Origin: an uncultured Aquimarina sp.
Lineage (GTDB): Bacteria; Bacteroidota; Bacteroidia; Flavobacteriales; Flavobacteriaceae
DNA length: 64,000 nt
Reading direction: 5' to 3'
Assembly (NCBI GenBank): GCA_947497175.1
Contig: CANMFM010000007.1
Coordinates: 124,001 to 188,000 of the forward strand
In this document: one piece after another, positions 1 through 64,000 of the stretch
Layout: the number at the start of each line of letters is the position of its first letter
How positions within the stretch are numbered: the stretch's first letter is position 1
Position numbers and translations under genes: made by a program
Notes under the pieces: generated by a model
What the model was told of the DNA's origin: nothing
Databases searched by the model: none
The model's input: the letters and a program-made list of their open reading frames with translations, nothing else

Positions 1-112
1 TTAAAATTCGTTATAAATCATGGTCTTTTTTGATGGCATCACATTCATGTTTGACTGAAATACAATTTTATGAAAATGTGTTAATGGATTTATGCTATTT
101 TAACAGCATAAA

Positions 113-142
113 CAAAAAGAGAGCACCTGTTAGCGCTCTCCT
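113..142 (-). terminator. Rho-independent terminator of the DUF4494 gene
   Basis: Read on the minus strand, GAGAGC and GCTCTC form a stem around a short loop and are followed by a run of T. It lies about 30 bases beyond the stop of the gene at 174-812. Confidence 0.65.
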
Positions 143-173
143 TAATTATTACTACGGTTTTTATGCCATCAAT

Positions 174-812
174 TTATTCTTCTTCTTCTCGATAGTTTTG
201 TGTTGACGGTAAAGCCATTTGTTCTACAATACTAAAACTTTCTGATGATTCTTCAATGTCGTTATCAATATTATCTTGAAGTAATTCGTCTGATCGTTCT
301 GGTTTTTGGGTTTCTTCTATAGCCGGAACAGCATCTTTTAAGGTATTAAATCGCTCAATCCTTTCTACATCTTTTTCATCACCAGAGAAATAAGGAAATA
401 CGTCCATGATAGGAGACTCAGCAATAGCAGGTATCGTATAATCTCCCATGGTGTTTTTCATTGCCTCATTAGTGTTATCAAAAGCTTCTTTTACATCATT
501 AGCCTGTATTAATAAATACATATTCGACTTTCGTTCTTTACCACTTTCTTCATCATAGGCAATTAAGGATACTTTGGACTTAAACCAGCGATCTGAGTTT
601 TCGAAAGGGTGAATCTCCGCATAATTAGCTACTTTTATATTGGTGATCTTAAATTCATCACTGATATAAGCAGACATTTCTTCATTAATTCGGCTTTCTG
701 CCTCGGTATATGATATTGCATCTACTAAATATGGTTCTGTAGCCATTCGTTGTACTCCAGAATCATCAGTTTTTCTATATTTTACTTTACATTCGTACCA
801 AATTGCACTCAT
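174..812 (-). CDS. DUF4494 domain-containing protein
   Basis: A 212-residue soluble protein with no signal peptide. The N-terminal 150 residues (WYECKVKYRKT start, then a repeat of the same fold around residues 75-115) match my memory of the DUF4494 family, common in Bacteroidetes and of unknown function. The last 50 residues are acidic, rich in E and S, and probably disordered. The ATG is the only plausible start and a terminator follows. Function is not known. Confidence 0.8.
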   Translation of the reverse strand: MSAIWYECKVKYRKTDDSGVQRMATEPYLVDAISYTEAESRINEEMSAYISDEFKITNIKVANYAEIHPFENSDRWFKSKVSLIAYDEESGKERKSNMYLLIQANDVKEAFDNTNEAMKNTMGDYTIPAIAESPIMDVFPYFSGDEKDVERIERFNTLKDAVPAIEETQKPERSDELLQDNIDNDIEESSESFSIVEQMALPSTQNYREEEE

Positions 813-967
813 ATTTCTTCTATTTTAAGAGGGCAAATATAAATGTTCTATCCAGCTCTATTAATACTCAAACAAAATAGATATTCACAATTCGTAAAGG
901 TGAAAAGTATATGTTTAAAGATCAATATTTTAGTTATAAATATTTTATCTTCTATGGTATTATAATA

Positions 968-1060
968 AGGGCACTAACAAAAGAATTTTGATTTGAAGAG
1001 CACTCTGGCAGGTTATATAGGATACTTCAATTCTTTTGAGAATTTGATCCCTTAGTGCCC
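968..1060. repeat. Long imperfect inverted repeat between genes
   Basis: GGGCACTAA followed by CAAAAGAATT on the left side pairs with AATTCTTTTG and TTAGTGCCC on the right side, enclosing about 40 bases. It sits just downstream of the minus-strand cyclase gene and could be a transcript 3' structure. No U-tract is visible, so it is not a classic terminator. Confidence 0.5.
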
Positions 1061-1082
1061 AGAGATCATCTGAAGCGTCATT

Positions 1083-2174
1083 TTATAAAGTCTGCACTTT
1101 ATGTATTGTATGGATATTTACCTTTTCCTGTTTTCCTTTTAGTAAAACACTACCTAAAAACTTTGACGATAAGTGAGCGCCGATCTGTAGATCGTGTAAC
1201 AATTTTTCAGAAATAAGTAGTAATACGTGATGTTTATTACATTCAGCCTGAATACGTGCAGAAGTATTAATTACATCGCCATGATATGCTATTTCTTTTT
1301 TTATTACTCCTACCTCGGTTACCATTAAAATACCGCCATGCAAACCCGCTTTAAACTCTGGTATGATTCCGTATTTATCAAGATAGTATTGTGATTTTCC
1401 TTGTTTTTTCTTCTGAAAAGCAAAAAACAAATCGACACAATTATTGTTGGCTAATCCTTTTTTATACGGCCAGGTTAGAACAGCTTCGTCGCCTACATAT
1501 TGATAAATTTCAGCGTCATACTTGGGTACCACTTCATTAAGGTCATAAAAGCAATCTTGTATAAATTGACTATACTTAAAATGCCCGAGGTTTTCGGCAA
1601 TAGTAGTCGAATCTTTTAGGTCCAAAAACATGAAAATACGTTTTTCTTCTTGTGGATTTTTGTACTTGCCCAACAGCATTTTTAAAAAGACGCCTTTTCC
1701 AAATTTTTCGGTAGCAATTTTTATGAGCGAAAACACAAAAGAAACCAGTACGATATATAAAATAGCAGCCCAAAAAGCCTTGTCCTGCACCCACCAACCG
1801 CGACTTGTGTCGAGAGGAAGATTATACACCTTGGAGAGAATTTTTATAACCAGAGTAAATACCACAATAGTAGTAACAAAATACAATGTAGTCCTAAAGA
1901 GAAGATCTAGAGCTAACGATAGTCGATCAGAGGTATATTTTTCAAAAAAGAAATCTATAGTCGCATATAAAAAACCAATTAATATTCCGATAAATACAAA
2001 ACCCTGCAACGCTCGAATTGTACCTTTATTTCCACTAAATTCTCCTATAACGGTTACACCGACTTCTTCATCCATTCCATAATATCGAAACAAAGAATAC
2101 AGGCCCATAACAATAGGCCAGAAAAGCACATATTGCCATAACAATTCAGAATATAATTTCAGGTCTCGGCCCAT
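1083..2174 (-). CDS. Membrane-bound class III adenylate/guanylate cyclase
   Basis: 363 residues. Four hydrophobic segments (about 13-30, 58-77, 93-112, 133-153) form an N-terminal membrane anchor. The C-terminal part, from about residue 178, is a class III nucleotide cyclase domain: the metal-binding aspartates are Asp185 (FLDLKDST) and Asp229 (VGDEAVL), and the HGDVINTSARIQ segment is the usual motif near the transition-state residues. It probably makes cAMP or cGMP at the inner membrane; substrate choice cannot be told. It is one of two such cyclases in the window, the other (8334) having a different sensor part. Confidence 0.87.
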   Translation of the reverse strand: MGRDLKLYSELLWQYVLFWPIVMGLYSLFRYYGMDEEVGVTVIGEFSGNKGTIRALQGFVFIGILIGFLYATIDFFFEKYTSDRLSLALDLLFRTTLYFVTTIVVFTLVIKILSKVYNLPLDTSRGWWVQDKAFWAAILYIVLVSFVFSLIKIATEKFGKGVFLKMLLGKYKNPQEEKRIFMFLDLKDSTTIAENLGHFKYSQFIQDCFYDLNEVVPKYDAEIYQYVGDEAVLTWPYKKGLANNNCVDLFFAFQKKKQGKSQYYLDKYGIIPEFKAGLHGGILMVTEVGVIKKEIAYHGDVINTSARIQAECNKHHVLLLISEKLLHDLQIGAHLSSKFLGSVLLKGKQEKVNIHTIHKVQTL

Positions 2175-2201
2175 ATCTACTAAGATCGCTTTTATGAATA
2201 A

Positions 2202-3083
2202 TTATGGATTCAAAATATCATGTACACCATTCTCTAAACTATAAAGGACTTTGATTTCTTTATTGGTCAAGGCTCTATCAAAAATAGATAATTCGTCCAT
2301 CATACCGATATACCCTAATCCAAGATAAATATTTGATAGTTCAATATCCCATGTAAATGGGGTAGTAATATTAGATCGGGTACCTTTTAATTCACTATTC
2401 ATGTATAAAGAGGCTTGTCCACCTGGAGTATTAAGATTAGAAAAATTAATCAGGATGTGTGTCCATTGTTCTGTGCCAAAAGGAGGATTTTTAACCCCTG
2501 TGAGTCTTTTATTAAAGATAGGATTTTCGTTATCTGGTCCTTCTGGATTTGGATTCCATATTTCGCGATCTCCGATAACTCCAAGTCTGAAGTCTCTTGG
2601 ATTTTCTTTAGTAAAATCCACCCAAATTGCAGCATCATTATAGCTTACATCTGTAATTTGTATAGGGTCGCAATAGCCTGGTTCAAGATCAGTAGCGGGA
2701 TCTAGTTGCAACCAAAAGGATATGGCTCCGCTCCAATCAGTAGTATTGTACGATATATTCCCTTTACTTGGATAATAAATATATCCTTTGCTACGCTCTG
2801 TAAATAGCAATCCGTCACCAAAGCGTCCATTATCGTTATCAATTTTTATATCTTTCTTGTGCAACCCAACCTGTGCAGAATCTCTGGCTTTGCGGTTAGG
2901 CACAGTATATAAATGTTTATCGCCAATAGCAAAATCGGCATCAACTCCTTGATCAAACGATGCATAAAATGTAAGTGCAGCTTTTAAATCGCTTTTGCTA
3001 CTATCTGTCTTACATGAGGTAAAGAATAGAAATATAACGCTCCCTAATAACAAATTGAATATTGGTGTTTTGTAATATGACAT
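2202..3083 (-). CDS. LamG-like (concanavalin A-like) lipoprotein
   Basis: 293 residues with a lipoprotein signal: hydrophobic core then FFTSC, Cys24 being the predicted lipidated residue. Residues 35-285 look like a LamG / concanavalin A-like jelly roll (ALTFYASFD start, GAISFWLQ, WTHILINF, ASLYMNSELKG, GMMDELSIFDRAL near the end), the usual arrangement in carbohydrate- or matrix-binding domains. No catalytic domain is attached, so a binding or surface role is an inference. It starts 27 bases upstream of the cyclase gene and could share its transcript. Confidence 0.78.
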   Translation of the reverse strand: MSYYKTPIFNLLLGSVIFLFFTSCKTDSSKSDLKAALTFYASFDQGVDADFAIGDKHLYTVPNRKARDSAQVGLHKKDIKIDNDNGRFGDGLLFTERSKGYIYYPSKGNISYNTTDWSGAISFWLQLDPATDLEPGYCDPIQITDVSYNDAAIWVDFTKENPRDFRLGVIGDREIWNPNPEGPDNENPIFNKRLTGVKNPPFGTEQWTHILINFSNLNTPGGQASLYMNSELKGTRSNITTPFTWDIELSNIYLGLGYIGMMDELSIFDRALTNKEIKVLYSLENGVHDILNP

Positions 3084-3336
3084 AATGTTGGTTTTAAATC
3101 CTAAATATAAGATTATCTTGTTCTTAATACCTATATTTTACTAAATTTTAGCATCATTAAAGAGGATAACTTTAGTTATGTGCAAGTCTATAAATTTTAT
3201 AACTCTTGAAGTGAATATGAATCTGAAAACATTGTTTTTAAAAGGTTTTTACCGTAAAAAAATTCCACTTTACGCTGCTAAGTACTAGTAAATCATTTAG
3301 TACCTTTATAATGAAGCCAACTGAAATAAATTTGCT

Positions 3337-3915
3337 ATGAAAACAATCAGTACACTTATTGACAATCCGGAAATCACACCAGAATTAGAAGCTACTTTTG
3401 AAATAATTAAAGAAGAATTAGGAGCTCCTTTTGTTCCTAATTTTTTTCAAATATGGGGCTACAATCAAACAGCACTTCAGGGTATTGTCCCCGCAATGAA
3501 GTATATTCTGGGCAGTGGTGTGTTGGATCGTAAATTAAAAGAGATGATAATGATAGCCATATCGTCTTTAAAAAATTGCAACTATTGTGAAACTGCCCAT
3601 CAGGTTTTTTGCTTTAGCATGGGAGCATTACCTGAACAGATCGAATTTTTGATCAACAGCTATACGTTACCAGATACTGATAACCCAAAGGACAAAGCTG
3701 CGGTAGATTTTGCAGTACGATTGTCTAAACACCCTAATACATCAAGCAAGGAAGATTTTGAAGAACTACAGGCACTTGGATTTTCTAAAGCAGAAATTCT
3801 TGAAGTGATTGCTATGTCTGGAATGGCTGTGTTCTATAGCCATTTGGCAGATGCAACAAAAATTACCATAGATGAAGGTTTTAAAGCTGCATTGTCAAAT
3901 ACTGAGACTAAATAA
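3337..3915 (+). CDS. Carboxymuconolactone decarboxylase / AhpD-like protein
   Basis: 192 residues, all-alpha. The AhpD-type motif CNYCETAH is at residues 81-88, giving the redox pair Cys81/Cys84 and the proton-relay His88, so a peroxidase-related thiol activity is likelier than a decarboxylase role. No signal peptide. The gene stands alone, with about 190 bases before the Fe-S protein gene on the same strand. Its physiological partner cannot be read from the window. Confidence 0.82.
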   Translation: MKTISTLIDNPEITPELEATFEIIKEELGAPFVPNFFQIWGYNQTALQGIVPAMKYILGSGVLDRKLKEMIMIAISSLKNCNYCETAHQVFCFSMGALPEQIEFLINSYTLPDTDNPKDKAAVDFAVRLSKHPNTSSKEDFEELQALGFSKAEILEVIAMSGMAVFYSHLADATKITIDEGFKAALSNTETK

Positions 3916-4110
3916 AAAATGTATCAAAGTTTCTACTGCTAATTTAGATTATGTATCTTTATATGAGCTTGATATAAAAAATTATTAGGGCAAATGCACT
4001 TTTTATCATAATCGGGTTCATTAAAAGTTCTGTTGACCAAAGTGGTTCTAACAAAATTGTATTGCGCACAAGTAAATTTTTAGATATAAAAGTAATTTTA
4101 AATTCGCAGT

Positions 4111-4329
4111 ATGGCTAACGACATCAAAAAAGAATACAGTACAAAAGAGATTACAATTGTATGGAAACCGGGGAAATGTATTCATTCAGGAATTTGTGTT
4201 AAAACACTACCTGAAGTATATGATCCCAACGCAAAACCTTGGATACAACCTGAAAATGCCACAACAGAAGCTTTAGTTAAACAGATAGACCAATGTCCTT
4301 CGGGGGCATTGAGCTATTACAGAAATTAA
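4111..4329 (+). CDS. YjdI-like (4Fe-4S) mono-cluster protein
   Basis: 72 residues. The motif GKCIHSGICVK near residue 24 and QCPSGALSYY near the end give three conserved cysteines, as in the small Fer4_19/DUF1271 proteins (E. coli YjdI type). It presumably carries an iron-sulfur cluster in the cytoplasm; no partner enzyme is adjacent. Its stop overlaps by four bases the stop of the convergent KAP NTPase gene. Confidence 0.82.
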   Translation: MANDIKKEYSTKEITIVWKPGKCIHSGICVKTLPEVYDPNAKPWIQPENATTEALVKQIDQCPSGALSYYRN

Positions 4330-7300
4330 TCTCCGTTATACGTAAATCTTTTAATAAAAGGAAAGTGGTGTTGAAAGAGTTCGATCTTTTGATTCAATAG
4401 ATCTTTCATATTAATTTGTAGTATGTCATGAAAATCGATGCTTAATTCTTTTGTGTTTTTTTCAAAATTATAAACTGTATTTTTTGACTGTTGATGAGTA
4501 TCGCTAGTATAAAAATCAGCAATTGTGAGATCACTTTTGTTATCGGTAATATATTCTTCAAACCAGGAGTTTAATTTTTTAAACTTTCCGATAGGGAGTG
4601 CTAGTAATAATAATACCATTTTCATTTCTAACGGGTCATTCTGATTTTTGTATCCAAAATCTTCATGGGCTTTTATAATACGGTAAATATTTACGAATCG
4701 TTTGATAGCTCTGGGGCTGGACCCAATAATCACAGACATTTCTTGTAAAAGTTCGATTTCTTGATCTGATAGTTCTAAAGAAGCTATCGTTTCTGTAGTT
4801 TCTATAATTTCGTCATCTTCTTTTTCGAATGCCTTTGTAACCACCGAGGGTTCTTTTTTTGGTTTTGATTGTACCTGATTAGTTGCGTTGGTTTCAGTTT
4901 CTGATATGGAGTGTTCAACTTCTTTTGTTGTGTTCGTGTCTGATATTGTTTTAATATGAATAGGCTTGGTTTCGGCGAGTTGTTTCAGCATGTGTTTTAT
5001 ACTTTCATCCTCAGCAACTTTTAGATTAAATGGTACTTGAAATATTTTCTCGAGATAGCTGGAAGGGTCAATGATTTCTATCGCATCATTTTGAAGATTT
5101 TCTACAAAGTGCATCTGATGTTTTTTGATTAATGCGTTTTTGATCCAACGGGGATCAACTCCTACAACCACAACAAATAGGGGATAGGCCATTAACAAAT
5201 TAACAGCTTCAAGTACTTCGACAACACGCTCTTCAGGACATCGGTCCAAATCATCAATATAAAGGATAATACGCTCAAGCGGGGGATCAAAATTATCTCT
5301 AAACCTTTCTGCATCTTCTATTTCTTTAATGTTTTGAAGTTCTTTATGGTGATCTGTAAACAGATTGCTTAAGATTTCAAAATCTTTTCTAATAATAGAG
5401 ATAAGCCCAAGATGTTTTTCGTATTCTTTACTCGTAGATCGTTTTTCTATAAATGAATGTAACGCTTCTGTAGATAAGGTATTTTTTAACCTAAATTCGA
5501 TTTCGGTTTTTTGCCTAGTTGTTTGATTAATTTGTTGATTTATAGTGGTTATTTGACTTTTGATTTGCTCGATCTCTAGTGTTAGTGCTTTTTCTTCCTG
5601 AGCAAATTTGAATAAAGCATCTTCTCTTTTTAATTCATATTCTTTTTTGATACTCCAAAAAGAGGCTATAATAGGTTGTAATTGTTTATAGGTTTTAATA
5701 CCTCTTACATATAAAGCTCCGGCAACAGAAATAAGATACCATAAATTTGGATCATCAATAGATAGATCAGTCCATTGCGTAACCATAGCCATATAATTTA
5801 GCAATCGAGGTACTGCAAGAATTAAAGCTATAATGCCAATAAGCCACGCTATGTTAAGATACCATTTACCTGCTCTAAAAAAAGTTTTAAAGAATGTAAA
5901 ATTTGATTTGGTTTGATGATACAACTCATCCGGAGTTTTCCAATACGCTCTAGGAACAATCGTAGCGAATTGTTCTTTGTTTTTTATAAACGTAAGGTTA
6001 TTATTGATCGCATATTCAACAGTTTGCAGTACTTTAAACTCTTTGTCTACCTGCTCGATGATTTGGAGCATAGATTTGCTCTTTATGTCTTTTACTTTTT
6101 TTTGAAGAAGCCCTTCGATTCTTTTTTTCTTTTCGTTTAATTTTTTCAGTTGGGCATCAATTACTCCTTTTTTCTTTTCGAGCTCTTCAAGTTCACTATG
6201 TGTAATATTAAGTTTTTGCGTGAGCACCTTTTCTATTTCATTTTTATAATAATCACCAGCAGTATTATTTTGAATATATAAATTTAGTCCATCAAAAATT
6301 CTGGTGATAATACCAGCCCAAAGATTAGTGTCCATATATGACCACGCATTAAAATGTACATGGGCTATCCCTCCACAGAAGCCTTTTTCAGGGTTTGTAT
6401 CGGATAATAATTGGATACGCTCTTTTAATTTTTTCATAAAAAAGCTTTTCCCCGATCCCCATTTACCAAATAAAGCAATCGCCAGAGGAGGTGTAAAACT
6501 CTTTGCTGCAACAACTCGGGCAAAAGCAGATACATCTTTAGCAATATTTAGGTGATCAATACTCAAATCAGAGTCGCTAATCAAACCTGCAATGGTGTTG
6601 ATTTTTGTGACCGTTGTAATAGTCTTTTTGGGATTAACATCTGGTGTCAATTCTTTCCATCGATCTTTTATTAACAACAATATTTTTAGAGTATCTTTAA
6701 GTTCAGGAATTACTATTGCATTTCTTCTGTAATATCCGTCAACTTTAATTTCGAAGGTGATATCAGTAATCCTCCAGTTTACTTCTAAAGTATTGCCATC
6801 CCGTAAATTTTTAGTTACAATACCAAAGCCCTGAACTATTAAATTGATTTGATCATCTTCTTCACCACTTGTAGTTTTTAATATGACTATATCTCCAGCG
6901 TTAACACTTTTTAGCAATGTTTTAGAAGGAATATCAAAATCATGTTTTTCCCAGATACTGTTATTAAAAAAATAATCTTTTTTCTTCTTTTGAAGAGCGT
7001 TTGAGCTCACTAAATAGAATTTTCTTGGGTAGTGATTAATATAAAAATGATGTGCAAGACTTAATGATTCTTCAGGTATTGTATCAATTTTCTCCTCTTT
7101 TTTAGGCGATTTTTTTTGAATAACCCCAACGGTATCTTGTTGTATCTCATTAAAAAGGGTAACCCCTCTTTTACTGTTAGGTAAAGAAATTATAAAACGA
7201 GAACCCATTTCATTAAATTCAGAAGCTAACCCCTCAATAACAAATTGTGTAATGCTAAGGCTTTTTTCAAAAGACAACCCAGATTCGCCCGTAGCCAATA

Positions 7301-7634
7301 ATGGAATCCATATGGTTTTTAACGAAAAACGTCCTAAGTAATTTTTTAGGGCGTATGTAAGATTATTTCGTAGGGAGTTTTCATTACTATGTTCATTCCC
7401 ATATGTAACAATTAGTAAAATAGGTTTTTTGCCCTTTTGCATTAATAGATCAAACCCTTTTTCAAAATCGAGATCTTTAAGTACCTCGGGATCATATCCA
7501 TAGGCAGTAAGAACTAATAGATTAAGATATCCTGTATTTCCATAAATATCAACAGAAGTAATCGCCATATCTGCTTCGTTTGGCGAGGCATTTAAAATGA
7601 TATCAAACGGCATACTTGAAGTTTCTTGTTTCAT
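4326..7634 (-). CDS. KAP family P-loop NTPase with N-terminal macro-like and PUA/EVE-like domains
   Basis: 1102 residues. Walker A (GKWGSGKS) is at about residue 390 and Walker B (ILYIDDLDRCPEE) at about 788. Between them lie coiled-coil stretches (about 470-540 and 655-740) flanking two membrane segments (about 588-612 and 631-645), the insertion that defines KAP NTPases. Residues 1-170 contain WIPLLATGESGLS, which resembles the loop of macro-type domains. Residues 200-330 (KFYLVSSNAL, GDIVILKTTSGEE) resemble a PUA/EVE-like fold. Residues 930-985 are low-complexity and acidic. KAP proteins are peripheral to the inner face of the membrane, and the F-plasmid member PifA excludes phage. A defence or stress role is an inference. 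It is monocistronic. Confidence 0.8.
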   Translation of the reverse strand: MKQETSSMPFDIILNASPNEADMAITSVDIYGNTGYLNLLVLTAYGYDPEVLKDLDFEKGFDLLMQKGKKPILLIVTYGNEHSNENSLRNNLTYALKNYLGRFSLKTIWIPLLATGESGLSFEKSLSITQFVIEGLASEFNEMGSRFIISLPNSKRGVTLFNEIQQDTVGVIQKKSPKKEEKIDTIPEESLSLAHHFYINHYPRKFYLVSSNALQKKKKDYFFNNSIWEKHDFDIPSKTLLKSVNAGDIVILKTTSGEEDDQINLIVQGFGIVTKNLRDGNTLEVNWRITDITFEIKVDGYYRRNAIVIPELKDTLKILLLIKDRWKELTPDVNPKKTITTVTKINTIAGLISDSDLSIDHLNIAKDVSAFARVVAAKSFTPPLAIALFGKWGSGKSFFMKKLKERIQLLSDTNPEKGFCGGIAHVHFNAWSYMDTNLWAGIITRIFDGLNLYIQNNTAGDYYKNEIEKVLTQKLNITHSELEELEKKKGVIDAQLKKLNEKKKRIEGLLQKKVKDIKSKSMLQIIEQVDKEFKVLQTVEYAINNNLTFIKNKEQFATIVPRAYWKTPDELYHQTKSNFTFFKTFFRAGKWYLNIAWLIGIIALILAVPRLLNYMAMVTQWTDLSIDDPNLWYLISVAGALYVRGIKTYKQLQPIIASFWSIKKEYELKREDALFKFAQEEKALTLEIEQIKSQITTINQQINQTTRQKTEIEFRLKNTLSTEALHSFIEKRSTSKEYEKHLGLISIIRKDFEILSNLFTDHHKELQNIKEIEDAERFRDNFDPPLERIILYIDDLDRCPEERVVEVLEAVNLLMAYPLFVVVVGVDPRWIKNALIKKHQMHFVENLQNDAIEIIDPSSYLEKIFQVPFNLKVAEDESIKHMLKQLAETKPIHIKTISDTNTTKEVEHSISETETNATNQVQSKPKKEPSVVTKAFEKEDDEIIETTETIASLELSDQEIELLQEMSVIIGSSPRAIKRFVNIYRIIKAHEDFGYKNQNDPLEMKMVLLLLALPIGKFKKLNSWFEEYITDNKSDLTIADFYTSDTHQQSKNTVYNFEKNTKELSIDFHDILQINMKDLLNQKIELFQHHFPFIKRFTYNGD

Positions 7635-7771
7635 AAACTATTCCTTTTGAATGATCTTAAAGGGTTTTATTAAATTTTTGACTTTTGAATTGCAATCTAA
7701 GTTAAAGATAGAATTAATGTATAAGGCGGCAAAGGGCAGACATCAATTTTTGAGTCTCTTAAGATCGTCAA

Positions 7772-8125
7772 TTAAAAAAACAAGAGGGTTTCAGTATTGA
7801 GAAAAGTAACATATAGTGTGACCATATGTATAAATTGATCAAATCCCATGATGGGGTAGAAAATACGAGGATTTTTTCGATACTTTGAAGTCAATTTGCT
7901 CGTAAAAAAATCAGTTATGCCATGCAGTATACAATTGATTACTAAAAAAGAAATCGCAACTTTGGGAGGAAATAAAATAAAACTACATACCAGTAAAACA
8001 CCAGTATATGTAATAACATGCAGAACAAGCCATTTAAAGTGTCGACTTTTACCCACTGCCATTTTTGAGGTTTGAAACGCATAATCCCCCATCCAATGTG
8101 CTAAAAGAATCCAAACGAAGTCCAT
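7772..8125 (-). CDS. DUF3307 small integral membrane protein
   Basis: 117 residues with about three to four membrane helices. The start (FVWILLAHWMGDYAFQT) and the HGITDFFTSK motif near residue 73 are typical of DUF3307. Conserved His and Asp residues within helices suggest a metal or ion site, but function is unknown. It is alone on its strand. Confidence 0.82.
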   Translation of the reverse strand: MDFVWILLAHWMGDYAFQTSKMAVGKSRHFKWLVLHVITYTGVLLVCSFILFPPKVAISFLVINCILHGITDFFTSKLTSKYRKNPRIFYPIMGFDQFIHMVTLYVTFLNTETLLFF

Positions 8126-8333
8126 ACCTAAAAGATATCAAATCAACGGGTTATAACCTAATTGTTAACATAAAGTTTTTATAATAGTGATCAAAAATGT
8201 AAAAATAAAGAGGAAACTTAAGTATATTGTAGTATAAATTTGCTTTACCTCCAAATTAGGCCTGAAACCTTACGTTTTTGATATAAAACCTGTACGTATA
8301 CAGTCAAAATATACCCAATTTTAAAACTATCAG

Positions 8334-10304
8334 ATGTTTCGCACGTTTCGTCATCGATTGTTATTTTGGTTTTTGGTTTTCATTAGCTTCAGCTTTGTGA
8401 TTATCATGCTAACTTATGCTTATCTTGATAAGCGTGAGCATATCTTGCAGCGTACAGAGGCTATAGAACAGTCATATGTTATGCTTTTAAAAACTGTAAA
8501 AGCGCAACAGGATTTTTTTAGCTATGCCACCAAAGATCAAAAGTTCTTCCGTACAGGTGATAATGTATATCTCGACAATTATTTAACGCTATTAGACAGT
8601 ACCAGGTTTCATCTTATGCATGTTGATTTTAGTAAAGAATCTGTGCTCAATATAAGTATAGAATCGATACAATTAGATATAACAGAAATTGATGCGATTT
8701 TTTTAGAACTCATTGAAAATATCCAAGCAAGAGGGTATAAAAATTATAATCTCGAAGGTAGTATGCGAAAAGACGCACATTGGCTAGAACTTATTACAGA
8801 GATCCCTACCGAAGATATCCTAAGTCTTAGGCGATATGAGAAAGATTATATTATAAGAAACGAGAAAAGCTACGTTACAAAGTTTAAAAAGCGTATCGAT
8901 TTGATTGAGGATCGTATTCAAAATAGCGCTGCTATATCTAAAACACGAAAAAAACGGATTCTCTATTATCTCAAAGGATATCATGATAAGTTTATGCAGT
9001 TGGTCGCTTTAGATGAACGCATCGGTCTTAAAGATAACACAGGATTAAAAGAGGTATTAGATCGTCGTATTACGATTTGCGAAGCTGGTTTTAGCAGGGC
9101 TGTACTACAGGCCCAAAAGTGGTCTGAATCAGAATTTAGGCAGTTGACCATATATTTTGGACTTATAGCTCTCGCGTTAATGATTATAAGCATATGGATA
9201 AGTTCTTTGATATCTAAAAAAATCACAAAACCACTCACCGAGTTAACGATGCATATCACACGTTTTGTAGATAGTAATTTTACGTTGGAAACAGAACATC
9301 CTGTAGTACGAACACAAGACGAAATCGGTAGCTTAACGAGAAATTTCTCTTTTTTGAAAGATGAGGTTATTTCACGCCTTAAATTTTTCAAACAAAAAGT
9401 AGATGAACGTACAGAAGAGTTAGCTAATGCTAATAAAAGATTACTACGACTTAGTGAGGCCAATAGTCGATTTGTACCTAAAGAATTCCTGCAAAATCTT
9501 GGTAGAGAAAGTATAGAAGATGTAGAATTAGGAGATCAGGTAGAACGTGAAATGACAGTAATTTTTTCTGATATCAGAGAATTTACAAAGCTGTCAGAAT
9601 CTTTGAGTCCACAGGAAAATTTCGATTTTCTTAATGAATATCTTAGTGGAATTGTACCCATCATAAAGCGCAATGGTGGTTTTATCGATAAATTTATTGG
9701 TGATTCTGTCATGGCTTTATTTCCAAAAGAACCCGATGCAGCTATACGCACAGTTTTTGAGTTTGAAGATTTTTTAGAAGTTTTTAATGCTAAACTGAAA
9801 AAAAATAATTGGCGACCTATAGAACTTGGTACCGGGATACACACGGGTAGTTTAATTTTGGGCACCCTTGGTCATGAGCATAGATTAGAAACCACAGTAA
9901 TATCAGATGCAGTAAATACCTCTTCTAGAGTAGAAGGGTTAACCAAATATTACAAAGCCAGTACTATCTGCACAGAAGCTACACTTTCGAAATTAAAAAA
10001 CAAAGCTTCATTTCACTATCGTTTTTTAGATCGGGTAAAAGTAAAAGGGAAAAGCAAAACGCTTTCTGTGTACGAATTTTTATCTTCCAGAGAAAAAATC
10101 AAGTTAGGCTATTTAGATTTCTATAACAAAGCTGTAAATTATATCAAAGAAGAAAATATAATTGAAGCTACCAAAGTTTTCTCAAAATTACATGCAAATT
10201 ACCCCGACGACAGAGCCGTAAAAATCTTTTTGGACCGATGTCATAACTATATAGAAAGAAAAGCATCCTCTTGGGATGAAATAACACATATGATTAATAA
10301 ATAA
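8334..10304 (+). CDS. HAMP-containing transmembrane adenylate/guanylate cyclase
   Basis: 656 residues. A membrane helix at about 8-28, a long helical periplasmic sensor (30-275), a second helix (about 278-300) and a HAMP linker (300-355) precede a coiled coil and a class III cyclase domain (about 400-585). The metal aspartates are Asp413 (FSDIREFT) and Asp457 (IGDSVMAL); TTVISDAVNTSSRVE follows. The last 60 residues look like a helical TPR-like tail. Known relatives make cAMP in response to external signals. sthA starts 14 bases downstream, so the two are probably co-transcribed. Confidence 0.9.
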   Translation: MFRTFRHRLLFWFLVFISFSFVIIMLTYAYLDKREHILQRTEAIEQSYVMLLKTVKAQQDFFSYATKDQKFFRTGDNVYLDNYLTLLDSTRFHLMHVDFSKESVLNISIESIQLDITEIDAIFLELIENIQARGYKNYNLEGSMRKDAHWLELITEIPTEDILSLRRYEKDYIIRNEKSYVTKFKKRIDLIEDRIQNSAAISKTRKKRILYYLKGYHDKFMQLVALDERIGLKDNTGLKEVLDRRITICEAGFSRAVLQAQKWSESEFRQLTIYFGLIALALMIISIWISSLISKKITKPLTELTMHITRFVDSNFTLETEHPVVRTQDEIGSLTRNFSFLKDEVISRLKFFKQKVDERTEELANANKRLLRLSEANSRFVPKEFLQNLGRESIEDVELGDQVEREMTVIFSDIREFTKLSESLSPQENFDFLNEYLSGIVPIIKRNGGFIDKFIGDSVMALFPKEPDAAIRTVFEFEDFLEVFNAKLKKNNWRPIELGTGIHTGSLILGTLGHEHRLETTVISDAVNTSSRVEGLTKYYKASTICTEATLSKLKNKASFHYRFLDRVKVKGKSKTLSVYEFLSSREKIKLGYLDFYNKAVNYIKEENIIEATKVFSKLHANYPDDRAVKIFLDRCHNYIERKASSWDEITHMINK

Positions 10305-10318
10305 TAAAACATATATCT

Positions 10319-11743
10319 GTGAAAAAGTATGATCTTATTGTTATAGGTTCAGGACCAGCCGGAGAAAAAGCAGCTGTGAAAGCAGCATATTTTGGTTATA
10401 AGGTAGCACTAATAGAAAAAGAGCGTACATTTGGCGGGGCCGGAGTACAAACCGGTACCTTGCCTTCAAAAACACTAAAAGAAACAGCATTATACTTATC
10501 TGGAGTGTATCAAAAAGGAGTATTTGGCGTAGATAAACAGATTGGTAGAGAAACAGGAGTGCATGATTTTTTATATCGAAAAAATGTAGTAACTAACCAC
10601 ATGAACAAAATGGTTAAGTACAACCTGGAGAATCATGGAATAGAGCTCTACGAAGGTTTTGCCAGTTTTGTAGATCAAAATCATATCAAAATATCTGGTG
10701 AACTAGAACAAATCATAGAAGGTAGATTTGTTCTCATAGCTACGGGGTCTTACCCGTATCATCCAGAACATATTCCTTTTGATACCAAAAGAATATTAGA
10801 CTCAGATACAATTTTGAGCATTACCAAATTTCCAAAATCAATATGTGTTTTGGGAGCAGGTGTTATAGGTTGTGAATATGCTACCATTTTTGGGGCAATG
10901 GGTGTAAAAACCTTTGTGGTTAATGATCACGATAAGATTCTAGGGTTTTTAGATGGCGAGGTTTCTGATGCATTGGTGAAACAAATGAAGAAAAATGAAA
11001 TAAAAATTCTATTTAACAACTCGGTCACCAGTTTTGAGATCCCTGAAAATGATGAAAAACCTTTAAAATTGGAACTACGATCAGGGCAAATATTAAACGT
11101 GGATATGTTTTTGTTTGCCGCAGGAAGAAGCGGTAATATTAAGGGATTAAATTGTGAAGGAATTGGTTTAAAAACAGGAAAACGTGAAACAGTTTTAGTT
11201 AATGATATGTTTCAGACTAATCTCTCTAATATTTATGCTGTGGGCGATGTTATTGGATTTCCAGCTTTGGCAAGTACAAGTATGGAACAAGGAAGAATTG
11301 CCGTGACCCATATGTTTGATACCGCAGATTTAGAATCCTTAGCAGATATTTTCCCATATGGAATTTATACGGTTCCAGAAGTTTCTATGGTGGGTATAAC
11401 CGAAGAACAGGCCAAAGAAGCTAAAATTGACTTTGGAGTAGGCTATAGTTATTACAGGGATACAGCACGCGGAATGATTATGGGCGATACTGATAACGGT
11501 TATCTTAAATTAATTTTTGACAAAAAGAACAAAGTTATTTTGGGGGTACATATTATGGGGTATTCTGCTACAGAATTAATCCACTATGGTATGCAACTTG
11601 TACAGGAAAAAAAGACTTTAGACCATTTGATTGCAACCGTTTTTAATTATCCTACATTGCATGATTTATACAAATATGCTAGTTATGATGGGTTAGGAAA
11701 TCTAGCAGGAAAAAAAGTAAAAAAGGCAGGAGAACTAATATAA
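10319..11743 (+). CDS. sthA: Soluble pyridine nucleotide transhydrogenase-like flavoprotein
   Basis: 474 residues with a GTG start 14 bases after the cyclase stop. The N-terminal FAD motif VIGSGPAGEKAA and the NAD(P) motif VLGAGVIGCEYATIFG near residue 180 are clear, and the C-terminal half is the dimerisation domain of the pyridine nucleotide-disulfide family. Where disulfide reductases have CxxxxC this protein has VQTGTLPSK, with neither cysteine. That is the hallmark of SthA (UdhA), which moves reducing equivalents between NADPH and NAD+. A bidirectional terminator follows. The link to a cyclase is unusual; whether it matters is unknown. Confidence 0.85.
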   Translation: MKKYDLIVIGSGPAGEKAAVKAAYFGYKVALIEKERTFGGAGVQTGTLPSKTLKETALYLSGVYQKGVFGVDKQIGRETGVHDFLYRKNVVTNHMNKMVKYNLENHGIELYEGFASFVDQNHIKISGELEQIIEGRFVLIATGSYPYHPEHIPFDTKRILDSDTILSITKFPKSICVLGAGVIGCEYATIFGAMGVKTFVVNDHDKILGFLDGEVSDALVKQMKKNEIKILFNNSVTSFEIPENDEKPLKLELRSGQILNVDMFLFAAGRSGNIKGLNCEGIGLKTGKRETVLVNDMFQTNLSNIYAVGDVIGFPALASTSMEQGRIAVTHMFDTADLESLADIFPYGIYTVPEVSMVGITEEQAKEAKIDFGVGYSYYRDTARGMIMGDTDNGYLKLIFDKKNKVILGVHIMGYSATELIHYGMQLVQEKKTLDHLIATVFNYPTLHDLYKYASYDGLGNLAGKKVKKAGELI

Positions 11744-11778
11744 AAACGGGCTGTTACACCATATAAAAGCCCGTTTTT
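11742..11778. terminator. Bidirectional terminator
   Basis: AAAAACGGGCT and AGCCCGTTTTT form a perfect stem of 11 pairs, with T runs usable in both directions. It separates the convergent sthA and lipoprotein genes. Confidence 0.85.
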
Positions 11779-11803
11779 ACAATTCATATAAGATAAATTA
11801 ACA

Positions 11804-12562
11804 CTAAAAATTAATTCTTCCGGTTCCTATGTTTCCACTATAATAATAATCCCAGGTATCCGCATTATCATTGTCTAACCACACATTGGGATAAGACCAA
11901 AATTCTGAGAATCCGGTGGCAGGTATCGTTTGATCACTTTCCCATAACTGACAGATAAATTCTTTTACAAACCATCCGTTCATACCTTTTAAATATAAGT
12001 GTCCGTAGTCGACTTCGACCCATTCTACAGCAGCACCAGGGATGGCTCCTCTAAACAAATAACCATCATATCCGCCGTCAAGACTACTACCGGCATCGTT
12101 CATCCAGTTAAATGCAGGAGTATATCCTCCAGCACTTGTTGTAAATCTAATATAAGCTCCAACGGGACCGTCAGTTTCGTTGTAGGTTTGTGTACCTGTT
12201 TTTACCCAAACTCTGTAATACCATTCGGTACTGAAATCCTTGTTTATTGGCCTGGCTTGTTTACGCAGATAGTCTTTCACTTCTTTGTCAAATTTCAACA
12301 TGGCCTCTTTTAATGGTACGTGATCATCAAAATGCACTTTTAGTACAGGAGAAACCGTCTCTTTAAAGTTTTTTAATATTTCTCCATCATGACCAGTGGT
12401 ACTTTTAAACCCTTCATTTTTTTTGCTTATCTCACTTTTTTGAACTTCTTCGATCTCAAGAGATTGGTTTGTCTCGTTTATAAGATCTGACTTTTCACAG
12501 GATACGATCCAAAATACCCCAATTAATAAAGCCACGGTTTTAAGATTATGAATTCTTTTCAT
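11804..12562 (-). CDS. Lipoprotein with possible PLAT/LH2-like C-terminal domain
   Basis: I start at the ATG at 12562, giving 252 residues, because it begins MKRIHNLKTVALLIG and runs into a clean lipobox (WIVSC); the longer frame adds an unlikely leader. Residues 30-110 are polar and probably helical. The last 140 residues (WYYRVWVKTGTQTYN start, VGAYIRFTTSAGG, WFVKEFICQLW, WLDND) look like a beta sandwich of PLAT/LH2 type, a lipid- or protein-binding fold; this assignment is tentative. No partner gene is adjacent. Confidence 0.62.
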   Translation of the reverse strand: MKRIHNLKTVALLIGVFWIVSCEKSDLINETNQSLEIEEVQKSEISKKNEGFKSTTGHDGEILKNFKETVSPVLKVHFDDHVPLKEAMLKFDKEVKDYLRKQARPINKDFSTEWYYRVWVKTGTQTYNETDGPVGAYIRFTTSAGGYTPAFNWMNDAGSSLDGGYDGYLFRGAIPGAAVEWVEVDYGHLYLKGMNGWFVKEFICQLWESDQTIPATGFSEFWSYPNVWLDNDNADTWDYYYSGNIGTGRINF

Positions 12563-12843
12563 TGGTTTTAATTTTATAATTAATATTTCAATTAGTTGGT
12601 TGTCCTTCTTCATCTGCCGGCAAGAAAAATTTTGTACAACCAGGCACAAATGTATGCTCATTATTTTAGCAAAATAAGAGGTGTATAGCCCTGTTTTTAG
12701 TTTTTTAAACCCTTTTTAACTGGGGCTATTTCCCTATTCATAAAATGAGTTACCACGCGTAAAAACAATACCGTATTCTAATCAAGAATAATATTCGTAT
12801 ACTTGTTTCTACTATGTACATAACCCTTAGAACTATTTTGTAA

Positions 12844-13761
12844 ATGATCAATAGAATTATTTTTCTCTGCATGATTTCAAGTATGCCCTCACTACATTCG
12901 CAAGAATACATAGACCTTATTAAAATCAACTATGGTGCTATTCTAAATACTGGATTTGAGGGCAGTGATGCTCAAACTAACGTAAATCTAATAGACATAG
13001 GTGTGACGTATCCTATCAAACTTAATGAGAATACTGCTATTATAACAGGAGTTGATTATATTCAACAGTCATTGGATTTGGTTCCTAATGGAAAAACAAC
13101 AAATCTTAACAACGTAACACTTAAAGCCGGGCTAAATATTAGGCACGGATCAAAATGGTCTGGCACCTATTTGTTTCTTCCAAAAATTGCAAGTCAGGAT
13201 TTACACACTGATGGAGATCATTTGTTTTTTGGTGGCTTAGCTTTATTCAAATATCAAAATAGTGATCGTCTACACTATCGTTTTGGTGTTTACGTCTCGA
13301 GTGAAGCTTTTGGAACATTTATGACTCCAATCCTTGGGTTATATTATATCAGCGAAAACAAGGACTGGGAAATTTCTGCAAGTTTACCGATAAATGCAGA
13401 TATCAATCACTCTTTTAATGATGCCATAGCGATTGGTTTGGGGTTTCAGGCTTTTGTACGCTCGTTTAGCCTAGAACGTAATGAAAACAGTCAGGAATTG
13501 TATACCCAGATGTCTAATATAGAATTTGGTCCATATATACAACATAGTTTTTTAGATCAAAGCATTTTAATGCGTCTGCAAGCAGGGTATTCTACGGCCT
13601 CATACGAAGTATTTGAAGAGGGAGATCTATTACCGATTCGTGTTTCGGCATTTGAGTTCGGAGATGATCGTAACATACTTAATCCCGAGATGACAGGTAA
13701 TCTTTTTTTGCGTGTGGGCGCTACCTATCGTTTTCATCTAAAAGAAAGAAAAGGGGAGTAG
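12844..13761 (+). CDS. DUF6268-like outer-membrane beta-barrel protein
   Basis: 305 residues with a signal peptide ending near residue 19 (PSLHSQ). The rest alternates polar and hydrophobic residues in the manner of a beta-barrel, and the last strand ends LFLRVGATYRFHL. It resembles the DUF6268 barrels of Bacteroidetes, of unknown function. It is alone; a hairpin with T tract follows. Confidence 0.68.
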   Translation: MINRIIFLCMISSMPSLHSQEYIDLIKINYGAILNTGFEGSDAQTNVNLIDIGVTYPIKLNENTAIITGVDYIQQSLDLVPNGKTTNLNNVTLKAGLNIRHGSKWSGTYLFLPKIASQDLHTDGDHLFFGGLALFKYQNSDRLHYRFGVYVSSEAFGTFMTPILGLYYISENKDWEISASLPINADINHSFNDAIAIGLGFQAFVRSFSLERNENSQELYTQMSNIEFGPYIQHSFLDQSILMRLQAGYSTASYEVFEEGDLLPIRVSAFEFGDDRNILNPEMTGNLFLRVGATYRFHLKERKGE

Positions 13762-13795
13762 CAAGTTCAATTAGAAAGCATAGAAATAAAGCGCT

Positions 13796-13831
13796 AAAAA
13801 CACCTTACAAAATGATGCAAAGTGTTTTTTA
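13796..13831 (+). terminator. Probable terminator after the DUF6268-like gene
   Basis: AAAAACACCTT pairs with AAAGTGTTTTT with one mismatch and is followed by T residues. The remaining bases up to 14087 hold nothing I can identify. Confidence 0.55.
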
Positions 13832-14087
13832 GAATTTGGCTAATTCAAATACTATCTCCTCTACAACTAACTATCTTATTTCGGATTTTAAGAGGTAATA
13901 ATTTCAATTCAAATATATTGCGTTTCAGCGATCATAAAAAGAGGGATATAGCCTTTTTTAAAAGGTTAAAACACCCTTTATCAGCTATTTAACTTTTTGG
14001 ATTTAGTTTTGTGCTATAATGTTAAAAACTTGTTTTTTCTTTTTCATTAAATTGTGATTTCTTTGCCTGTGGGAAAAAATAGTACAA

Positions 14088-14663
14088 TTGGAAGAGCAGG
14101 AAAAAGAACAAAGTAAGATATACACTCGTTATAATTTTTTTAATAAAACGTATTGTGTGTTTAGAGGTGTACCCTTGCGTGAAATCTCCAGAAAAAAACC
14201 GAATTACAGGAGCGAATCAGGAAGCACTTACTATTATACCAAACACGGTGTTTATAGATTGTCTAATCACTGGGGAAGAGCAGCAAAATGCCAATGGCGA
14301 TTGGTCTCTGATTTTCAGGCGGAAATTGATGACTTGCGCTTGGGTTATGCAGATTGGGTAGATTTTAGAGAAAATCTTGATCCTGATGTCGATGCCTATT
14401 ATATTTCTGTAGATTTTGAAACTAAGAAAGTAAGTTATATGCACAAAGATAACCCCGATTATGACCAAATTGCGGTATTGCGATCTGCAGATGCTACTCG
14501 TAAACTTATCAAACAAATTAAAAATCTTCTAGAAACTCATAAATGGGCCAAATATTATGATTATGATGATCTTGACGAATTTCGAGAGGATGTAATTACT
14601 CGGCTTATTAATAGCAATCTATCTCTTAATGAGCTCCGCAGGGAATTAGTAGAAGAGTATTAA
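14088..14663 (+). CDS. Uncharacterised acidic protein
   Basis: 191 residues, cytoplasmic, without signal or membrane segments. I do not recognise the family. The open frame closes upstream with no ATG, and the start is a TTG (MEEQEKEQ). Aromatic and arginine-rich stretches (RYNFFNKTYCVF, YYYTKHGVYRLSNHWGRA) occupy the first 70 residues, and the C-terminus is acidic and helical (YDDLDEFREDVITRL). Codon use looks like that of its neighbours, so I take it as a real gene. pcm follows 96 bases later. Confidence 0.7.
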   Translation: MEEQEKEQSKIYTRYNFFNKTYCVFRGVPLREISRKKPNYRSESGSTYYYTKHGVYRLSNHWGRAAKCQWRLVSDFQAEIDDLRLGYADWVDFRENLDPDVDAYYISVDFETKKVSYMHKDNPDYDQIAVLRSADATRKLIKQIKNLLETHKWAKYYDYDDLDEFREDVITRLINSNLSLNELRRELVEEY

Positions 14664-14759
14664 TATTTTAAAACAGGAGCTAGGATTAAAAGATTAAAAT
14701 ATTGATATAATCAACATTATTTAAGATCTTTATACTATTGATTATTAGCATTTTGTTTT

Positions 14760-15452
14760 ATGGATATTCTTATATTCATATCAAGCTTTCTTTTTGTTAT
14801 CAATTTTGGGTTTAGCCAGGACAGGTTTACCACCCAAAGAAAAGACATGGTCCGCAATCAATTAAAAACAAGACAAATTGTGGATAAAGCTACCCTCAAT
14901 GCTATGTTAGCAGTTCCCAGACATGTTTTTGTTCCTAATAATGCTCAAAAACATGCCTATGACGACCGTCCGCTATCCATCGGTAAAGGTCAAACTATTT
15001 CTCAACCATACATTGTTGCTTTTATGACTCAGGAGCTACGCTTAAAACCTGAACATAAAGTATTGGAAATCGGTACAGGTTCTGGGTATCAAGCTGCAGT
15101 ATTGGCTGAAATTGTAAAAGAAGTATTTACTATTGAAATTATTGAATCTTTGGGCCAAATAGCAAAAAGGCGGCTAGAGAAATTAGGATATCAAAATGTT
15201 AAAATACGATTGGGGGATGGGTATCATGGATGGAAAGAAGAAGCTCCTTTTGATGCTATTATCGTAACCGCGGGGATTAAGAGCATTCCAGAACCATTAC
15301 TTGACCAATTAGCTGAAGGTGGTAGAATGATCATTCCAGCGGGACCGGAAGCGGCTATGCAACTACTACTAGTTACCAAAATAAACGGAAAAATAAAAAC
15401 TAAAAAAAGACTCCCGGTAAGATTTGTACCTTTTATAAGAGGAAAAAATTAA
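14760..15452 (+). CDS. pcm: Protein-L-isoaspartate O-methyltransferase, exported
   Basis: 230 residues. After a signal peptide (about 1-19, ending FGFSQ) comes a full Pcm domain: PRHVFVP, the substrate-side IGKGQTISQPYIVAFMTQ and the SAM-binding LEIGTGSGYQAAVLA. It repairs isoaspartyl residues in aged proteins using S-adenosylmethionine. The signal peptide suggests a periplasmic enzyme, as in some other Gram-negatives, which raises the question of where it gets SAM. It lies upstream of the TetR-alkB unit but has its own spacing. Confidence 0.88.
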   Translation: MDILIFISSFLFVINFGFSQDRFTTQRKDMVRNQLKTRQIVDKATLNAMLAVPRHVFVPNNAQKHAYDDRPLSIGKGQTISQPYIVAFMTQELRLKPEHKVLEIGTGSGYQAAVLAEIVKEVFTIEIIESLGQIAKRRLEKLGYQNVKIRLGDGYHGWKEEAPFDAIIVTAGIKSIPEPLLDQLAEGGRMIIPAGPEAAMQLLLVTKINGKIKTKKRLPVRFVPFIRGKN

Positions 15453-15474
15453 CTGGCTCTAAATCTCTACTTCC

Positions 15475-15505
15475 TTGATTTAATTGAAATTATTTGATAT
15501 ATTTG
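15475..15505 (+). promoter_or_regulatory. Bacteroidetes-type promoter of tetR-alkB
   Basis: TTG (15475-15477) is followed 20 bases later by TATATTTG (15498-15505), which fits the -33/-7 pattern TTTG-n19-TAnnTTTG of the group. Confidence 0.6.
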
Positions 15506-15528
15506 ACTAATAAACAAAAATGGTCAAA
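15502..15528. promoter_or_regulatory. Candidate TetR operator
   Basis: TTTGACTA (15502-15509) and TGGTCAAA (15521-15528) are inverted arms with one mismatch. They overlap the end of the -7 box and the expected transcription start, ten bases before the tetR ATG, which is the position expected for autorepression. Confidence 0.5.
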
Positions 15529-15536
15529 AAATATAA

Positions 15537-16115
15537 ATGAGTCCAACAAAACAAAGATTGCTGACCACAGCAAGTAAGACCTTTAGTAAATATGGTTTTT
15601 ACAAAACCTCTATGGATGAGATTGCCAAGTCTGCCAGAAAGGCGAAGGGTTCTTTGTATTATCACTTTAGCAGTAAAGAATTACTATTCAGAGAGGTTGT
15701 ATTATCCGAACTTGATTTTCTAAAAGAACAACTCTCATTAATTTTTGAAGATCACAATGCTGATAGTAGAGATAGTATCAGGGCATATATGAATAAGCGT
15801 ATGGAGGTTATGAATATCTCTATCAATTATCAGGAAACCTTGCGTCCAGAATTTTATGAGTTTTATGAGTTTTTAAATGATGTAATTTCAGAGATGGACC
15901 AATGGGAAAAACAACAAATCACAAAAATTTTGAATAGAGGAGTGGCCAGAGAAGAATTGGAGCTACCGGGCAATATTGAAGTATATGCAGAAATGTTATT
16001 GATTTTTCTTAAGGGTCTGGAAACTCCTTTATTTTTAAAAGGACAGTATGAAAGGCTGATTTCTAATTTTGATAACCTAATAGGAATACTAACCAAAGGG
16101 ATCTCAAAAGTATAA
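15537..16115 (+). CDS. TetR/AcrR family transcriptional regulator
   Basis: 192 residues. The N-terminal helix-turn-helix (about 8-55) has the typical TFSKYGFYKTSMDEIAK and KGSLYYHFSSKELLF motifs; the remainder is the helical ligand-binding and dimer domain. alkB starts 26 bases after its stop, so it most likely controls alkane oxidation in response to a fatty acid, alcohol or acyl-CoA. A palindrome over the promoter is a candidate binding site. Confidence 0.9.
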   Translation: MSPTKQRLLTTASKTFSKYGFYKTSMDEIAKSARKAKGSLYYHFSSKELLFREVVLSELDFLKEQLSLIFEDHNADSRDSIRAYMNKRMEVMNISINYQETLRPEFYEFYEFLNDVISEMDQWEKQQITKILNRGVAREELELPGNIEVYAEMLLIFLKGLETPLFLKGQYERLISNFDNLIGILTKGISKV

Positions 16116-16141
16116 TTATAAAACCATTAATTTTAAAAAAA

Positions 16142-17182
16142 ATGAAAAGACTAAAGTATCTTCTGGTATATACCTTACCTGTAACCGTTTATTTTTCATT
16201 TAATACCACAGGTGTAATGACCTTTATTCCATTTATTGTGTTTTTTGGTTTTGTACCTCTATTAGAATTATTCTTAAAGCCAGATGCATCTAATTTTGAT
16301 AAAGTTGTTGCCGCTGCAGAAAAAAATAATCCAGTTTATGATTGGGTAATGTACCTGTCATTACCTGTACAATTAGGAATGTTAGTATATTTTCTTTTTG
16401 TAATTCAGGAAACTCCTTTTGGTACCGTCGAGTTTTTTGGAAGAGTCTCTGCTATGGGATTAATGTGCGGAGTTTTAGGAATCAATGTCGGTCATGAGTT
16501 AGGGCATCGACATAGTAGAGGAGAACAGCTCATAGGAGAAATACTATTACTAACATCGTTAGACACACATTTTTTGCCGTATCATAATGGAGGGCATCAT
16601 AGAGATGTAGCCACACCTAATGATGCAGCAACGGCAAAAAAAAACCAGAGTATATATATTTTTTGGATCACCTCTCATTTTGGTAGCTACACTAAAGCCT
16701 GGAGATTAGAAAATGAACGATTAAGACAGCATGGTAAATCACCAATCTCTTTACAAAATCGAATGATCATATATTCTTTTGCTAATATTGCACTTTTAAC
16801 ACTAATTTCTTACTTTTTTGGAACCCACGTGTTAATCGCCTTTATTGGGGCGGCAATACTAGGGATTATGTTATTAGAGACTGTTAATTATATTGAACAT
16901 TATGGTCTAATTAGAAAAAAAACGGAAGCAGGAACTTATGAGCGTGTAAAACACCATCACTCATGGAATTCGGACCATCCCATCGGTCGACTGTTATTAT
17001 TTAATCTTTCTAGACACTCTGATCATCATTATAACGGTAGTAAAAAATATGCAGTATTAAAATCATTACCACAAAGTCCACAGATGCCAACCGGTTATCC
17101 GGGTATGATGGTTTTGGCACTATTTCAACCACTATGGTTTAGATTGATGAATAGAAAATTAAAAACCCTTCAGGAGTCATAA
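16142..17182 (+). CDS. alkB: Alkane 1-monooxygenase (membrane di-iron hydroxylase)
   Basis: 346 residues with about six membrane helices. The histidine boxes are in place: HELGHRH at 118-124, HNGGHH at 148-153, NYIEHYG at about 249-255, and HSDHH at 292-296, which hold the di-iron centre. The enzyme puts a hydroxyl on the end carbon of n-alkanes, with rubredoxin as electron donor. No rubredoxin or rubredoxin reductase gene is nearby, so these must be encoded elsewhere. It is in one transcript with tetR and is followed by a strong terminator. Confidence 0.9.
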   Translation: MKRLKYLLVYTLPVTVYFSFNTTGVMTFIPFIVFFGFVPLLELFLKPDASNFDKVVAAAEKNNPVYDWVMYLSLPVQLGMLVYFLFVIQETPFGTVEFFGRVSAMGLMCGVLGINVGHELGHRHSRGEQLIGEILLLTSLDTHFLPYHNGGHHRDVATPNDAATAKKNQSIYIFWITSHFGSYTKAWRLENERLRQHGKSPISLQNRMIIYSFANIALLTLISYFFGTHVLIAFIGAAILGIMLLETVNYIEHYGLIRKKTEAGTYERVKHHHSWNSDHPIGRLLLFNLSRHSDHHYNGSKKYAVLKSLPQSPQMPTGYPGMMVLALFQPLWFRLMNRKLKTLQES

Positions 17183-17199
17183 GAAAAGTTTGATAAGAT

Positions 17200-17233
17200 A
17201 AAAGCCTCAATGTTAAATATTGAGGCTTTTTTT
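17200..17233. terminator. Terminator after alkB
   Basis: AAAAGCCTCAAT and ATTGAGGCTTTT make a long stem followed by a T run. Confidence 0.85.
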
Positions 17234-17326
17234 AGATACGAATAAGCGTTTCACTTCACTAAAACTAACATTAACAAATCAAGAACTTATTACGCATCAG
17301 GTTAAGGGGCAAAAATATGATTCATA

Positions 17327-17716
17327 TTAATGAACTCCCAAAATTGATTTATGAAGAGTTTTGATGTTCTTATAGTCAATATTCAAATAAAATTGTGTAA
17401 TTGCTGTTACACATAATTCATTCTGAGCATTAAAAAAACGACTCTTTACTCTAATTTTTTGTTTATTATAGATGAGATCAATCGGTTCCAGGTTTATAAA
17501 AAAATGCTGGGTAAACATTAAATGTTTTCTATAGGTCAGTTCTCGCATACAAGTTTTAAAACCTATTTTACAGCTATTTATCTCATGTTTTGAGTATCCC
17601 TTTTCTGTCAAAAAAGCCATCAATGTAGATTGTATATACATACAATATGCGTGATCTTGCATGACCATAAAATCATTAACATCATCGCCTTTTACCTTAT
17701 ATTCTCTTTTAAACAT
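17327..17716 (-). CDS. Acyl-CoA thioesterase-like hotdog protein
   Basis: 129 residues. The pattern (VMQDHAYCMYIQS near 20-32, then two beta strands and a C-terminal strand QFYLNIDYKNIK) resembles 4HBT-type acyl-CoA thioesterases, where the aspartate of the MQDHAYC-type motif would be catalytic. It probably hydrolyses a thioester of a fatty or hydroxybenzoyl acid. It is not in an operon; its closeness to alkB may be chance. Confidence 0.65.
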   Translation of the reverse strand: MFKREYKVKGDDVNDFMVMQDHAYCMYIQSTLMAFLTEKGYSKHEINSCKIGFKTCMRELTYRKHLMFTQHFFINLEPIDLIYNKQKIRVKSRFFNAQNELCVTAITQFYLNIDYKNIKTLHKSILGVH

Positions 17717-17770
17717 TATATTAAACTTTTGATTGATATAAAAAGTTTTAACTATTTTAAAATCAATACT

Positions 17771-18673
17771 TTATTTGTTATCTAGTTTTCTTTTTTTATG
17801 CTTGCCAAATTGAAAGGCTCTTGAAATATTAAATCCCAAATGTACATCACCCTCAAAGAAATCATCTGTAGATTCTGTTATAAAACTTTTTTCGATCATG
17901 GTAATCGAATTGGATAAAATGATCTGAAACACATGCCCCCCAGTTTCAATATCAATGCCAAATGCAAGAGAATTTTTTGCATCTATAGACGCCAATGGAT
18001 TTACCGTATAATGGTATTCACCATTTACTGCGATCCTTTTGGTTAGCTTTACTCTTCCTCCGATTCCGACAGCAAAAATGTCATGAGGATCATCGTTGAT
18101 TTTTACAGAATTTCTATGTATGTAGCTGGGCATGATTTGTAAGGAAAATCCAGGACTAAATTTCCTGGCAAGTAATATTTGTGTGGTATATGTTAGACGG
18201 TCACTTTCACTTGGTTCTTTTCCAGGCTCAAAATCATCGATGCTTCTATATGCAACGCTTCCAAAAAGAGATGCCGAAAAGGGCAACGAATTTGCTCCAG
18301 AACTTTGTTTCAGTACTTTATATTTGAAGAAGCCATCATACGTTTTTTCAAAACTACTACGACCAACACCAATCATTAAGTCGTCGAATACACCATACTC
18401 GAATGCAAAACGAATGTTTGATTGATCTAATCCATACAATTCTTCTGGACCTAGGTTAACTCTGCCAAAACGGTGTGAGATCACAAACTCCAACGTTCCT
18501 TTTTTTCTGTTTTCTATAGAATGTCCGTTTAGTATACGGGTACCTTTAAAGGTCGAAGTTACATAGTTTTTAGCTTGTGGCATCTCATTATCAAGAATGT
18601 CAAAAAGATCATCTTGAGCCATCACCTGTAACTGCATAACAAACAAAGCTATTATATATAAAAGATTTTTCAT
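17771..18673 (-). CDS. DUF5777 family beta-barrel protein (copy A)
   Basis: 300 residues with a signal peptide ending near residue 19 (QVMAQ). The rest has barrel-like strands; conserved signatures are TFKGTRILNGHSIENRKKG and LARKFSPGFSLQIMPSYIHR. The protein encoded at 27036-27944 is a clear paralog with the same motifs. It is the last gene of a minus-strand run with YceI and OB-fold genes, two bases from the YceI gene, so the three are probably made together. Function unknown; the barrel should sit in the outer membrane. Confidence 0.78.
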   Translation of the reverse strand: MKNLLYIIALFVMQLQVMAQDDLFDILDNEMPQAKNYVTSTFKGTRILNGHSIENRKKGTLEFVISHRFGRVNLGPEELYGLDQSNIRFAFEYGVFDDLMIGVGRSSFEKTYDGFFKYKVLKQSSGANSLPFSASLFGSVAYRSIDDFEPGKEPSESDRLTYTTQILLARKFSPGFSLQIMPSYIHRNSVKINDDPHDIFAVGIGGRVKLTKRIAVNGEYHYTVNPLASIDAKNSLAFGIDIETGGHVFQIILSNSITMIEKSFITESTDDFFEGDVHLGFNISRAFQFGKHKKRKLDNK

Positions 18674-18674
18674 G

Positions 18675-19223
18675 TTACTTTTTATAGGGTTTATGATCTA
18701 ATGCAAAACGTACTTCTATCGTTTCAGCAATATTATTTACTACCAGTGATGGTATTTCAATATTAAAGTCTGCTACTTTTACAGTAAAGCTTCCTTGTAT
18801 AGATATAACATCGGTTGTTTTACTAATCTTAGCTAGGGTTTTTAAGGTTTTTGTAACACCGTGAATAGTTATATTTCCAGTGATAGTAACTTCTTGCTCA
18901 ATTTGATTAAGCGTATCAAAATTTAAAACCTCTCCCTTAAATGTTGCTTTAGGATATTTATCTGATTCTACATAATTTTCATTAAAATGTTCTTGCATCA
19001 ACGATTTCTCGAACATAAATGATTTCATCAGTATTGCAATAGCAATGGTACCGTTGGATGTATTAATAATACTTAATACTTGATTGTTATCAGCTTTGAT
19101 ATCCTCGACTGGTGCACTTGAAAAAAATGAGACAGATCCTTGTTTTGTTAAGAATTTTTCCTGAGCATGAGAAACTACTGTAGAGAACAGGAGTAAGGAT
19201 AGTATTATATATAATGATTTCAT
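18675..19223 (-). CDS. YceI family periplasmic protein (copy A)
   Basis: 182 residues with a signal peptide (to about residue 20, VVSHAQ). YceI proteins are lipocalin-like barrels that bind an isoprenoid or amide lipid. Seen here: the KYPKATFKGE strand, GNITIHGVTKT and the C-terminal EVRFAL strand. It is tightly packed between the OB-fold and DUF5777 genes. The copy at 26498-27046 shares most motifs (QHFNENYVESD, ITIHGVTK). Confidence 0.85.
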   Translation of the reverse strand: MKSLYIILSLLLFSTVVSHAQEKFLTKQGSVSFFSSAPVEDIKADNNQVLSIINTSNGTIAIAILMKSFMFEKSLMQEHFNENYVESDKYPKATFKGEVLNFDTLNQIEQEVTITGNITIHGVTKTLKTLAKISKTTDVISIQGSFTVKVADFNIEIPSLVVNNIAETIEVRFALDHKPYKK

Positions 19224-19240
19224 AAGTAAATAATAAATTT

Positions 19241-19666
19241 TTAGTTAACAATTACGCATTTTACAAGGATTACATCCATGAGATAGCCAGTACACATCCC
19301 TTTGATTGTAATGGATTGACCTAATTTTAATGTTTTTGTTTTTGTAATTTCTTTGGCATCAAGATGACATAAGATGCTTCCAAAAGAGTCATCGGCACTT
19401 AGACTGATAACACCTTTTTCGTTTGTCATATCCAAATCAGATATAGTACCGGTAACCTGAAGTATTTGATCCAGATACTTTGAATTTGCCTGGGTTTCAT
19501 TACTTTGAAAATCTTGAAGCACTTGGGTCGCTTCTATAGAGTGGTTGGGCACTTTTTCTGAAATATTTATATGTGGTTTATTCAATAGAGTTACAGCTAT
19601 ATAGACAATTATTAAAACTACAATGAGTACTGAGTTTATGAGTATGATTCTTGTTTTTCCAATCAT
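19241..19666 (-). CDS. OB-fold (tRNA_anti-like) membrane-anchored protein (copy A)
   Basis: 141 residues with one N-terminal membrane helix (about 7-27) and an outward OB-fold domain of tRNA_anti-like type: YLDQILQVTGTISDLD, ILCHLD, LGQSITIKGMCTGYLMDVILVKC. The usual family length is about 130-150 residues. Its paralog is at 26068-26505. Role unknown; in this module it lies between a heme lipoprotein and YceI. Confidence 0.76.
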   Translation of the reverse strand: MIGKTRIILINSVLIVVLIIVYIAVTLLNKPHINISEKVPNHSIEATQVLQDFQSNETQANSKYLDQILQVTGTISDLDMTNEKGVISLSADDSFGSILCHLDAKEITKTKTLKLGQSITIKGMCTGYLMDVILVKCVIVN

Positions 19667-19676
19667 AGCAGTGTTT

Positions 19677-20030
19677 TTAGTTATTTAATGCTCCGTTATC
19701 TATCCAGCATCTAATGAGCTCGATTTCTTCATTGGTGAGAGATCCTCCCAATGGCATTCTTCTAGACACTACTTGTGTTCTAACTCTGGCAGCATTAGAG
19801 TTAATTCCTTCAAAAGTTCTTAAATCAGGAGCTTGGTTACCACCATGACAGCTAATACAGTTAGAATCAATAATAGGTTTGATATTTGTTGTAAATGAAA
19901 TATCTGTGCTACATACGTCGCCTACTACAACTGCCGGAATTTCTTCTTCTACAGTATTTTCGCAAGAAAAAAATGCAATACTTAAAGCCACAAGTATATA
20001 TATGTGTGTGTGTTTTGAGATTGTATTCAT
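19677..20030 (-). CDS. Small c-type cytochrome lipoprotein
   Basis: I start at the ATG at 20030 (MNTISKHTHIYILVALSIAFFSC), which gives 117 residues and a good lipobox at Cys23. One heme c motif, CISCH, is present, and the likely distal methionine is in SRRMPLGG. It resembles the small cytochrome domains of planctomycete and Bacteroidetes proteins. It probably carries electrons on the periplasmic face. It heads the OB/YceI/DUF5777 run. Confidence 0.78.
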   Translation of the reverse strand: MNTISKHTHIYILVALSIAFFSCENTVEEEIPAVVVGDVCSTDISFTTNIKPIIDSNCISCHGGNQAPDLRTFEGINSNAARVRTQVVSRRMPLGGSLTNEEIELIRCWIDNGALNN

Positions 20031-20049
20031 TGGTATCGGGTTAAGGTAT

Positions 20050-20081
20050 AAGAGGAAGGAGCAAAGCATTACCTTCCTCTT
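20050..20081. repeat. Hairpin ahead of the cytochrome lipoprotein gene
   Basis: AAGAGGAAGG and CCTTCCTCTT make a perfect 10-pair stem ending about 20 bases before the ATG at 20030. It would be in the 5' leader. There is no T run, so it may act on translation or mRNA stability. The rest of 20082-20373 shows nothing further. Confidence 0.5.
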
Positions 20082-20373
20082 ATGATCAACTAACTACTTA
20101 AATATGAATTTGTATTAACCCTTTGTGCATTTAGACGTTTTTTTAGTCAAGAATCCATTAATTCGAGTGCTTCATCAAGCTCAGGATATCTAGGAGTATT
20201 GATTAAAAAAGCCATGCTCGATATATTTTGTATTCATTTGATTAGAACAAAACACTTGCATTAATGCTTTTTTGTGGATTTTCTTTAAATACACAATAGG
20301 TTGTATTATATTTTTTGTTTAAATAAATAGATTTAATAATCTTTAAATCAGTATTTTATTTTTTTTAAAAATA

Positions 20374-21225
20374 TCACTCAGGAGCACCTGGAGTATCCGT
20401 ATTGGCAATTGGCCAAACTCCGGGTGCCGGGAAATTAATTCCAAAATTGTCTCCACGTTCTACATCTTGCCCAAAGTAATATAAAGGCCACCCTCTAAAG
20501 GTTAACTGCTTTCGGCCAAATACATCTATTGTTCCAAAATCACTTGCGTCAAGAATACTTGGCAGCTTATCAATATCTACATGAAATACTGGCCATACAG
20601 CATCATTAGAAAAATCATCGGCTGTAAAGTTGTTATTGTCTTTGGTGTCATTCTGGAAGGTATACAAGGTTCTTCCTGTATTACCGTTTACGATATAAAA
20701 TGTAAGTTCATCACCTTCTGTATAATCACTTTTAATGTTTATAAGGTTTCCTTCAGAATCTTTACCCACGAGTTGAGCTTCTGCATACATTAATGAATAG
20801 TCTGGTTTTGCGATATACCAGTTATTACCTACTTTATCCCCATTGGTATCACCAGCAGCATTATCATTAGCAAAATAATATAAGGGCCATCCTTTATAGG
20901 TATTTTGCTTTTCTCCATCAGCTCTGGTGATAACACTAAAGTCTGACGCTAACAAACCACTATCTAATGTTAAATCTGCGGTATAAAATATGGGCCACGC
21001 TGCTTTACAATCTCCTGCACATACAGATGTTCCTTTTGTATCTCTTGAAAAGAAATATAAAGACATACCATTTGCATCGGTAAGAATGCTACCAAATTTT
21101 TCATTTGTAGTTAATTGAACAGCATTAGCCGTGGTTACCGGAGGAGTAATTTGCGTGTCATCATCACTGCTACAACTATAGAGTGAAGCAACTAGAGCGA
21201 ATACTAAGAAAATTGACTTTTTCAT
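20374..21225 (-). CDS. Secreted-repeat (COG4315) lipoprotein
   Basis: 283 residues with a lipoprotein signal (lipobox LYSC at about residue 18). It holds two to three copies of the 'secreted repeat of unknown function': GMSLYFFSRDTKG with CAGDCKAAWPIF, then TYKGWPLYYFANDNAAGD, and later TLYTFQNDTKDNN with AVWPVF and FRGWPLYYFGQD. Proteins of this type have been found with electron transport and redox lipoproteins. It lies upstream of the cytochrome-OB-YceI run on the same strand, across 343 bases. Function unknown. Confidence 0.8.
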   Translation of the reverse strand: MKKSIFLVFALVASLYSCSSDDDTQITPPVTTANAVQLTTNEKFGSILTDANGMSLYFFSRDTKGTSVCAGDCKAAWPIFYTADLTLDSGLLASDFSVITRADGEKQNTYKGWPLYYFANDNAAGDTNGDKVGNNWYIAKPDYSLMYAEAQLVGKDSEGNLINIKSDYTEGDELTFYIVNGNTGRTLYTFQNDTKDNNNFTADDFSNDAVWPVFHVDIDKLPSILDASDFGTIDVFGRKQLTFRGWPLYYFGQDVERGDNFGINFPAPGVWPIANTDTPGAPE

Positions 21226-21805
21226 TTTTTGAGTTTTTATGATTTATGAAGCAAATTACCGTCAATACTACCCTTAGAATCAAATTAATATAGGTGAGAG
21301 GGAAAAAATGGCGTTAAAAAGGAAAAAAAAGAGTTGAAAAAAGGCTCTAGAGTTTCATTGTGTTGGTAACATAAAAATCGAGTAGTCATTTGATTAACTA
21401 ATCTATATCTCATCACAACCTTTCTTGAAAAGGATGGACTTTATATCCCTCTTACTTTTATATTTGTAGTTTTGGTGAAACTAACCATGTAATGCTACCC
21501 GTTAGTTATTTATAACTATGTAGAACGATGCTTAATAGTTTCAAGAATGGCTGTTTCTATACACAATGTTAGTAGTATTGCCTTTTAGATCGATCTCCTC
21601 CGGTGGGGAACGGCTACATTTGGTTTGGTAATGATCTACTCCGGTGCGGAGCTATTATACGTGGTCGTTCATTTAATTTTTCATGAGGTAATTTAGTGCT
21701 TAAGCAAATTACCCCGGGCATACCCCATGGTATTTGATTAAAAAACGATTTTAAATTTTAAAGGAAACCTCAAAGTACCTATATCTCGAATATGGAGCAA
21801 ATAAA
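21226..21805. other. Non-coding stretch with a short tandem-like repeat
   Basis: I see no gene. At 21590-21623 and 21632-21664 two related stretches begin GATCTCCTCCGGTGGGG and GATCTACTCCGGTGCGG and end near TTGGT / GTGGT, a period of about 42 bases. This is the most GC-rich part of the gap. Confidence 0.45.
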
Positions 21806-21841
21806 AAATCCTGCTGGTCTCATTCACAACCAACAGGATTT
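21806..21841 (-). terminator. Terminator of the collagen-like gene run
   Basis: On the minus strand AAATCCTG and CAGGATTT with flanking matches form a stem, followed by a T run. It lies about 35 bases beyond the last collagen-like gene. Confidence 0.7.
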
Positions 21842-21875
21842 AGGTATTGGGGAAATAAAATCCCTTTACATTCTT

Positions 21876-22598
21876 TTAAAGTATATCAACCCCAGGGATA
21901 TTTTCTAAAACAATAACATCTACTTCTCCAGATATAGATAAATCATTATCCGTATCGTTGTTCTCGCCATCGACATTAAAAGAGAATGAGAACGTAAGAT
22001 TATTTGTCGTATCATTAAAATTGAAACCCGTAATACTAAAATTAGATAATGGTGTATCTATGTCCTGGGTATCAAAAGAATCATTCAATTGTAATACTAC
22101 CAAATCTTCAAAAAGCATGTTATACTCGTTGAGATCTAATTCAAATTCGAATTCCTGAGTGTCGGTTCTCGGATTAATTACATTAAGGATAATTCCAGCC
22201 GTAAATTCTTGAGAATCATCATCGGGAGTATTTAGAAATCGTAATAGATTAAAGGTGATATCACCTTCTTCGTTTGTAGTAAACGAATTAAAATCGATAA
22301 GTGATACAGCATCGATAGCTGTAAATTCTAAATTTTTTGTATCCGTAAAGGCTTCATCTGTATCAGGTCTGGTTCCACTAAGAGTAAGATTGATACTTCC
22401 AAATTGAGTAAGTTCTTCAAAACCAACTCCATCTTGCCCGTTGGCACCATCGATGCCATCAACACCATCGATACCATTAGTACCATCTAAACCATCAGGC
22501 CCGGCTGCACCATCTTCACCTTCACAATTGACAAGGGATATCCCAAGAAAACCAATAAAAAGGAGTGTATATATTGTTCTTAAACGTATATTTTTCAT
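21876..22598 (-). CDS. Collagen-like lipoprotein, copy 1
   Basis: 240 residues: signal peptide with lipobox (SLVNC), then about ten Gly-X-Y triplets (residues 27-57, e.g. GAAGPDGLDGTNG), then a 180-residue domain beginning ELTQFGSINLTLSGTRPD with beta-rich, Asp/Asn-rich sequence and ending SGEVDVIVLE. The triplets should form a short collagen-like stalk holding the domain away from the outer membrane. It is the last of three tandem paralogs, 33 bases from the next. Function unknown. Confidence 0.82.
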   Translation of the reverse strand: MKNIRLRTIYTLLFIGFLGISLVNCEGEDGAAGPDGLDGTNGIDGVDGIDGANGQDGVGFEELTQFGSINLTLSGTRPDTDEAFTDTKNLEFTAIDAVSLIDFNSFTTNEEGDITFNLLRFLNTPDDDSQEFTAGIILNVINPRTDTQEFEFELDLNEYNMLFEDLVVLQLNDSFDTQDIDTPLSNFSITGFNFNDTTNNLTFSFSFNVDGENNDTDNDLSISGEVDVIVLENIPGVDIL

Positions 22599-22631
22599 TT
22601 TGTGTAAATTTTATTGTTCTTTTTGCTATGC

Positions 22632-23339
22632 TTATTCTATTCTCTGTAGTTCTCTTAATACAATTACATCAACTTCTCCTGATACCGATAATACATTACC
22701 CGTAGAATTTCTATTGTCAGGTATGTCCAACGTAAATGAAAATGAAAGTGCGTTGGTTTGGTCATCAAAATTGAAATTGGTGATATTCAAATTCTCTATA
22801 TCATTATTACTACCTACAAAGGTTGTAATATTTACTACCGTAAGGTCTTCAGAAATTAAAGGATATTGAAATAGGGTAAAACTAAATTCGTTAAACACCG
22901 GGGTGTTTGATTCGGGATTGGCAACCAGCATATTAAAAGTTGTACCTACGCTTTGAAAATCTTCGCCACCGGGAACACTTAAAAATCTTCCAAAATCGAA
23001 TTGTAAAAAAGTTTCTTCAACACTAACTGAATTTGATTGCGTTAAAATTTCTGGAGATAAGGGTGTAAACCGAAATACATTGCTATCTGTAAAAGCTACA
23101 TCATCTGGTCTTGTGCCTTCCAGGGTAAGTGTTATGCTTCCAAACTGAGTAAGCTCATCAAAACCAAATCCATCGGTTCCGTCTGTTCCGTTAATTCCAT
23201 CAGTTCCATCAATACCATTACCAGCATCTTGTCCTGCTGGTCCTATGTCGCCATCTTCACCTTCGCAACTGGCAAATAACACCCCGAAGCAGCAAATAAA
23301 AAGTATTTTGTATATGTTTATGTGATTAAATCGTTTCAT
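22632..23339 (-). CDS. Collagen-like lipoprotein, copy 2
   Basis: 235 residues with lipobox FASC, a Gly-X-Y stretch that is broken once (GPAGQDAGNGIDG) and then the shared domain (ELTQFGSITLTLEGTRPD to SGEVDVIVL). The break in the triplet register distinguishes it from the other two copies. It is 23 bases from copy 3, so all three appear to be one transcript. Confidence 0.82.
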   Translation of the reverse strand: MKRFNHINIYKILFICCFGVLFASCEGEDGDIGPAGQDAGNGIDGTDGINGTDGTDGFGFDELTQFGSITLTLEGTRPDDVAFTDSNVFRFTPLSPEILTQSNSVSVEETFLQFDFGRFLSVPGGEDFQSVGTTFNMLVANPESNTPVFNEFSFTLFQYPLISEDLTVVNITTFVGSNNDIENLNITNFNFDDQTNALSFSFTLDIPDNRNSTGNVLSVSGEVDVIVLRELQRIE

Positions 23340-23362
23340 GATATTTATTTTTTTATAATTAT

Positions 23363-24064
23363 TTAAAGCACTAACCCATCTATATCTTCTACAACTATGA
23401 CATCTACTTCGCCAGAGATAGTTAGATCATTACCCGTATCATTATTAGCAGCATCCACCGTAAAAGAAAATGAAAATGTGACTGCATTGGTCTGATTATT
23501 AAAATTGAAGTTGGTTATATTAAAATTAGTCACCCCCGTTTGGTCGTTAGTAAAATCACCGCTAAATCCAAAGTAGGTAAGGTCATCAAAAATCATGGTA
23601 TAATCTTCTACGAAAAATTCGAATTCAATGGTTTCATTAGCTTCTCCCGGGTTAGTAAAAACAACGAAGACGTTCATTTCTGAACCCAGAAAATCGTTAT
23701 CAGGTGCACTTAAAGTCCGTGTTATACTAAACTCTATACTGTTTTCTTCGATTTCTACATCGTTATCAAAGTCAATATCTTCTACACCGGTAAACTTAAA
23801 GACATCTGTTTTGGTAAATGGTACATTGTCTGGTCTGGTTCCTTCCAGTGTAAGGGTAATACCACCAAACTTGGCTAGTTCATCAAAAGCAACACCGTTT
23901 TGACCGTTGATTCCGTTAGCACCATCAGCGCCATCAGTTCCATCTACTCCTACGATTCCATCTTGCCCTGCTGGGCCAATGTCGCCATCTTCACAATTGA
24001 CGGATAAAAGCCCCAATACGCCAATTACAACTGTTCGTAATAAAAAGTTTTTCATTGTTTTCAT
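23363..24064 (-). CDS. Collagen-like lipoprotein, copy 3
   Basis: 233 residues with lipobox LSVNC, about ten Gly-X-Y triplets (GPAGQDGIVGVDGTDG onward) and the same C-terminal domain (ELAKFGGITLTLEGTRPD). It is the first gene of the run. Its closest match in the C-terminal domain looks like copy 1 (NVDAANNDTGNDLTISGEVD against the equivalent NDTDNDLSISGEVD). Confidence 0.82.
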   Translation of the reverse strand: MKTMKNFLLRTVVIGVLGLLSVNCEDGDIGPAGQDGIVGVDGTDGADGANGINGQNGVAFDELAKFGGITLTLEGTRPDNVPFTKTDVFKFTGVEDIDFDNDVEIEENSIEFSITRTLSAPDNDFLGSEMNVFVVFTNPGEANETIEFEFFVEDYTMIFDDLTYFGFSGDFTNDQTGVTNFNITNFNFNNQTNAVTFSFSFTVDAANNDTGNDLTISGEVDVIVVEDIDGLVL

Positions 24065-24514
24065 TTTAAAGTTAATTTATTATTTGAATGATGATGCAAA
24101 TAAGCATCATTAGGGCCTTTGAAACGAAATGAAAGTCTATGAGAAGGAAAAAATAATACCTAAAAAGGAAAAAAATGGCTTGAAAATAACTGTATATTAT
24201 CTTAGAATAACGTGAATTCAATCTAACGATGTAAACGATTAAAAGCCGTCAACTCAAGTGGCTTTTTTGAAACAAAGTGAAAAAAAATAGTATCGATCCT
24301 ATGACAGGCTCAGAAGAACAAGGTTTTTTTTAGAACACCATTATTCTCGATACGCTTCTCTTAAAATCGAAACACTCTAACATACGTGATTTTAGCATAA
24401 AAACTCGCGTTAGAATAGAAAATTACAGATAACATAAAGACTATTAGTGAGTTAAGTCTTTATTGATCGAGAAAAGGGAGATAAAAACATCTAAAAAGAA
24501 CTTTATTCAGATCA
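24065..24514. other. Non-coding gap with dispersed repeat
   Basis: No gene seen. From 24241 a stretch beginning AAAAGCCGTCAAC, continuing GTGGCTTTTTT and reaching TATCGATCC, is one copy of a repeat also present near 28136 and 33012. Confidence 0.55.
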
Positions 24515-25621
24515 TTAGATACTTAACCATTGTCTAAACTCCGCAGCTTTGTTTTTGCTGATAATGATCTCAACATCAGCATTACGGATAAGTATTTTGA
24601 GCTGACTATTACCATATTTGATAATTTTTTCGATCGCGGCAATACTGATAATAAATTGGCGATTGGCTCTAAAAAATAAGGAAGGATCTAAACTAGTAAA
24701 CATATCATCCAAACTTACATTACTGGTAGATCTTTTGCCATCTGCACAAATCACGTAAGTAATGGTATTCTCTGTATGGATATAAGCGATTTCATCAATA
24801 TTAATCGGAATTAGCTCATTTCTTATATAGGTTAGAATTCTCTTTTTACCAGGATCTAATGATTGCTCTGAGGGTTCATTTGTTACATTATTTTCAACAA
24901 CTTTTTGTTGATACGCAACAAGGTCGGTATTTAGTTTTGAAAGATTGACAAGTTCACTCTCTAAGCTTATGTTTTTTTGTTCCAGCTGTTTTTCATAATA
25001 GCTTCCAATAATACGTACAGCAAAAAAAGAAGACAGAATGATTAATCCACCCATAAAAGCGAATATGGTGTAAAAACTAGTTTTGAGCTTTCTGGTCTGA
25101 GCTGATATTTTACCCAAATTTGCATGCGCAGCTACAATTAAATCAGAGTCTTTAACGGGAGAGATAAAGATGATTTCTGATTGGGTAGCAATAGTATCAT
25201 TCTCTTTTTCCTTTTTGCGATTCATCAATAGGTCATAGAGTTGATCAGAACTGTTCTCTTTACTCAACGATTCCAGAAGTAATTGATTAGAGTTTACTTT
25301 TTGTCCTACTTTTGTAATATCAGGATGACAAACCTCTTTACCCGACCAGTCAAACACGCAAATAAACGAAGCACCGCTATGCGTATTCTCAATCGTATTT
25401 TGAATGTTTTGTATTACAGTTTCTTTTTTGATGCCACCTACCAACTGATTTTCGATTAGTTTGGCTATTTCATTTGCTTCGCGCTTACTCGATTCTAATT
25501 GTATTTCAATCAATTGATTTGCGCTTACTTTAATAAAGTATTTAACACCAAGAGAAGCTATAATCAAAAAAATTACGGATATCGAAATAAAGGTTAAAAA
25601 GTATAATTTATCTTTTCTCAT
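24515..25621 (-). CDS. Membrane sensor with C-terminal LytTR DNA-binding domain
   Basis: 368 residues. Membrane helices at about 8-30 and 185-207 enclose a periplasmic sensor of Cache-like character (FICVFDWSGKEVCHPD). After a coiled coil (215-245) comes a LytTR DNA-binding domain (about 265-368: ILTYIRNELIPINIDEIAYI, DGKRSTSNVSLDDMF, FFRANRQFIISI). It is a one-component membrane-bound regulator, likely controlling neighbouring envelope genes. It lies upstream of and on the same strand as the collagen-like genes. Confidence 0.83.
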   Translation of the reverse strand: MRKDKLYFLTFISISVIFLIIASLGVKYFIKVSANQLIEIQLESSKREANEIAKLIENQLVGGIKKETVIQNIQNTIENTHSGASFICVFDWSGKEVCHPDITKVGQKVNSNQLLLESLSKENSSDQLYDLLMNRKKEKENDTIATQSEIIFISPVKDSDLIVAAHANLGKISAQTRKLKTSFYTIFAFMGGLIILSSFFAVRIIGSYYEKQLEQKNISLESELVNLSKLNTDLVAYQQKVVENNVTNEPSEQSLDPGKKRILTYIRNELIPINIDEIAYIHTENTITYVICADGKRSTSNVSLDDMFTSLDPSLFFRANRQFIISIAAIEKIIKYGNSQLKILIRNADVEIIISKNKAAEFRQWLSI

Positions 25622-25860
25622 TAGACTGTTAAATGAATCTGTGTGATTGCTAAACGTATCTTGTGATGTATAATTACAATACCGAAACGAAAATAGTATA
25701 TTTTTTTTCTAATTTGTTTAATCACGTAAGAATTGCAATTCTTTTCAATGGATTTTTTTCCTTTTCAACACTTCTTTTTCATCCTAACAGACATTTATTG
25801 AGCAGTTGTGTTGTAATCATTGTTTATTTGATCCTTTACTAATTCAAAAAAAATTAAATA

Positions 25861-25962
25861 ATGAAAATTTTTAAAAATAAGATACTTTTATACTTGTTTT
25901 CAATTGCTGTAGTTATCTTACTATTGCAAATCACATTTTTAATTAGAACGTATAATTATTAG
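25861..25962 (+). CDS. Putative 33-residue single-pass membrane protein
   Basis: An ATG at 25861 opens a frame of 33 codons ending TAG. The product (MKIFKNKILLYLF start, charged end RTYNY) is a positively charged head, a 20-residue hydrophobic helix and a short tail. It sits in the otherwise empty 25622-26067 gap, 100 bases before the OB-fold gene. A chance frame cannot be excluded; conservation in relatives would decide. Confidence 0.4.
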   Translation: MKIFKNKILLYLFSIAVVILLLQITFLIRTYNY

Positions 25963-26067
25963 TATATTTTAAAAAGAAGACAATTACATTTGTAGATATA
26001 AGGTTTACATTAAATGTTATAAATTTAACAATTGAATCATACAGATTAGCATGTTTCTTCTAATGAT

Positions 26068-26505
26068 ATGAATAGAAAAAGTACAATTAAAGCTTTTATT
26101 TTTTGCCTAGTATTGGCGGCAGGCCTTTATTTATATTTTGGATTTTATAATCCTTCCCATGATGCTATTGACAAAGCTACCACCGAAGTAAGTGTTAGTT
26201 CGGACGAACTTACATCTACATATATACTTAATGAAAAAAATGCAAATTCTATATATAGAGGTAAAGTTATTGAAGTTGATGGTGTCGTAAAAAAAGTCTC
26301 TTTTTTAAATAATCGAAATACCGTATTATTGTACGGTAATGACAAATATTCTAACGTACTATGTGATATGCAATCCAATCAAATAGAAAAAGTTAAAGAG
26401 CTGAAGCCCGGTCAAAAAATAAGAATTAAAGGTGTATGCAAAGGCTTTCTGAAGGATGCAATAGTATTAAACTGTATGCTGATTAACACACAAATCAATG
26501 AATAA
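26068..26505 (+). CDS. OB-fold (tRNA_anti-like) membrane-anchored protein (copy B)
   Basis: 145 residues with an N-terminal helix (about 9-27) and an OB-fold domain (YRGKVIEVDGVVKKVSFL, VLCDMQ, LKPGQKIRIKGVCKGFLKDAIVLNC). It is a paralog of the protein encoded at 19241-19666. Its stop overlaps the start of the YceI gene by eight bases, pointing to coupled translation. Confidence 0.78.
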   Translation: MNRKSTIKAFIFCLVLAAGLYLYFGFYNPSHDAIDKATTEVSVSSDELTSTYILNEKNANSIYRGKVIEVDGVVKKVSFLNNRNTVLLYGNDKYSNVLCDMQSNQIEKVKELKPGQKIRIKGVCKGFLKDAIVLNCMLINTQINE

Positions 26506-27046
26506 AATTATTATTCTATTATTTATGTTGACAGGTTTTACCGATGTAGAGGTAAAATCAGATCAAATTATTACACGGCAGGGCCAAACTTCTTTTTTCT
26601 CTTACACTTCTGTAGAGAATATTGAAGCAAAAAATAATCAGGTGTTGAGTATTATAGACCTGTCAAAACATAAAATAGCCGTGAGCATGCTCATGAATGC
26701 GTTTGTTTTTAAAAAATCATTAATGCATGAGCATTTTAACGAAAGTTATATTGAATCTGACCTATATCCAAAAGCTACTTTTGAAGGTGATATTATTGAT
26801 TTTGACCCATTAGCACCGGGTACACAAATTAAAATTATAAAAGGAGATCTTACAATACATGGTATCACTAAAGAAGTTGAAATAAAAACAACGATTGAAA
26901 ATAATAACGGTAACTATCTATTAACGGGTGATTTTGAAGTAGCCGTTAAAGATTTTGATATCAAGATACCCCCAATCTTAGCCCCGAATATTGCTAAAAC
27001 CATATCCATAACATTTAGATTTGAATATCAGCCTTATGAAAAATAA
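26498..27046 (+). CDS. YceI family protein (copy B)
   Basis: 182 residues with a short, weakly hydrophobic signal (MNKIIILLFMLTGFTDVEVKS). The YceI pattern is clear: QGQTSFFSYTSVENIEAKNN, LYPKATFEGD, GDLTIHGITKEVE and the last strand ISITFRFEYQPYEK. It is the middle gene of the OB / YceI / DUF5777 module and overlaps both neighbours. Confidence 0.85.
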   Translation: MNKIIILLFMLTGFTDVEVKSDQIITRQGQTSFFSYTSVENIEAKNNQVLSIIDLSKHKIAVSMLMNAFVFKKSLMHEHFNESYIESDLYPKATFEGDIIDFDPLAPGTQIKIIKGDLTIHGITKEVEIKTTIENNNGNYLLTGDFEVAVKDFDIKIPPILAPNIAKTISITFRFEYQPYEK

Positions 27047-27944
27047 AACACGTCTTTTGGTATGCTTTTTTATCTTGATAGGATTTGGGATATCTATCAA
27101 TGCACAAGATTTATTAGAAACTTTAGAAAATGAATATCCGGATACGCCTCAATATGAATTTGCGACTTTTAAGGCGAGTAGAATTTCGATAGGGCATTCT
27201 ATAGAAACGCGAAAAAAAGGCGTGTTAGAAATTCAGGCTTTTAATAGATTTTGGAATATCCCGAATTATAGAGCACAAAGCTTTGTAGCAGATAAACTCA
27301 GTGCTCGATTGGCATTAGAATATGGTATTTCAGATCGATTAACTTTTGGGGCAGGGGGGAGCACTCTTGACGGGATTTTTGATGGGTTTTTAAAATATAA
27401 ACTCATACAACAGCGAAGCGATGGTAAAGGATCTCCCCTGAGTATCACGCTTTTTCAGAATGGATCCTATCGCAGTAAGCGCAATCAACCTTTTCCTGAT
27501 GTAAATAGGTTTGATGAGTTTAGTGATAAATTAGCCTTTACAAGCCAGTTGCTTATTGCTCGTAAGTTTACACCTCAATTTTCTGTGCAAGTTTCACCGA
27601 CATATATCCATAGAAGTTCTTCTGTTTTTGGCGAAGACCCAAATAATCAGTTTGCAATAGGACTAGGAGGCCGTTATAAACTAGGGGGTCATGTATCAGT
27701 TGTATCAGAGTATTACTATGTAATTAACCCATTAAAATCTATCGATACGTACGACGCCTTTTCTTTAGGAGTAAATTGGGAACTGAGCGATGTGATGCTA
27801 CAGTTTCAATTGACCAATACCAGAGCTATGGTCGAGGATGCTTTTATTACACAAACGCCAAACAACTTTAACTTTAAAGATGGAAACTTTGTATTTGGGT
27901 TTAATGCCATTTTTGTTTTGCATCTTAGTCAAAAGAAACCATAG
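27036..27944 (+). CDS. DUF5777 family beta-barrel protein (copy B)
   Basis: I choose the ATG at 27036 (MKNKTRLLVCFFILIG) because it gives a clean signal peptide ending SINAQ; 302 residues. It overlaps the YceI gene by 11 bases. The signature TFKASRISIGHSIETRKKG matches copy A at 17771-18673. Likely an outer membrane barrel of unknown function. Confidence 0.8.
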   Translation: MKNKTRLLVCFFILIGFGISINAQDLLETLENEYPDTPQYEFATFKASRISIGHSIETRKKGVLEIQAFNRFWNIPNYRAQSFVADKLSARLALEYGISDRLTFGAGGSTLDGIFDGFLKYKLIQQRSDGKGSPLSITLFQNGSYRSKRNQPFPDVNRFDEFSDKLAFTSQLLIARKFTPQFSVQVSPTYIHRSSSVFGEDPNNQFAIGLGGRYKLGGHVSVVSEYYYVINPLKSIDTYDAFSLGVNWELSDVMLQFQLTNTRAMVEDAFITQTPNNFNFKDGNFVFGFNAIFVLHLSQKKP

Positions 27945-28344
27945 AAGTTCTAATTTTATCATTCGTTTTGAATGTTTCTGAAAAACAATTGCTATAATTT
28001 AAATGATCACCTATACATATAACCTGTATAAATCAGAGATGATATTTAGTACAGTAAAATTGTAACTATCGTATTATGTTTTCGTCTTTAACGTAATAAA
28101 TTATACTAACTTAAATGCTATCTAAAGGGTGGATAAAAAAGCCGTCAAATTGAATGATTTTTTATAGTAACCTCTCGTCACTGCTCGAGATAATATGAGA
28201 AAAATTGTATTGATCCTTAGACATACTAAGGATGACAAGGCTTTTGATTGAAAATTGACGGTCTTCGATATAATTTCCTATCGAAAATCACTTTGACTGA
28301 CGTAAATTTTATTGCCCCGGACTCAGATTAATAACAGCAACATT
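27945..28344. other. Non-coding gap with dispersed repeat
   Basis: From about 28136 a repeat beginning AAAAGCCGTCAAATTG and continuing through GAGAAAAATTGTATTGATCC is present. No gene is seen here. Confidence 0.5.
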
Positions 28345-29052
28345 ATGAAACCAGGCTTCTTCTTTCTATTTATCATCTGTAATCTTGCAGGTGCAAACAT
28401 TATATACAACCTAGATGCAGATAATGAATTTATTTCTCATGAAGTAACTCATGATGAAACCACAATATTCTTAAAGCTCAGTACCACTCATGAAAAAACG
28501 ATAAAGAAGTTACTTTTTCTGGGTACTACCGTATATTTTGATGTAAAAGGAAATGAGAATAAAGATATTTATGTTAGTTATCCTTTAAAAATGGATACCT
28601 CCAGGTTCAGGAATATAAATTTTGAAAAAGAGCAGGAAGAAATAGATTTGCACGCTATACTGGAAAAAATTCCTCAAAAAGCAACATATGGAAATTTTGA
28701 CAACGTACAACAATTTCATATTTTATTGAATAATCTGAACATTAATGTTTCACTAAGTCAAAAAGATAATATAGCATTAGAACTCAACATTGCTATCCCG
28801 AAAAATAGAATTTCAGAAGAACCCTTTGACATATCAAAATTATCTATTGGTGTTGTCTCTGGGAAACTTGAAAAACCATCTCTTGACAAAGGGCGCATTG
28901 ATAAAGTTCAAAGAGGAGGAGATGGGAGTAGACCAAGTAGTGAAGTTCCTCTGAGAGAAGAAAACCGTAAACCCAGAACACAATCGTACACCATAGAACA
29001 TCAGGAAAGGTTTAAACCTGTTAACTTTTGGTTTAATCCAGGGTTAGAATAA
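28345..29052 (+). CDS. Exported protein of unknown function
   Basis: Starting at the ATG at 28345 gives 235 residues and a signal peptide (MKPGFFFLFIICNLAGAN). The body is mixed alpha/beta, followed by a basic, proline- and arginine-rich tail from about residue 185 (GGDGSRPSSEVPLREENRKPR). I do not recognise the family. It could be a periplasmic domain with an unstructured tail. Confidence 0.6.
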   Translation: MKPGFFFLFIICNLAGANIIYNLDADNEFISHEVTHDETTIFLKLSTTHEKTIKKLLFLGTTVYFDVKGNENKDIYVSYPLKMDTSRFRNINFEKEQEEIDLHAILEKIPQKATYGNFDNVQQFHILLNNLNINVSLSQKDNIALELNIAIPKNRISEEPFDISKLSIGVVSGKLEKPSLDKGRIDKVQRGGDGSRPSSEVPLREENRKPRTQSYTIEHQERFKPVNFWFNPGLE

Positions 29053-29142
29053 GTATTTATGGATATTTTTTAACGGTCAAAACTGATAAAAATCATAGAT
29101 TATCTTTGAGCATGAGCTTAGTATTGCAGCATAACTACAGGT

Positions 29143-29637
29143 ATGAAAATCTCAAAAGATATCGTTTTACGCCCCAGGTTTTTTAAGGAGTTAGATATAC
29201 CTTCAGAAAAAGCGTTAGAAGCTTTTGAGAATAAAAGTAAGACGTGTAAGGATTTTAAAGTAAGTCGTATAGATCATCATGTTTTTATACGGTTTCCAAA
29301 AAAAGAGCAACATTTTTGGTCTCCACAATTACACTTAGAAATTTATGATACCGATAAAAATAAACCCACACTAAAAGGACTTTTTGGACCGAGCCCAACG
29401 GTTTGGACCCTTTTTATGTTTCTGCACTTTATTGTAGCAGGGTTATTTACCATTGCAGGTATTTGGTTATATGTAAATATACGTTTAGATAGTCCTATAC
29501 TATTTCCGATAGTTTCTATGATCGCTCTTTTTATCACTTGGTTTGTACTTTATTTTGCAGGTCGTTTAGGAAGAGAAGCGGGTAAAAAAGAAATGCATTC
29601 GCTATATAATTTTATGAAGAACACCTTGGATATCTAA
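29143..29637 (+). CDS. Membrane protein of unknown function
   Basis: 164 residues with two membrane helices (about 85-107 and 115-137) after a soluble N-terminal half (GLFGPSPTVWTLFMF at the boundary) and a short C-terminal tail. The N-terminal part (RPRFFKELDIPSEKALEAF) is charged and resembles small flavobacterial proteins that I cannot name. No operon partner. Confidence 0.65.
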   Translation: MKISKDIVLRPRFFKELDIPSEKALEAFENKSKTCKDFKVSRIDHHVFIRFPKKEQHFWSPQLHLEIYDTDKNKPTLKGLFGPSPTVWTLFMFLHFIVAGLFTIAGIWLYVNIRLDSPILFPIVSMIALFITWFVLYFAGRLGREAGKKEMHSLYNFMKNTLDI

Positions 29638-29786
29638 AATTTGATTTTCATAAATAATATACCTTAGAAAGGCCAAATCTATGTACATCATTAGTGTCTG
29701 ACATCATTAAAGTCCTCTAATTTTAAGTACTTTTTAAACATCCTTCAGTTTGTACTAATCAAAAGTTAAACTATTATATGTTAATA

Positions 29787-29925
29787 GTAAACTACCTCAG
29801 GGCAAGCCCATGAGGCATCGGTTGAAAAATAATTTTTGATTTCGAGGCAAGCCTTGTGGCATTTAAATCTCGATTATCGAGTAAATGTATTATATTTATA
29901 AGAAGAAGCTTTCCAGTACGTATTC
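29787..29925. repeat. Direct repeat, left copy, flanking the UspA gene
   Basis: Starts GTAAACTACCTCAGG and ends with CCAGTACGTATT. Inside are GGCAAGCCCATGAGGCATC, a second GAGGCAAGCC unit, and the near-palindrome CTCGATTATCGAG. The same order is found at 30748-30872, to the right of the UspA gene. Confidence 0.75.
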
Positions 29926-29953
29926 TTTCAACCTAACGTATAGCATAACTGCC

Positions 29954-30751
29954 ATGAATACTAAAAACCACAATTCAAAATATCGTTTACTTGTCTTAAT
30001 GGATCTATCAAAAGCATCTGAAGCTGCTTTAAAAAATGCAGTACAATTAGCAAAAGTAATTAAAGGTGATGTACGGGTGCTACATGTAAAGGCTCCTGCA
30101 GATGTGGTTACCTTTGAAAATCAATTTTCGGCGATGCGCGCTATCCAGGAAGATTCGCGTAACACCCAGACAAAATTAAAAGAAGTGATTCATTCTATTG
30201 AGAAAAAGGAACGTATTTTTATTCCTTTCAAAATTGCTTATGGAAACATAAAACATGCTATTAAAGAAGAAATTTCTAAGATAAATCCTAATATTATATT
30301 ATTTGGGAAACAAAAACTTAAACTAAATAATTTATTTAATACCAATATCACCAGTTTCTTAGTCAAAGAATGCTCAACTAATGTGCTCATTGTAGGAGAG
30401 GATCATAAGTTTCATTCGTATAGCGATATTTCTTTGGGGATGTATGGAGAGGCGATAGAGCAAGAAGGTATAGAAATTATAAACGATCTTAATCAAAAAA
30501 ACTCGAACCCAATACGTTTTTTTAGTATTCGTAGCAAGAAAAACGTTGAAAAGGATACTTCAAAACAAAAAAATACTGATAAAAGAGTATCATACGTTTT
30601 TTCTGAAGGATCGAACGCATTAGATGGTATAGTTTCGTATATCTCAAGGACAAACATGCAGTTGTTCTGTATTTCGCGAAAATACAAGGTAAAAACTTCT
30701 CTTCAGCAGCTAGTGGACAAACTTGATATCCCGGTGTTAATTTTAAAGTAA
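29954..30751 (+). CDS. Universal stress protein, UspA family
   Basis: I start at the ATG at 29954 (MNTKNHNSKYRLLVLMDLSK), giving 265 residues; the longer frame extends into the upstream repeat. Two Usp-like halves are visible: the first (about 12-140) has LVLMDLSKASEAALKNAVQLAK, while the second is shorter and degenerate and ends LQQLVDKLDIPVLIL. Tandem UspA proteins of this type are common in Bacteroidetes. The gene lies precisely between two long direct repeats, its stop inside the right one. Confidence 0.8.
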   Translation: MNTKNHNSKYRLLVLMDLSKASEAALKNAVQLAKVIKGDVRVLHVKAPADVVTFENQFSAMRAIQEDSRNTQTKLKEVIHSIEKKERIFIPFKIAYGNIKHAIKEEISKINPNIILFGKQKLKLNNLFNTNITSFLVKECSTNVLIVGEDHKFHSYSDISLGMYGEAIEQEGIEIINDLNQKNSNPIRFFSIRSKKNVEKDTSKQKNTDKRVSYVFSEGSNALDGIVSYISRTNMQLFCISRKYKVKTSLQQLVDKLDIPVLILK

Positions 30752-30872
30752 ACTACCCTGGGGCAAGTCCATGAGGCATCGGTTGAAAAATAATTTTGAT
30801 TTCGAGGCAAGCCTCGGAGCATTTAAATCTCGATTATCGAGTAAAAGTATTCTGTTTGTAACCAGTACGTAT
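30748..30872. repeat. Direct repeat, right copy, flanking the UspA gene
   Basis: Starts at the last bases of the UspA gene (GTAAACTACCCTGGGG) and ends CCAGTACGTATT. It matches 29787-29925 closely, with a perfect GAGGC-AA-GCCTC palindrome. Confidence 0.75.
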
Positions 30873-30898
30873 TTATAAAACAAGTATAAAGTATAGCT

Positions 30899-31330
30899 CT
30901 ATGCGGCACTATGTTTGGATTTGGTAAGATTTTTTGCCCAAATAATCGCATCGGTTAGATTAGTAAAACTTTGTAGTTTACTTCGCATAAATAATTTTTC
31001 TAAAAGCGTATTGAGCAATCCCTTTTGGTCATAAGTAACAATACCATAACCTTTTAAAGAATAACTATATTTAAAAAAATGTAACCAATCACTGGGGACA
31101 ACAGAATATGGATAAATACGATTGGTAATGTAGACCAGGTCTTTTCCATTTTGATCATACAGACTACTTATTTCTTCCACCAATGCTTTGGCATGATCTT
31201 TCCATGTAAAAACAATGTCTTTGTGAACCTCGCCTACGACAAAGCTATCATACAGGTAAAAATCACCATAATCATAACTCAAAACCTGTATCGCCTCTAA
31301 ATAAAAAGGAGTATCTTTAATACTATTCAT
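30899..31330 (-). CDS. STAS/SpoIIAA-like hypothetical protein
   Basis: 143 residues, soluble. The central layout (KALVEEISSLYDQNGKDLVYITNRI, then KGYGIVTYDQKG and LTDAIIWAKNL) resembles small SpoIIAA-like proteins of flavobacteria whose role is unknown. No partner is seen. The assignment is by general pattern only. Confidence 0.6.
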   Translation of the reverse strand: MNSIKDTPFYLEAIQVLSYDYGDFYLYDSFVVGEVHKDIVFTWKDHAKALVEEISSLYDQNGKDLVYITNRIYPYSVVPSDWLHFFKYSYSLKGYGIVTYDQKGLLNTLLEKLFMRSKLQSFTNLTDAIIWAKNLTKSKHSAA

Positions 31331-31467
31331 GCATCAAAAATAGAGTGTAAAAAGTAAATTATATCAATTTGTTACCTAAAAAATTGATCTGTGTTCGATG
31401 AATTGAAATAATAAACGATAAAAGCACTTAAGGTCATTGTATCAATATCTTCCTTTCTAACCCTTTT

Positions 31468-31899
31468 CTATTCTATCACGGTTTCAAATTGCGACTCTTT
31501 TAGCTCCAAGAAAGTAGCGATGGCCTTCTTTTGTTGTTCTGTTGTATTTTTATTTTTAGTTCGTCGGGCAATTCCTTCAAGGTTCTCTATTGACAATGAA
31601 ACGTGCCAATTGGTTTTCATCTCCAGATCAAAAACTTTAATAGCTCCAGCTTTATGAGAATCCAAAGAACTTTGATGGCAACTACCACAAAATGTAATCA
31701 GAACGCCCCGGGTAATTTTAGAACACTCTTCAAATGATGTATTAGCAGAAATTGCTAGTTTCGAAAATTCCTCTGGATTAGCCTCGATTGAAATTACAGT
31801 CTCTTTTATTTCAGAAGTACTCTGATCTTGTATACAAGTACGTAGTGTGATAGCAACAATCACAATAGAAAACAGTATTATTTTAGTGAGATCAAACAT
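31468..31899 (-). CDS. Small c-type heme protein
   Basis: 143 residues. An N-terminal hydrophobic stretch (about 5-22) acts as signal or anchor, and a single heme c motif CGSCHQS lies at about residue 71-77. The region around it (THVSL, IARRTKNKNT, AIATFLELKE) fits a cytochrome-like helical domain (DUF-type). It could serve periplasmic electron transfer. It stands alone on the minus strand. Confidence 0.66.
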   Translation of the reverse strand: MFDLTKIILFSIVIVAITLRTCIQDQSTSEIKETVISIEANPEEFSKLAISANTSFEECSKITRGVLITFCGSCHQSSLDSHKAGAIKVFDLEMKTNWHVSLSIENLEGIARRTKNKNTTEQQKKAIATFLELKESQFETVIE

Positions 31900-32023
31900 C
31901 TTCTCCTACAAAAGAAAAATAGAATATAATATACAATATTCTTTCTTAAACTCATCTTAATTAACACAATGTATTTTACTTACGAGATACTCGGTCATAG
32001 CAGCGCCGTTAATACCGGTAAAA

Positions 32024-32455
32024 TTATATTGTGTCAACGTGTGGAAATCTTTCATCATATGCCGCTTTTAAGAGAGTAAGCTTTGTGAAGAAAGATCTAT
32101 TTTCTTTATGTGTTCTATTGTTTTTGAAATGAACAAATTTTCCCTGGGCATGAATGCTAACTCCGTTGGTTTTGTACATATAAAATTGATAATAGGGGAT
32201 GATCCAGGTAAAGTTTCTTAAGCCTTTATTTATGGTCAGAAGTATTCCTCGTGGCCTCAACTCAATACTTCCGTAGTTTAAATCTGATACTACATTCAAA
32301 TATTTGCGTAAGTTGGGACTTACATCATTTATAATCATTCTTTTGGACCCTATCCCATTCATTTTTAATGCCTGATAGAACGAGAAAGGTTTTCCAACCA
32401 GACTGCTAATGGTTTTCTTGTTTTCTTTACTACTATATGTTGTTTCTAGTATCAT
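32024..32455 (-). CDS. Hypothetical protein
   Basis: 143 residues without signal or membrane helix. I do not recognise it. The first half is basic, the second contains RPRGILLTINKGLRNFTWIIPYYQFYMY. It lies next to the duplicated small gene; a terminator for that gene lies upstream of this one. No homolog is visible in the window. Confidence 0.6.
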   Translation of the reverse strand: MILETTYSSKENKKTISSLVGKPFSFYQALKMNGIGSKRMIINDVSPNLRKYLNVVSDLNYGSIELRPRGILLTINKGLRNFTWIIPYYQFYMYKTNGVSIHAQGKFVHFKNNRTHKENRSFFTKLTLLKAAYDERFPHVDTI

Positions 32456-32465
32456 AGTGTTCTTT

Positions 32466-32514
32466 TTTTAAAAAGAATACCCTGCTAAGAATCAAAGAAA
32501 CAGGGTATTCTTAT
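32466..32514 (-). terminator. Terminator of the small duplicated gene, copy 1
   Basis: AAGAATACCCTG and CAGGGTATTCTT form a stem of 12 pairs; the minus strand continues with a T run. The homologous terminator at 44641-44685 follows copy 2. Confidence 0.75.
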
Positions 32515-32572
32515 ACGAAACAATGAAACATCATTCATCATCTATCATCTTTTTGCCTCGTTTTCAATGATA

Positions 32573-32797
32573 CTAGGCCAAATCCGGCATTCCTTTTAAT
32601 CTTTTTTCTATTCTTTTTTTCTTTGCGGTAAGGCGTTTCATTAAATCCATCAGATCAGAATCTTTTGTCTTCTTGTAGATTTCATTAATGTTTAATATTA
32701 AAGATTTTGCTTCTCTCGAAGCGGCAACACGATCACTAGTAGTCATGTTGCTCATCTTACGACCTTCAAACTCTAGGGCTTCTTTTATTAATTTCAT
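32573..32797 (-). CDS. Small basic helical protein, copy 1 of a duplicated unit
   Basis: 74 residues, nearly all helix, with many lysines; I do not recognise the family. Features: MKLIKEALEFEGRKMSNM at the start, SREAKSL, KKTKDSDLMDLMKR and KGMPDLA at the end. The paralog at 44780-45004 is almost identical over the last 60 residues but has a stop at codon 5. A palindromic operator (32907-32940) lies just upstream, and a stem-loop terminator follows. Confidence 0.72.
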   Translation of the reverse strand: MKLIKEALEFEGRKMSNMTTSDRVAASREAKSLILNINEIYKKTKDSDLMDLMKRLTAKKKRIEKRLKGMPDLA

Positions 32798-32895
32798 AGC
32801 TCAATCATATAAGATGTTCATTATAAAATTTTAAACTATCAATGTTTCTGAAAATATTGAAAGGAAAAACTTTATAGTATATCAAATTTTCATGG

Positions 32896-32903
32896 TAAAT
32901 ATA
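32896..32903 (-). promoter_or_regulatory. Candidate -7 box of the copy 1 gene
   Basis: Read on the minus strand the box is TATATTTA, three bases from the operator arm at 32907. Copy 2 has the same box with the same spacing. Confidence 0.45.
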
Positions 32904-32906
32904 CAA

Positions 32907-32940
32907 ACTGTTTAAAGTATTTAGTAAACAATTAAACAAA
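32907..32940. promoter_or_regulatory. Palindromic operator, site 1
   Basis: ACTGTTTAA (32907-32915), 16 bases, then TTAAACAAA (32932-32940). The arms are inverted copies with two mismatches. It lies upstream of the minus-strand gene at 32573-32797. Four more sites have the same 16-base spacing. Confidence 0.65.
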
Positions 32941-33011
32941 AATTAACTATTTTATGGCTCGATAAGAGATGCTAAGCAATTGATGTACGCTAGATGTAGT
33001 CATCAAGTTCT

Positions 33012-33072
33012 GAAAAGCCGTCGAGTTGAGTGGTTTTTCATAAAAAAACAGAGAAAACTATATCGATACGTT
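33012..33072. repeat. Dispersed intergenic repeat, copy 3
   Basis: GAAAAGCCGTCGAGTTGAGTGG followed by TTTTTCATA and GAGAAAACTATATCGATAC match the stretches near 24241 and 28136. Confidence 0.5.
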
Positions 33073-33230
33073 AACGTGGTCTAGATAATAAGGATTTTGC
33101 AGAAAAATTAGTATTAATCTGAAATAATAATTAAGTAATTGTATCAAGAACAAGTACTTTTTCTTATCCGGATTCTCTTTCAAAGAAAGAAATCTTGAAA
33201 AAACTAAACAAAATTATAAAGATTTAAAGT

Positions 33231-33806
33231 ATGTCTATGGGGTCAAATGAAAAAAGAAAAATGAGGATCGATTGGTTACAAAAAGCACGTGACAGCTGGA
33301 GTCATAGAGGTCATAAGCGACCTCCATTTGCAATTGAACCAAAAAAAGGGCAGCGTTCTGTATGGGATTTTCCGCGTCCTCCGATTATCGAAAAAGTAAA
33401 TAAGCTTGTGAGAGTTCAGCATAAAGAAATCCAAATCGCGCATTCTCGCAATGCCTTGGCCATACTTGAGACGGCGAGTCCACCCACGTATTATATACCC
33501 AAAGAGGATATAAATAGGAATACACTTGTGAGCATACCGAGCAAGACCTCGATGTGCGAATGGAAAGGAAACGCAGTATACTGGGCATTAAATATCATGA
33601 TTGAACATCCCGTGGCATGGTCGTATCCTAATCCTTTTCCTGAATTTGAGGACTTAAAAGATCATATAGCGTTCTATCCTCAGCGTCTTCAATGTTTTGT
33701 AGATGAGGAACGAGTAATGGCACAATCCAGTGCATTTTATGCAGGATGGATCACTACTGATTTAACCGGCCCATTTAAAGGAGAACCAGGCACAGAACAT
33801 TGGTAA
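33231..33806 (+). CDS. DUF427 domain-containing protein
   Basis: 191 residues with a central DUF427 domain (about 55-160): VRVQHKEIQIAHSRNALAILET, SPPTYYIPKEDI, MCEWKGNAVYW, FYPQRLQCFVDEERV. DUF427 proteins have been thought to be nucleotide- or nucleic-acid-related, but the reaction is unknown. The start ATG follows an AT-rich leader. It is flanked by empty DNA on both sides, and may belong to the stress or light-linked set. Confidence 0.82.
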   Translation: MSMGSNEKRKMRIDWLQKARDSWSHRGHKRPPFAIEPKKGQRSVWDFPRPPIIEKVNKLVRVQHKEIQIAHSRNALAILETASPPTYYIPKEDINRNTLVSIPSKTSMCEWKGNAVYWALNIMIEHPVAWSYPNPFPEFEDLKDHIAFYPQRLQCFVDEERVMAQSSAFYAGWITTDLTGPFKGEPGTEHW

Positions 33807-34257
33807 TCTATATATTTTTAAATCAAATCTAAGTTTTCTGATGTTTTGCTAAAGGAATAGATAGCATCTAAGAATAAAGATATGCTTATATTATGTGTTC
33901 AACAACAATATAAGGTATCAGGATGTCTGCAAAAGGGATTATAGTAAAGCCTAACGTACTTGTATTACGCATTAAACTGATCTTGTCGATGGATCCAAAT
34001 TGGCTATGGCATAAAGCGAAATTGGTACCTCATATTCTTTTTTGTTGTTCTTCTCGAAATCTTTCATTAAAAAATTAGAGCAGAATACGCTTGACCCAAA
34101 GCCGGGATACTGGCAACGTGCAAACGAATATGAAATGAGATTAAATGTAATACATATAACAATTCAGAAAACGATTACGACAATTCAAAAAATAGTTATT
34201 TTGTTTTCTTTTTAGGAATGACATATTTGGCCCTAAATTAACCTAAAGAAAAATTAA
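33807..34257. other. Non-coding gap, possible degraded coding remnants
   Basis: No intact gene. An open stretch around 34050-34215 (reading KLEQNTLDPKPGYWQRANEYE) has protein-like character but lacks a credible start, so I cannot say whether it is a remnant. A promoter-like TTTTG (34200 region) and TATTTG precede the next gene. Confidence 0.35.
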
Positions 34258-34524
34258 ATGTCTTATAAAATCGAAGAAGATAGAGGTACTAGACTATTCT
34301 TGGTCAATTGGAGTACTGTTGGAGGAGATCTCAGAATAATGCACTTTTTTGGGTTGCATAGCATACAAATAATTCCGTTATTCGCACTAATGCTATCCAA
34401 TATATGGAAGGCTACGAATAGAAATCAGGTCTTTGCTGAAACTGTTTTTGAACTCATATGTGCTTTATGGATTGGATGTGTATGCTATCAAGCTAAACAA
34501 GGAATACCACTAATACGCCATTAA
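34258..34524 (+). pseudogene. N-terminally truncated membrane protein fragment
   Basis: 88 residues. The motif LVNWSTVGGDLRIMHFFGLHSIQIIPL resembles the middle of a longer family of membrane proteins that begin with more helices and contain a 'WST..GDLR..HF.GLH..Q..PL' pattern. Here only this motif plus two helices remain, and the frame upstream has stops. It may still be expressed from an upstream promoter. It lies just before the LytS-like kinase gene, 11 bases apart. Confidence 0.45.
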
Positions 34525-34534
34525 TTAAACCATA

Positions 34535-35614
34535 ATGTTGATCAATAAAAAGAAACGCATACAATATTTAGGGTTTAATGATTTCTGGTTTACGGTTATT
34601 GGTATTTTAATCATTAGTTTAATCACAAATTACCTATTTAATGATCCATCAGAAAGAAATTCTATAATTCTGATTCTTGTGGGATGGAGCGTATCCCTGT
34701 TTTTTACAATTTGTGATTGGTTTCTTATCCGGAGTGTCATGATTTTTTTACGAAAAAAATATCCTCATTTTCGTGACGATAAAAAACGCATCATTATCTT
34801 CTTTGTAGCTATTGTAAGTATTGTAATTTTTGTAGATTTTATCGGAGGACTTTTACTATCAGGTATTTTTAACTTATTTGGTTTTAATGCTAGTCATGTT
34901 GTAAGTCTAAAAGTGCTTTTGCCTATCATTTTAATTACGGTCATGTCAATGGCAATATATGAAGCAATTTATTATTATGTACGATTAAAAAAATCAATTA
35001 GAGAAGAAGAACAAGCAAAGCAAGTTATGATTCAGGCGCAATTGGATACCTTAAGAAATCAGGCGCAACCCCATTTTTTGTTTAATAGTTTAAATACACT
35101 ACGAGATATTATTGATCAGGATTCTAAAGAAGAAGCTAAAGGTTTCGTTGATAATCTGTCTGATGTATATCGTTTTATTATCGAGTCTGGTAACTCAAAT
35201 TTAATTTCCTTAGAAAAAGAGTTGAAGTTTGCTAAAGCTTATATTTATGTTCAATCAGAACGATTTGGAGATAATTTAAAGCTGAATTGGAATGTTCCTC
35301 GGGATAAACTCGTATTGATGATCGTGCCCATGAGTTTACAACTTTTATTAGAAAATGCTATAAAACATAACATCGTTTCTAAAGCCAAACCCTTATTGAT
35401 CACTGTTACCGTTAAGAACGATACCTTAGAGGTGAGCAACAAAATTCAAGCTAAATCAACCCAAACACCATCTACAAAAATTGGATTAAAAAATATTGAA
35501 AAACGGTATCAACTTATATCAAACAAAATGCCGATTATTAATAATGTTGGGGAGTATTTTATAGTTTCTCTTCCTTTATTAAAATCACCAAAATATGCCA
35601 TGAGAAGTAACTAA
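34535..35614 (+). CDS. LytS-like histidine kinase
   Basis: 359 residues. Four membrane helices lie in the first 150 residues (e.g. 17-35, 46-68, 84-110, 125-150). The catalytic part is of His_kinase (PF06580) type: the phospho-acceptor histidine is in QAQPHFLFNSLNTLRD, and the ATP-binding region contains LLLENAIKHNI. The response regulator starts 60 bases downstream. It probably senses a signal through the membrane part and controls a regulon through that partner. Confidence 0.88.
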   Translation: MLINKKKRIQYLGFNDFWFTVIGILIISLITNYLFNDPSERNSIILILVGWSVSLFFTICDWFLIRSVMIFLRKKYPHFRDDKKRIIIFFVAIVSIVIFVDFIGGLLLSGIFNLFGFNASHVVSLKVLLPIILITVMSMAIYEAIYYYVRLKKSIREEEQAKQVMIQAQLDTLRNQAQPHFLFNSLNTLRDIIDQDSKEEAKGFVDNLSDVYRFIIESGNSNLISLEKELKFAKAYIYVQSERFGDNLKLNWNVPRDKLVLMIVPMSLQLLLENAIKHNIVSKAKPLLITVTVKNDTLEVSNKIQAKSTQTPSTKIGLKNIEKRYQLISNKMPIINNVGEYFIVSLPLLKSPKYAMRSN

Positions 35615-35673
35615 ATAGAATTGATATGATAAGGCGATTCAATCAGATAAATTAAAAAAATAACTATAAACAG

Positions 35674-36429
35674 ATGAAAATTCTAATTGTTGAAGATGAA
35701 CCTCGTGCTGCACGTCAATTACAAAATCTATTAAGCAAAACTATTTTTGATTTTGAAGTCCTTGCTATTATCGATTCTGTTGAAGATACGGTTTCATGGT
35801 TTAGAAACAATACGACACCAGATTTAGTGTTTATGGATATTCAACTCGCGGACGGCTTAAGTTTTGAGATTTTTCAGAACATAGAAATAACTGCCCCCAT
35901 AATTTTTACTACAGCTTTTGATCAATACGCTATTCAAGCATTTAAAGTGAACAGTATTGACTATTTACTAAAGCCTATTAAACAAAATGATTTAGATGTT
36001 GCATTACAGAAATTCTCAAAATCCAGACATCTTTCAAATACTTTAGAACCAACTATTTTAAAAGAACTTTTGAGTAGTATGCAAACCCCACAAAAACGCT
36101 CAGGAATATTGGTGAAAGAGGGAAGTGGTTTTGTACAAATAAGAGTTTCAGAGCTTTTATATATGTATTCTCAGGATAGTATCACTTTTGGTATTACCCA
36201 AAACAAGCGCTACATCATAGATGAAACTATGGATCAATTGTTTGATTCTTTAGACGATACCAAATTTTACAGAATTAATAGAGGCCAGATTATTGCTAAA
36301 ATTTCAGTTCAGAAAATAGAACCTTATTTTAATCATCGCGTAAAAGTGTTAATTTCAAATCCTCGTGACCAGGAATTTATCGTAAGCAGACAAAAAACCA
36401 GTGATTTTAAAGACTGGATGAACAAATAA
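35674..36429 (+). CDS. LytTR family response regulator
   Basis: 251 residues. Receiver domain 1-120 with acidic pocket VEDEP, phosphorylation site Asp55 (LVFMDIQLAD) and Lys in DYLLKPIK; then a LytTR DNA-binding domain (about 145-250: GILVKEGSGFVQIRVSELLY, RINRGQIIAK). It pairs with the kinase upstream. Target sites cannot be picked out from the window. Confidence 0.9.
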   Translation: MKILIVEDEPRAARQLQNLLSKTIFDFEVLAIIDSVEDTVSWFRNNTTPDLVFMDIQLADGLSFEIFQNIEITAPIIFTTAFDQYAIQAFKVNSIDYLLKPIKQNDLDVALQKFSKSRHLSNTLEPTILKELLSSMQTPQKRSGILVKEGSGFVQIRVSELLYMYSQDSITFGITQNKRYIIDETMDQLFDSLDDTKFYRINRGQIIAKISVQKIEPYFNHRVKVLISNPRDQEFIVSRQKTSDFKDWMNK

Positions 36430-36543
36430 GTCTCCTATTACATTTCAAGTAGCAAAAACTACGTTTCAACAAAAAGGGCTACTTTTAAAGAAAGAATACT
36501 GCAATATTTGTGATATAATTAATCACTAAAAAACTATTATATC

Positions 36544-37830
36544 ATGAAACTAAAATGTATCACCATACTATTTTTACTTACTACAGGATTTCTTTGTGCA
36601 CAATCTGATAAAAACATGGCTACCTATGAAGAGATGGTACATAAAACAGACGAGATTTATGACAGTCTGGTTAAGATTAGAAGAGATTTACATAGGCATC
36701 CAGAAATCTCGACACAAGAAGAAAGAACCTCTAAAATAGTTGCCGAATATTTAGGAAATTTAGGGTTAGAGGTAAAAACAAATATAGGAGGACATGGCGT
36801 AGTAGGAATTCTAAAAGGAGGTAAAAAAGGTAGGAAAATAGCCTGGAGGGCAGATATGGATGCTATAAAAACTAATGAACCAGATGTTGTTAGTTTTTCA
36901 TCAAAAAACAAAGGCATACGACATATTTGTGGTCATGATGTACATACAACAATAGGCTTAGGAATTGCGAATATTCTATCTCAACAGAAAAACAATCTTC
37001 AAGGAACTGTTTATTTTATTTTTCAACCAGCAGAAGAAATGTTCACAGGAGCAAAAGATATGATTGCAGACGGTCTTTTTAATATCATCGAACCCGATGA
37101 GATTTATGGCTTACATATTGGTCCGGAAACATCTGGAACAATTAACGTAAAGGAAAATGAATTGTTTGCACATACAAAAACACTTGAGGTGAAATTCAAA
37201 CCTAGTGCCCATGAAAAGGAATTAGAAAATTTTATGAATACGCTATTAAAAGGTTTTGTTCGCAATATTGAACAGAAAGGCTCACCTTGGGATATCATAA
37301 GTAAGATTTCAGATCCTAAAATTGGATTGACAAGTAAAGAAACTATTTTTAAAGATTATTTTATCCTACAAGGGGCGGGCTTAGGTACACATAAAGGTAC
37401 TACTACTTATAAAGCTAGTTTTCTTGAAACTGATGTACAAAAAGTAAATGATCTACCTCTTGCGATAAAAAAACAAATCCTTAACTCTAAATTTAAAGAC
37501 TCTTTTATCTCTATCAGCTATTCAAAAGATTATTCGGCAACCCCAATAAATGATCCTAAACTCACAAAAACTGCATCTCAGACAATTTCCAGTTTTTATA
37601 ACAAAGAAATGTTTAAGCCATTGTACGGACAAGTTCCATATTTTGGTGAAGATTTTATATTCTATCAGCAAAAAGTACCAGGGGTATTCTTTTTCCTGGG
37701 TGGATCCAATATAGAAAAAGGTATAGTTGCTATGCCGCACTCACCAAACTTTGCTGTGGATGAAAAAACCATTAAGTATGGGGTACAATCTTTTGCATCT
37801 TTACTCTTTGAGAGAGCAAACCGTAAATAA
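36544..37830 (+). CDS. Exported M20/M40 amidohydrolase
   Basis: 428 residues with a signal peptide (to about residue 19, GFLCAQ). The M20 motifs are present: RADMDAIKT, GHDVHTTIG (metal-binding His/Asp), AEEMFTGAKDMI (catalytic Glu pair) and GEDFIFYQQKVPGVFFFLGG near the end. The short dimer-domain and substrate layout match the amidohydrolase (hippurate / N-acyl-amino-acid) branch. It should act in the periplasm. The next gene is 46 bases on and may be co-transcribed. Confidence 0.88.
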   Translation: MKLKCITILFLLTTGFLCAQSDKNMATYEEMVHKTDEIYDSLVKIRRDLHRHPEISTQEERTSKIVAEYLGNLGLEVKTNIGGHGVVGILKGGKKGRKIAWRADMDAIKTNEPDVVSFSSKNKGIRHICGHDVHTTIGLGIANILSQQKNNLQGTVYFIFQPAEEMFTGAKDMIADGLFNIIEPDEIYGLHIGPETSGTINVKENELFAHTKTLEVKFKPSAHEKELENFMNTLLKGFVRNIEQKGSPWDIISKISDPKIGLTSKETIFKDYFILQGAGLGTHKGTTTYKASFLETDVQKVNDLPLAIKKQILNSKFKDSFISISYSKDYSATPINDPKLTKTASQTISSFYNKEMFKPLYGQVPYFGEDFIFYQQKVPGVFFFLGGSNIEKGIVAMPHSPNFAVDEKTIKYGVQSFASLLFERANRK

Positions 37831-37875
37831 AAATCGGCTTTCTAAAAGTATACGTACAACTTATTACTAATCATC

Positions 37876-39528
37876 ATGAAAAAAATACATCTAATTCTGA
37901 CACTGTTATTGTTTTTACAGTTATCAGCACAAGAAACTCCAAACGTAGCGCAATGGCAAGAAGACCTGCGGTTCATACAAAAGACCATACATAAAGATTA
38001 TTCGTTTCTTTTCGTGAAAATAACGAAGCAAGATTTTGACACTCAGGTTGAAGCACTCTTTAACGATATTCCCAACTTACAAGAACACGAAATCCGTGTG
38101 GGATTGGCACGTATGATATCCCTATTTAAATATGGTCATACACAAATCCCTTATCGTACCACGGCCAAAAGCGGGATTTTACCGATCAACCTGTACCATT
38201 TTAATGATGGTGTCTATATCGAGGGGGTGCATAAGGATCAAAAAAGGACCTTAGGCGCAAAAGTATTGAAGATAGGAGATATGCCAATAGGCAAAGCTTT
38301 AGAACTCATATACCCCGTAGTTCCTGTAGAAAATGAGCAATACTTTAAAGCCTATGGTTTACGATTTTTATTATCACCAGAAGTTTTGCATGCACAACGC
38401 GTGATCCCAGAACTTTCAGAGAGGGTTACACTTACTTTAGAGAAAGAGGGAAAGGTCTTTACGCATATATTTAAAACCATCGATGTAGAAAAAAAGCCAA
38501 AAGCATTCAATTTCACAGTGCCAACAGAGGAGTGGCTCACGGCAAGAAATACAGTGACCACCCCCTTATATTTAAAGCATTTAGAAGATAAACTATTTTA
38601 TTTTGAATATTTAGAAGATATAAACACGCTCTATGTCAGACAAAGCTCAGTATTTGATGATGATAACGAAACTCTAAACCAGTTTTATAATCGACTTTTT
38701 GATTGTATCGATACGCATCGTATAGAAAAGCTCGTCTATGATGTACGTCTTAATGGTGGTGGTAATAATTACAACAATCTTCCATTACTAAAAGGAATAA
38801 TGGCAAGACCAAAAATCAATAAATCGGGTAACTTCTTTTTTATTATCGGTCGTGATACGTTTTCGGCCTGCCAAAACTTAACCAATGAGATTAGCAAATA
38901 TACAGAAGCTATTCTGGTGGGTGAACCGACTTCAGAAAATATCAATTTTTATGGAGATACGCGACCGGTAGTATTGCCAAATAGCAAGATAACCGCATAT
39001 TTATCATATTTATGGTGGCAAGATAAGCCCGCTTTAGAAAATGCAAAATGGACAGCTCCCAGTATTCCTGTCACAATGAGCTTTGATGAATATATAAAGA
39101 GTCAAGATCCTGTATTAGAAGCAGCATTAACGTTTGATGTGCAGGATTTTAAACCTCGGCCAATTGAGTATATAACTGACTTATATATATCCGGGAAAAC
39201 CCAAAAATTGGCAGAAGAACTCCCTAAAATGATACAAGACCCGCGTTATGATTTTTGTGATTTTGAAACAGAATTAAACAAAAAAGGAAATCTTTTATTA
39301 CAAAGCGGTCGTATGCCCGAAGTTCGGGCTTCTATTCAAGTATTTTCTATGATTTTGCAACTATTTCCAAACTCGGCAAGTACGTATAAAAATCTGGGAG
39401 AAGCCTATATCATGATACAAGACGCTCAAAAGGCCAGAGAAATGCTCAAAAAAGCTATTTCATTAGATCCTCATGGAAAGATTGGCCTAGCCGCAACAAA
39501 GTTGCTCTCAGAGATCGATAAATTGTAA
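37876..39528 (+). CDS. Exported S41-like peptidase with TPR tail
   Basis: 550 residues. Signal peptide ends at about residue 19 (QLSAQ). The middle (about 230-400) resembles S41 tail-specific proteases, with RLNGGGNNYNNLPL and the serine in RDTFSACQNLTNE; the Ser is in the expected place but the other catalytic residues are unclear. The C-terminal 120 residues look like TPR repeats (KNLGEAYIMIQDAQKAREMLKKA). It probably hydrolyses peptides in the periplasm or has lost activity. Confidence 0.74.
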   Translation: MKKIHLILTLLLFLQLSAQETPNVAQWQEDLRFIQKTIHKDYSFLFVKITKQDFDTQVEALFNDIPNLQEHEIRVGLARMISLFKYGHTQIPYRTTAKSGILPINLYHFNDGVYIEGVHKDQKRTLGAKVLKIGDMPIGKALELIYPVVPVENEQYFKAYGLRFLLSPEVLHAQRVIPELSERVTLTLEKEGKVFTHIFKTIDVEKKPKAFNFTVPTEEWLTARNTVTTPLYLKHLEDKLFYFEYLEDINTLYVRQSSVFDDDNETLNQFYNRLFDCIDTHRIEKLVYDVRLNGGGNNYNNLPLLKGIMARPKINKSGNFFFIIGRDTFSACQNLTNEISKYTEAILVGEPTSENINFYGDTRPVVLPNSKITAYLSYLWWQDKPALENAKWTAPSIPVTMSFDEYIKSQDPVLEAALTFDVQDFKPRPIEYITDLYISGKTQKLAEELPKMIQDPRYDFCDFETELNKKGNLLLQSGRMPEVRASIQVFSMILQLFPNSASTYKNLGEAYIMIQDAQKAREMLKKAISLDPHGKIGLAATKLLSEIDKL

Positions 39529-39993
39529 TCCCAAATGTGGTGGATGTTTGTCAAATGCAAGCATCTGCCAATTCGCTACAGTATATATATGCAATATTAC
39601 GTACTTTGGTTATGGCATTTGGCTTTGTTGGTAAAAGTAAAATTTTCTTATTCTACAGTTTATTTTAGAAGTTTTCTAGCAAATTATTCTATTCAAAGAT
39701 AATGAAGCACTTACTAAAGGATTGGAAAAGGGAGATTAGGGGAGTGCATTATACGGTTAACGAGTTACTATTTCATTTAGGAACCTTCAAAATCATATTT
39801 TCATTCTAAAACAAACCTAAATAATTTACCTGTTTCATTAAGTTCAAGTTTTCTGGAAGTCAGTAAAAATGTTGTATTAAGCCATTTTAAAACCATTCTA
39901 TTTCTTATTTTTTACTTAAAAATCTGTTAAACAATTATTTAATCTAGACAGACAAAAGTATTTCATTTTCGGTTTAAATTATATTGTTGTAAA
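39529..39993. other. Non-coding gap with dispersed repeat copy
   Basis: No gene. From 39601 a stretch (GTACTTTGGTTATGGC, later GCTTTGTTGG, TTCTACAGTTTATTTTAG, GAAGCACTTACTAA, GGGGAGTGCATTATACG) aligns with 45581-45735 in the same order. A possible half operator GTTAAACA is at 39926. Confidence 0.5.
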
Positions 39994-40027
39994 TTCGTTT
40001 AATATTTTTTATAAATAGTTAAACAAA
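39994..40027. promoter_or_regulatory. Palindromic operator, site 2
   Basis: TTCGTTTAA (39994-40002), 16 bases, TTAAACAAA (40019-40027). It ends six bases before the ATG of the 83-residue gene, so it may sit over the start of that mRNA. Confidence 0.6.
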
Positions 40028-40032
40028 ATAGT

Positions 40033-40284
40033 ATGAAGGAGAATTTTAAAGAACTATGTACCATAAACATAGGTATAGATCGATTGGAAGACAACTATAC
40101 ATTTTACAATAATGGCATGATACGACGTGTATATGATGAAAGCATCTTTAACTATAGCCTTATGACTTGGATAAAACCGGGAGAAATTGACAATATTATT
40201 AAGCGTCGACTACTCAAAAATTGTTCAAACAAATTTAAAAAACAGGTAAGGCAAATATTAGCCTTTAATTTAAGAATGAACTAA
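40033..40284 (+). CDS. Small hypothetical protein
   Basis: 83 residues, soluble, basic C-terminal half (IIKRRLLKNCSNKFKKQVRQIL). I do not recognise the family. The aromatic N-terminal half (NYTFYNNGMIRRVYDESIFNYS) could fold as a small beta unit. It is preceded directly by the palindromic operator and followed 22 bases later by the FAD oxidoreductase gene, so the two are likely one transcript. Confidence 0.65.
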   Translation: MKENFKELCTINIGIDRLEDNYTFYNNGMIRRVYDESIFNYSLMTWIKPGEIDNIIKRRLLKNCSNKFKKQVRQILAFNLRMN

Positions 40285-40306
40285 TATTTACATCTAAATA
40301 TAAGAG

Positions 40307-41587
40307 ATGAGAAAATCTGACTATAAAATCCACATTGTTGGAGCGGGTATAAGCGGATTAATTGCTGCAAATGTGTTAGAGCGATCTGGCTATCATCCGG
40401 TGATCATTGAAGCTTCTGATACTCCTGGGGGAAGAGTGAAAACAGATTACATTGAAAATTATCAAATAGATCATGGATTCCAGGTATTGCTTACAGCTTA
40501 TCCAGCCGCTCAAAAATATTTAGATTTTGAAAAGCTATTTTTACAAAAATTTTTACCAGGAGCTGTTATTTTTGAGGATGGACAACAAAAAACTATTGGA
40601 GATCCATTAAGAAATCTGTCTTTACTTTTTCCAACACTTGTAGCGAATATAGGCAGTATATCAGATAAATTGAAGATCTTAAAACTAAACAAGGATTTAA
40701 AAAAGGCAACAGTAAAAGAGATTTTCGCAGAGGAGGAAGAATCCACACTTTCATTTCTTAAAAAATTCGGTTTTTCTCACAACATTATTGAACAGTTCTT
40801 CAGACCTTTTTTCAGTGGAATATTCTTAGAGCCTGACCTTAGAACCTCTTCAAGGATGTTCAAGTTTGTATATAAAATGTTTGGAGAGGGGAGTGCTGCT
40901 ATTCCAAAATCGGGTATTGCCGAAATCACAAATCAATTGGTCACAAAGCTTTATAATACCTCTTTAACCTACAATACCAAAGTTAGAAGAGTTGAAGAAG
41001 GAAAGATTATACTAGAGAACCAGGAAGAGATAGAAAGTCATTTTACCATCATAGCTACAGAACCTAATACCGTTGTTCCTAATCTACAAAATCAGCAGGT
41101 AGGCTGGAAAAGTTGTGATACCCTATATTTTGAAACGGAAAACCGAGTTATTGAGAAGCCTTTGATTGGACTGGTGGCTGACAAGGAATCACTTATCAAT
41201 AACATCTGTTATCACACAGCTCTTCAAACCACTACTAATTCAAAAAAAGAGTTATTGTCCGTGACCGTTGTAAAAGAACACAATTTAAATGAGCACACTC
41301 TAATTGAAAGGGTTAAAGACGAACTCAAAAAACTTTGTAATATCGAGACTAATCGTTTTATTAAGCGCTATATAATCAGTCAGGCACTTCCTGATTTAAC
41401 CAACATACAATATGAGATGTCACCCTCTGAAACTAAACTAACTCCCACTATATTTATCGCGGGAGACCAACAACTTAATAGCTCACTTAATGCAGCTATG
41501 ATTTCAGGAGAAAGAGCAGCGTTAGGAGTTATTGACACTTTAGAAAATGCATTAGTTGTAGGTGAGTTTACTTCAGAGTTTAATTAA
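40307..41587 (+). CDS. FAD-dependent amine-oxidase-like oxidoreductase
   Basis: 426 residues. The FAD-binding start IVGAGISGLIAANVLERSGY and the motif GGRVKTDY are those of the flavin amine oxidase / phytoene-desaturase-like superfamily; FIAGDQQLNSSLNAAMISGERAA is the usual C-terminal FAD contact. It probably oxidises or rearranges a hydrophobic substrate; carotenoid-type substrates are possible but unproved. It follows the small gene at 40033 by 22 bases. Confidence 0.8.
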   Translation: MRKSDYKIHIVGAGISGLIAANVLERSGYHPVIIEASDTPGGRVKTDYIENYQIDHGFQVLLTAYPAAQKYLDFEKLFLQKFLPGAVIFEDGQQKTIGDPLRNLSLLFPTLVANIGSISDKLKILKLNKDLKKATVKEIFAEEEESTLSFLKKFGFSHNIIEQFFRPFFSGIFLEPDLRTSSRMFKFVYKMFGEGSAAIPKSGIAEITNQLVTKLYNTSLTYNTKVRRVEEGKIILENQEEIESHFTIIATEPNTVVPNLQNQQVGWKSCDTLYFETENRVIEKPLIGLVADKESLINNICYHTALQTTTNSKKELLSVTVVKEHNLNEHTLIERVKDELKKLCNIETNRFIKRYIISQALPDLTNIQYEMSPSETKLTPTIFIAGDQQLNSSLNAAMISGERAALGVIDTLENALVVGEFTSEFN

Positions 41588-41604
41588 TAGGTAGATTTTA
41601 ATTA

Positions 41605-41712
41605 TTAATCCTTTTTCTGATTATAATTTTTATTGTAAGCTCGTATTACAAAAAGCATCCATACTACAAAAATCGTAGTGACTATTATAGAATATATGAT
41701 GACTAGATCCAT
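41605..41712 (-). CDS. 35-residue single-pass membrane protein
   Basis: ATG at 41712 overlaps the stop of the gene at 41712-41894 (TAATG), indicating coupled translation. The product has one hydrophobic helix (IIYSIIVTTIFVVWMLFVI) followed by a basic and polar tail ending NYNQKKD. I do not recognise it. The exact overlap and the sensible topology argue for a real gene. Confidence 0.55.
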   Translation of the reverse strand: MDLVIIYSIIVTTIFVVWMLFVIRAYNKNYNQKKD

Positions 41713-41894
41713 TATGAGTTGTTTTTAAAGTAGTTAAGAAAACCGAGAATCGTTGGCGCCCATAGGCCTATAAAAATAGCTTCGAGATGCCTTCCTGCGC
41801 TGAAGGAATAGTGTGATAGACAAATAACTCCTATAACTGTAAGTAGCATTATGATATTCATCATACCCACTTTTTTAATAAAATTTTTAATCAT
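41712..41894 (-). CDS. Small two-helix membrane protein
   Basis: 60 residues with two hydrophobic helices (about 11-30 and 38-55) joined by a short loop with GRHLEA. It is coupled by a TAATG overlap to a 35-residue membrane protein gene. The palindromic operator at 41970-42003 lies between this gene and the divergent pterin enzyme gene, so both may respond to the same regulator. Function unknown. Confidence 0.62.
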   Translation of the reverse strand: MIKNFIKKVGMMNIIMLLTVIGVICLSHYSFSAGRHLEAIFIGLWAPTILGFLNYFKNNS

Positions 41895-41969
41895 ATCTAA
41901 AGTAGAAAATTGTTTGGTGTCTGTTGTATTTTCAAAATCATAGGTCTTGCAATAAAGTGTTTTATGAGT

Positions 41970-42003
41970 TTTGTTTAAAGTTTAGTTAAAAACATTAAAC
42001 AAA
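41970..42003. promoter_or_regulatory. Palindromic operator, site 3 (divergent)
   Basis: TTTGTTTAA (41970-41978), 16 bases, TTAAACAAA (41995-42003): perfect inverted arms. It lies between the minus-strand membrane pair and the plus-strand pterin enzyme gene. Confidence 0.7.
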
Positions 42004-42061
42004 TATACAATACACATTACCTTTATAAAAATTTAACACTGAAAAATAATAATTACAACTT

Positions 42062-42502
42062 ATGAATAATGAAGTACGTAGTTCTTCGAAAAGAAAAACT
42101 GCTATTATCAGAAGAGAACACTTTAACTCTGCCCATAGGCTTCATAATCCAGATTGGAATGAGGAGAAGAATCGAAGAATTTTTGGTAAATGTAATAACC
42201 CTAACTACCACGGCCATAATTATGAATTAGAGGTAAAAGTGATAGGTTATGTGCAACCTGAAACTGGATATGTTATAGACACTAAAATATTATCAGATCT
42301 GATCAAAAATGAGATAACAAACCTTTTTGATCACAAAAACTTGAATCTGGATGTGGAAGCATTTAAGAATCTAAACCCCACTGCAGAAAATATAGCAATG
42401 GTGACTTATGATATTTTGAGAGCACATTTGGATCAAAAACTAGAACTTAAAATAACATTATATGAAACACCAAGAAACTATGTTGAATATCCTTACGATT
42501 AA
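42062..42502 (+). CDS. 6-pyruvoyl-tetrahydropterin synthase / QueD-like enzyme
   Basis: 146 residues. Zinc ligands are visible in EHFNSAHRL and NYHGHNYEL; the catalytic cysteine is in FGKCNNPNYHGH; the family motif LFDHKNLNLD and ETPRNYVEYPY close the domain. Such enzymes convert dihydroneopterin triphosphate into pyruvoyl- or carboxy-tetrahydropterin. The context (no other queuosine genes, a stress or light-linked set) favours a pterin cofactor over queuosine, but this is inference. The operator lies upstream. Confidence 0.86.
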   Translation: MNNEVRSSSKRKTAIIRREHFNSAHRLHNPDWNEEKNRRIFGKCNNPNYHGHNYELEVKVIGYVQPETGYVIDTKILSDLIKNEITNLFDHKNLNLDVEAFKNLNPTAENIAMVTYDILRAHLDQKLELKITLYETPRNYVEYPYD

Positions 42503-42555
42503 AAAATAGAATATTTACATCATTTATTTTACAACACTCATAAACCTTTAAGACG

Positions 42556-43092
42556 ATGCGAATAATCAAAAAAATTAAAACAAGACCCCAAAAATCAAGT
42601 AATCAGGGGAGACTGTCAGCACAATCACTTCATAACATAAAAATAAATAGTTTGGAAGGGAAGGAGATTGACTTAACGGATTTTAAAGGAAAAAAGATGT
42701 TATTTGTCAATGTGGCGTCTAAATGTGGTTTCACAAGTCAATATAAAGAGTTACAAAAGCTTTATAATGTTTACCAAGATCAACTTATGATTATTGCATC
42801 TCCTTGTAATCAATTTGGTAGGCAAGAACCTGGAAGTTCTTCAGAAATTTTATCGTTTTGTGAACGAAATTATGGCATCACGTTCTTAGTTACTGAAAAA
42901 ATTGATGTTACAGGAAATAGTCAACACGCACTCTACAATTGGCTGACAAACAAAGAAAAAAATGGTAAGAAAAGTTCAAGTGTTAAATGGAATTTTCAAA
43001 AATACTTGGTTGACGAAGAGGGGAAACTTATAGACTACTATCTATCGACTACGAACCCAATGAGTTCAAAAATAATACAACATCTTAAGTAA
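42556..43092 (+). CDS. Glutathione peroxidase family protein
   Basis: 178 residues. The peroxidatic cysteine is in NVASKCGFTSQY, the Gln in SPCNQFGRQEPG and the Trp in VKWNFQKYLVDEEG, the normal catalytic set. It has a 20-residue basic N-terminal extension (MRIIKKIKTRPQKSSNQG) that most relatives lack; it is not a signal peptide. In bacteria without glutathione these enzymes use thioredoxin. It follows the pterin enzyme gene by 53 bases and is probably co-transcribed. Confidence 0.88.
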   Translation: MRIIKKIKTRPQKSSNQGRLSAQSLHNIKINSLEGKEIDLTDFKGKKMLFVNVASKCGFTSQYKELQKLYNVYQDQLMIIASPCNQFGRQEPGSSSEILSFCERNYGITFLVTEKIDVTGNSQHALYNWLTNKEKNGKKSSSVKWNFQKYLVDEEGKLIDYYLSTTNPMSSKIIQHLK

Positions 43093-43095
43093 CTA

Positions 43096-43385
43096 TCATT
43101 CAATTGCACGATCTTTTTCATAGAGATTATGAACGTGCAATATGATCAAACCAAAACTCACTGCTATCACAATCAAAATGGTGTTCATCAAACCTTCTAC
43201 ACCAAACAATAATCGTATTAAAATGGTAGAAATAATAAAACCCGAGTTTTGAATGACTTTATAAAGTTCATCGGTGTAAAAAAGGAAAACAATAACAGAA
43301 CAACGTCTACTATTATTAGGATTGCGTTAAGAACATTTTTTCCATGATACTCTTTAAAGAGAATACGTATAGTTGATAGTAGCAT
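43096..43385 (-). pseudogene. Frameshifted small membrane protein gene
   Basis: On the minus strand the ATG at 43385 starts MLLSTIRILFKEYHGKNVL and runs into LLLFSFF. At a run of six T the frame then leads to a stop, whereas the neighbouring frame continues YTDELYKVIQ and goes on to a second helical part ending HNLYEKDRAIE, stop at 43096-43098. One extra T in the run restores a single frame of 96 residues with four hydrophobic helices. Either a real frameshift or a sequencing error. It is divergent from the fasciclin gene, with the operator between. Confidence 0.65.
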
Positions 43386-43408
43386 GAATTATATCAGCCA
43401 CTGTTAAT

Positions 43409-43442
43409 TTTGTTTAACTAATTTAACTAAACTTTAAACAAA
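43409..43442. promoter_or_regulatory. Palindromic operator, site 4 (divergent)
   Basis: TTTGTTTAA (43409-43417), 16 bases, TTAAACAAA (43434-43442): perfect inverted arms. Between the frameshifted membrane gene and the fasciclin gene. Confidence 0.7.
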
Positions 43443-43470
43443 AATAAACGTATTAACATAAAGCCTTGCG

Positions 43471-43478
43471 TATATTTG
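43471..43478 (+). promoter_or_regulatory. -7 box of the fasciclin gene
   Basis: TATATTTG fits TAnnTTTG. The start codon is 18 bases downstream. No good -33 box is seen, which would suit activator-dependent transcription. Confidence 0.5.
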
Positions 43479-43496
43479 AACAAAACATTGTTAATT

Positions 43497-44084
43497 ATGA
43501 AAAAAATATTTGTAACCACTTTTTTATTAACCGGGCTTTTAGCGACAGCAGCTTGCACCAATAATAATAAAAAAGACACTCAGAAAAGCGAAACAGTAGA
43601 ACAAGAAACTGTTGAAGTAAAAAAAGAAGAAGTTGTCGAAACACCAACCATTGTTGGGGTAGCAGCGGCTAATAAGAACTTCACTACATTGGTAACGGCT
43701 GTAAAGGCTGCTGGGCTAGTAGAAACATTAAATGGTAAAGGGCCATTTACGGTGTTTGCTCCCTTAAATGATGCTTTTGCAAAACTACCTGCGGGTACGG
43801 TAGAAGGGCTTTTAAAACCGGAAAGCAAAGAAACATTGACTGCAGTACTAACGTATCACGTAGTATCTGGTAAATTCGTGGCAGCTGACGTAGTGAAAGC
43901 CATTCAAGACGGTAATGGTACCTTTGTAATTACGACAGTACAAGGTGGTACATTAACAGCATCATTAGATGGTGATAGTGTAATTCTTACGGATGCTAAA
44001 GGAGGGAAATCAAAAATAGTCCTGACCGATGTTGCAGCATCAAATGGCGTGATTCATGCTATTGACACAGTAGTTATGCCATAG
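43497..44084 (+). CDS. Fasciclin-domain lipoprotein
   Basis: I choose the ATG at 43497 ([20 protein letters not shown]) because it gives a clean lipoprotein signal; 195 residues. A charged linker (about 25-55) leads to one FAS1 domain (58-195): [61 protein letters not shown]1 domains mediate adhesion or bind small hydrophobic molecules. It has its own terminator. Fasciclin genes are often found in flavobacterial light- or stress-linked loci. Confidence 0.9.
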
Positions 44085-44113
44085 TGTATACAGCCTAAAA
44101 TAGGATATTATAC

Positions 44114-44152
44114 AAAGCCACTTTCAAAATATAATTTTGAAAGTGGCTTTTA
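44114..44152. terminator. Terminator after the fasciclin gene
   Basis: AAAGCCACTTTCAAAAT and ATTTTGAAAGTGGCTTT form a stem of 17 pairs followed by T residues. It also faces the convergent DUF2237 gene. Confidence 0.85.
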
Positions 44153-44184
44153 TTTACATTGCCAGTATCGCAAACGGCAATATA

Positions 44185-44556
44185 TTAAGGATTTACAGAT
44201 TCATACTTAATTAAAACATCAAGGCTTACATACTGTAATGCTTTTTGATGTGTAGCTTCTAAAACTATTGGCGGAGCCTTACCAGCTTTCTCTGCCTCTA
44301 ACCATCTCGATATACATAAGCACCATTTATCCCCAGATGATAGTCCAGGAAAGTTCAAATAGGGAAGGGGTGTAGAAAGATCATTTCCTTTGGTTTTGGT
44401 GTATTCTAGAAACTCTTCGGTCACAATCGCGCACACTACGTGGGTACCTCTATCTTCTTGAATAGTTCTGCAATACCCATCTCTAAAATACCCTGTTGCC
44501 GGTTCATAGCAACAAGGTTGTAAAGGCGTTCCTAAAACATTGAGTTCAATATTCAT
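44185..44556 (-). CDS. DUF2237 family protein
   Basis: 123 residues with the family's motifs: NVLGTPLQPCCYEPATGYFRDG, RGTHVVCAIVT, DLSTPLPYLNFPGL, GDKWCLCISRW and the C-terminal ATHQKALQYVSLD. Several conserved cysteines suggest a metal or redox site. Function unknown; in other flavobacteria it often accompanies photolyase-type genes, which fits the neighbours, although no photolyase is in this window. Confidence 0.88.
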   Translation of the reverse strand: MNIELNVLGTPLQPCCYEPATGYFRDGYCRTIQEDRGTHVVCAIVTEEFLEYTKTKGNDLSTPLPYLNFPGLSSGDKWCLCISRWLEAEKAGKAPPIVLEATHQKALQYVSLDVLIKYESVNP

Positions 44557-44640
44557 TTTGTATCAAAAGTATTTTTAATTTAACAACTAGATTATCGTTT
44601 AGAGCACCTTTTTATTTATAATATCTAAACATATCATTTA

Positions 44641-44685
44641 AAAAAGAATACCCCGCAGAGGAACAAAGGGGCAGGGTATCCTTCA
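44641..44685 (-). terminator. Terminator of duplicated small gene, copy 2
   Basis: AAAGAATACCC with GCAGGGTATCCTT form an imperfect stem, with T on the minus strand downstream. It is clearly related to 32466-32514. Confidence 0.6.
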
Positions 44686-44779
44686 TTTTAAACAACTAAC
44701 CAACTATTATTCACAATGTCATTTTAATCTTCTTTTTTCGTTGGCATTAATAAAACAATTAATATAACAATGAGTAACA

Positions 44780-45004
44780 TTAAATCAAACTTGGCATTCC
44801 TTTTAATCTCTTTTCTATTTTTCTTTTCTTCTCAGTAAGCCGTTTCATAAGATCTATTAAATCTGAATCTTTAGTTTTCTTATAAATTTTATTAATGCTC
44901 AATAGTAATGATTTTGCTTCTCTAGAAGCCACAACTCTATCACTGGTAGTCATATTAGACATTTTTCGATTTTCAAATTCTATCGCGTTTTATATTAATT
45001 TCAT
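44780..45004 (-). pseudogene. Small basic helical protein, copy 2, with in-frame stop at codon 5
   Basis: The frame from the ATG at 45004 reads M-K-L-I-stop-N-A-I-E-F-E-N-R-K and then continues in frame from the Met at 44962 as MSNMTTSDRVVASREAKSL to the end. Copy 1 (32573-32797) reads MKLIKEALEFEGRK at the same place, so the TAA stands where copy 1 has AAA. Sixty residues from the internal Met remain intact and could be translated. The operator (45114-45147) and terminator are also duplicated. Confidence 0.7.
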
Positions 45005-45102
45005 AATAGCCGTTTTGTTTTTGGCTTTCTAAAATATTTTAAAACTATTATCTTTTCTGAAATAATTGAAAGTTTAGTGTAAAATACATCTAATTTGCAG
45101 TG

Positions 45103-45110
45103 TAAATATA
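45103..45110 (-). promoter_or_regulatory. Candidate -7 box of the copy 2 gene
   Basis: Minus-strand TATATTTA, three bases from operator site 5, as in copy 1. Confidence 0.45.
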
Positions 45111-45113
45111 CGT

Positions 45114-45147
45114 GTTGTTTAACGTATTCATTTATGAATTAAACAAA
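45114..45147. promoter_or_regulatory. Palindromic operator, site 5
   Basis: GTTGTTTAA (45114-45122), 16 bases, TTAAACAAA (45139-45147); one mismatch between arms. It lies upstream of the duplicated small gene, copy 2. Confidence 0.65.
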
Positions 45148-45276
45148 TATTAACTCTTGTTTGATACTATAAAAGACAGAATACCAGTAGAAACGGCATT
45201 AATTTATAAACTGTGCCTACAAGTTCAGGATGGATCATAATAGTGCAATTAAGCCACCGTTTCCACACCCTGATTG

Positions 45277-45304
45277 TCATTCCTGCGCACGCAGGAATCC
45301 AAAG
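45277..45304. repeat. REP-like palindrome
   Basis: ATTCCTGCG-CA-CGCAGGAAT, a short palindrome of a type widely scattered between bacterial genes. Confidence 0.6.
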
Positions 45305-45365
45305 CTAACCACCATGCTCCAAGAGAAAGAGTTTCTAAGTATTTATATCACTTTGTTAATAAAAG

Positions 45366-45580
45366 AATGACCCCAGTAGCTACGATTATTATGAAATAGA
45401 ATTATCCTGGGATATTTTACATAGTATTACATTATAGCTACTAATGTGGCGGGCGTGTCGCAAAACGGCTGTGACATAATATCTATTGATATAATACGCT
45501 GGCGCGTAGTTATTATCTGATATTATATCAAATACGTGGTATCCTTCGTTTTACTCGTATAAATACATTTGTACTATAAT
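45366..45580. repeat. Long direct repeat, left boundary of the restriction-modification island
   Basis: Starts AATGACCCCAGTAG and ends CATTTGTACTATAAT. Roughly nine of ten positions agree with 50566-50779 by eye. It contains inverted arms TTGATATAATA (45486-45496) and TATTATATCAA (45522-45532). No coding frame is evident. Confidence 0.85.
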
Positions 45581-45735
45581 GTACTTGCGTTATGTCACTT
45601 TGCTTTGGTCAAAAGCAAAGTTTTTTAGTTCTACGGTTTATTTAAAAGTTTTATAACGAAATGTTTCTTTAAAAAAGGTAATGGAACACTTATTATGTGA
45701 GCCGACAGCAGGAGGGGAGTGTAATGTGTGTGGAA
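45581..45735. repeat. Second repeat element just inside the island's left end
   Basis: Begins GTACTTGCGTTATGTC and includes GCTTTGGTC, TTCTACGGTTTATTT, GGAACACTTATTATG and GGGGAGTGTAATGTG. The same order of words occurs at 39601-39756. Confidence 0.5.
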
Positions 45736-45739
45736 TAGG

Positions 45740-45747
45740 TATCTTTG
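45740..45747 (+). promoter_or_regulatory. -7 box upstream of vsr
   Basis: TATCTTTG fits TAnnTTTG exactly and ends four bases before the ATG at 45752, so the transcript would be nearly or fully leaderless. Confidence 0.5.
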
Positions 45748-45751
45748 TAAT

Positions 45752-46177
45752 ATGTCTGATGTACACTCAAAAAAAATTAGAAGCTATAATATGAGCCAGA
45801 TTAAAGGCAAAAACACAAAGCCTGAGTTGTTGGTTCGAAAATTCTTACATTCTAATGGTTTTAGATATAAACTTCACGATAAGACATTACCCGGAAAACC
45901 GGACATAGTATTGCCAAAATATAAAACTATAATTGAAGTACAAGGATGTTTCTGGCATGGTCATCAGAATTGTAAATACTTCATACTTCCTAAAAGTAAT
46001 ACTGATTTTTGGAAAAATAAAATAGCTAAGAATATAGAAAGAGATAACATTAATACTCAAAAGCTTAAAGAACTTGGTTGGAATGTTATCTTTCTATGGG
46101 AATGTCAACTGAAAAAAGATAGAATTGATTCAAGTCTGAAACAATTAGTTGATGACATAATTTCCTTAAAAGATTAA
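45752..46177 (+). CDS. vsr: Very short patch repair endonuclease
   Basis: I start at the ATG at 45752 (MSDVHSKKIRSYNMSQIKGK), the usual Vsr N-terminus; 141 residues. Family motifs: NTKPELLVRKFLHSNGFRYKLHD, LPGKPDIVLPKYKTIIEVQGCFWHGH (active-site Asp and metal-site His/Cys) and GWNVIFLWECQLK. Vsr nicks at T:G mismatches made by deamination of 5-methylcytosine, so it protects the host from mutation caused by the two m5C methyltransferases downstream. Confidence 0.9.
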   Translation: MSDVHSKKIRSYNMSQIKGKNTKPELLVRKFLHSNGFRYKLHDKTLPGKPDIVLPKYKTIIEVQGCFWHGHQNCKYFILPKSNTDFWKNKIAKNIERDNINTQKLKELGWNVIFLWECQLKKDRIDSSLKQLVDDIISLKD

Positions 46178-46204
46178 TTTTTTTACTCACTTGATATAAA
46201 AATC

Positions 46205-46225
46205 GCAAATTATTTTTAAATTTGC
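46205..46225. promoter_or_regulatory. Candidate controller-protein site 1
   Basis: GCAAATT-N7-AATTTGC is a perfect palindrome about 40 bases before the start of the XRE regulator gene. A second (AATCA-N5-TGATT) is at 46239-46253. Confidence 0.45.
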
Positions 46226-46238
46226 TAAAAATAGGTCA

Positions 46239-46253
46239 AATCACTTTTTGATT
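46239..46253. promoter_or_regulatory. Candidate controller-protein site 2
   Basis: AATCA-N5-TGATT, 12 bases before the regulator ATG. With the palindrome at 46205 it gives two adjacent sites, the usual arrangement for C-boxes. Confidence 0.35.
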
Positions 46254-46264
46254 AAATCAATAAT

Positions 46265-46597
46265 ATGGCAAGTTTCGGACATTTCATAAAATCGGAAAGA
46301 GAAAAACGACAATGGACACAGACTGAATTTGGTGCAAAAATCGGAATTAACACAAGTGCCATTAGTCGTATTGAAAATGGAAGTCAAAAGTTCAGTAAAT
46401 CAAAATTAAAGGAACTTTCTAAACTATTCAATATCGAACTTCAAAAAATAACAGACTTGTTTTTTGCTGACAAATTCGCAAGGGAGGCATTTAAATATAA
46501 ATGCTCTGAATCCATTTTTTCGGTTGCAGAAGATACAGCAAATTATTTAAGAAACACTAATTCAAAACAAGGACAATTCAATTTTGATAATGAGTAA
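46265..46597 (+). CDS. XRE-family controller of the restriction-modification system
   Basis: 110 residues. A helix-turn-helix (about 8-62: WTQTEFGAKIGINTSAISRIENG) is followed by a short C-terminal extension rich in Asn and Gln. Small XRE proteins in front of methyltransferase genes usually time the expression of modification before restriction. Its stop overlaps the methyltransferase start by eight bases. Two palindromes upstream could be its binding sites. Confidence 0.82.
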   Translation: MASFGHFIKSEREKRQWTQTEFGAKIGINTSAISRIENGSQKFSKSKLKELSKLFNIELQKITDLFFADKFAREAFKYKCSESIFSVAEDTANYLRNTNSKQGQFNFDNE

Positions 46598-47660
46598 AAA
46601 TATTACAGCAATAGACTTATTTTCTGGTTGCGGAGGTTTTTCGTATGGTTTTCAACAAGCAGGTTTTCACGTTTTACTTGGTGTAGACAATACAGAAATC
46701 GCTTTAAAGACATTTGAAAGAAATCATAATGACTCAAAGTCTCTACTGCTTGACCTTCACGAAGATTCATCTATTGATAGAATAATAGAAGAAACAAACA
46801 ATAAAAAAGTAGATGTAATTATAGCAGGTCCACCTTGTCAAGGTTTTTCTTTAACTGGTTCAAGAAAAGAAAATGATGAAAGAAATTCTTTGTTTTATGC
46901 AGTTTTTAAACTTGCAGGAAGAGTAAATCCAAAAGCAATAATTATAGAAAATGTTCCTGGATTACTTACCCTATATGGAGGTAAAGCCAAAAAAGAAATT
47001 ATAGAACTTTGTGACAAAATGGGATATAATTGCAACTCAAAATTACTTTATGCGCCTGACTATGGAGTTCCACAGATCCGAAAAAGGGTATTTTTTGTGG
47101 CATTAAGAAAAGATTTGGGAGTTTTTGAATTTCCAGAAGCAACCCATATACCTGAAAACTATGTAGGTTGTAAAGATGCTATTGGTGATTTACCTGATTT
47201 GGTTGCTGATTTGGGAGATGAAAAACTAGAATATGACAAAAAACCATTTAGCAATTATCAAAAAGATATGCGAAATGGTAATAAAATTTTACAAAACCAT
47301 TTAGGAACAAAACATACAGAACATGTAATTAATGTAATATCTCAAGTTCCAGAAGGTGGAAACCATAAAGATTTGCCTCCAGGAGTTGGTGATTCAAGAA
47401 AATTCAATGAAGCTTGGACTCGTTATCACAGTCAAAAACCTTCAAAAACAATTGATACTGGACACAGAAATCATTTCCATTACAAATGGAATAGAGTACC
47501 TAGTGTAAGAGAAAATGCTCGATTACAATCTTTTCCAGATGATTTTGTGTTTCTTGGAAATAAAACTCAACAATACAGACAGGTTGGGAATGCAGTTCCA
47601 CCTATATTAGGTAAAGTATTAGGTGAACAACTTTTAAAATATTTATCAAATGAAGATTAA
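46590..47660 (+). CDS. C5 cytosine methyltransferase 1
   Basis: I start at the ATG at 46590, giving 356 residues. Motif I DLFSGCGGFSYGF, motif IV AGPPCQGFS with the catalytic Cys, motif VI ENVPG, motif VIII QIRKRVFFVAL, motif IX RENARLQSFPDDF and motif X QVGNAVPP are in the standard order. The target recognition region (about residues 235-300) is short. It methylates C5 of cytosine in the island's recognition site. It overlaps methyltransferase 2 by 11 bases. Confidence 0.93.
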   Translation: MSKNITAIDLFSGCGGFSYGFQQAGFHVLLGVDNTEIALKTFERNHNDSKSLLLDLHEDSSIDRIIEETNNKKVDVIIAGPPCQGFSLTGSRKENDERNSLFYAVFKLAGRVNPKAIIIENVPGLLTLYGGKAKKEIIELCDKMGYNCNSKLLYAPDYGVPQIRKRVFFVALRKDLGVFEFPEATHIPENYVGCKDAIGDLPDLVADLGDEKLEYDKKPFSNYQKDMRNGNKILQNHLGTKHTEHVINVISQVPEGGNHKDLPPGVGDSRKFNEAWTRYHSQKPSKTIDTGHRNHFHYKWNRVPSVRENARLQSFPDDFVFLGNKTQQYRQVGNAVPPILGKVLGEQLLKYLSNED

Positions 47661-48900
47661 TATTATTGACTTATTCGCAGGTTGTGGTGGTTTAACTGAT
47701 GGATTTCTTCAGACTAATAAGTATAATACTCTAGCAGCAGTTGATTGGGAATTTCCAACTGTTCAGACATTGAAGAAAAGATTAGTTACTAAATGGGACT
47801 ATGATTTAGAAAAACAAAATATTATACATTTTGACATCCAGAGAACAGATGAACTAATTAATGGATTCAATGATGAAAAATATGGAAAAAGTATAGGTTT
47901 AGATAATCTTGTGGGTAATAATCAAGTCGACTTAATAGTTGGTGGTCCACCTTGTCAAGCATATTCAATTGCGGGAAGAGTAAGAGATGAAAATGGAATG
48001 CAAGATGATTATCGAAATTTTTTATTTGAAAGCTATGTCAAACTTGTAAATCATTATCAACCAAAAGTATTTGTTTTTGAAAACGTAGAAGGTATTTTAT
48101 CAGCAAAGCCAGGTGGTATTTCAATTATATCAAGGATTAAAAAAGCTTTTAATGAAATAAATTATGATATAACTGATAACTTAAGAGCAAATGCTCTTTT
48201 TGACACATCTTTCTATAACGTACCGCAAAAAAGAAAAAGGGTTATAATTTTTGGTGTTCCTAAAAATAAAAAAAGTGGAGATTTGGTTAACTCTTTTTAT
48301 TTAAGAATGAAATCAAAAGCTAGTTCACAGCCTTTAAATTCTAAGACAGCTTTTGAGTTTTTACCGAAAATATTTCCAGATAAAAAAAATCCAAAGCATT
48401 CTCACTCTATTAAATTGAATGGTGTCCCATTACCAAAAAATCACGAGCCTAGAATGCATAATGAAAGAGATATCGAAATATTTAAGTTATTAGCCGAAGA
48501 TATAAAAAGTGGTAGAGAGAAATATATTTCTAGTAAAGCCCTGATAGAACTTTATAAGCAAAAAACAGGTAAAGAATCAAAATTCCATAAATATCATGTT
48601 ATTAGAGAGGATAAACCAAGTAACACTATACCTGCTCATTTATATAAAGATGGATTACGTCATATTCATCCGGACCCTGAACAAGCTCGTTCAATAACAG
48701 TTAGGGAGGCAGCCAGATTACAAACTTTTGATGATGATTTTGAATTTTTAGGTTCAAGAGGAGACCAGTATAAAATGATTGGAAATGCAGTTCCACCTGC
48801 ATTTTCAAAAGTTATTGCTGAAACGGTACATGAATTATTAATTGGAAAAAACCCTGAAAAAGAGGGGCTTTTCAAACTAGAAACCGAACTTATTAATTAA
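47650..48900 (+). CDS. C5 cytosine methyltransferase 2
   Basis: 416 residues with motif I DLFAGCGGLTDGF, motif IV GGPPCQAYSIAGR (catalytic Cys), motif VI ENVEG, motif VIII QKRKRVIIFG, motif IX REAARLQTFDDDF and motif X IGNAVPP. The target recognition region (about 215-345) differs from that of methyltransferase 1, so the two may modify the two strands of an asymmetric site or different cytosines. The endonuclease gene follows after two bases. Confidence 0.93.
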   Translation: MKINIIDLFAGCGGLTDGFLQTNKYNTLAAVDWEFPTVQTLKKRLVTKWDYDLEKQNIIHFDIQRTDELINGFNDEKYGKSIGLDNLVGNNQVDLIVGGPPCQAYSIAGRVRDENGMQDDYRNFLFESYVKLVNHYQPKVFVFENVEGILSAKPGGISIISRIKKAFNEINYDITDNLRANALFDTSFYNVPQKRKRVIIFGVPKNKKSGDLVNSFYLRMKSKASSQPLNSKTAFEFLPKIFPDKKNPKHSHSIKLNGVPLPKNHEPRMHNERDIEIFKLLAEDIKSGREKYISSKALIELYKQKTGKESKFHKYHVIREDKPSNTIPAHLYKDGLRHIHPDPEQARSITVREAARLQTFDDDFEFLGSRGDQYKMIGNAVPPAFSKVIAETVHELLIGKNPEKEGLFKLETELIN

Positions 48901-48902
48901 CA

Positions 48903-49856
48903 ATGCTTTATACTCAGGATTTAGAAGAATTAATATTTCATAGACATCAACTACATGAAACAGATGAATTAATAGTTCTATCTGGCTATTTAGGTCCAAG
49001 ACCTGTGGCTAGATTAGAAGAATTACCTTTTAACTCAACCGTTATTTATGGAATGTATGGTTCCGAAGGAATTAGACCTAGTCTACATAACTCACTCACA
49101 AATATTCAAGATGAAGTCGATAATCTTAATATTTTCTATTCAAATTTACCAGTTCATTCGAAATGCTATGTTTGGAGGAGAAGGGGAGATATAATTCATG
49201 CACTTATTGGATCTGCGAACTTTTCAGTCAATGGACTAACAACTCCATTCAGAGAGGTTTTAGCAGAAACAACTTTTGACACCTTTAGACCACTAAATGA
49301 CTATATAACTCATATTTTAAACAATTCTATCTCGTGTTTAGAAATTGGAATGGAAAGAGTTGTTGAAGAAAGAGAACAATTTGACCATTGTTTAATGACT
49401 TTATTAGGTAGAAATGGAGAAGTTCAAAATGCGGCGGGCTTAAATTGGGGACAAAACCCTAATAATCACACGACACCAAATGATGCTTATATTCCAATTA
49501 GAACAAATCACATAAGAGATTTTCCAAGTTTATTTCCACCAAAACAAATGAATCCACTTGAATTAGATGGAAGGGGAAGAATGCAGAGGCATAATGATTC
49601 TATTGAAATAATTTGGGATGATGGCTTAACTATGGAGGGACTTCTAGAAGGTTCTCAACCTGTGGATGGAGTAATTTTTCCTAAACAAATAAGTTCGTTT
49701 CCCGTAAAAGCAGAATTAGGAGAATACATTAGAACACGAATAGGAGTTCCTTTAGGTCAACCCGTAAGAAGACATCACTTGGAAAGGTACGGAAGGACTG
49801 ATATAGAAGTTTCTTTGTTAGGTGATGGAGTTTATAAATTTGATTTTTCAGTTTAG
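48903..49856 (+). CDS. PLD/NgoFVII-type restriction endonuclease
   Basis: 317 residues. The PLD-like half has HSKCYVWRRR followed, 18 residues on, by LIGSANFSVNGL, the HxK...GSANF arrangement used by NgoFVII/BfiI-type nucleases, which cut DNA without divalent metal. The C-terminal half (about 175-317) may recognise DNA. It is the fifth gene of a packed run with the two methyltransferases. I infer it to be the restriction subunit; the recognition sequence cannot be inferred. Confidence 0.84.
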   Translation: MLYTQDLEELIFHRHQLHETDELIVLSGYLGPRPVARLEELPFNSTVIYGMYGSEGIRPSLHNSLTNIQDEVDNLNIFYSNLPVHSKCYVWRRRGDIIHALIGSANFSVNGLTTPFREVLAETTFDTFRPLNDYITHILNNSISCLEIGMERVVEEREQFDHCLMTLLGRNGEVQNAAGLNWGQNPNNHTTPNDAYIPIRTNHIRDFPSLFPPKQMNPLELDGRGRMQRHNDSIEIIWDDGLTMEGLLEGSQPVDGVIFPKQISSFPVKAELGEYIRTRIGVPLGQPVRRHHLERYGRTDIEVSLLGDGVYKFDFSV

Positions 49857-50011
49857 TCTTTTACAATCTTCTTGTAAAATAGAACCTAGAAGTATAAAAA
49901 CGGCCTCAGAAAACTTTGGTTTAAACAATAGGCAAAGGAGCGTCAATATTTTAGAGGTCTAGTACTGAGATTAATCATATCTACACATTTTCATTAAAGT
50001 TCTAAGCAATC

Positions 50012-50155
50012 TTAGGAGTTAGAATGCTTTCTAAAATATAGAGACTGCGCCGTGATTGTTTCCAAAGTTTGTGCAGCCTTGATTTTTTTGTTTAGCTCAC
50101 GCGTTAATATTTTATTGGTGTTCGTGAATCTCCTAAAGTCGATTTCTTTGTTCAT
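50012..50155 (-). CDS. Possible 47-residue protein
   Basis: Minus-strand ATG at 50155 reads MNKEIDFRRFTNTNKILTRE and continues KKIKAAQTLETITAQ to a stop at 50012. The sequence is helical and charged, but there is no supporting context, so it may be chance. It lies between the endonuclease gene and the right repeat. Confidence 0.25.
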   Translation of the reverse strand: MNKEIDFRRFTNTNKILTRELNKKIKAAQTLETITAQSLYFRKHSNS

Positions 50156-50375
50156 CAAGACAAAAAGATATGTAAACTTTTTAGATGTTTAACCTGTGTT
50201 CTGCAGCTAGCATGTGTACAGAAATTATCTCGTCAGAGTAATTTTGTACTTATGCGGGAACGTCACGAGAATCGCGTAAAAACTTTTTGTACGTATATTT
50301 TATCAAATACGGGATTTATAAACTACCTAAAAGTTTTGCTTTTTTTGGCGTGGGCTATGCGGTTGGATATTGTGT

Positions 50376-50415
50376 ATAAAAATAAATGCCATATCAGGCA
50401 TTTAAATTTTTATAA
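50376..50415. repeat. Long hairpin inside the island's right flank
   Basis: TATAAAAATAAATGCC and GGCATTTAAATTTTTATA pair almost completely around a six-base loop. The surrounding 50180-50540 is non-coding and contains other structured GC-rich words. Confidence 0.6.
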
Positions 50416-50565
50416 AACAATAAAGCGGTTGGGCGCGGCAATTTTACATAACGGCAACTGCATAGCAATCACGAACTCCAAAATTTAAAATATAAAACTT
50501 GTGAGTAAATTATAGTTACAAATGTCAAACGTAAGGTTTAATCATAAACGCCATAAAATAATTTT

Positions 50566-50779
50566 AATGACCCCAGTAATAGACATTACTATGAAATTGA
50601 ATTATCCTGGGATATTTTACATAGTATTACATTATAGCTACTAATGTGGCAGGCGTGTCGCAAAACGGCTTTGACATAATATCTATCGATATAATACGCT
50701 CACGCGTAATTATATCTGATATTATATCAAATACGCGGTATTCGCCGTTTTGCTTCAATAAATACATTTGTACTATAAT
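50566..50779. repeat. Long direct repeat, right boundary of the restriction-modification island
   Basis: Starts AATGACCCCAGTAAT and ends CATTTGTACTATAAT. It matches 45366-45580 over its full length, with small differences. The island between the two copies is about 4985 bases. Sequence just outside the two copies differs. Confidence 0.85.
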
Positions 50780-50832
50780 TTATATTATGTAAAATAAAAT
50801 ATTTAATGGGATACCCTATTTCGTTAATTGTA

Positions 50833-51411
50833 TTACTTGGCTATGATTGCTTTTTTATTCTTATCCGATAATTTTGAAACCCTTCCTCTATATGATATCG
50901 TGGTCCTGAATGCACTATTGACAGTAATAGTACTACTCAAATTGGGATATAATGTAACAAACACATCATATGTATCCCTGTTCGTTTTTGCCTTAAATTG
51001 TATTTGATAGGTTTGTTTCTTTTCTTTCTTTACGATTTTAATTTCTTCAGGGACGCCATAATACTTTATTGTCGAATCTCCATCAACATAATTAGTGGCT
51101 ACTTGCTGCTCTCCAAAATATGGTAAAAACATAGCAATACTATCACCATGTTTTATCAAGTAGTTTGGGTTTCCAATCAAATTAATATTGCCAGCCGTAC
51201 TCCCTGGTGGCAATAATCCGCTATTGGCAAAACTAGAAATACTATAATTATTCAAAGGATTTGCCCATTCAGACTCAATCATAAATGCTTCTTCCAGCAC
51301 TAACTTATCTAATGCTTCTACCTGTGTTTGTGTTGCAACTGATTCCTTTGTTCCTGTACAACCTACTAAAACCAGACCACAACTAAATATTAAAAAAAAT
51401 GCCTTTTTCAT
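50833..51411 (-). CDS. DUF4251 lipoprotein
   Basis: 192 residues with lipobox (LVLVGC) at about residue 18. The rest is beta-rich: FMIESEWANPLNN, ISSFANSGLLPPGSTAGNINLIGN, DSIAMFLPYFGEQ, TYDVFVTLYPN, ATTISYRG-type end, as in DUF4251 proteins of Bacteroidetes, unknown function. It lies just outside the right repeat of the island. Confidence 0.8.
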   Translation of the reverse strand: MKKAFFLIFSCGLVLVGCTGTKESVATQTQVEALDKLVLEEAFMIESEWANPLNNYSISSFANSGLLPPGSTAGNINLIGNPNYLIKHGDSIAMFLPYFGEQQVATNYVDGDSTIKYYGVPEEIKIVKKEKKQTYQIQFKAKTNRDTYDVFVTLYPNLSSTITVNSAFRTTISYRGRVSKLSDKNKKAIIAK

Positions 51412-51516
51412 AGTGTCTTATATCCTTACTTTACATCTTAATTTACAAAATTTATACGCATTGTGAATTTTTTTAACGTATGATTAAGGATAATGAGCAA
51501 TCGTAGACAGAACTAA

Positions 51517-52041
51517 TTAAAATTTAAACTTTCCCCTTATCGAAAATTCATTCGGATTCGAGAATGGTGATATATTAGTAGCATTAATATCAAAATTCTT
51601 TTGTGCTTCAATAGTAAAATATGGATTTACATCGTAACCCACTCCATTGATCGTTCTATATTGTGTAGGAATATCAGGCAGGGGTAACAATTCAGGAAAA
51701 ATAACATTGGTCCGCTCTATCTCCCCTCCTGAAAAAAAATAGACATTCTCTGCCAAATACCGTTTGGCGATTAATGCTGATTTAAAAACATTTGCATTAG
51801 GGTAAGTATCATACTGTCCTCGTACTTCGAGAAAAAGATTCGAGCTAACTTTATAGGCAATAGTAAACTTAGAATGTTTTACGGGACTTGATGGTTCCAT
51901 ATACGACACTCCGCTTGAAGTCAAACGTAGTTCTTGTGCTTCCATCCTATGTATACATAAAAAAGTTAAAAATATGATGATCCCTAAGGGTAAAAACCGA
52001 TACGCCATGAAAGGTTGTAATGTGTAACTTCTTTTCGTCAT
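51517..52041 (-). CDS. Exported outer-membrane barrel-like protein
   Basis: 174 residues; the ATG at 52008 (MAYRFLPLGIIIFLTFLC) gives a more typical signal peptide than the one at 52041 and would make it 163 residues. The body alternates polar and hydrophobic residues (KFTIAYKVSSNLFLEVRGQYDTY, FSIRGKFKF at the end), as in a small barrel. I do not recognise the family. Confidence 0.6.
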   Translation of the reverse strand: MTKRSYTLQPFMAYRFLPLGIIIFLTFLCIHRMEAQELRLTSSGVSYMEPSSPVKHSKFTIAYKVSSNLFLEVRGQYDTYPNANVFKSALIAKRYLAENVYFFSGGEIERTNVIFPELLPLPDIPTQYRTINGVGYDVNPYFTIEAQKNFDINATNISPFSNPNEFSIRGKFKF

Positions 52042-52179
52042 TTTGTTTTTAGTTGGTTTCTGTTAAAAGACGTTATAAAAACAAGTGCGTTACAAATTAG
52101 ATGTATTTAATCCTTAAAACCTAAATACTTATAATTTGTATTTTGTATTCTTGTACCACAAGCAAAATGATAACATTTG

Positions 52180-53550
52180 ATGTCTTTTTCAAAAAATAGT
52201 ATACCAAATTTCTTTAAAACGGTAGATTTTTCAAGTATTGTATTGTTTAGAATTGCATTTGGAGCGATTATGCTTATCGAAGTGTTTCGATATTTTGACC
52301 ATAATTGGATTGCTCGGTATTGGATCAATACTCCCACTAACTTTCCGTACTGGCCATTTTTATCTTTAAAACCTTTGGCTGGTGACGGCATGAATTATCT
52401 TTTTATTGCTTTGGGTATTCTCTCTGTTCTTATGATGATCGGTCTTTTTTATAGAGCAAGTACTATTCTCTTTTTTTTCAGCTTTACATACATTTTTCTA
52501 CTTGAACAAACTCGGTATCTCAACCATTTCTATCTGATTATATTATTATGTTTTGTAATGATTTTTATTCCTGCTCATAGAAGCTTCTCTTTGGATGCTT
52601 TATGGTTTAAAAAGATACGTTCTGATTATATCCCAATATGGTGTTTGTGGGTGTTACGTTTTATGATTGGAATCCCTTTTTTCTTTGGTGGGATTGCCAA
52701 AATTAATCCAGATTGGTTAGCAGGGCAACCCTTACAAATGTGGTTGTCTAATGACACAGACTTTCCTATTATCGGTCGTTTTTTTACCGAAAAATGGATG
52801 ATTCTAATCTTATCTTATTCTGGATTGCTTATCGATATACTGTTGGTTCCGATGCTTTTATTTAAGCGTACCCGAATTTGGGCGTTCTTAATCGGAGTTT
52901 TATTTCACCTGATGAATTCAAAATTATTTACCATTGGGATTTTCCCGTGGTTTATGATTGCTTCTACAACATTATACTTTTCTCCTAATTGGCCTAGAGT
53001 ATTGTTTTATAAAATTTTGGGAAAAGAAATACCACAAAACAGTTGTTCTATTGCGAAACCAACAACTGTTGTGGTTCTAAAATCTGAAAAGCGAATCGTT
53101 GCCGCCTTAACTATATGGGCCCTGCTAATGATTATAATTCCGTTACGACATTTTTTGATTCCGGGAAACGTAAGTTGGACTGAAGAAGGACATAAATACG
53201 CCTGGCATATGAAATTAAGGTCAAAAAAAGGAAAAGGTAGGTTTATTGTCAAGGCAAAAGATCATAGTTTTATCGATACCTTAGTTTTGTCAAAACAATT
53301 ACCTAGATGGCAATACAGAGTTGCAATTACAAAACCATCTGTTATATGGCAAATGGCACATTTAATTAAAAGGGGCTATGCAAAAAGAGGTCAGGATGTT
53401 GCTGTTTATGCAGATATTAAGGCAAGATTGAATGGAAGACCGTATCAGCAATTTATTAATCCAGAAATTGATATTGCTTCAGAAGCCTTTCCTGTGTGGA
53501 AAGCAGATTGGATCATACCTCTGTCAACTGCATTGCGCAAAGACCCTTAA
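52180..53550 (+). CDS. HTTM domain (vitamin K-dependent gamma-carboxylase-like) membrane protein
   Basis: 456 residues from the ATG at 52180. Several membrane helices fill residues 15-320 (FSSIVLFRIAFGAIMLIEVF, LFIALGILSVLMMIGLF, ILSYSGLLIDILLVPMLLF). Motifs FFGGIAKINPDW and HLMNSKLFTIGIFPW, and the C-terminal beta-rich part (HKYAWHMKLRSKKGKGRF), match bacterial HTTM proteins, distant relatives of gamma-glutamyl carboxylase. Whether it carboxylates anything is unknown. It has no operon partner. Confidence 0.84.
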   Translation: MSFSKNSIPNFFKTVDFSSIVLFRIAFGAIMLIEVFRYFDHNWIARYWINTPTNFPYWPFLSLKPLAGDGMNYLFIALGILSVLMMIGLFYRASTILFFFSFTYIFLLEQTRYLNHFYLIILLCFVMIFIPAHRSFSLDALWFKKIRSDYIPIWCLWVLRFMIGIPFFFGGIAKINPDWLAGQPLQMWLSNDTDFPIIGRFFTEKWMILILSYSGLLIDILLVPMLLFKRTRIWAFLIGVLFHLMNSKLFTIGIFPWFMIASTTLYFSPNWPRVLFYKILGKEIPQNSCSIAKPTTVVVLKSEKRIVAALTIWALLMIIIPLRHFLIPGNVSWTEEGHKYAWHMKLRSKKGKGRFIVKAKDHSFIDTLVLSKQLPRWQYRVAITKPSVIWQMAHLIKRGYAKRGQDVAVYADIKARLNGRPYQQFINPEIDIASEAFPVWKADWIIPLSTALRKDP

Positions 53551-53635
53551 GGGATATACCAATGCATACAGATAGCGTTTACGGGATTAAAAAATCCGTA
53601 AGAACAATAGTAAAGCACAATTCACGAAACTCAAT

Positions 53636-53809
53636 TTAAATAATATGACCTTCATCTTCTTCTAAATTATCTGATGCAAATAACTCACCGTTACCTGCAA
53701 TAGCATACTGATCTCTTTTAGATCCATATCCAAAGTTAGATGAACGTCGATATTTGTTTTGGAAGTCCGCAAAGCGTCTTTTTCTCGAAGTTTTTTCTTT
53801 TTTACTCAT
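53636..53809 (-). CDS. Small basic cytoplasmic protein
   Basis: 57 residues from the ATG at 53809. The first half is basic (MSKKEKTSRKRRFADFQNK, YRRSSNFGYGSKRDQ) and the second acidic (LEEDEGHII). Such charge-split proteins recur in flavobacteria and may bind nucleic acid; I do not know the family. A gene of this length would be easily missed by standard prediction. Confidence 0.6.
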   Translation of the reverse strand: MSKKEKTSRKRRFADFQNKYRRSSNFGYGSKRDQYAIAGNGELFASDNLEEDEGHII

Positions 53810-54039
53810 AATTCTAAAACTTTTAGAGTGGTTACTTAGCTGACGATCGTTTACTATTCTAAATTTATTACTTTTTTTTATTTTAATCTACTCATTTGCT
53901 TTACTTTATATTTATTTTATGAAATGAATAATACAAACAAGTCTAAAGATTATACTTTAAAAGACCTGTATAATAGCACTAAAATGTCCCAAATTCTTAA
54001 ATGAAAAATACCATTATCGTTTTCAGATATACCTAACCC

Positions 54040-54070
54040 TTGGAATGATTCTTGATTATTTCTACCTTTA
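54040..54070 (+). promoter_or_regulatory. Promoter of the YceI gene
   Basis: TTGG (54040-54043), 19 bases, TACCTTTA (54063-54070): a good -33/-7 pair. The ATG is 21 bases on. Confidence 0.45.
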
Positions 54071-54090
54071 AAAACAATTAATATACACCC

Positions 54091-54678
54091 ATGAAAGTTT
54101 TTCTAAATATTCTACTTACTATTATTATTGCACAAGGGTTTTGTCAGGACCTTACACCAAACAACACCGGTTTACATACGCATCCTAATTCAGAACTGTC
54201 CCTAATTGATGACTTTAAAAGTTTAGATATAGATACCAAAAATTCTAAAGTGACTTTTGATTTTATTCACGAAAATACTTCGGGCTCTATAGGAGGATTA
54301 GATTTTAAAGTTGACTTTAACCCCAATGATCCGGAAAATGCACTTTTTAAAGGTTCAGCATTGGTTAAAACACTCGATACAGATAACTTTTTAAGAGATG
54401 GTCATTTGATGTGGGAAAAATTCTTTTATAAGAAAAAATATCCCAAAATCACTTTTTTAAGTACTCAGGTTGTAGAATTTGAAAAAAACACCTTTAAAGT
54501 AATTGGAAATCTTACGATTAAGGGGACACAAAAAGAAATTATTATCACGTTCACTCTTAATGATGAGAAACTAACAGGAAAAACCACAATCTATACCAGT
54601 GATTATGGAGTAAATATTTTTGATGAACGCGAAAAAAATAAGCTAAACATACAGTTCTATTTTCCGATTCTTAAGTAA
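54091..54678 (+). CDS. YceI family periplasmic protein (third copy)
   Basis: 195 residues with signal peptide (to about residue 19). YceI motifs: SGSIGGLDFKVDFNPNDPENALFKGS, HLMWEKFFYKKKYPKITF, GNLTIKGTQKEIII and final LNIQFYFPIL. It differs from the two copies at 18.7 and 26.5 kb in lacking an OB-fold and DUF5777 neighbour. Its last bases overlap the convergent phosphopantetheinyl transferase gene. Confidence 0.87.
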   Translation: MKVFLNILLTIIIAQGFCQDLTPNNTGLHTHPNSELSLIDDFKSLDIDTKNSKVTFDFIHENTSGSIGGLDFKVDFNPNDPENALFKGSALVKTLDTDNFLRDGHLMWEKFFYKKKYPKITFLSTQVVEFEKNTFKVIGNLTIKGTQKEIIITFTLNDEKLTGKTTIYTSDYGVNIFDEREKNKLNIQFYFPILK

Positions 54679-55231
54679 TAGAGATTTCATTTTCTATACT
54701 AAACATAAACGCTGAGTACGCGCCATGATGGGTTAACGAAACCAGAATATTACTCTCTTTGTTATCGATATATATTGCAGGGATTCGGTTAGCGTCCTTT
54801 TGTATAGAAATTGGCGCTATGATCTTTAATCCTTGACAAATACACCGTTCTAAGGCATGATATACATTGATATCTTTATTACATACTGAAGAATAGTACC
54901 CGTTTCGTGAAGGTTTTACTACGGTATATATATATTGTTGCGTAATTTCAGAATTGGTACTATACCTATAACCGCCAACATTAACCTTCCCTCCTAACAT
55001 ACATTCAAAATCTTTAGGATTAAACTTTGGTGATAATCGCAAATACCTTTGATGCGCCTTATATACAGCTTCTTTCATACTCCATAATTTCCAAACAGTC
55101 AGATTCGGATCTTTAGAAGAGACTATATATTCTTGCTCTATTGTTGTAAAGATTTTTTGTAGCCAGCCCTTTCTTCGCCAATCACTTTGTTTTTTAGCGA
55201 ATTGAAGATCTACAATATCATTGCCTATCAT
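54671..55231 (-). CDS. 4'-phosphopantetheinyl transferase
   Basis: 186 residues with the family's two motifs, IGNDIVDL at the start and WKLWSMKEAVYKA near residue 46, which hold Mg2+ and CoA. It transfers the phosphopantetheine arm to a carrier-protein serine. It overlaps the end of the acyl carrier protein gene, so its substrate is probably that ACP. Confidence 0.88.
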   Translation of the reverse strand: MIGNDIVDLQFAKKQSDWRRKGWLQKIFTTIEQEYIVSSKDPNLTVWKLWSMKEAVYKAHQRYLRLSPKFNPKDFECMLGGKVNVGGYRYSTNSEITQQYIYTVVKPSRNGYYSSVCNKDINVYHALERCICQGLKIIAPISIQKDANRIPAIYIDNKESNILVSLTHHGAYSAFMFSIENEISIT

Positions 55232-55485
55232 TATTTTAAGGCCAATTTATTTTCGATAACCTCTAGAGAAGCTTTTACTGTTAACATCTTTTCCATAGCA
55301 TCATTATCAATCTCGATATCAAATTCATCCTCAACATCCAAAACAACATCGACCAAATTAGCCGAATTTATTTCTAGATCATTAATGAAATCGGTGTTTT
55401 CATTAAGATTCTTAAATTTCTCCTGGTTTTGCACATAAGGTGCAATGATTGTTTTTAATTTTGTTAGTAATTCTTCTCTTGTCAT
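55231..55485 (-). CDS. Acyl carrier protein
   Basis: 84 residues with a four-helix ACP fold. The modified serine is Ser41 in EINSANLVDVVLDVEDEFD, where most ACPs read DSL; the N-S-A form is a variant seen in specialised ACPs. It lies within the gene cluster for the polyketide product, between a ketosynthase and a phosphopantetheinyl transferase. Confidence 0.88.
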   Translation of the reverse strand: MTREELLTKLKTIIAPYVQNQEKFKNLNENTDFINDLEINSANLVDVVLDVEDEFDIEIDNDAMEKMLTVKASLEVIENKLALK

Positions 55486-55494
55486 AACTATATT

Positions 55495-56766
55495 TTAATA
55501 CTTTTTAAAGATAACACAAGCATTTACATCTCCAAATCCAAAACTAGCTTTTGCAATAATATTTGGAGAAAAATTCATTGTTTTGGTAGGAATACGATCT
55601 CTACCCACTAATGAAGCTATCTCCGGGTGAAGATCTTCACAGTTTATAGTTCCAAAAATGAAGTTTTCTTTAAGTTGTAATACAGTAGCTACGCTTTCTA
55701 TACTTCCTGAAGCTGCAAGGCAATGACCAACCATGCTTTTTAAAGAATTGATATACGGAAAATCATTTCCTTTACGTCCTAAGGCCGCACACCAATTTTG
55801 TATCTCGGTACTATCTTTGGTTGTTGCTGTTAGGTGTCCATTTATAGCATCAATGTCCTCGGCATCAATTCCAGAATTTTTAATGGCACTTTGTATGCAA
55901 CGTTGAACAGCCAGACTATTGGGGGCGGTCATACTTCCTCCATTACGTTGACCGCCACTATTTATATGTCCTCCGAGAATTTCGGCATATATGGTAGCTT
56001 TTCTATTAAGGGCACTGTCAAGACTCTCTATAACCAAAGCTCCTGCTCCACTTCCCGGTACAAATCCGCTGGCAGATGCACTCATTGGTCTTGAGGCTTG
56101 CGTTGGATTTTGGTTATATCTATAGGGCAGAATACGCATAGCATCAAATCCTCCCCATATGTAAGGGCCACTATCACTGGTACTACCCGCAAGAATAACT
56201 TCGGCGTTACCTGCTGCAACGCGATCATAGGCCATTAAAATTGCTTCAGTTCCTGTACTACACGCAGAAGAATTTGTAGTTACTATATTACCACAGCCCA
56301 GCTTGCCTCCTAAAAATGCGCTAATACCACTTGCCATAGTTTGGGTAACCGTATTGCTTCCTAGTCGTCTCACATTACCCTGGTCAACTTTATATATCGC
56401 TTCGCGAAATTTATCAACCCCAAGAATACCAGTCCCAAAAATTACTCCTGCATCCCATAAAGGAGTTTCAGAATTATGAATAGAAAAACCGGCATTTTTC
56501 CAGGCATCGACGCCGGCAATGACCCCATATTCCATTCCGGTAGCTTGTAAACCCCGTAATTGAATATCACTAAAGTAATTGTTAAGATAATCTTTTTCAA
56601 ATAACGGTAAACCAGCTATTTGGCAAGAAAATTTTAACTCCTTCAATTGCTCAATAAAGCGAATACCACTACTGCCATTACGAATCGCATCTTTAAATTC
56701 TGAAACGTTCATTCCATTTGGAGAAACTACCCCCATTCCCGTAATCACAACGCGTCTTTTACTCAT
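55495..56766 (-). CDS. Beta-ketoacyl-ACP synthase (FabF-like)
   Basis: 423 residues. Catalytic set: Cys169 (NSSACSTG), His311 (INGHLTATT) and His348 (SMVGHCLAAS), the standard triad of condensing enzymes. It extends an ACP-bound acyl chain with a malonyl unit. Its presence beside ACP and a dehydratase suggests a dedicated chain-building set rather than housekeeping fatty acid synthesis, whose genes would be elsewhere. Confidence 0.9.
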   Translation of the reverse strand: MSKRRVVITGMGVVSPNGMNVSEFKDAIRNGSSGIRFIEQLKELKFSCQIAGLPLFEKDYLNNYFSDIQLRGLQATGMEYGVIAGVDAWKNAGFSIHNSETPLWDAGVIFGTGILGVDKFREAIYKVDQGNVRRLGSNTVTQTMASGISAFLGGKLGCGNIVTTNSSACSTGTEAILMAYDRVAAGNAEVILAGSTSDSGPYIWGGFDAMRILPYRYNQNPTQASRPMSASASGFVPGSGAGALVIESLDSALNRKATIYAEILGGHINSGGQRNGGSMTAPNSLAVQRCIQSAIKNSGIDAEDIDAINGHLTATTKDSTEIQNWCAALGRKGNDFPYINSLKSMVGHCLAASGSIESVATVLQLKENFIFGTINCEDLHPEIASLVGRDRIPTKTMNFSPNIIAKASFGFGDVNACVIFKKY

Positions 56767-56768
56767 TT

Positions 56769-57656
56769 CTAAACAGCTTTAGTGATTGAAATAATTTTAC
56801 GAATTGCCGCTTTAGCTTCTGGCATTATTGGTAAAATAGGCCATACATGAGGCATATTTTTTCCTTCGATAACCTCGACCTCTACCCCTTCTTTTTTTGC
56901 TTTAGCTACAAATAGCTCCTGATCAGGAGTAAAAATATCTACTTCTGAACTAAACATATGTATTGGCGGAAAATTTGTAAGCACCCCATGAATAGGTGAA
57001 ATCAATGGATCCGTTAAGGGCACATCGCCTGCTAGCATTTTTTTTGCTGAGGCAACCCCTTTATAACTCAAAATCGGGTCCAGAAGATCAATTTCTCTAA
57101 TTTTTGAATTGGTAAGCGATGCATCTATTAAAGGAGAAATAGGGATCAATCTATTAGGAAGTTCAAGATTTTCTTTTATTAACCGCTGTGTAAGGGTCAA
57201 AATTAGATTTCCCCCGGCAGAATCACCTATGAGTATTATTTTAGAAGGATCGAAAACTTTTATAGCTTCGAGATATGCCTTAAATACATTTTCTGTAACT
57301 TCTTTTATTTTAAATTCTGGTGCTTTGGGATAATCTATCATCCAGGCAGTGGCCTTTGCACCTTTGGCAATTTTTGAAAGCGCTATCCAATGTTCTCTCG
57401 TTGGTCCATAGACAAAAGCTCCGCCATGACAGTAAAAAAACAGTACCTCTGTACTTTTATTTTTAGGTGTGATGCTGGTAATCGATGTGTCGTCTATTTT
57501 TCTTGTTTGAAACGTACTGCCAGAGAGTAGCCATCTACTAGGGCGAAGTACATTTTGTTTTCGTTTCTTTTTATAATCGATAGGATCCGTGGACCAGGAT
57601 TGCTTCTCCTTTTTTAATTTAAGCACTAATTTTACTACAGAATATCCAAAACTCAT
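56769..57656 (-). CDS. Alpha/beta hydrolase, HSL-like
   Basis: 295 residues. The oxyanion motif CHGGAF is at about 76-81 and the nucleophile motif GDSAGGN at 144-150 (Ser146), with an Asp and His in the C-terminal third (SEVDIFTPDQ, NMPHVWPI). This is the hormone-sensitive lipase-like branch. In the cluster it could release or edit the product. It is packed with the ketosynthase gene, two bases apart. Confidence 0.83.
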   Translation of the reverse strand: MSFGYSVVKLVLKLKKEKQSWSTDPIDYKKKRKQNVLRPSRWLLSGSTFQTRKIDDTSITSITPKNKSTEVLFFYCHGGAFVYGPTREHWIALSKIAKGAKATAWMIDYPKAPEFKIKEVTENVFKAYLEAIKVFDPSKIILIGDSAGGNLILTLTQRLIKENLELPNRLIPISPLIDASLTNSKIREIDLLDPILSYKGVASAKKMLAGDVPLTDPLISPIHGVLTNFPPIHMFSSEVDIFTPDQELFVAKAKKEGVEVEVIEGKNMPHVWPILPIMPEAKAAIRKIISITKAV

Positions 57657-57671
57657 TTTCTCTTTTATGTA

Positions 57672-58109
57672 TTATTTTTTAAATGCTACGCCGGCAATTA
57701 TTCCTTTTGCAACCAAAGTATTTTGAGCGTTATACATTGCCACATTACACTTTAATTTACTGAACCTAAAATACACCTTTTGAGAAACTACGCTAACTTT
57801 CTCTCCCGGAAAAACGGGCTTATAAAAATTTATTTCATTACTACTCATTGCAACACCTATCGTTTCTCTATCCCATTTATCCTTTAAAAGATGAATCCCA
57901 AAACAAGCCATTCCTATTTGTGCCATGCATTCGGTTAGTATTACGCCCGGTGTAACGGGATGATCCCTAAAATGCCCTTCATAAAAATACTCGTCTTTCT
58001 TAAATGTATAAGATCCTTTAATGTGATCATCATCAACCTCTACGATTTCATCAACAAATAAAAAGGGTTTGCTATAGGGCAATTCTTCTATGATATCTTG
58101 TCTAATCAA
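57672..58109 (-). CDS. FabZ/FabA-like 3-hydroxyacyl-ACP dehydratase
   Basis: 145 residues, starting at TTG at 58109 (MIRQDIIEELPYSKPFLFVDEI). Active-site His46 lies in GHFRDHPVTPG and Glu60 in VILTECMAQIG. It removes water from 3-hydroxyacyl-ACP. No ATG is available close upstream. It fits with the ketosynthase and FabL-like reductase as a chain-elongation set. Confidence 0.85.
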   Translation of the reverse strand: MIRQDIIEELPYSKPFLFVDEIVEVDDDHIKGSYTFKKDEYFYEGHFRDHPVTPGVILTECMAQIGMACFGIHLLKDKWDRETIGVAMSSNEINFYKPVFPGEKVSVVSQKVYFRFSKLKCNVAMYNAQNTLVAKGIIAGVAFKK

Positions 58110-58122
58110 AATTTATATTTTT

Positions 58123-58608
58123 TTAAAATGCACAGCCATCAGGCAACGGTTGCATCGTAGCCAACTGACTGGCAAATGTTTTATCTAAAGTACTTTCTAT
58201 AAACCCTCCCAGAAAATCACCCGCAAATATAGCATTACTATATCCGCTAGTATTCATGTGCACTCTCACATACACTTTTTGATCTTTTTTGATAGTAACC
58301 GGACCTCCGGATCGTATAAAAGGCTGCTCATTTACATGACTATGTGCAAGAACTCTTCTATATATCAGGTTTCCGTCTTCGGAAATCACTTCCCACCAAT
58401 CAGCATATTGACTACAACCTGTATCCGGGCTATTTACACCCACGCTAAACAGGTACTCATTTTCTTCTCCTGTTACCGTAATACTGACTACTTTGGCAAT
58501 CATATCCTGGTTCGGATCTGGATTGCTGTTTTCTGCTATAGTATTATCCTCTTTGCAAGAAAACGTATATAATACCAAAGGAAAACAAAAGATCAATACA
58601 TTTTTCAT
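58123..58608 (-). CDS. Lipoprotein inside the biosynthetic cluster
   Basis: I choose the ATG at 58608 (MKNVLIFCFPLVLYTFSC), giving 161 residues with a good lipobox; the longer frame runs back into the upstream gene. The mature part is beta-rich (VVSITVTGEENEYLFSVGVNSPDTGC, VYVRVHMNTSGY). I do not recognise it. Its presence suggests the product is handled at the envelope. Confidence 0.65.
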   Translation of the reverse strand: MKNVLIFCFPLVLYTFSCKEDNTIAENSNPDPNQDMIAKVVSITVTGEENEYLFSVGVNSPDTGCSQYADWWEVISEDGNLIYRRVLAHSHVNEQPFIRSGGPVTIKKDQKVYVRVHMNTSGYSNAIFAGDFLGGFIESTLDKTFASQLATMQPLPDGCAF

Positions 58609-58619
58609 TTTAATATATT

Positions 58620-59411
58620 TTAATTTAAATGTTCCCCGCCATTTACAGGGATCACACACCCGTTAATCCAAGAGGCTTCTTTTTTACAGAATAAATATAC
58701 GGCGTTAGCAACATCCTCGGGTGTGGTAATTCGATTAAAGGGGTTTCGTTGTATACTATGTTCAATAATGTTCTCATAACCAGGGATCATACGCAATGAT
58801 TGTGTATCTACTGCGCCCGGTTGCAGGCAATTTGCTCTGATTCCATAAGGCGCAAACTCTAAGGCTATACTACGTGTAATAGCCTCTAGCGCGACCTTTG
58901 CTGCAGAAACCGCAGCATAATTCTTCCATGCTTTGGTATTCCCTTCACTAGTAAAGGATATAATACGCGTGTCTTCGGCAAATAGTTTAGCTTCAAAAAT
59001 ACGCTTAACCCAATCATAAAGACTAATTGCCATAGCATCTATCGTTAAATGAAAATCATTATTTTTAAGGCCGGAATTAGTTTCTACCATAGGTTTTAAG
59101 TTTCCTTTGGCTATACTGTGAATCAATGTCTTTATTTGCCCCTGACCAATACCCTTTTTAAGCTCGCTAACAACTTCTTCTCTTTTTTCTGGTTTTAAGA
59201 GGTCTACATTATAGGAAAGAAAATTAATATCCAACGCTTTAATATCTTCAAAATCGCTATTGATCTGATTCATTTCGCTTTTACGATTACGATGTACCAC
59301 GATGATGTTCAAACCGTGCATGGCAAGTTTTTTTGCAGTAGCCAGTCCTAAACCAGTACTACCACCAAGTATAAGTGCCCATTGATTGGTGTTTACAAAT
59401 TCTTTATTCAT
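58620..59411 (-). CDS. SDR, FabL/FabI-like enoyl-ACP reductase
   Basis: 263 residues. The nucleotide-binding GGSTGLGLATAK is at 16-27. Instead of the usual Y-x3-K of SDRs it has Tyr165-x6-Lys172 (NYAAVSAAKVALEA), the pattern of FabI/FabL enoyl reductases. The C-terminal end VIPVNGGEHLN is also FabL-like. It would reduce enoyl-ACP with NAD(P)H in the cluster. A ketoreductase gene is not seen. Confidence 0.82.
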   Translation of the reverse strand: MNKEFVNTNQWALILGGSTGLGLATAKKLAMHGLNIIVVHRNRKSEMNQINSDFEDIKALDINFLSYNVDLLKPEKREEVVSELKKGIGQGQIKTLIHSIAKGNLKPMVETNSGLKNNDFHLTIDAMAISLYDWVKRIFEAKLFAEDTRIISFTSEGNTKAWKNYAAVSAAKVALEAITRSIALEFAPYGIRANCLQPGAVDTQSLRMIPGYENIIEHSIQRNPFNRITTPEDVANAVYLFCKKEASWINGCVIPVNGGEHLN

Positions 59412-59474
59412 AAAACTCTCTTCACTTTAGATGTTTTCTTCAAAGAGAAGAAACCTACTCATTTTTAATTAAAT

Positions 59475-60527
59475 CTACCATTCGATTAATACTCTTTGTG
59501 CCGAAAACCCGGGACCGAAACTGAGTATTAAACCGGTTTCACCTGGTTTAGGGTTTCGTTCTAAAAAACGTTCTAGCACGTACAATACTGTAGCACTGCT
59601 CATATTACCATATTCTTTTAAAACGGCTTTCGTATCATCAATATTTTTACCCAGGTGTCCAAAAAGTTCTTCAACAGTTTGTACAATTTTTTTACCCCCC
59701 GGGTGGAATATAAGATGGTCTATATTTTCAATTCTGGTATTATATTTTTCCAGAAAAGGATGAATCACATTAGGAAAATGGGCTGCAATTTTTGACGGTA
59801 CTTCGGGGTCTAGTACCATTTGTAATCCCCCATTGGTCATTTTAAATCCCATCATTTTTGTTGCATCATAAAAATGATACATTTCATCACCTATTATTTT
59901 AGGCCCGCTACTATGCGCTTCAGAAGATAATAATGCACAAGCAGCACCGTCTCCAAAAATTGCAGCGCTAACCATATTAGTCATACTATAATCATCTAAC
60001 TGAAACGTTGCCGTGGGCGACTCGATCGCAATTACAGCTGCTCTTTTTTCTGGGTTAGCCTGCAAAAAGTTTTTTGCATACATAATTCCAGAAACCCCTG
60101 CTGCACATCCCATTTCGGTAACCGGAAGGCGCACGATGTCTTGGCGTAAATTTAAATCATTTATGATGTAAGCATCCAAAGAAGGGATCATAATTCCTGT
60201 ACAACTTACAGTAATAATATAATCTAACGATTTTGCATCCCATCCTGTTTTTTTTAACGCTTTTTCTAAAACTGATGTTCCTAATTTTTTGACTTCTCTT
60301 ATGTAGATATCATTTTTTTCTTCGAATGAAGAGGCTCTAAATACCTCTTCAATACTCATGATACCGTACCGTCGATCTACAGCTGCATTCTCAAAGATTT
60401 TGAGCACTTTTCGTCTAAAACGGTCTTCTTCACCTGATAACCATTGAGAAACAAAAGGTAATATTTCTTTGGTTTCTCTCATATATTGCGGTAACTGCTT
60501 AGCTACTGCGGCTATTCTTACTTTCAA
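59475..60527 (-). CDS. Type III polyketide synthase (chalcone/stilbene synthase-like)
   Basis: 350 residues with the CHS-type triad Cys141 (TEMGCAAGVSG), His275 (LIFHPGGKK) and Asn308 (EYGNMSSAT). The active-site Phe of CHS-like enzymes is probably in the ESPTATFQLDDY region. Type III synthases extend an acyl-CoA or acyl-ACP starter with malonyl-CoA and cyclise it to resorcinols or pyrones. It is flanked by a methyltransferase and an FAD enzyme on one side and an acyl-chain set on the other. Confidence 0.9.
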   Translation of the reverse strand: MKVRIAAVAKQLPQYMRETKEILPFVSQWLSGEEDRFRRKVLKIFENAAVDRRYGIMSIEEVFRASSFEEKNDIYIREVKKLGTSVLEKALKKTGWDAKSLDYIITVSCTGIMIPSLDAYIINDLNLRQDIVRLPVTEMGCAAGVSGIMYAKNFLQANPEKRAAVIAIESPTATFQLDDYSMTNMVSAAIFGDGAACALLSSEAHSSGPKIIGDEMYHFYDATKMMGFKMTNGGLQMVLDPEVPSKIAAHFPNVIHPFLEKYNTRIENIDHLIFHPGGKKIVQTVEELFGHLGKNIDDTKAVLKEYGNMSSATVLYVLERFLERNPKPGETGLILSFGPGFSAQRVLIEW

Positions 60528-60556
60528 ATTTCCTTACGTATTATTTATTAATTCTA

Positions 60557-61273
60557 TTAATGTTTTGTTTTAATAATCCAACAATATCGAAATGCCCATC
60601 TCCATTCAATATGATATTGCCGAAGATTTAGTTCTTTTGAATAGGCCAGCAATTCTTTCTTTTTAAAACCTCTTTTTATCGAAATCAAACCGTCATTTTT
60701 TGCGATAGCTCCTTTAATAAAAAGGAAGCTAAACAATTTAAAAAGATAGTATGCCATTTTACTTCTATGAAGATCGTTAATAATAACACCAATGGATGCT
60801 AATTCTACAGCCTTTTTAATAACAGCCTTAACTTCTTTACAATTAAAATGATGTAATGTAAGTGTACATATAATAATATCGCATGCCAACTCTGAAGGGT
60901 TGACTTTTAAAATATCATTAGTGTGGTACTCTATTTCCGGATACAAAATACTAAGTTTCCTTGCCAACTCGAGGCTTTTTTCATTTAAATCGACACCTAT
61001 TAGTTGTACATTTATGTTTTTCTTTCTTAAAAGATCAGCCAGCACTCTTAATATTTTGCCATCTCCGCATCCAATATCTAGTATTCTCAATTCTTTATTG
61101 GGGTTAGCATAGCTCATTAATTTATTAACTGATTTTATTGTAATACTATTTCCTCCTAATAACTTGTTAACGCGTGAGATATCGGATAATGCTATTTTTA
61201 AGGCTTTTTCCCCTACATTGGCACCATCCATGATTTCTGGTTCTTGACTTCTATGTACTAAGTTTATGAACAT
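60557..61273 (-). CDS. SAM-dependent methyltransferase (UbiE/Coq5-like)
   Basis: 238 residues. Motif I LRILDIGCGDGKILRVL is near residue 57, followed by IGVDLNEKSLELAR and the post-motifs DIIICTLTLHH. The N-terminal helical cap is of the class seen in small-molecule methyltransferases. It likely methylates the polyketide ring at O or C. The start overlaps the FAD gene by ten bases, so the two are coupled. Confidence 0.85.
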   Translation of the reverse strand: MFINLVHRSQEPEIMDGANVGEKALKIALSDISRVNKLLGGNSITIKSVNKLMSYANPNKELRILDIGCGDGKILRVLADLLRKKNINVQLIGVDLNEKSLELARKLSILYPEIEYHTNDILKVNPSELACDIIICTLTLHHFNCKEVKAVIKKAVELASIGVIINDLHRSKMAYYLFKLFSFLFIKGAIAKNDGLISIKRGFKKKELLAYSKELNLRQYHIEWRWAFRYCWIIKTKH

Positions 61274-62397
61274 ACTAAAGGTTCTCCATGGGTTTGTTTA
61301 ATTACTTTAGGTACCGCAGAAGGTACAAGACATGCCAATGCATATGATAATTGCTGAAGATTTCCATTTAGTAGCACTCGCTGTAATATTCTACCGGCAC
61401 TTAATCTTTTAGAAAAAGTAATATTCCACTGTTTTGTATATAATTTTTCTAAATCGATTCTGTTCAGTTTTATACTGCTATTATGGTTTTTAATCAATAA
61501 ATCGCAGAGTATTTGAGCACTTTGTATAGCCATAGCCATACCATTACCACATAATGGATGTATGAGACCCGCAGAATCACCCACCATAAAAATATGATTC
61601 TTTATAGGCTTTTTTTTATCAAAATTGATTTGACTAATGGTCAAGGGTCTATCAAACAATAGTTCTGCTTCCTCAAAAAAGGATTTCAGGTGTTGATTCT
61701 TACACATTACTTCTTTCTGAAAAGAATCAATGTCTCTATATTTTTTAAAACTATCATAATGAACCAAATAGCAAACATTTACCTTATCTCTTTCTACTTT
61801 TGAAATTCCACAATATCCTCCTTTAAAGTTATGTAGCGCAACAGTATTGGTTTCAATTTCTGCTTTGTAATGAGCTTTAACCGCTAACCAAGGAGATTTT
61901 TTTAAACTAAAATTACGCTTAAGCACCTTATCGAGTATAGAGCGTTTCCCGTAGGAGCCAATAACATACTCACAGGTTAAGATGCTGTTTTTTGCTGTTT
62001 TTACCTGAAATTTATCAGCACTATAATTGATGTCAAGTACTTGATCCTGTATTATTTCCACTCCGGAATCTTTGGCTTTTTTTGCCAGATGATGATCTAA
62101 TGTATATCTGCTTATTCCAAAACCACCTAACGGTAGTTTACTATGAATTATATCTCCCTGTTGCGTACTTAAAATAAATTTTGAAATCTCTACAGGATGA
62201 ATGGTATTCAAATTAATATTTAAAAAATCAAAATAAGGCAATACTTCATTAGAGATATATTCTCCGCAAACTTTATGTTTGGGATACTCTTCTTTCTCGA
62301 TAAGTACAACCTTAATACCATGTATAGCTAAATGGATAGCACTCGTTAAACCGGCTAATCCACCCCCTACGATTATTATGAAAGAATGCGTATTCAT
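61264..62397 (-). CDS. FAD-dependent oxidoreductase, geranylgeranyl reductase-like
   Basis: 377 residues. The FAD-binding start IVGGGLAGLTSAIHLA is at about 8-23 and a second FAD contact VGDSAGLIHPLCGNGM near 285. The family (phytoene-reductase/ monooxygenase branch) reduces or hydroxylates large hydrophobic molecules. It is the first gene of the cluster; the final residues of the methyltransferase gene region overlap it. Confidence 0.82.
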   Translation of the reverse strand: MNTHSFIIIVGGGLAGLTSAIHLAIHGIKVVLIEKEEYPKHKVCGEYISNEVLPYFDFLNINLNTIHPVEISKFILSTQQGDIIHSKLPLGGFGISRYTLDHHLAKKAKDSGVEIIQDQVLDINYSADKFQVKTAKNSILTCEYVIGSYGKRSILDKVLKRNFSLKKSPWLAVKAHYKAEIETNTVALHNFKGGYCGISKVERDKVNVCYLVHYDSFKKYRDIDSFQKEVMCKNQHLKSFFEEAELLFDRPLTISQINFDKKKPIKNHIFMVGDSAGLIHPLCGNGMAMAIQSAQILCDLLIKNHNSSIKLNRIDLEKLYTKQWNITFSKRLSAGRILQRVLLNGNLQQLSYALACLVPSAVPKVIKQTHGEPLVCS

Positions 62398-62424
62398 TAA
62401 ATGAAGATACGTAAAATTTGTGCA

Positions 62425-62458
62425 TAAAAAAATCCCAACGGGATCGTTGGGATTTTTG
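62425..62458. terminator. Terminator between the OmpA-like gene and the biosynthetic cluster
   Basis: AATCCCAACG and CGTTGGGATT make a perfect 10-pair stem around three bases, with A and T tracts on both sides. Confidence 0.85.
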
Positions 62459-62477
62459 GTATGATCTTTCAGTAAAA

Positions 62478-63173
62478 TTATTGTTTTACTTGTTCTTGAG
62501 CTTCTCTTTTCATTTTTTCGTTAGCCACAATACCTAGCTCAACTCTTCTGTTTTTAGCTCTTCCTTCTGGAGTTGAATTATCATATTTTGGAAGTGTTTC
62601 TCCGTGTGCATACGTAGTTAAACGACCTCTGCTAATCCCTTGAGACACTAAGTATTCGGTAACGGCGTTTGCTCTTTTTTGAGAAAGCGACATGTTGTAA
62701 CTATCGTCTCCTGTACTATCGGTATGCCCTTCGACTATGATATTAGTATCAGGATACTCCTTAAAAATACCCGCAAGTTTATTAAGGTTAGCTTTAGACT
62801 TTTCATTAATGTTAGATTTGTTAGTTTCAAAATAAACACCACTATTTTCATCAAATACTACATCAATCCCTTCACCTACTCTAGTTACTTCGGCACCTGG
62901 TATTTCTGACTCAATTTTCTGAGCTTGTTTATCCATTTGCTTTCCTATAACCCCTCCGGCAACTCCACCAACAACTCCACCGATGACAGCTCCTAATGCA
63001 GAGTTTCTTTTTCCCACGTTATTACCAATTACTCCACCAAGCACCGCCCCGGCTGCAGTACCAATTACTGCTCCTTTTTGAGTATTGTTTGCATTTTGTA
63101 CGGCTTCACAACTAGATAGTACTGCTACTGCCATTAATGCAACCCCAATTTTTTTAAGATTTGTCTTCATCAT
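62478..63173 (-). CDS. OmpA-family lipoprotein with glycine-zipper
   Basis: 231 residues. Lipobox VLSSC at about residue 22. Residues 35-85 are a glycine zipper (GAVIGTAAGAVLGGVIGN-like), and 110-222 an OmpA-like peptidoglycan-binding domain (IIVEGHTDSTGDDSYN, LSQKRANAVTEYL, GRAKNRRVEL). It anchors the outer membrane to the cell wall. The next gene on the same strand (63187-63666) starts upstream of it. Confidence 0.9.
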   Translation of the reverse strand: MMKTNLKKIGVALMAVAVLSSCEAVQNANNTQKGAVIGTAAGAVLGGVIGNNVGKRNSALGAVIGGVVGGVAGGVIGKQMDKQAQKIESEIPGAEVTRVGEGIDVVFDENSGVYFETNKSNINEKSKANLNKLAGIFKEYPDTNIIVEGHTDSTGDDSYNMSLSQKRANAVTEYLVSQGISRGRLTTYAHGETLPKYDNSTPEGRAKNRRVELGIVANEKMKREAQEQVKQ

Positions 63174-63186
63174 ATATAGATTTGAA

Positions 63187-63666
63187 TTATTGTATTTTAT
63201 TAAAATTCATTGTGATCACAAAAGGTGACCCTTCCAAACTTACCGTCATCGCCCAGGTCATCGTTGTATCATCAAGATGTTTTAGAGCCATTCTGTATCC
63301 GGCATTATTATTTGTGCTTTTCTTCTTTTCATTTATTGGTTTAAATAAAAAGTAATATTCTCCATCAGCTTCTGGTTTAGGGATCGTAAATCTGAAATTA
63401 CGTTCTCCTGTAGAGGTACAGCTACTTTGATTTACTTGATATTTACCTGTATTGTTATTAGGGATAAATTTCCAAGTACTTCCAGTAAAACACTCAGCAG
63501 AAGCATCGTTATATAGATTTACATCGAATATACCAGAACGATCATAAGAGATATTATTTAAGGACCACTCTCCTTTTAAAGTTTTTTTAGCAGCAATAAC
63601 CGTTTTTTGAGGTGCGCTGCAGGAAGCTAGCATAATGACTGCCAGCAATAACATAAGTTTTTTCAT
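63187..63666 (-). CDS. Lipocalin-like lipoprotein
   Basis: 159 residues with lipobox MLASC at about residue 16. Residues 30-155 resemble lipocalin-like barrels: LKGEWSLNNISYDRSG, STWKFIPNNN, TMTWAMTVSLEGSPFVITM. It is 13 bases upstream of the OmpA-like gene and probably in the same transcript. Ligand unknown. Confidence 0.82.
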   Translation of the reverse strand: MKKLMLLLAVIMLASCSAPQKTVIAAKKTLKGEWSLNNISYDRSGIFDVNLYNDASAECFTGSTWKFIPNNNTGKYQVNQSSCTSTGERNFRFTIPKPEADGEYYFLFKPINEKKKSTNNNAGYRMALKHLDDTTMTWAMTVSLEGSPFVITMNFNKIQ

Positions 63667-63907
63667 TGTAGTTAGATTTTATTTTTATAAAAATAGCTAA
63701 TAACGTTAACGTTTCAAAGATTATTATATTTCTATTTAAACAGATTATTATTCCAGATAGTATAAAACAAAAATCGATGAAAATAGTTTTTTATCGATCA
63801 AAACAACGTTTATTATTCGGTTACAATAGTAAACCTTCTAAGCCGTAAAGATTGTCTCGTTCAAAAGAATCTTTGCTTCATATCAAAAATACCTGAATCC
63901 TTTTGTC

Positions 63908-64000
63908 CTACGAATCCTTTCTGGGAACTCTAAAGAGCAGAATCAAGCCAATTGCAAAAAACAGTATAAGAAAAAGAATAGAATACCGCACGCTTCCTGT
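63908..64000 (-). CDS. 3' end of a probable UMF1/MFS-type transporter (partial)
   Basis: Minus strand, open at the window's right edge. The last 30 residues read TGSVRYSILFLILFFAIG, then LILLFRVPRKDS and a stop at 63908. The final hydrophobic helix followed by RVP-basic tail resembles the end of Atg22/UMF1-type MFS transporters. The rest lies outside. 63667-63907 shows no other gene. Confidence 0.5.
   Translation of the reverse strand, partial: TGSVRYSILFLILFFAIGLILLFRVPRKDS

Follow-up and report, generated by a model that had tools for sequence, protein, structure and literature searches.

The palindrome that occurs five times in the window, the 64,000-nucleotide stretch of an uncultured Aquimarina sp. 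genome that was analysed, is probably (at roughly 80%) the operator of a CarH/LitR-like MerR repressor carrying a B12-binding domain, which would be bound to DNA in the dark and released in light. Directly computed support comes from the existence and location of the sites, from the way they depend on the regulator across genomes and from a switch of operator with regulator clade, and further from conserved B12 contact residues and the presence of an adenosyltransferase.

The original prediction described five intergenic copies with a 16-base spacer (N16), and all five were found where it had placed them (Table 1). With up to 3 mismatches, 6 matches were obtained in the window against 0.81 expected (100 shuffles; largest shuffle count 3); the extra 3-mismatch match, at 21733, is at chance level. 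When spacers from N6 to N26 were scanned with up to 2 mismatches, N16 gave 5 matches, N7 gave 1 and all others gave none, as did the reversed control. The neighbours reported for the sites, namely a duplicated small gene, an 83-aa gene with an FAD oxidoreductase, a PTPS with a glutathione peroxidase, and a fasciclin gene, were also confirmed, and the divergent membrane genes correspond to small ORFs of 60+35 aa and 55+30 aa, membrane-like by eye. For the 74-aa gene, a Pfam and NCBIfam search returned no match, and the named relatives among the 120 matches listed were flavobacteria. Sites found beside its relatives were left out of the conservation tests because these loci had partly been fetched by the pattern itself.

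Table 1 Operator copies and neighbouring genes in the window
Feature	Position	Strand	Remarks
Operator	32907..32940	-	2 mismatches; upstream of 74-aa gene and, behind that, 143-aa gene
Operator	39994..40027	+	1 mismatch; 5 bases from right arm to ATG of 83-aa gene
Operator	41970..42003	+	0 mismatches; divergent: 60-aa gene (-), PTPS-GPx (+)
Operator	43409..43442	+	0 mismatches; between fasciclin (+) and 55-aa ORF (-)
Operator	45114..45147	-	1 mismatch; upstream of second copy of small gene
143-aa gene	32024..32455	-	behind 74-aa gene
74-aa small gene	32573..32797	-	conserved; 555 relatives at E 0.001
83-aa gene	40033..40284	+	no match in family search
FAD-dependent oxidoreductase	40307..41587	+	Amino_oxidase, PF01593
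35-aa ORF	41605-41712		follows 60-aa ORF
60-aa ORF	41712..41894	-	membrane-type by eye
PTPS (6-pyruvoyl tetrahydropterin synthase), extra paralog	42062..42502	+	PF01242
Glutathione peroxidase	42556..43092	+	PF00255
55-aa ORF	43218..43385	-	membrane-type by eye; divergent from fasciclin
Fasciclin-domain gene	43476..44084	+	PF02469; ATG probably at 43497
60-aa second copy of 74-aa gene	44780..44962	-	82% identical

A genome-wide scan had been proposed as a check, and it gave an excess over the control: with up to 2 mismatches, the whole genome (4.59 Mb) holds 17 sites, and the reversed pattern gives 2. The signal was lost at 3 mismatches (59 against 48 in the control), so this level was useless for adding members from the genome itself; the only such match retained, because relatives support it, covers the start of the first gene of a crt operon, a CarH/LitR-like MerR gene. 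Outside the window, sites were located at folE, at a photolyase run, at a divergent pair of a retinal enzyme and proteorhodopsin, and at a TetR/ABC1-kinase pair. Photolyase, folE and MerR-type genes, all named beforehand as places where matches might be expected, do carry the site. Ten of the 17 sites were judged sound (5 in the window, 2 each on contigs C9 and C6, 1 on C15). Two more are likely sites, one at C7:42922 between peroxiredoxin-like and endonuclease III-like genes and one at C1:184632 at a DUF2490-like gene (all names by eye). Those at C1:385474, C2:11283, C2:291642, C8:136139 and C8:312994 are probably chance matches.

The MerR regulator gene (C8:263650) encodes 298 aa, heads a crtI-crtB operon and has its start codon inside the operator copy. 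It is followed by crtI (NCBIfam CrtID, 733.8 bits, cut-off 640) and then a phytoene synthase gene; a CRP-like protein (by eye) is encoded near this operon. The protein combines an N-terminal MerR winged-helix domain (PF13411, 54.8 bits, cut-off 21.6) with a C-terminal B12-binding domain made up of a four-helix bundle and a Rossmann fold. The AdoCbl contacts are Trp131, Glu141, His142 and His177, and both Wx9EH and His177 (ExHxxG) are kept in the orthologs (W, E and H177 each in 79/79, H142 in 75/79). Among 11 diverged regulator genes, described below, 8 were aligned, and each of the four residues is present in 8/8. His132 is absent from 79/79 orthologs (Gln in 78, Leu in 1), and position 132 is Gly in 7 of the 8 aligned diverged proteins. 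Partly because His132 is missing, the regulator is termed CarH-like here; its score against the NCBIfam CarH equivalog (68.6 bits) lies below the cut-off of 400. An Aquimarina ortholog of the regulator is 88% identical to it. A PduO-type adenosyltransferase is encoded in the same genome as the regulator (PF01923, C6:484257).

In the proposed switch, the AdoCbl-loaded regulator would bind both arms as one oligomer in the dark and cover the sigma-A -7 box, keeping transcription off; light would split AdoCbl, the regulator would release the DNA, and the gene set would be switched on together. The regulator itself would belong to the light-induced set, along with the genes for proteorhodopsin and the enzyme that makes its retinal, for carotenoid synthesis and photolyases, for pterins (GTP cyclohydrolase and PTPS), for the peroxidase and the fasciclin protein, for small membrane-type proteins and for the TetR/ABC1-kinase pair. 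We infer that the regulator binds DNA, that it represses rather than activates, and that light is the signal. It counts against this reading that proteorhodopsin was termed constitutive in Dokdonia PRO95 in an excerpt of one report (PMC3587595). Further points against it, detailed in this text, are the operator geometry, the Gln at position 132, the low CarH equivalog score, the ortholog genomes in which the control exceeds the motif, the rhodopsin genes that show no site, the rhodopsin genomes that have a site but no found regulator, the diverged regulators that lack the variant site, and the sites that no exact -7 box overlaps.

The best surviving alternative, which we regard as unlikely, is that the CarH-like protein does bind the operator but is switched by something other than light (the supply of B12, the redox state or a partner protein), comparable to CarA of Myxococcus xanthus or to the LitR classes that lack B12. 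The absence of His132 from all 79 orthologs fits this explanation. It has been reported that His132 of TtCarH is critical for light-driven tetramer break-up, although an earlier report differs (PMC10442372, in part). Further precedents are that CarA retains the B12 motif yet needs no B12 (PMC8156234, in excerpt), and that class II LitR responds to a LOV partner (PMC9758184, in excerpt). However, the 79 orthologs all have Trp131, Glu141 and His177 and nearly all have His142, contacts that a protein whose B12 function had been lost would hardly retain. Many of the targets also belong to light biology (photolyases, proteorhodopsin, retinal and carotenoid genes), and the adenosyltransferase gene is present.

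The dependence of the sites on this regulator was seen in a comparative set of 149 family genomes. The 110 genomes with a MerR ortholog contain 846 sites against 311 in the control, which exceeds the motif in 5 of them, and the 29 without a found ortholog contain 82 against 95; across the 149 genomes, the motif excess was confined to those where the ortholog was found. Conservation upstream of orthologs, put forward earlier as a test, was observed at 15/30 rhodopsin and 14/30 fasciclin genes (reversed control 0 and 0). The 15 rhodopsin genes lacking a site at 2 mismatches include L116 and L118, cut or partial loci unable to show one (L116 is a contig end with no upstream DNA). Among rhodopsin genomes without a found regulator, 2/6 have a site (drafts 73% and 81% complete). 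For PTPS, 4 of 5 close paralogs carry the site, our own included, against 0/25 queD-like copies, among them L156, whose flank is shorter; the second PTPS-family copy of the Aquimarina genome is queD-like. Relatives of the FAD oxidoreductase have a site within 800 bases upstream in 3/13. The photolyase test was weak, because the loci hold 1.5 kb and the operator is already some 1.4-1.5 kb away on the upstream side of the queried gene: 4/29 relatives show a site at that distance, and 3 others have one 1.5-1.9 kb beyond the gene start. The comparative data support the predicted control of stress- or light-linked genes by one regulator, over a regulon wider than the window showed, and the suggested MerR/LitR type is the one to which the evidence points.

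A diverged regulator clade goes with an altered operator, TTTGTCTAA-N16-TTAGACAAA, located at the diverged regulator's own gene and at relatives of the regulon genes (fasciclin, PTPS, the 74-residue gene and a folE run). Of the 11 diverged regulators, 5 lack the variant site and the 6 that have it all belong to a single clade of nine (support 0.999). The variant pattern occurs at 21 places in 14/149 genomes (reversed control 8 in 8). The 11 genomes with a diverged regulator account for 12 of these places (control 1); several of the remaining nine are hybrids that combine a single arm of each of the two forms (TTTAA and TCTAA). The operator arms change together with the CarH clade. This covariation, together with the tracking of the CarH ortholog by the motif excess, makes it quite improbable that another regulator, the TetR-type protein on C15 or the CRP-like one near the crt operon, binds the palindrome with the CarH-like gene just one of its targets, even though the TetR gene itself carries a site and dimeric TetR or CRP proteins go well with a palindromic site. 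The 143-aa gene is a possible regulon member: over 126 residues its product shows 48% identity to a protein that follows a variant operator in genome G038, where folE lies two genes further on.

Each operator arm holds TnnACA, the core of the CarH half-site (compared by eye with an excerpt of PMC8156234). A spacer scan of 80 named relatives (control in brackets) gave 29 (1) matches for N16, 10 (2) for N17, 12 (0) for N25, 16 (2) for N26 and 11 (3) for N6. Five of the ten N17 matches are good-looking crtI sites, and nearly all N6, N25 and N26 matches are arm-like words in the AT-rich sequence around the merR start codon. The spacer is mostly N16, rarely N17, and not absolutely fixed; the 12 own-genome N16 matches outside the window come from stretches fetched for holding sites and therefore provide no spacer test. 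An 11-base TnnACA repeat within the spacer was sought by eye and none was seen.

The sigma-A -7 box TAnnTTTG, its position in Bacteroidota being taken from part of PMC9723704, lies inside or beside the operator in several registers, and at merR and crtI the operator overlies it. The box touches the left arm (offset -4) in 60/60 in-register merR sites, and beyond merR this offset is mildly enriched (TA in 40/208 arms, mean elsewhere 24.5; adjacent places also raised). Enrichment is strong at offset 16-17, with 78 exact boxes among 176 distinct sites against a background of 0.5 per offset (both orientations), most of them at crtI and 23 elsewhere. At offset 37-39 there are 10 exact boxes. The minus-strand box described three bases past the site in two cases, the -7-like TATATTTA, is present at 32907 and 45114, following the right arm at 32907. 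A -7-like TAAATTCG (1 mismatch) overlaps the left arm at 39994, an exact TATATTTG lies at the arm of the 41970 site for the minus-strand 60-aa gene, with no exact box for PTPS-GPx on the plus strand, and at 43409 both the plus and the minus direction have an exact TAnnTTTG at the arm. Four genes, PTPS, blh, DUF427 and htpG, have a site that no exact -7 box overlaps in their own direction. An alternative-sigma promoter (-35/-10 pair) or an RNA hairpin in place of a protein operator would suit sites close to gene starts and an AT-rich stem able to pair in RNA, but is very improbable: the palindrome keeps a nearly fixed spacer while the box sits in several registers, and the merR left arm belongs to the -7 box (again as positioned in PMC9723704), hence upstream of the predicted RNA start. 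Chance matches, as the AT-rich arms and the near-control 3-mismatch count in the own genome might suggest, can be practically dismissed, being refuted at 0-2 mismatches by the shuffle, reversed-pattern and cross-genome controls.

Beyond the operator itself, the odds somewhat favour a family-wide B12-photoreceptor regulon in Flavobacteriaceae, in which a single light switch would directly control proteorhodopsin and the synthesis of its chromophore as well as carotenoids and light-driven DNA repair, through a new operator geometry (inverted TnnACA half-sites, a 16-base spacer and the -7 box at set registers), with photochemistry without His132 and one clade swapping operator letters with its regulator. 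Flavobacterial proteorhodopsin control has been described as needing further work (PMC3587595, in part). Among the matches listed for open-licence PMC full text, judged by titles and abstract openings, no paper linked a CarH/LitR operator to proteorhodopsin or reported such an operator in Bacteroidota. For this control, the analysis offers a candidate for the regulator, a precisely defined operator and a set of genes open to testing, and it would connect energy harvesting in the surface ocean with vitamin B12, a compound that many marine bacteria have to import. The natural pairing of operator forms with regulator clades could also serve directly to test specificity in light-controlled gene expression.

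Classical MerR regulators (MerR, CueR, ZntR) likewise use a palindromic operator at the promoter; here, however, the arm centres are 25 bases apart, the -7 box is met in several registers and the partner domain is of the B12 type. The class II LitR regulon of Pseudomonas (PplR/PmlR2) is similarly a light regulon with photolyase, folE and a cryptochrome-like gene, but these proteins keep only the four-helix bundle, recognise T(G/A)TACA-type sites and, for PmlR2, work with a LOV protein (excerpt of PMC9758184). Class I CarH/LitR of Thermus thermophilus, M. xanthus and Bacillus megaterium is alike in joining a MerR domain to a B12 domain with Wx9EH and the His177 motif, in a regulator gene heading a carotenoid operon, in an operator overlapping the core promoter, and in the TnnACA of its half-site nAnnTnnACAn. 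The operator of TtCarH and its relatives consists of 11-base direct repeats (PMC8156234, in part), three or four in class I, whereas here two inverted half-sites are separated by 16 or rarely 17 bases. The Aquimarina regulator further differs from class I in having Gln for His132 and missing the CarH equivalog cut-off, and its sites, set at a Bacteroidota -7 box, extend to proteorhodopsin and its retinal enzyme.

The five palindromes of the original prediction, each with two inverted arms around a 16-base spacer (N16), were all found in the window as described, beside the genes named there. When spacers from N6 to N26 were scanned in the window at two mismatches, N16 gave five matches, N7 one and the reversed control pattern none. 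Across the whole genome, 17 sites with at most two mismatches were obtained, compared to 2 with the reversed pattern. Photolyase, folE and MerR-type genes, which had been named as genes to look for, each carried a site (see table), and the own-genome sites outside the window that the table lists were rated sound after reading of the surrounding DNA. The rhodopsin behind the paired sites has proteorhodopsins as its best solved relatives; three other rhodopsin loci (L095, L099, L102) have paired sites too, about 40-45 bases apart. The 74-aa gene family, common in Flavobacteriaceae and without a named domain, stands repeatedly behind the operator (loci L123, L187, L382). A restriction-modification island (window 45728-49856; Vsr endonuclease, HTH protein, two C-5 cytosine methyltransferases and an NgoFVII-type restriction enzyme) adjoins the site at 45114.

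Operator sites of the Aquimarina genome, with the offset and match of the -7 box TAnnTTTG
Site	Position	Neighbouring genes	-7 box
Five window sites	32907, 39994, 41970, 43409, 45114	74-aa small gene and its 60-aa copy; 83-aa gene and FAD oxidoreductase; PTPS and glutathione peroxidase; fasciclin; divergent 60-aa and 55-aa ORFs	-4: 60-aa, fasciclin, 55-aa exact, 83-aa one mismatch; 37-38: both small-gene copies, one mismatch
Paired sites, one base apart	C9:15709 and 15744 (15709-15777; = L018:7710-7778)	between divergent Brp/Blh-type retinal-forming enzyme (PF15461) and rhodopsin (PF01036)	16-17: rhodopsin, one mismatch
Single site	C6:406992	before GTP cyclohydrolase I (folE)	37-38: exact; second exact box at -13
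Single site	C6:415076	before DUF2256, photolyase, DPRP, photolyase run	16-17: exact
Single site	C15:10657	before TetR_C_23 protein and ABC1 kinase; htpG-like gene (by eye) divergent	37-38: TetR, one mismatch
Single site, three mismatches	C8:263625	over start of MerR-type gene, then crtI, crtB	-4: exact

In relatives, whose sequences were gathered by protein and not by motif, N16 matches numbered 29 (control 1) in 80 named relatives, 20 (control 0) near 30 rhodopsin genes and 47 (control 1) near 90 regulator genes. Since the N17 matches of the named set (10 versus 2 in the control) include five good-looking crtI sites, a spacer of 16 is a rule and not a law. The expected conservation upstream of orthologs was borne out for rhodopsin (15 of 30, control 0, with L116 at a contig end and L118 a partial match unable to show a site) and for fasciclin relatives (14 of 30, control 0). 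It also held for PTPS, where four of five close paralogs (own included, one in a variant form) carried a site versus none of 25 queD-like copies, which are an inner control. Results were weaker for relatives of the FAD gene (3/13) and of the photolyase run (4/29). By hand count, 13 of the 24 rhodopsin genomes in which a regulator was found had such a site, as did 2 of the other 6, both drafts (73% and 81% complete). In the merR-crtI gap, a site at two mismatches was present in 60 of 159 windows, and in 56 of these, spacer bases 9-16 form a perfect TAnnTTTG oriented with the gene. At some crtI sites (e.g. L048, L206, L351) the ATG touches the right arm; if RNA starts 5 bases after TAnnTTTG, crtI mRNA leaders would be only a few bases long. 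In the own genome crtI directly follows merR, with no site between them.

The merR gene at C8:263650 encodes a CarH/LitR-like regulator with a B12-binding domain, and 90 of 122 regulator places were examined (30 initial loci, and 60 more made up of strong matches and all the weakest). In 60 of 79 orthologs a site with at most four mismatches has its left arm 25 bases ahead of the start codon, which places the ATG inside the right arm. TA precedes the left arm in all 60, giving TAnnTTTG, the flavobacterial sigma-A -7 box (PMC9723704). Between -300 and +40, a site at the same threshold was counted by hand in 73/79 orthologs versus 8/79 for the reversed pattern. The 80 named relatives, which may overlap in species with the unnamed set, gave 76 versus 10 (67 versus 3 at three mismatches). 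In Aquimarina loci L296-L299 an additional word resembling an arm, ATTAAACAAG or nearly so, lies 10 bases past the merR right arm in the coding start, and may be a third half-site or mere codon sequence. The contigs that bear three flavobacterial regulator loci (L347, L353, L365) have titles naming Rhizobium, Klebsiella pneumoniae and Bifidobacterium bins, which look wrong.

Motif and regulator also occur together. A regulator relative was detected in 120 of 149 family genomes: the own genome, 110 others with at least 40% identity (one of them, G106, matched over residues 107-301 only) and nine with only a diverged copy (34-37%). The 110 ortholog genomes held 846 sites versus 311 for the control (Wilcoxon 1.7e-17), sites outnumbering controls in 99 and falling below them in five. 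No motif excess was seen in the 29 genomes without a found regulator (82 versus 95, Wilcoxon 0.31), and the nine with only a diverged copy had 34 versus 27 (Wilcoxon 0.49).

A variant operator, TTTGTCTAA-N16-TTAGACAAA, was found at the close PTPS paralog of G066, a genome (80% complete) in which only a diverged regulator copy was detected. A scan of the 149 genomes at one mismatch located this form 21 times, in 14 genomes; the control gave 8 places. The 11 genomes holding a diverged copy account for 12 of the 21 (control 1). Five genomes have it no more than 160 bases ahead of the diverged regulator and, allowing two mismatches, a sixth does too (6/11 diverged genes), versus none of 79 orthologs at their own gene at one mismatch. 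In a tree of the 11 diverged copies and 27 orthologs, the six variant-site regulators fell within one clade of nine (support 0.999); the tenth copy, whose site is of the common form with three mismatches, branched beside it, and the eleventh grouped with the orthologs. Neither form was found at four of the 11 diverged genes at four mismatches. Exact variants in G066 stand ahead of a CIA30 gene and of relatives of fasciclin and PTPS, and a TetR-ABC1 pair there is preceded by a hybrid combining one common and one variant arm. G135, which also has the common regulator, carries an exact variant before the 74-aa gene, and in G038 a one-mismatch variant precedes a gene homologous to the 143-aa gene of the window, with folE further downstream. 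Thus the same kinds of genes changed operator letters together with the regulator and kept N16. This swap is our strongest evidence for which protein binds the operator, binding itself being what we infer. In G066 (L378, L380), the genes behind variant operators include a CIA30-domain gene and a Porph_ging gene, which may be further regulon members.

The operator lies on or adjoins the core promoter. For 176 distinct sites in the collected loci, exact TAnnTTTG boxes numbered 72 at offset 17, 6 at 16, 10 at 37-39 and 44 at -4, against 0.5 per offset elsewhere, the -4 boxes outside merR being just mildly above the level given by the arm letters. These registers (near -4, 17 and 37-38) are spaced about 20-21 bases, or two helical turns. 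Bound to both arms, a protein would sit over the -7 box or the bases immediately upstream of it, an arrangement consistent with repression. CarH is reported to bind in the dark as an AdoCbl oligomer, block RNA polymerase and be released by light (PMC8156234); by this behaviour light derepression would be the simplest model, in which we infer both DNA binding and release by light. In TtCarH, His132, which is replaced in the flavobacterial orthologs, becomes a cobalt ligand after illumination, and without it the break-up of the tetramer is impeded; an earlier report had come to a different result (PMC10442372). The flavobacterial proteins must release in another way or answer another signal.

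A Dokdonia study states that proteorhodopsin regulation needs further work and reports constitutive expression in strain PRO95 (PMC3587595), so the model need not hold for every flavobacterium. In Chryseobacterium a CarA/LitR-like role was speculated for a crtB-adjacent gene, with no operator named in the available text (PMC7064467). Light regulons of the CarH/LitR type that include photolyase, folE and carotenoid genes have been described before (PMC9758184, PMC8156234). As far as our literature searches reach, the inverted N16 operator is new, as are its distribution across Flavobacteriaceae, its swap along with the regulator, and the presence of proteorhodopsin and its retinal enzyme among the site-bearing genes.
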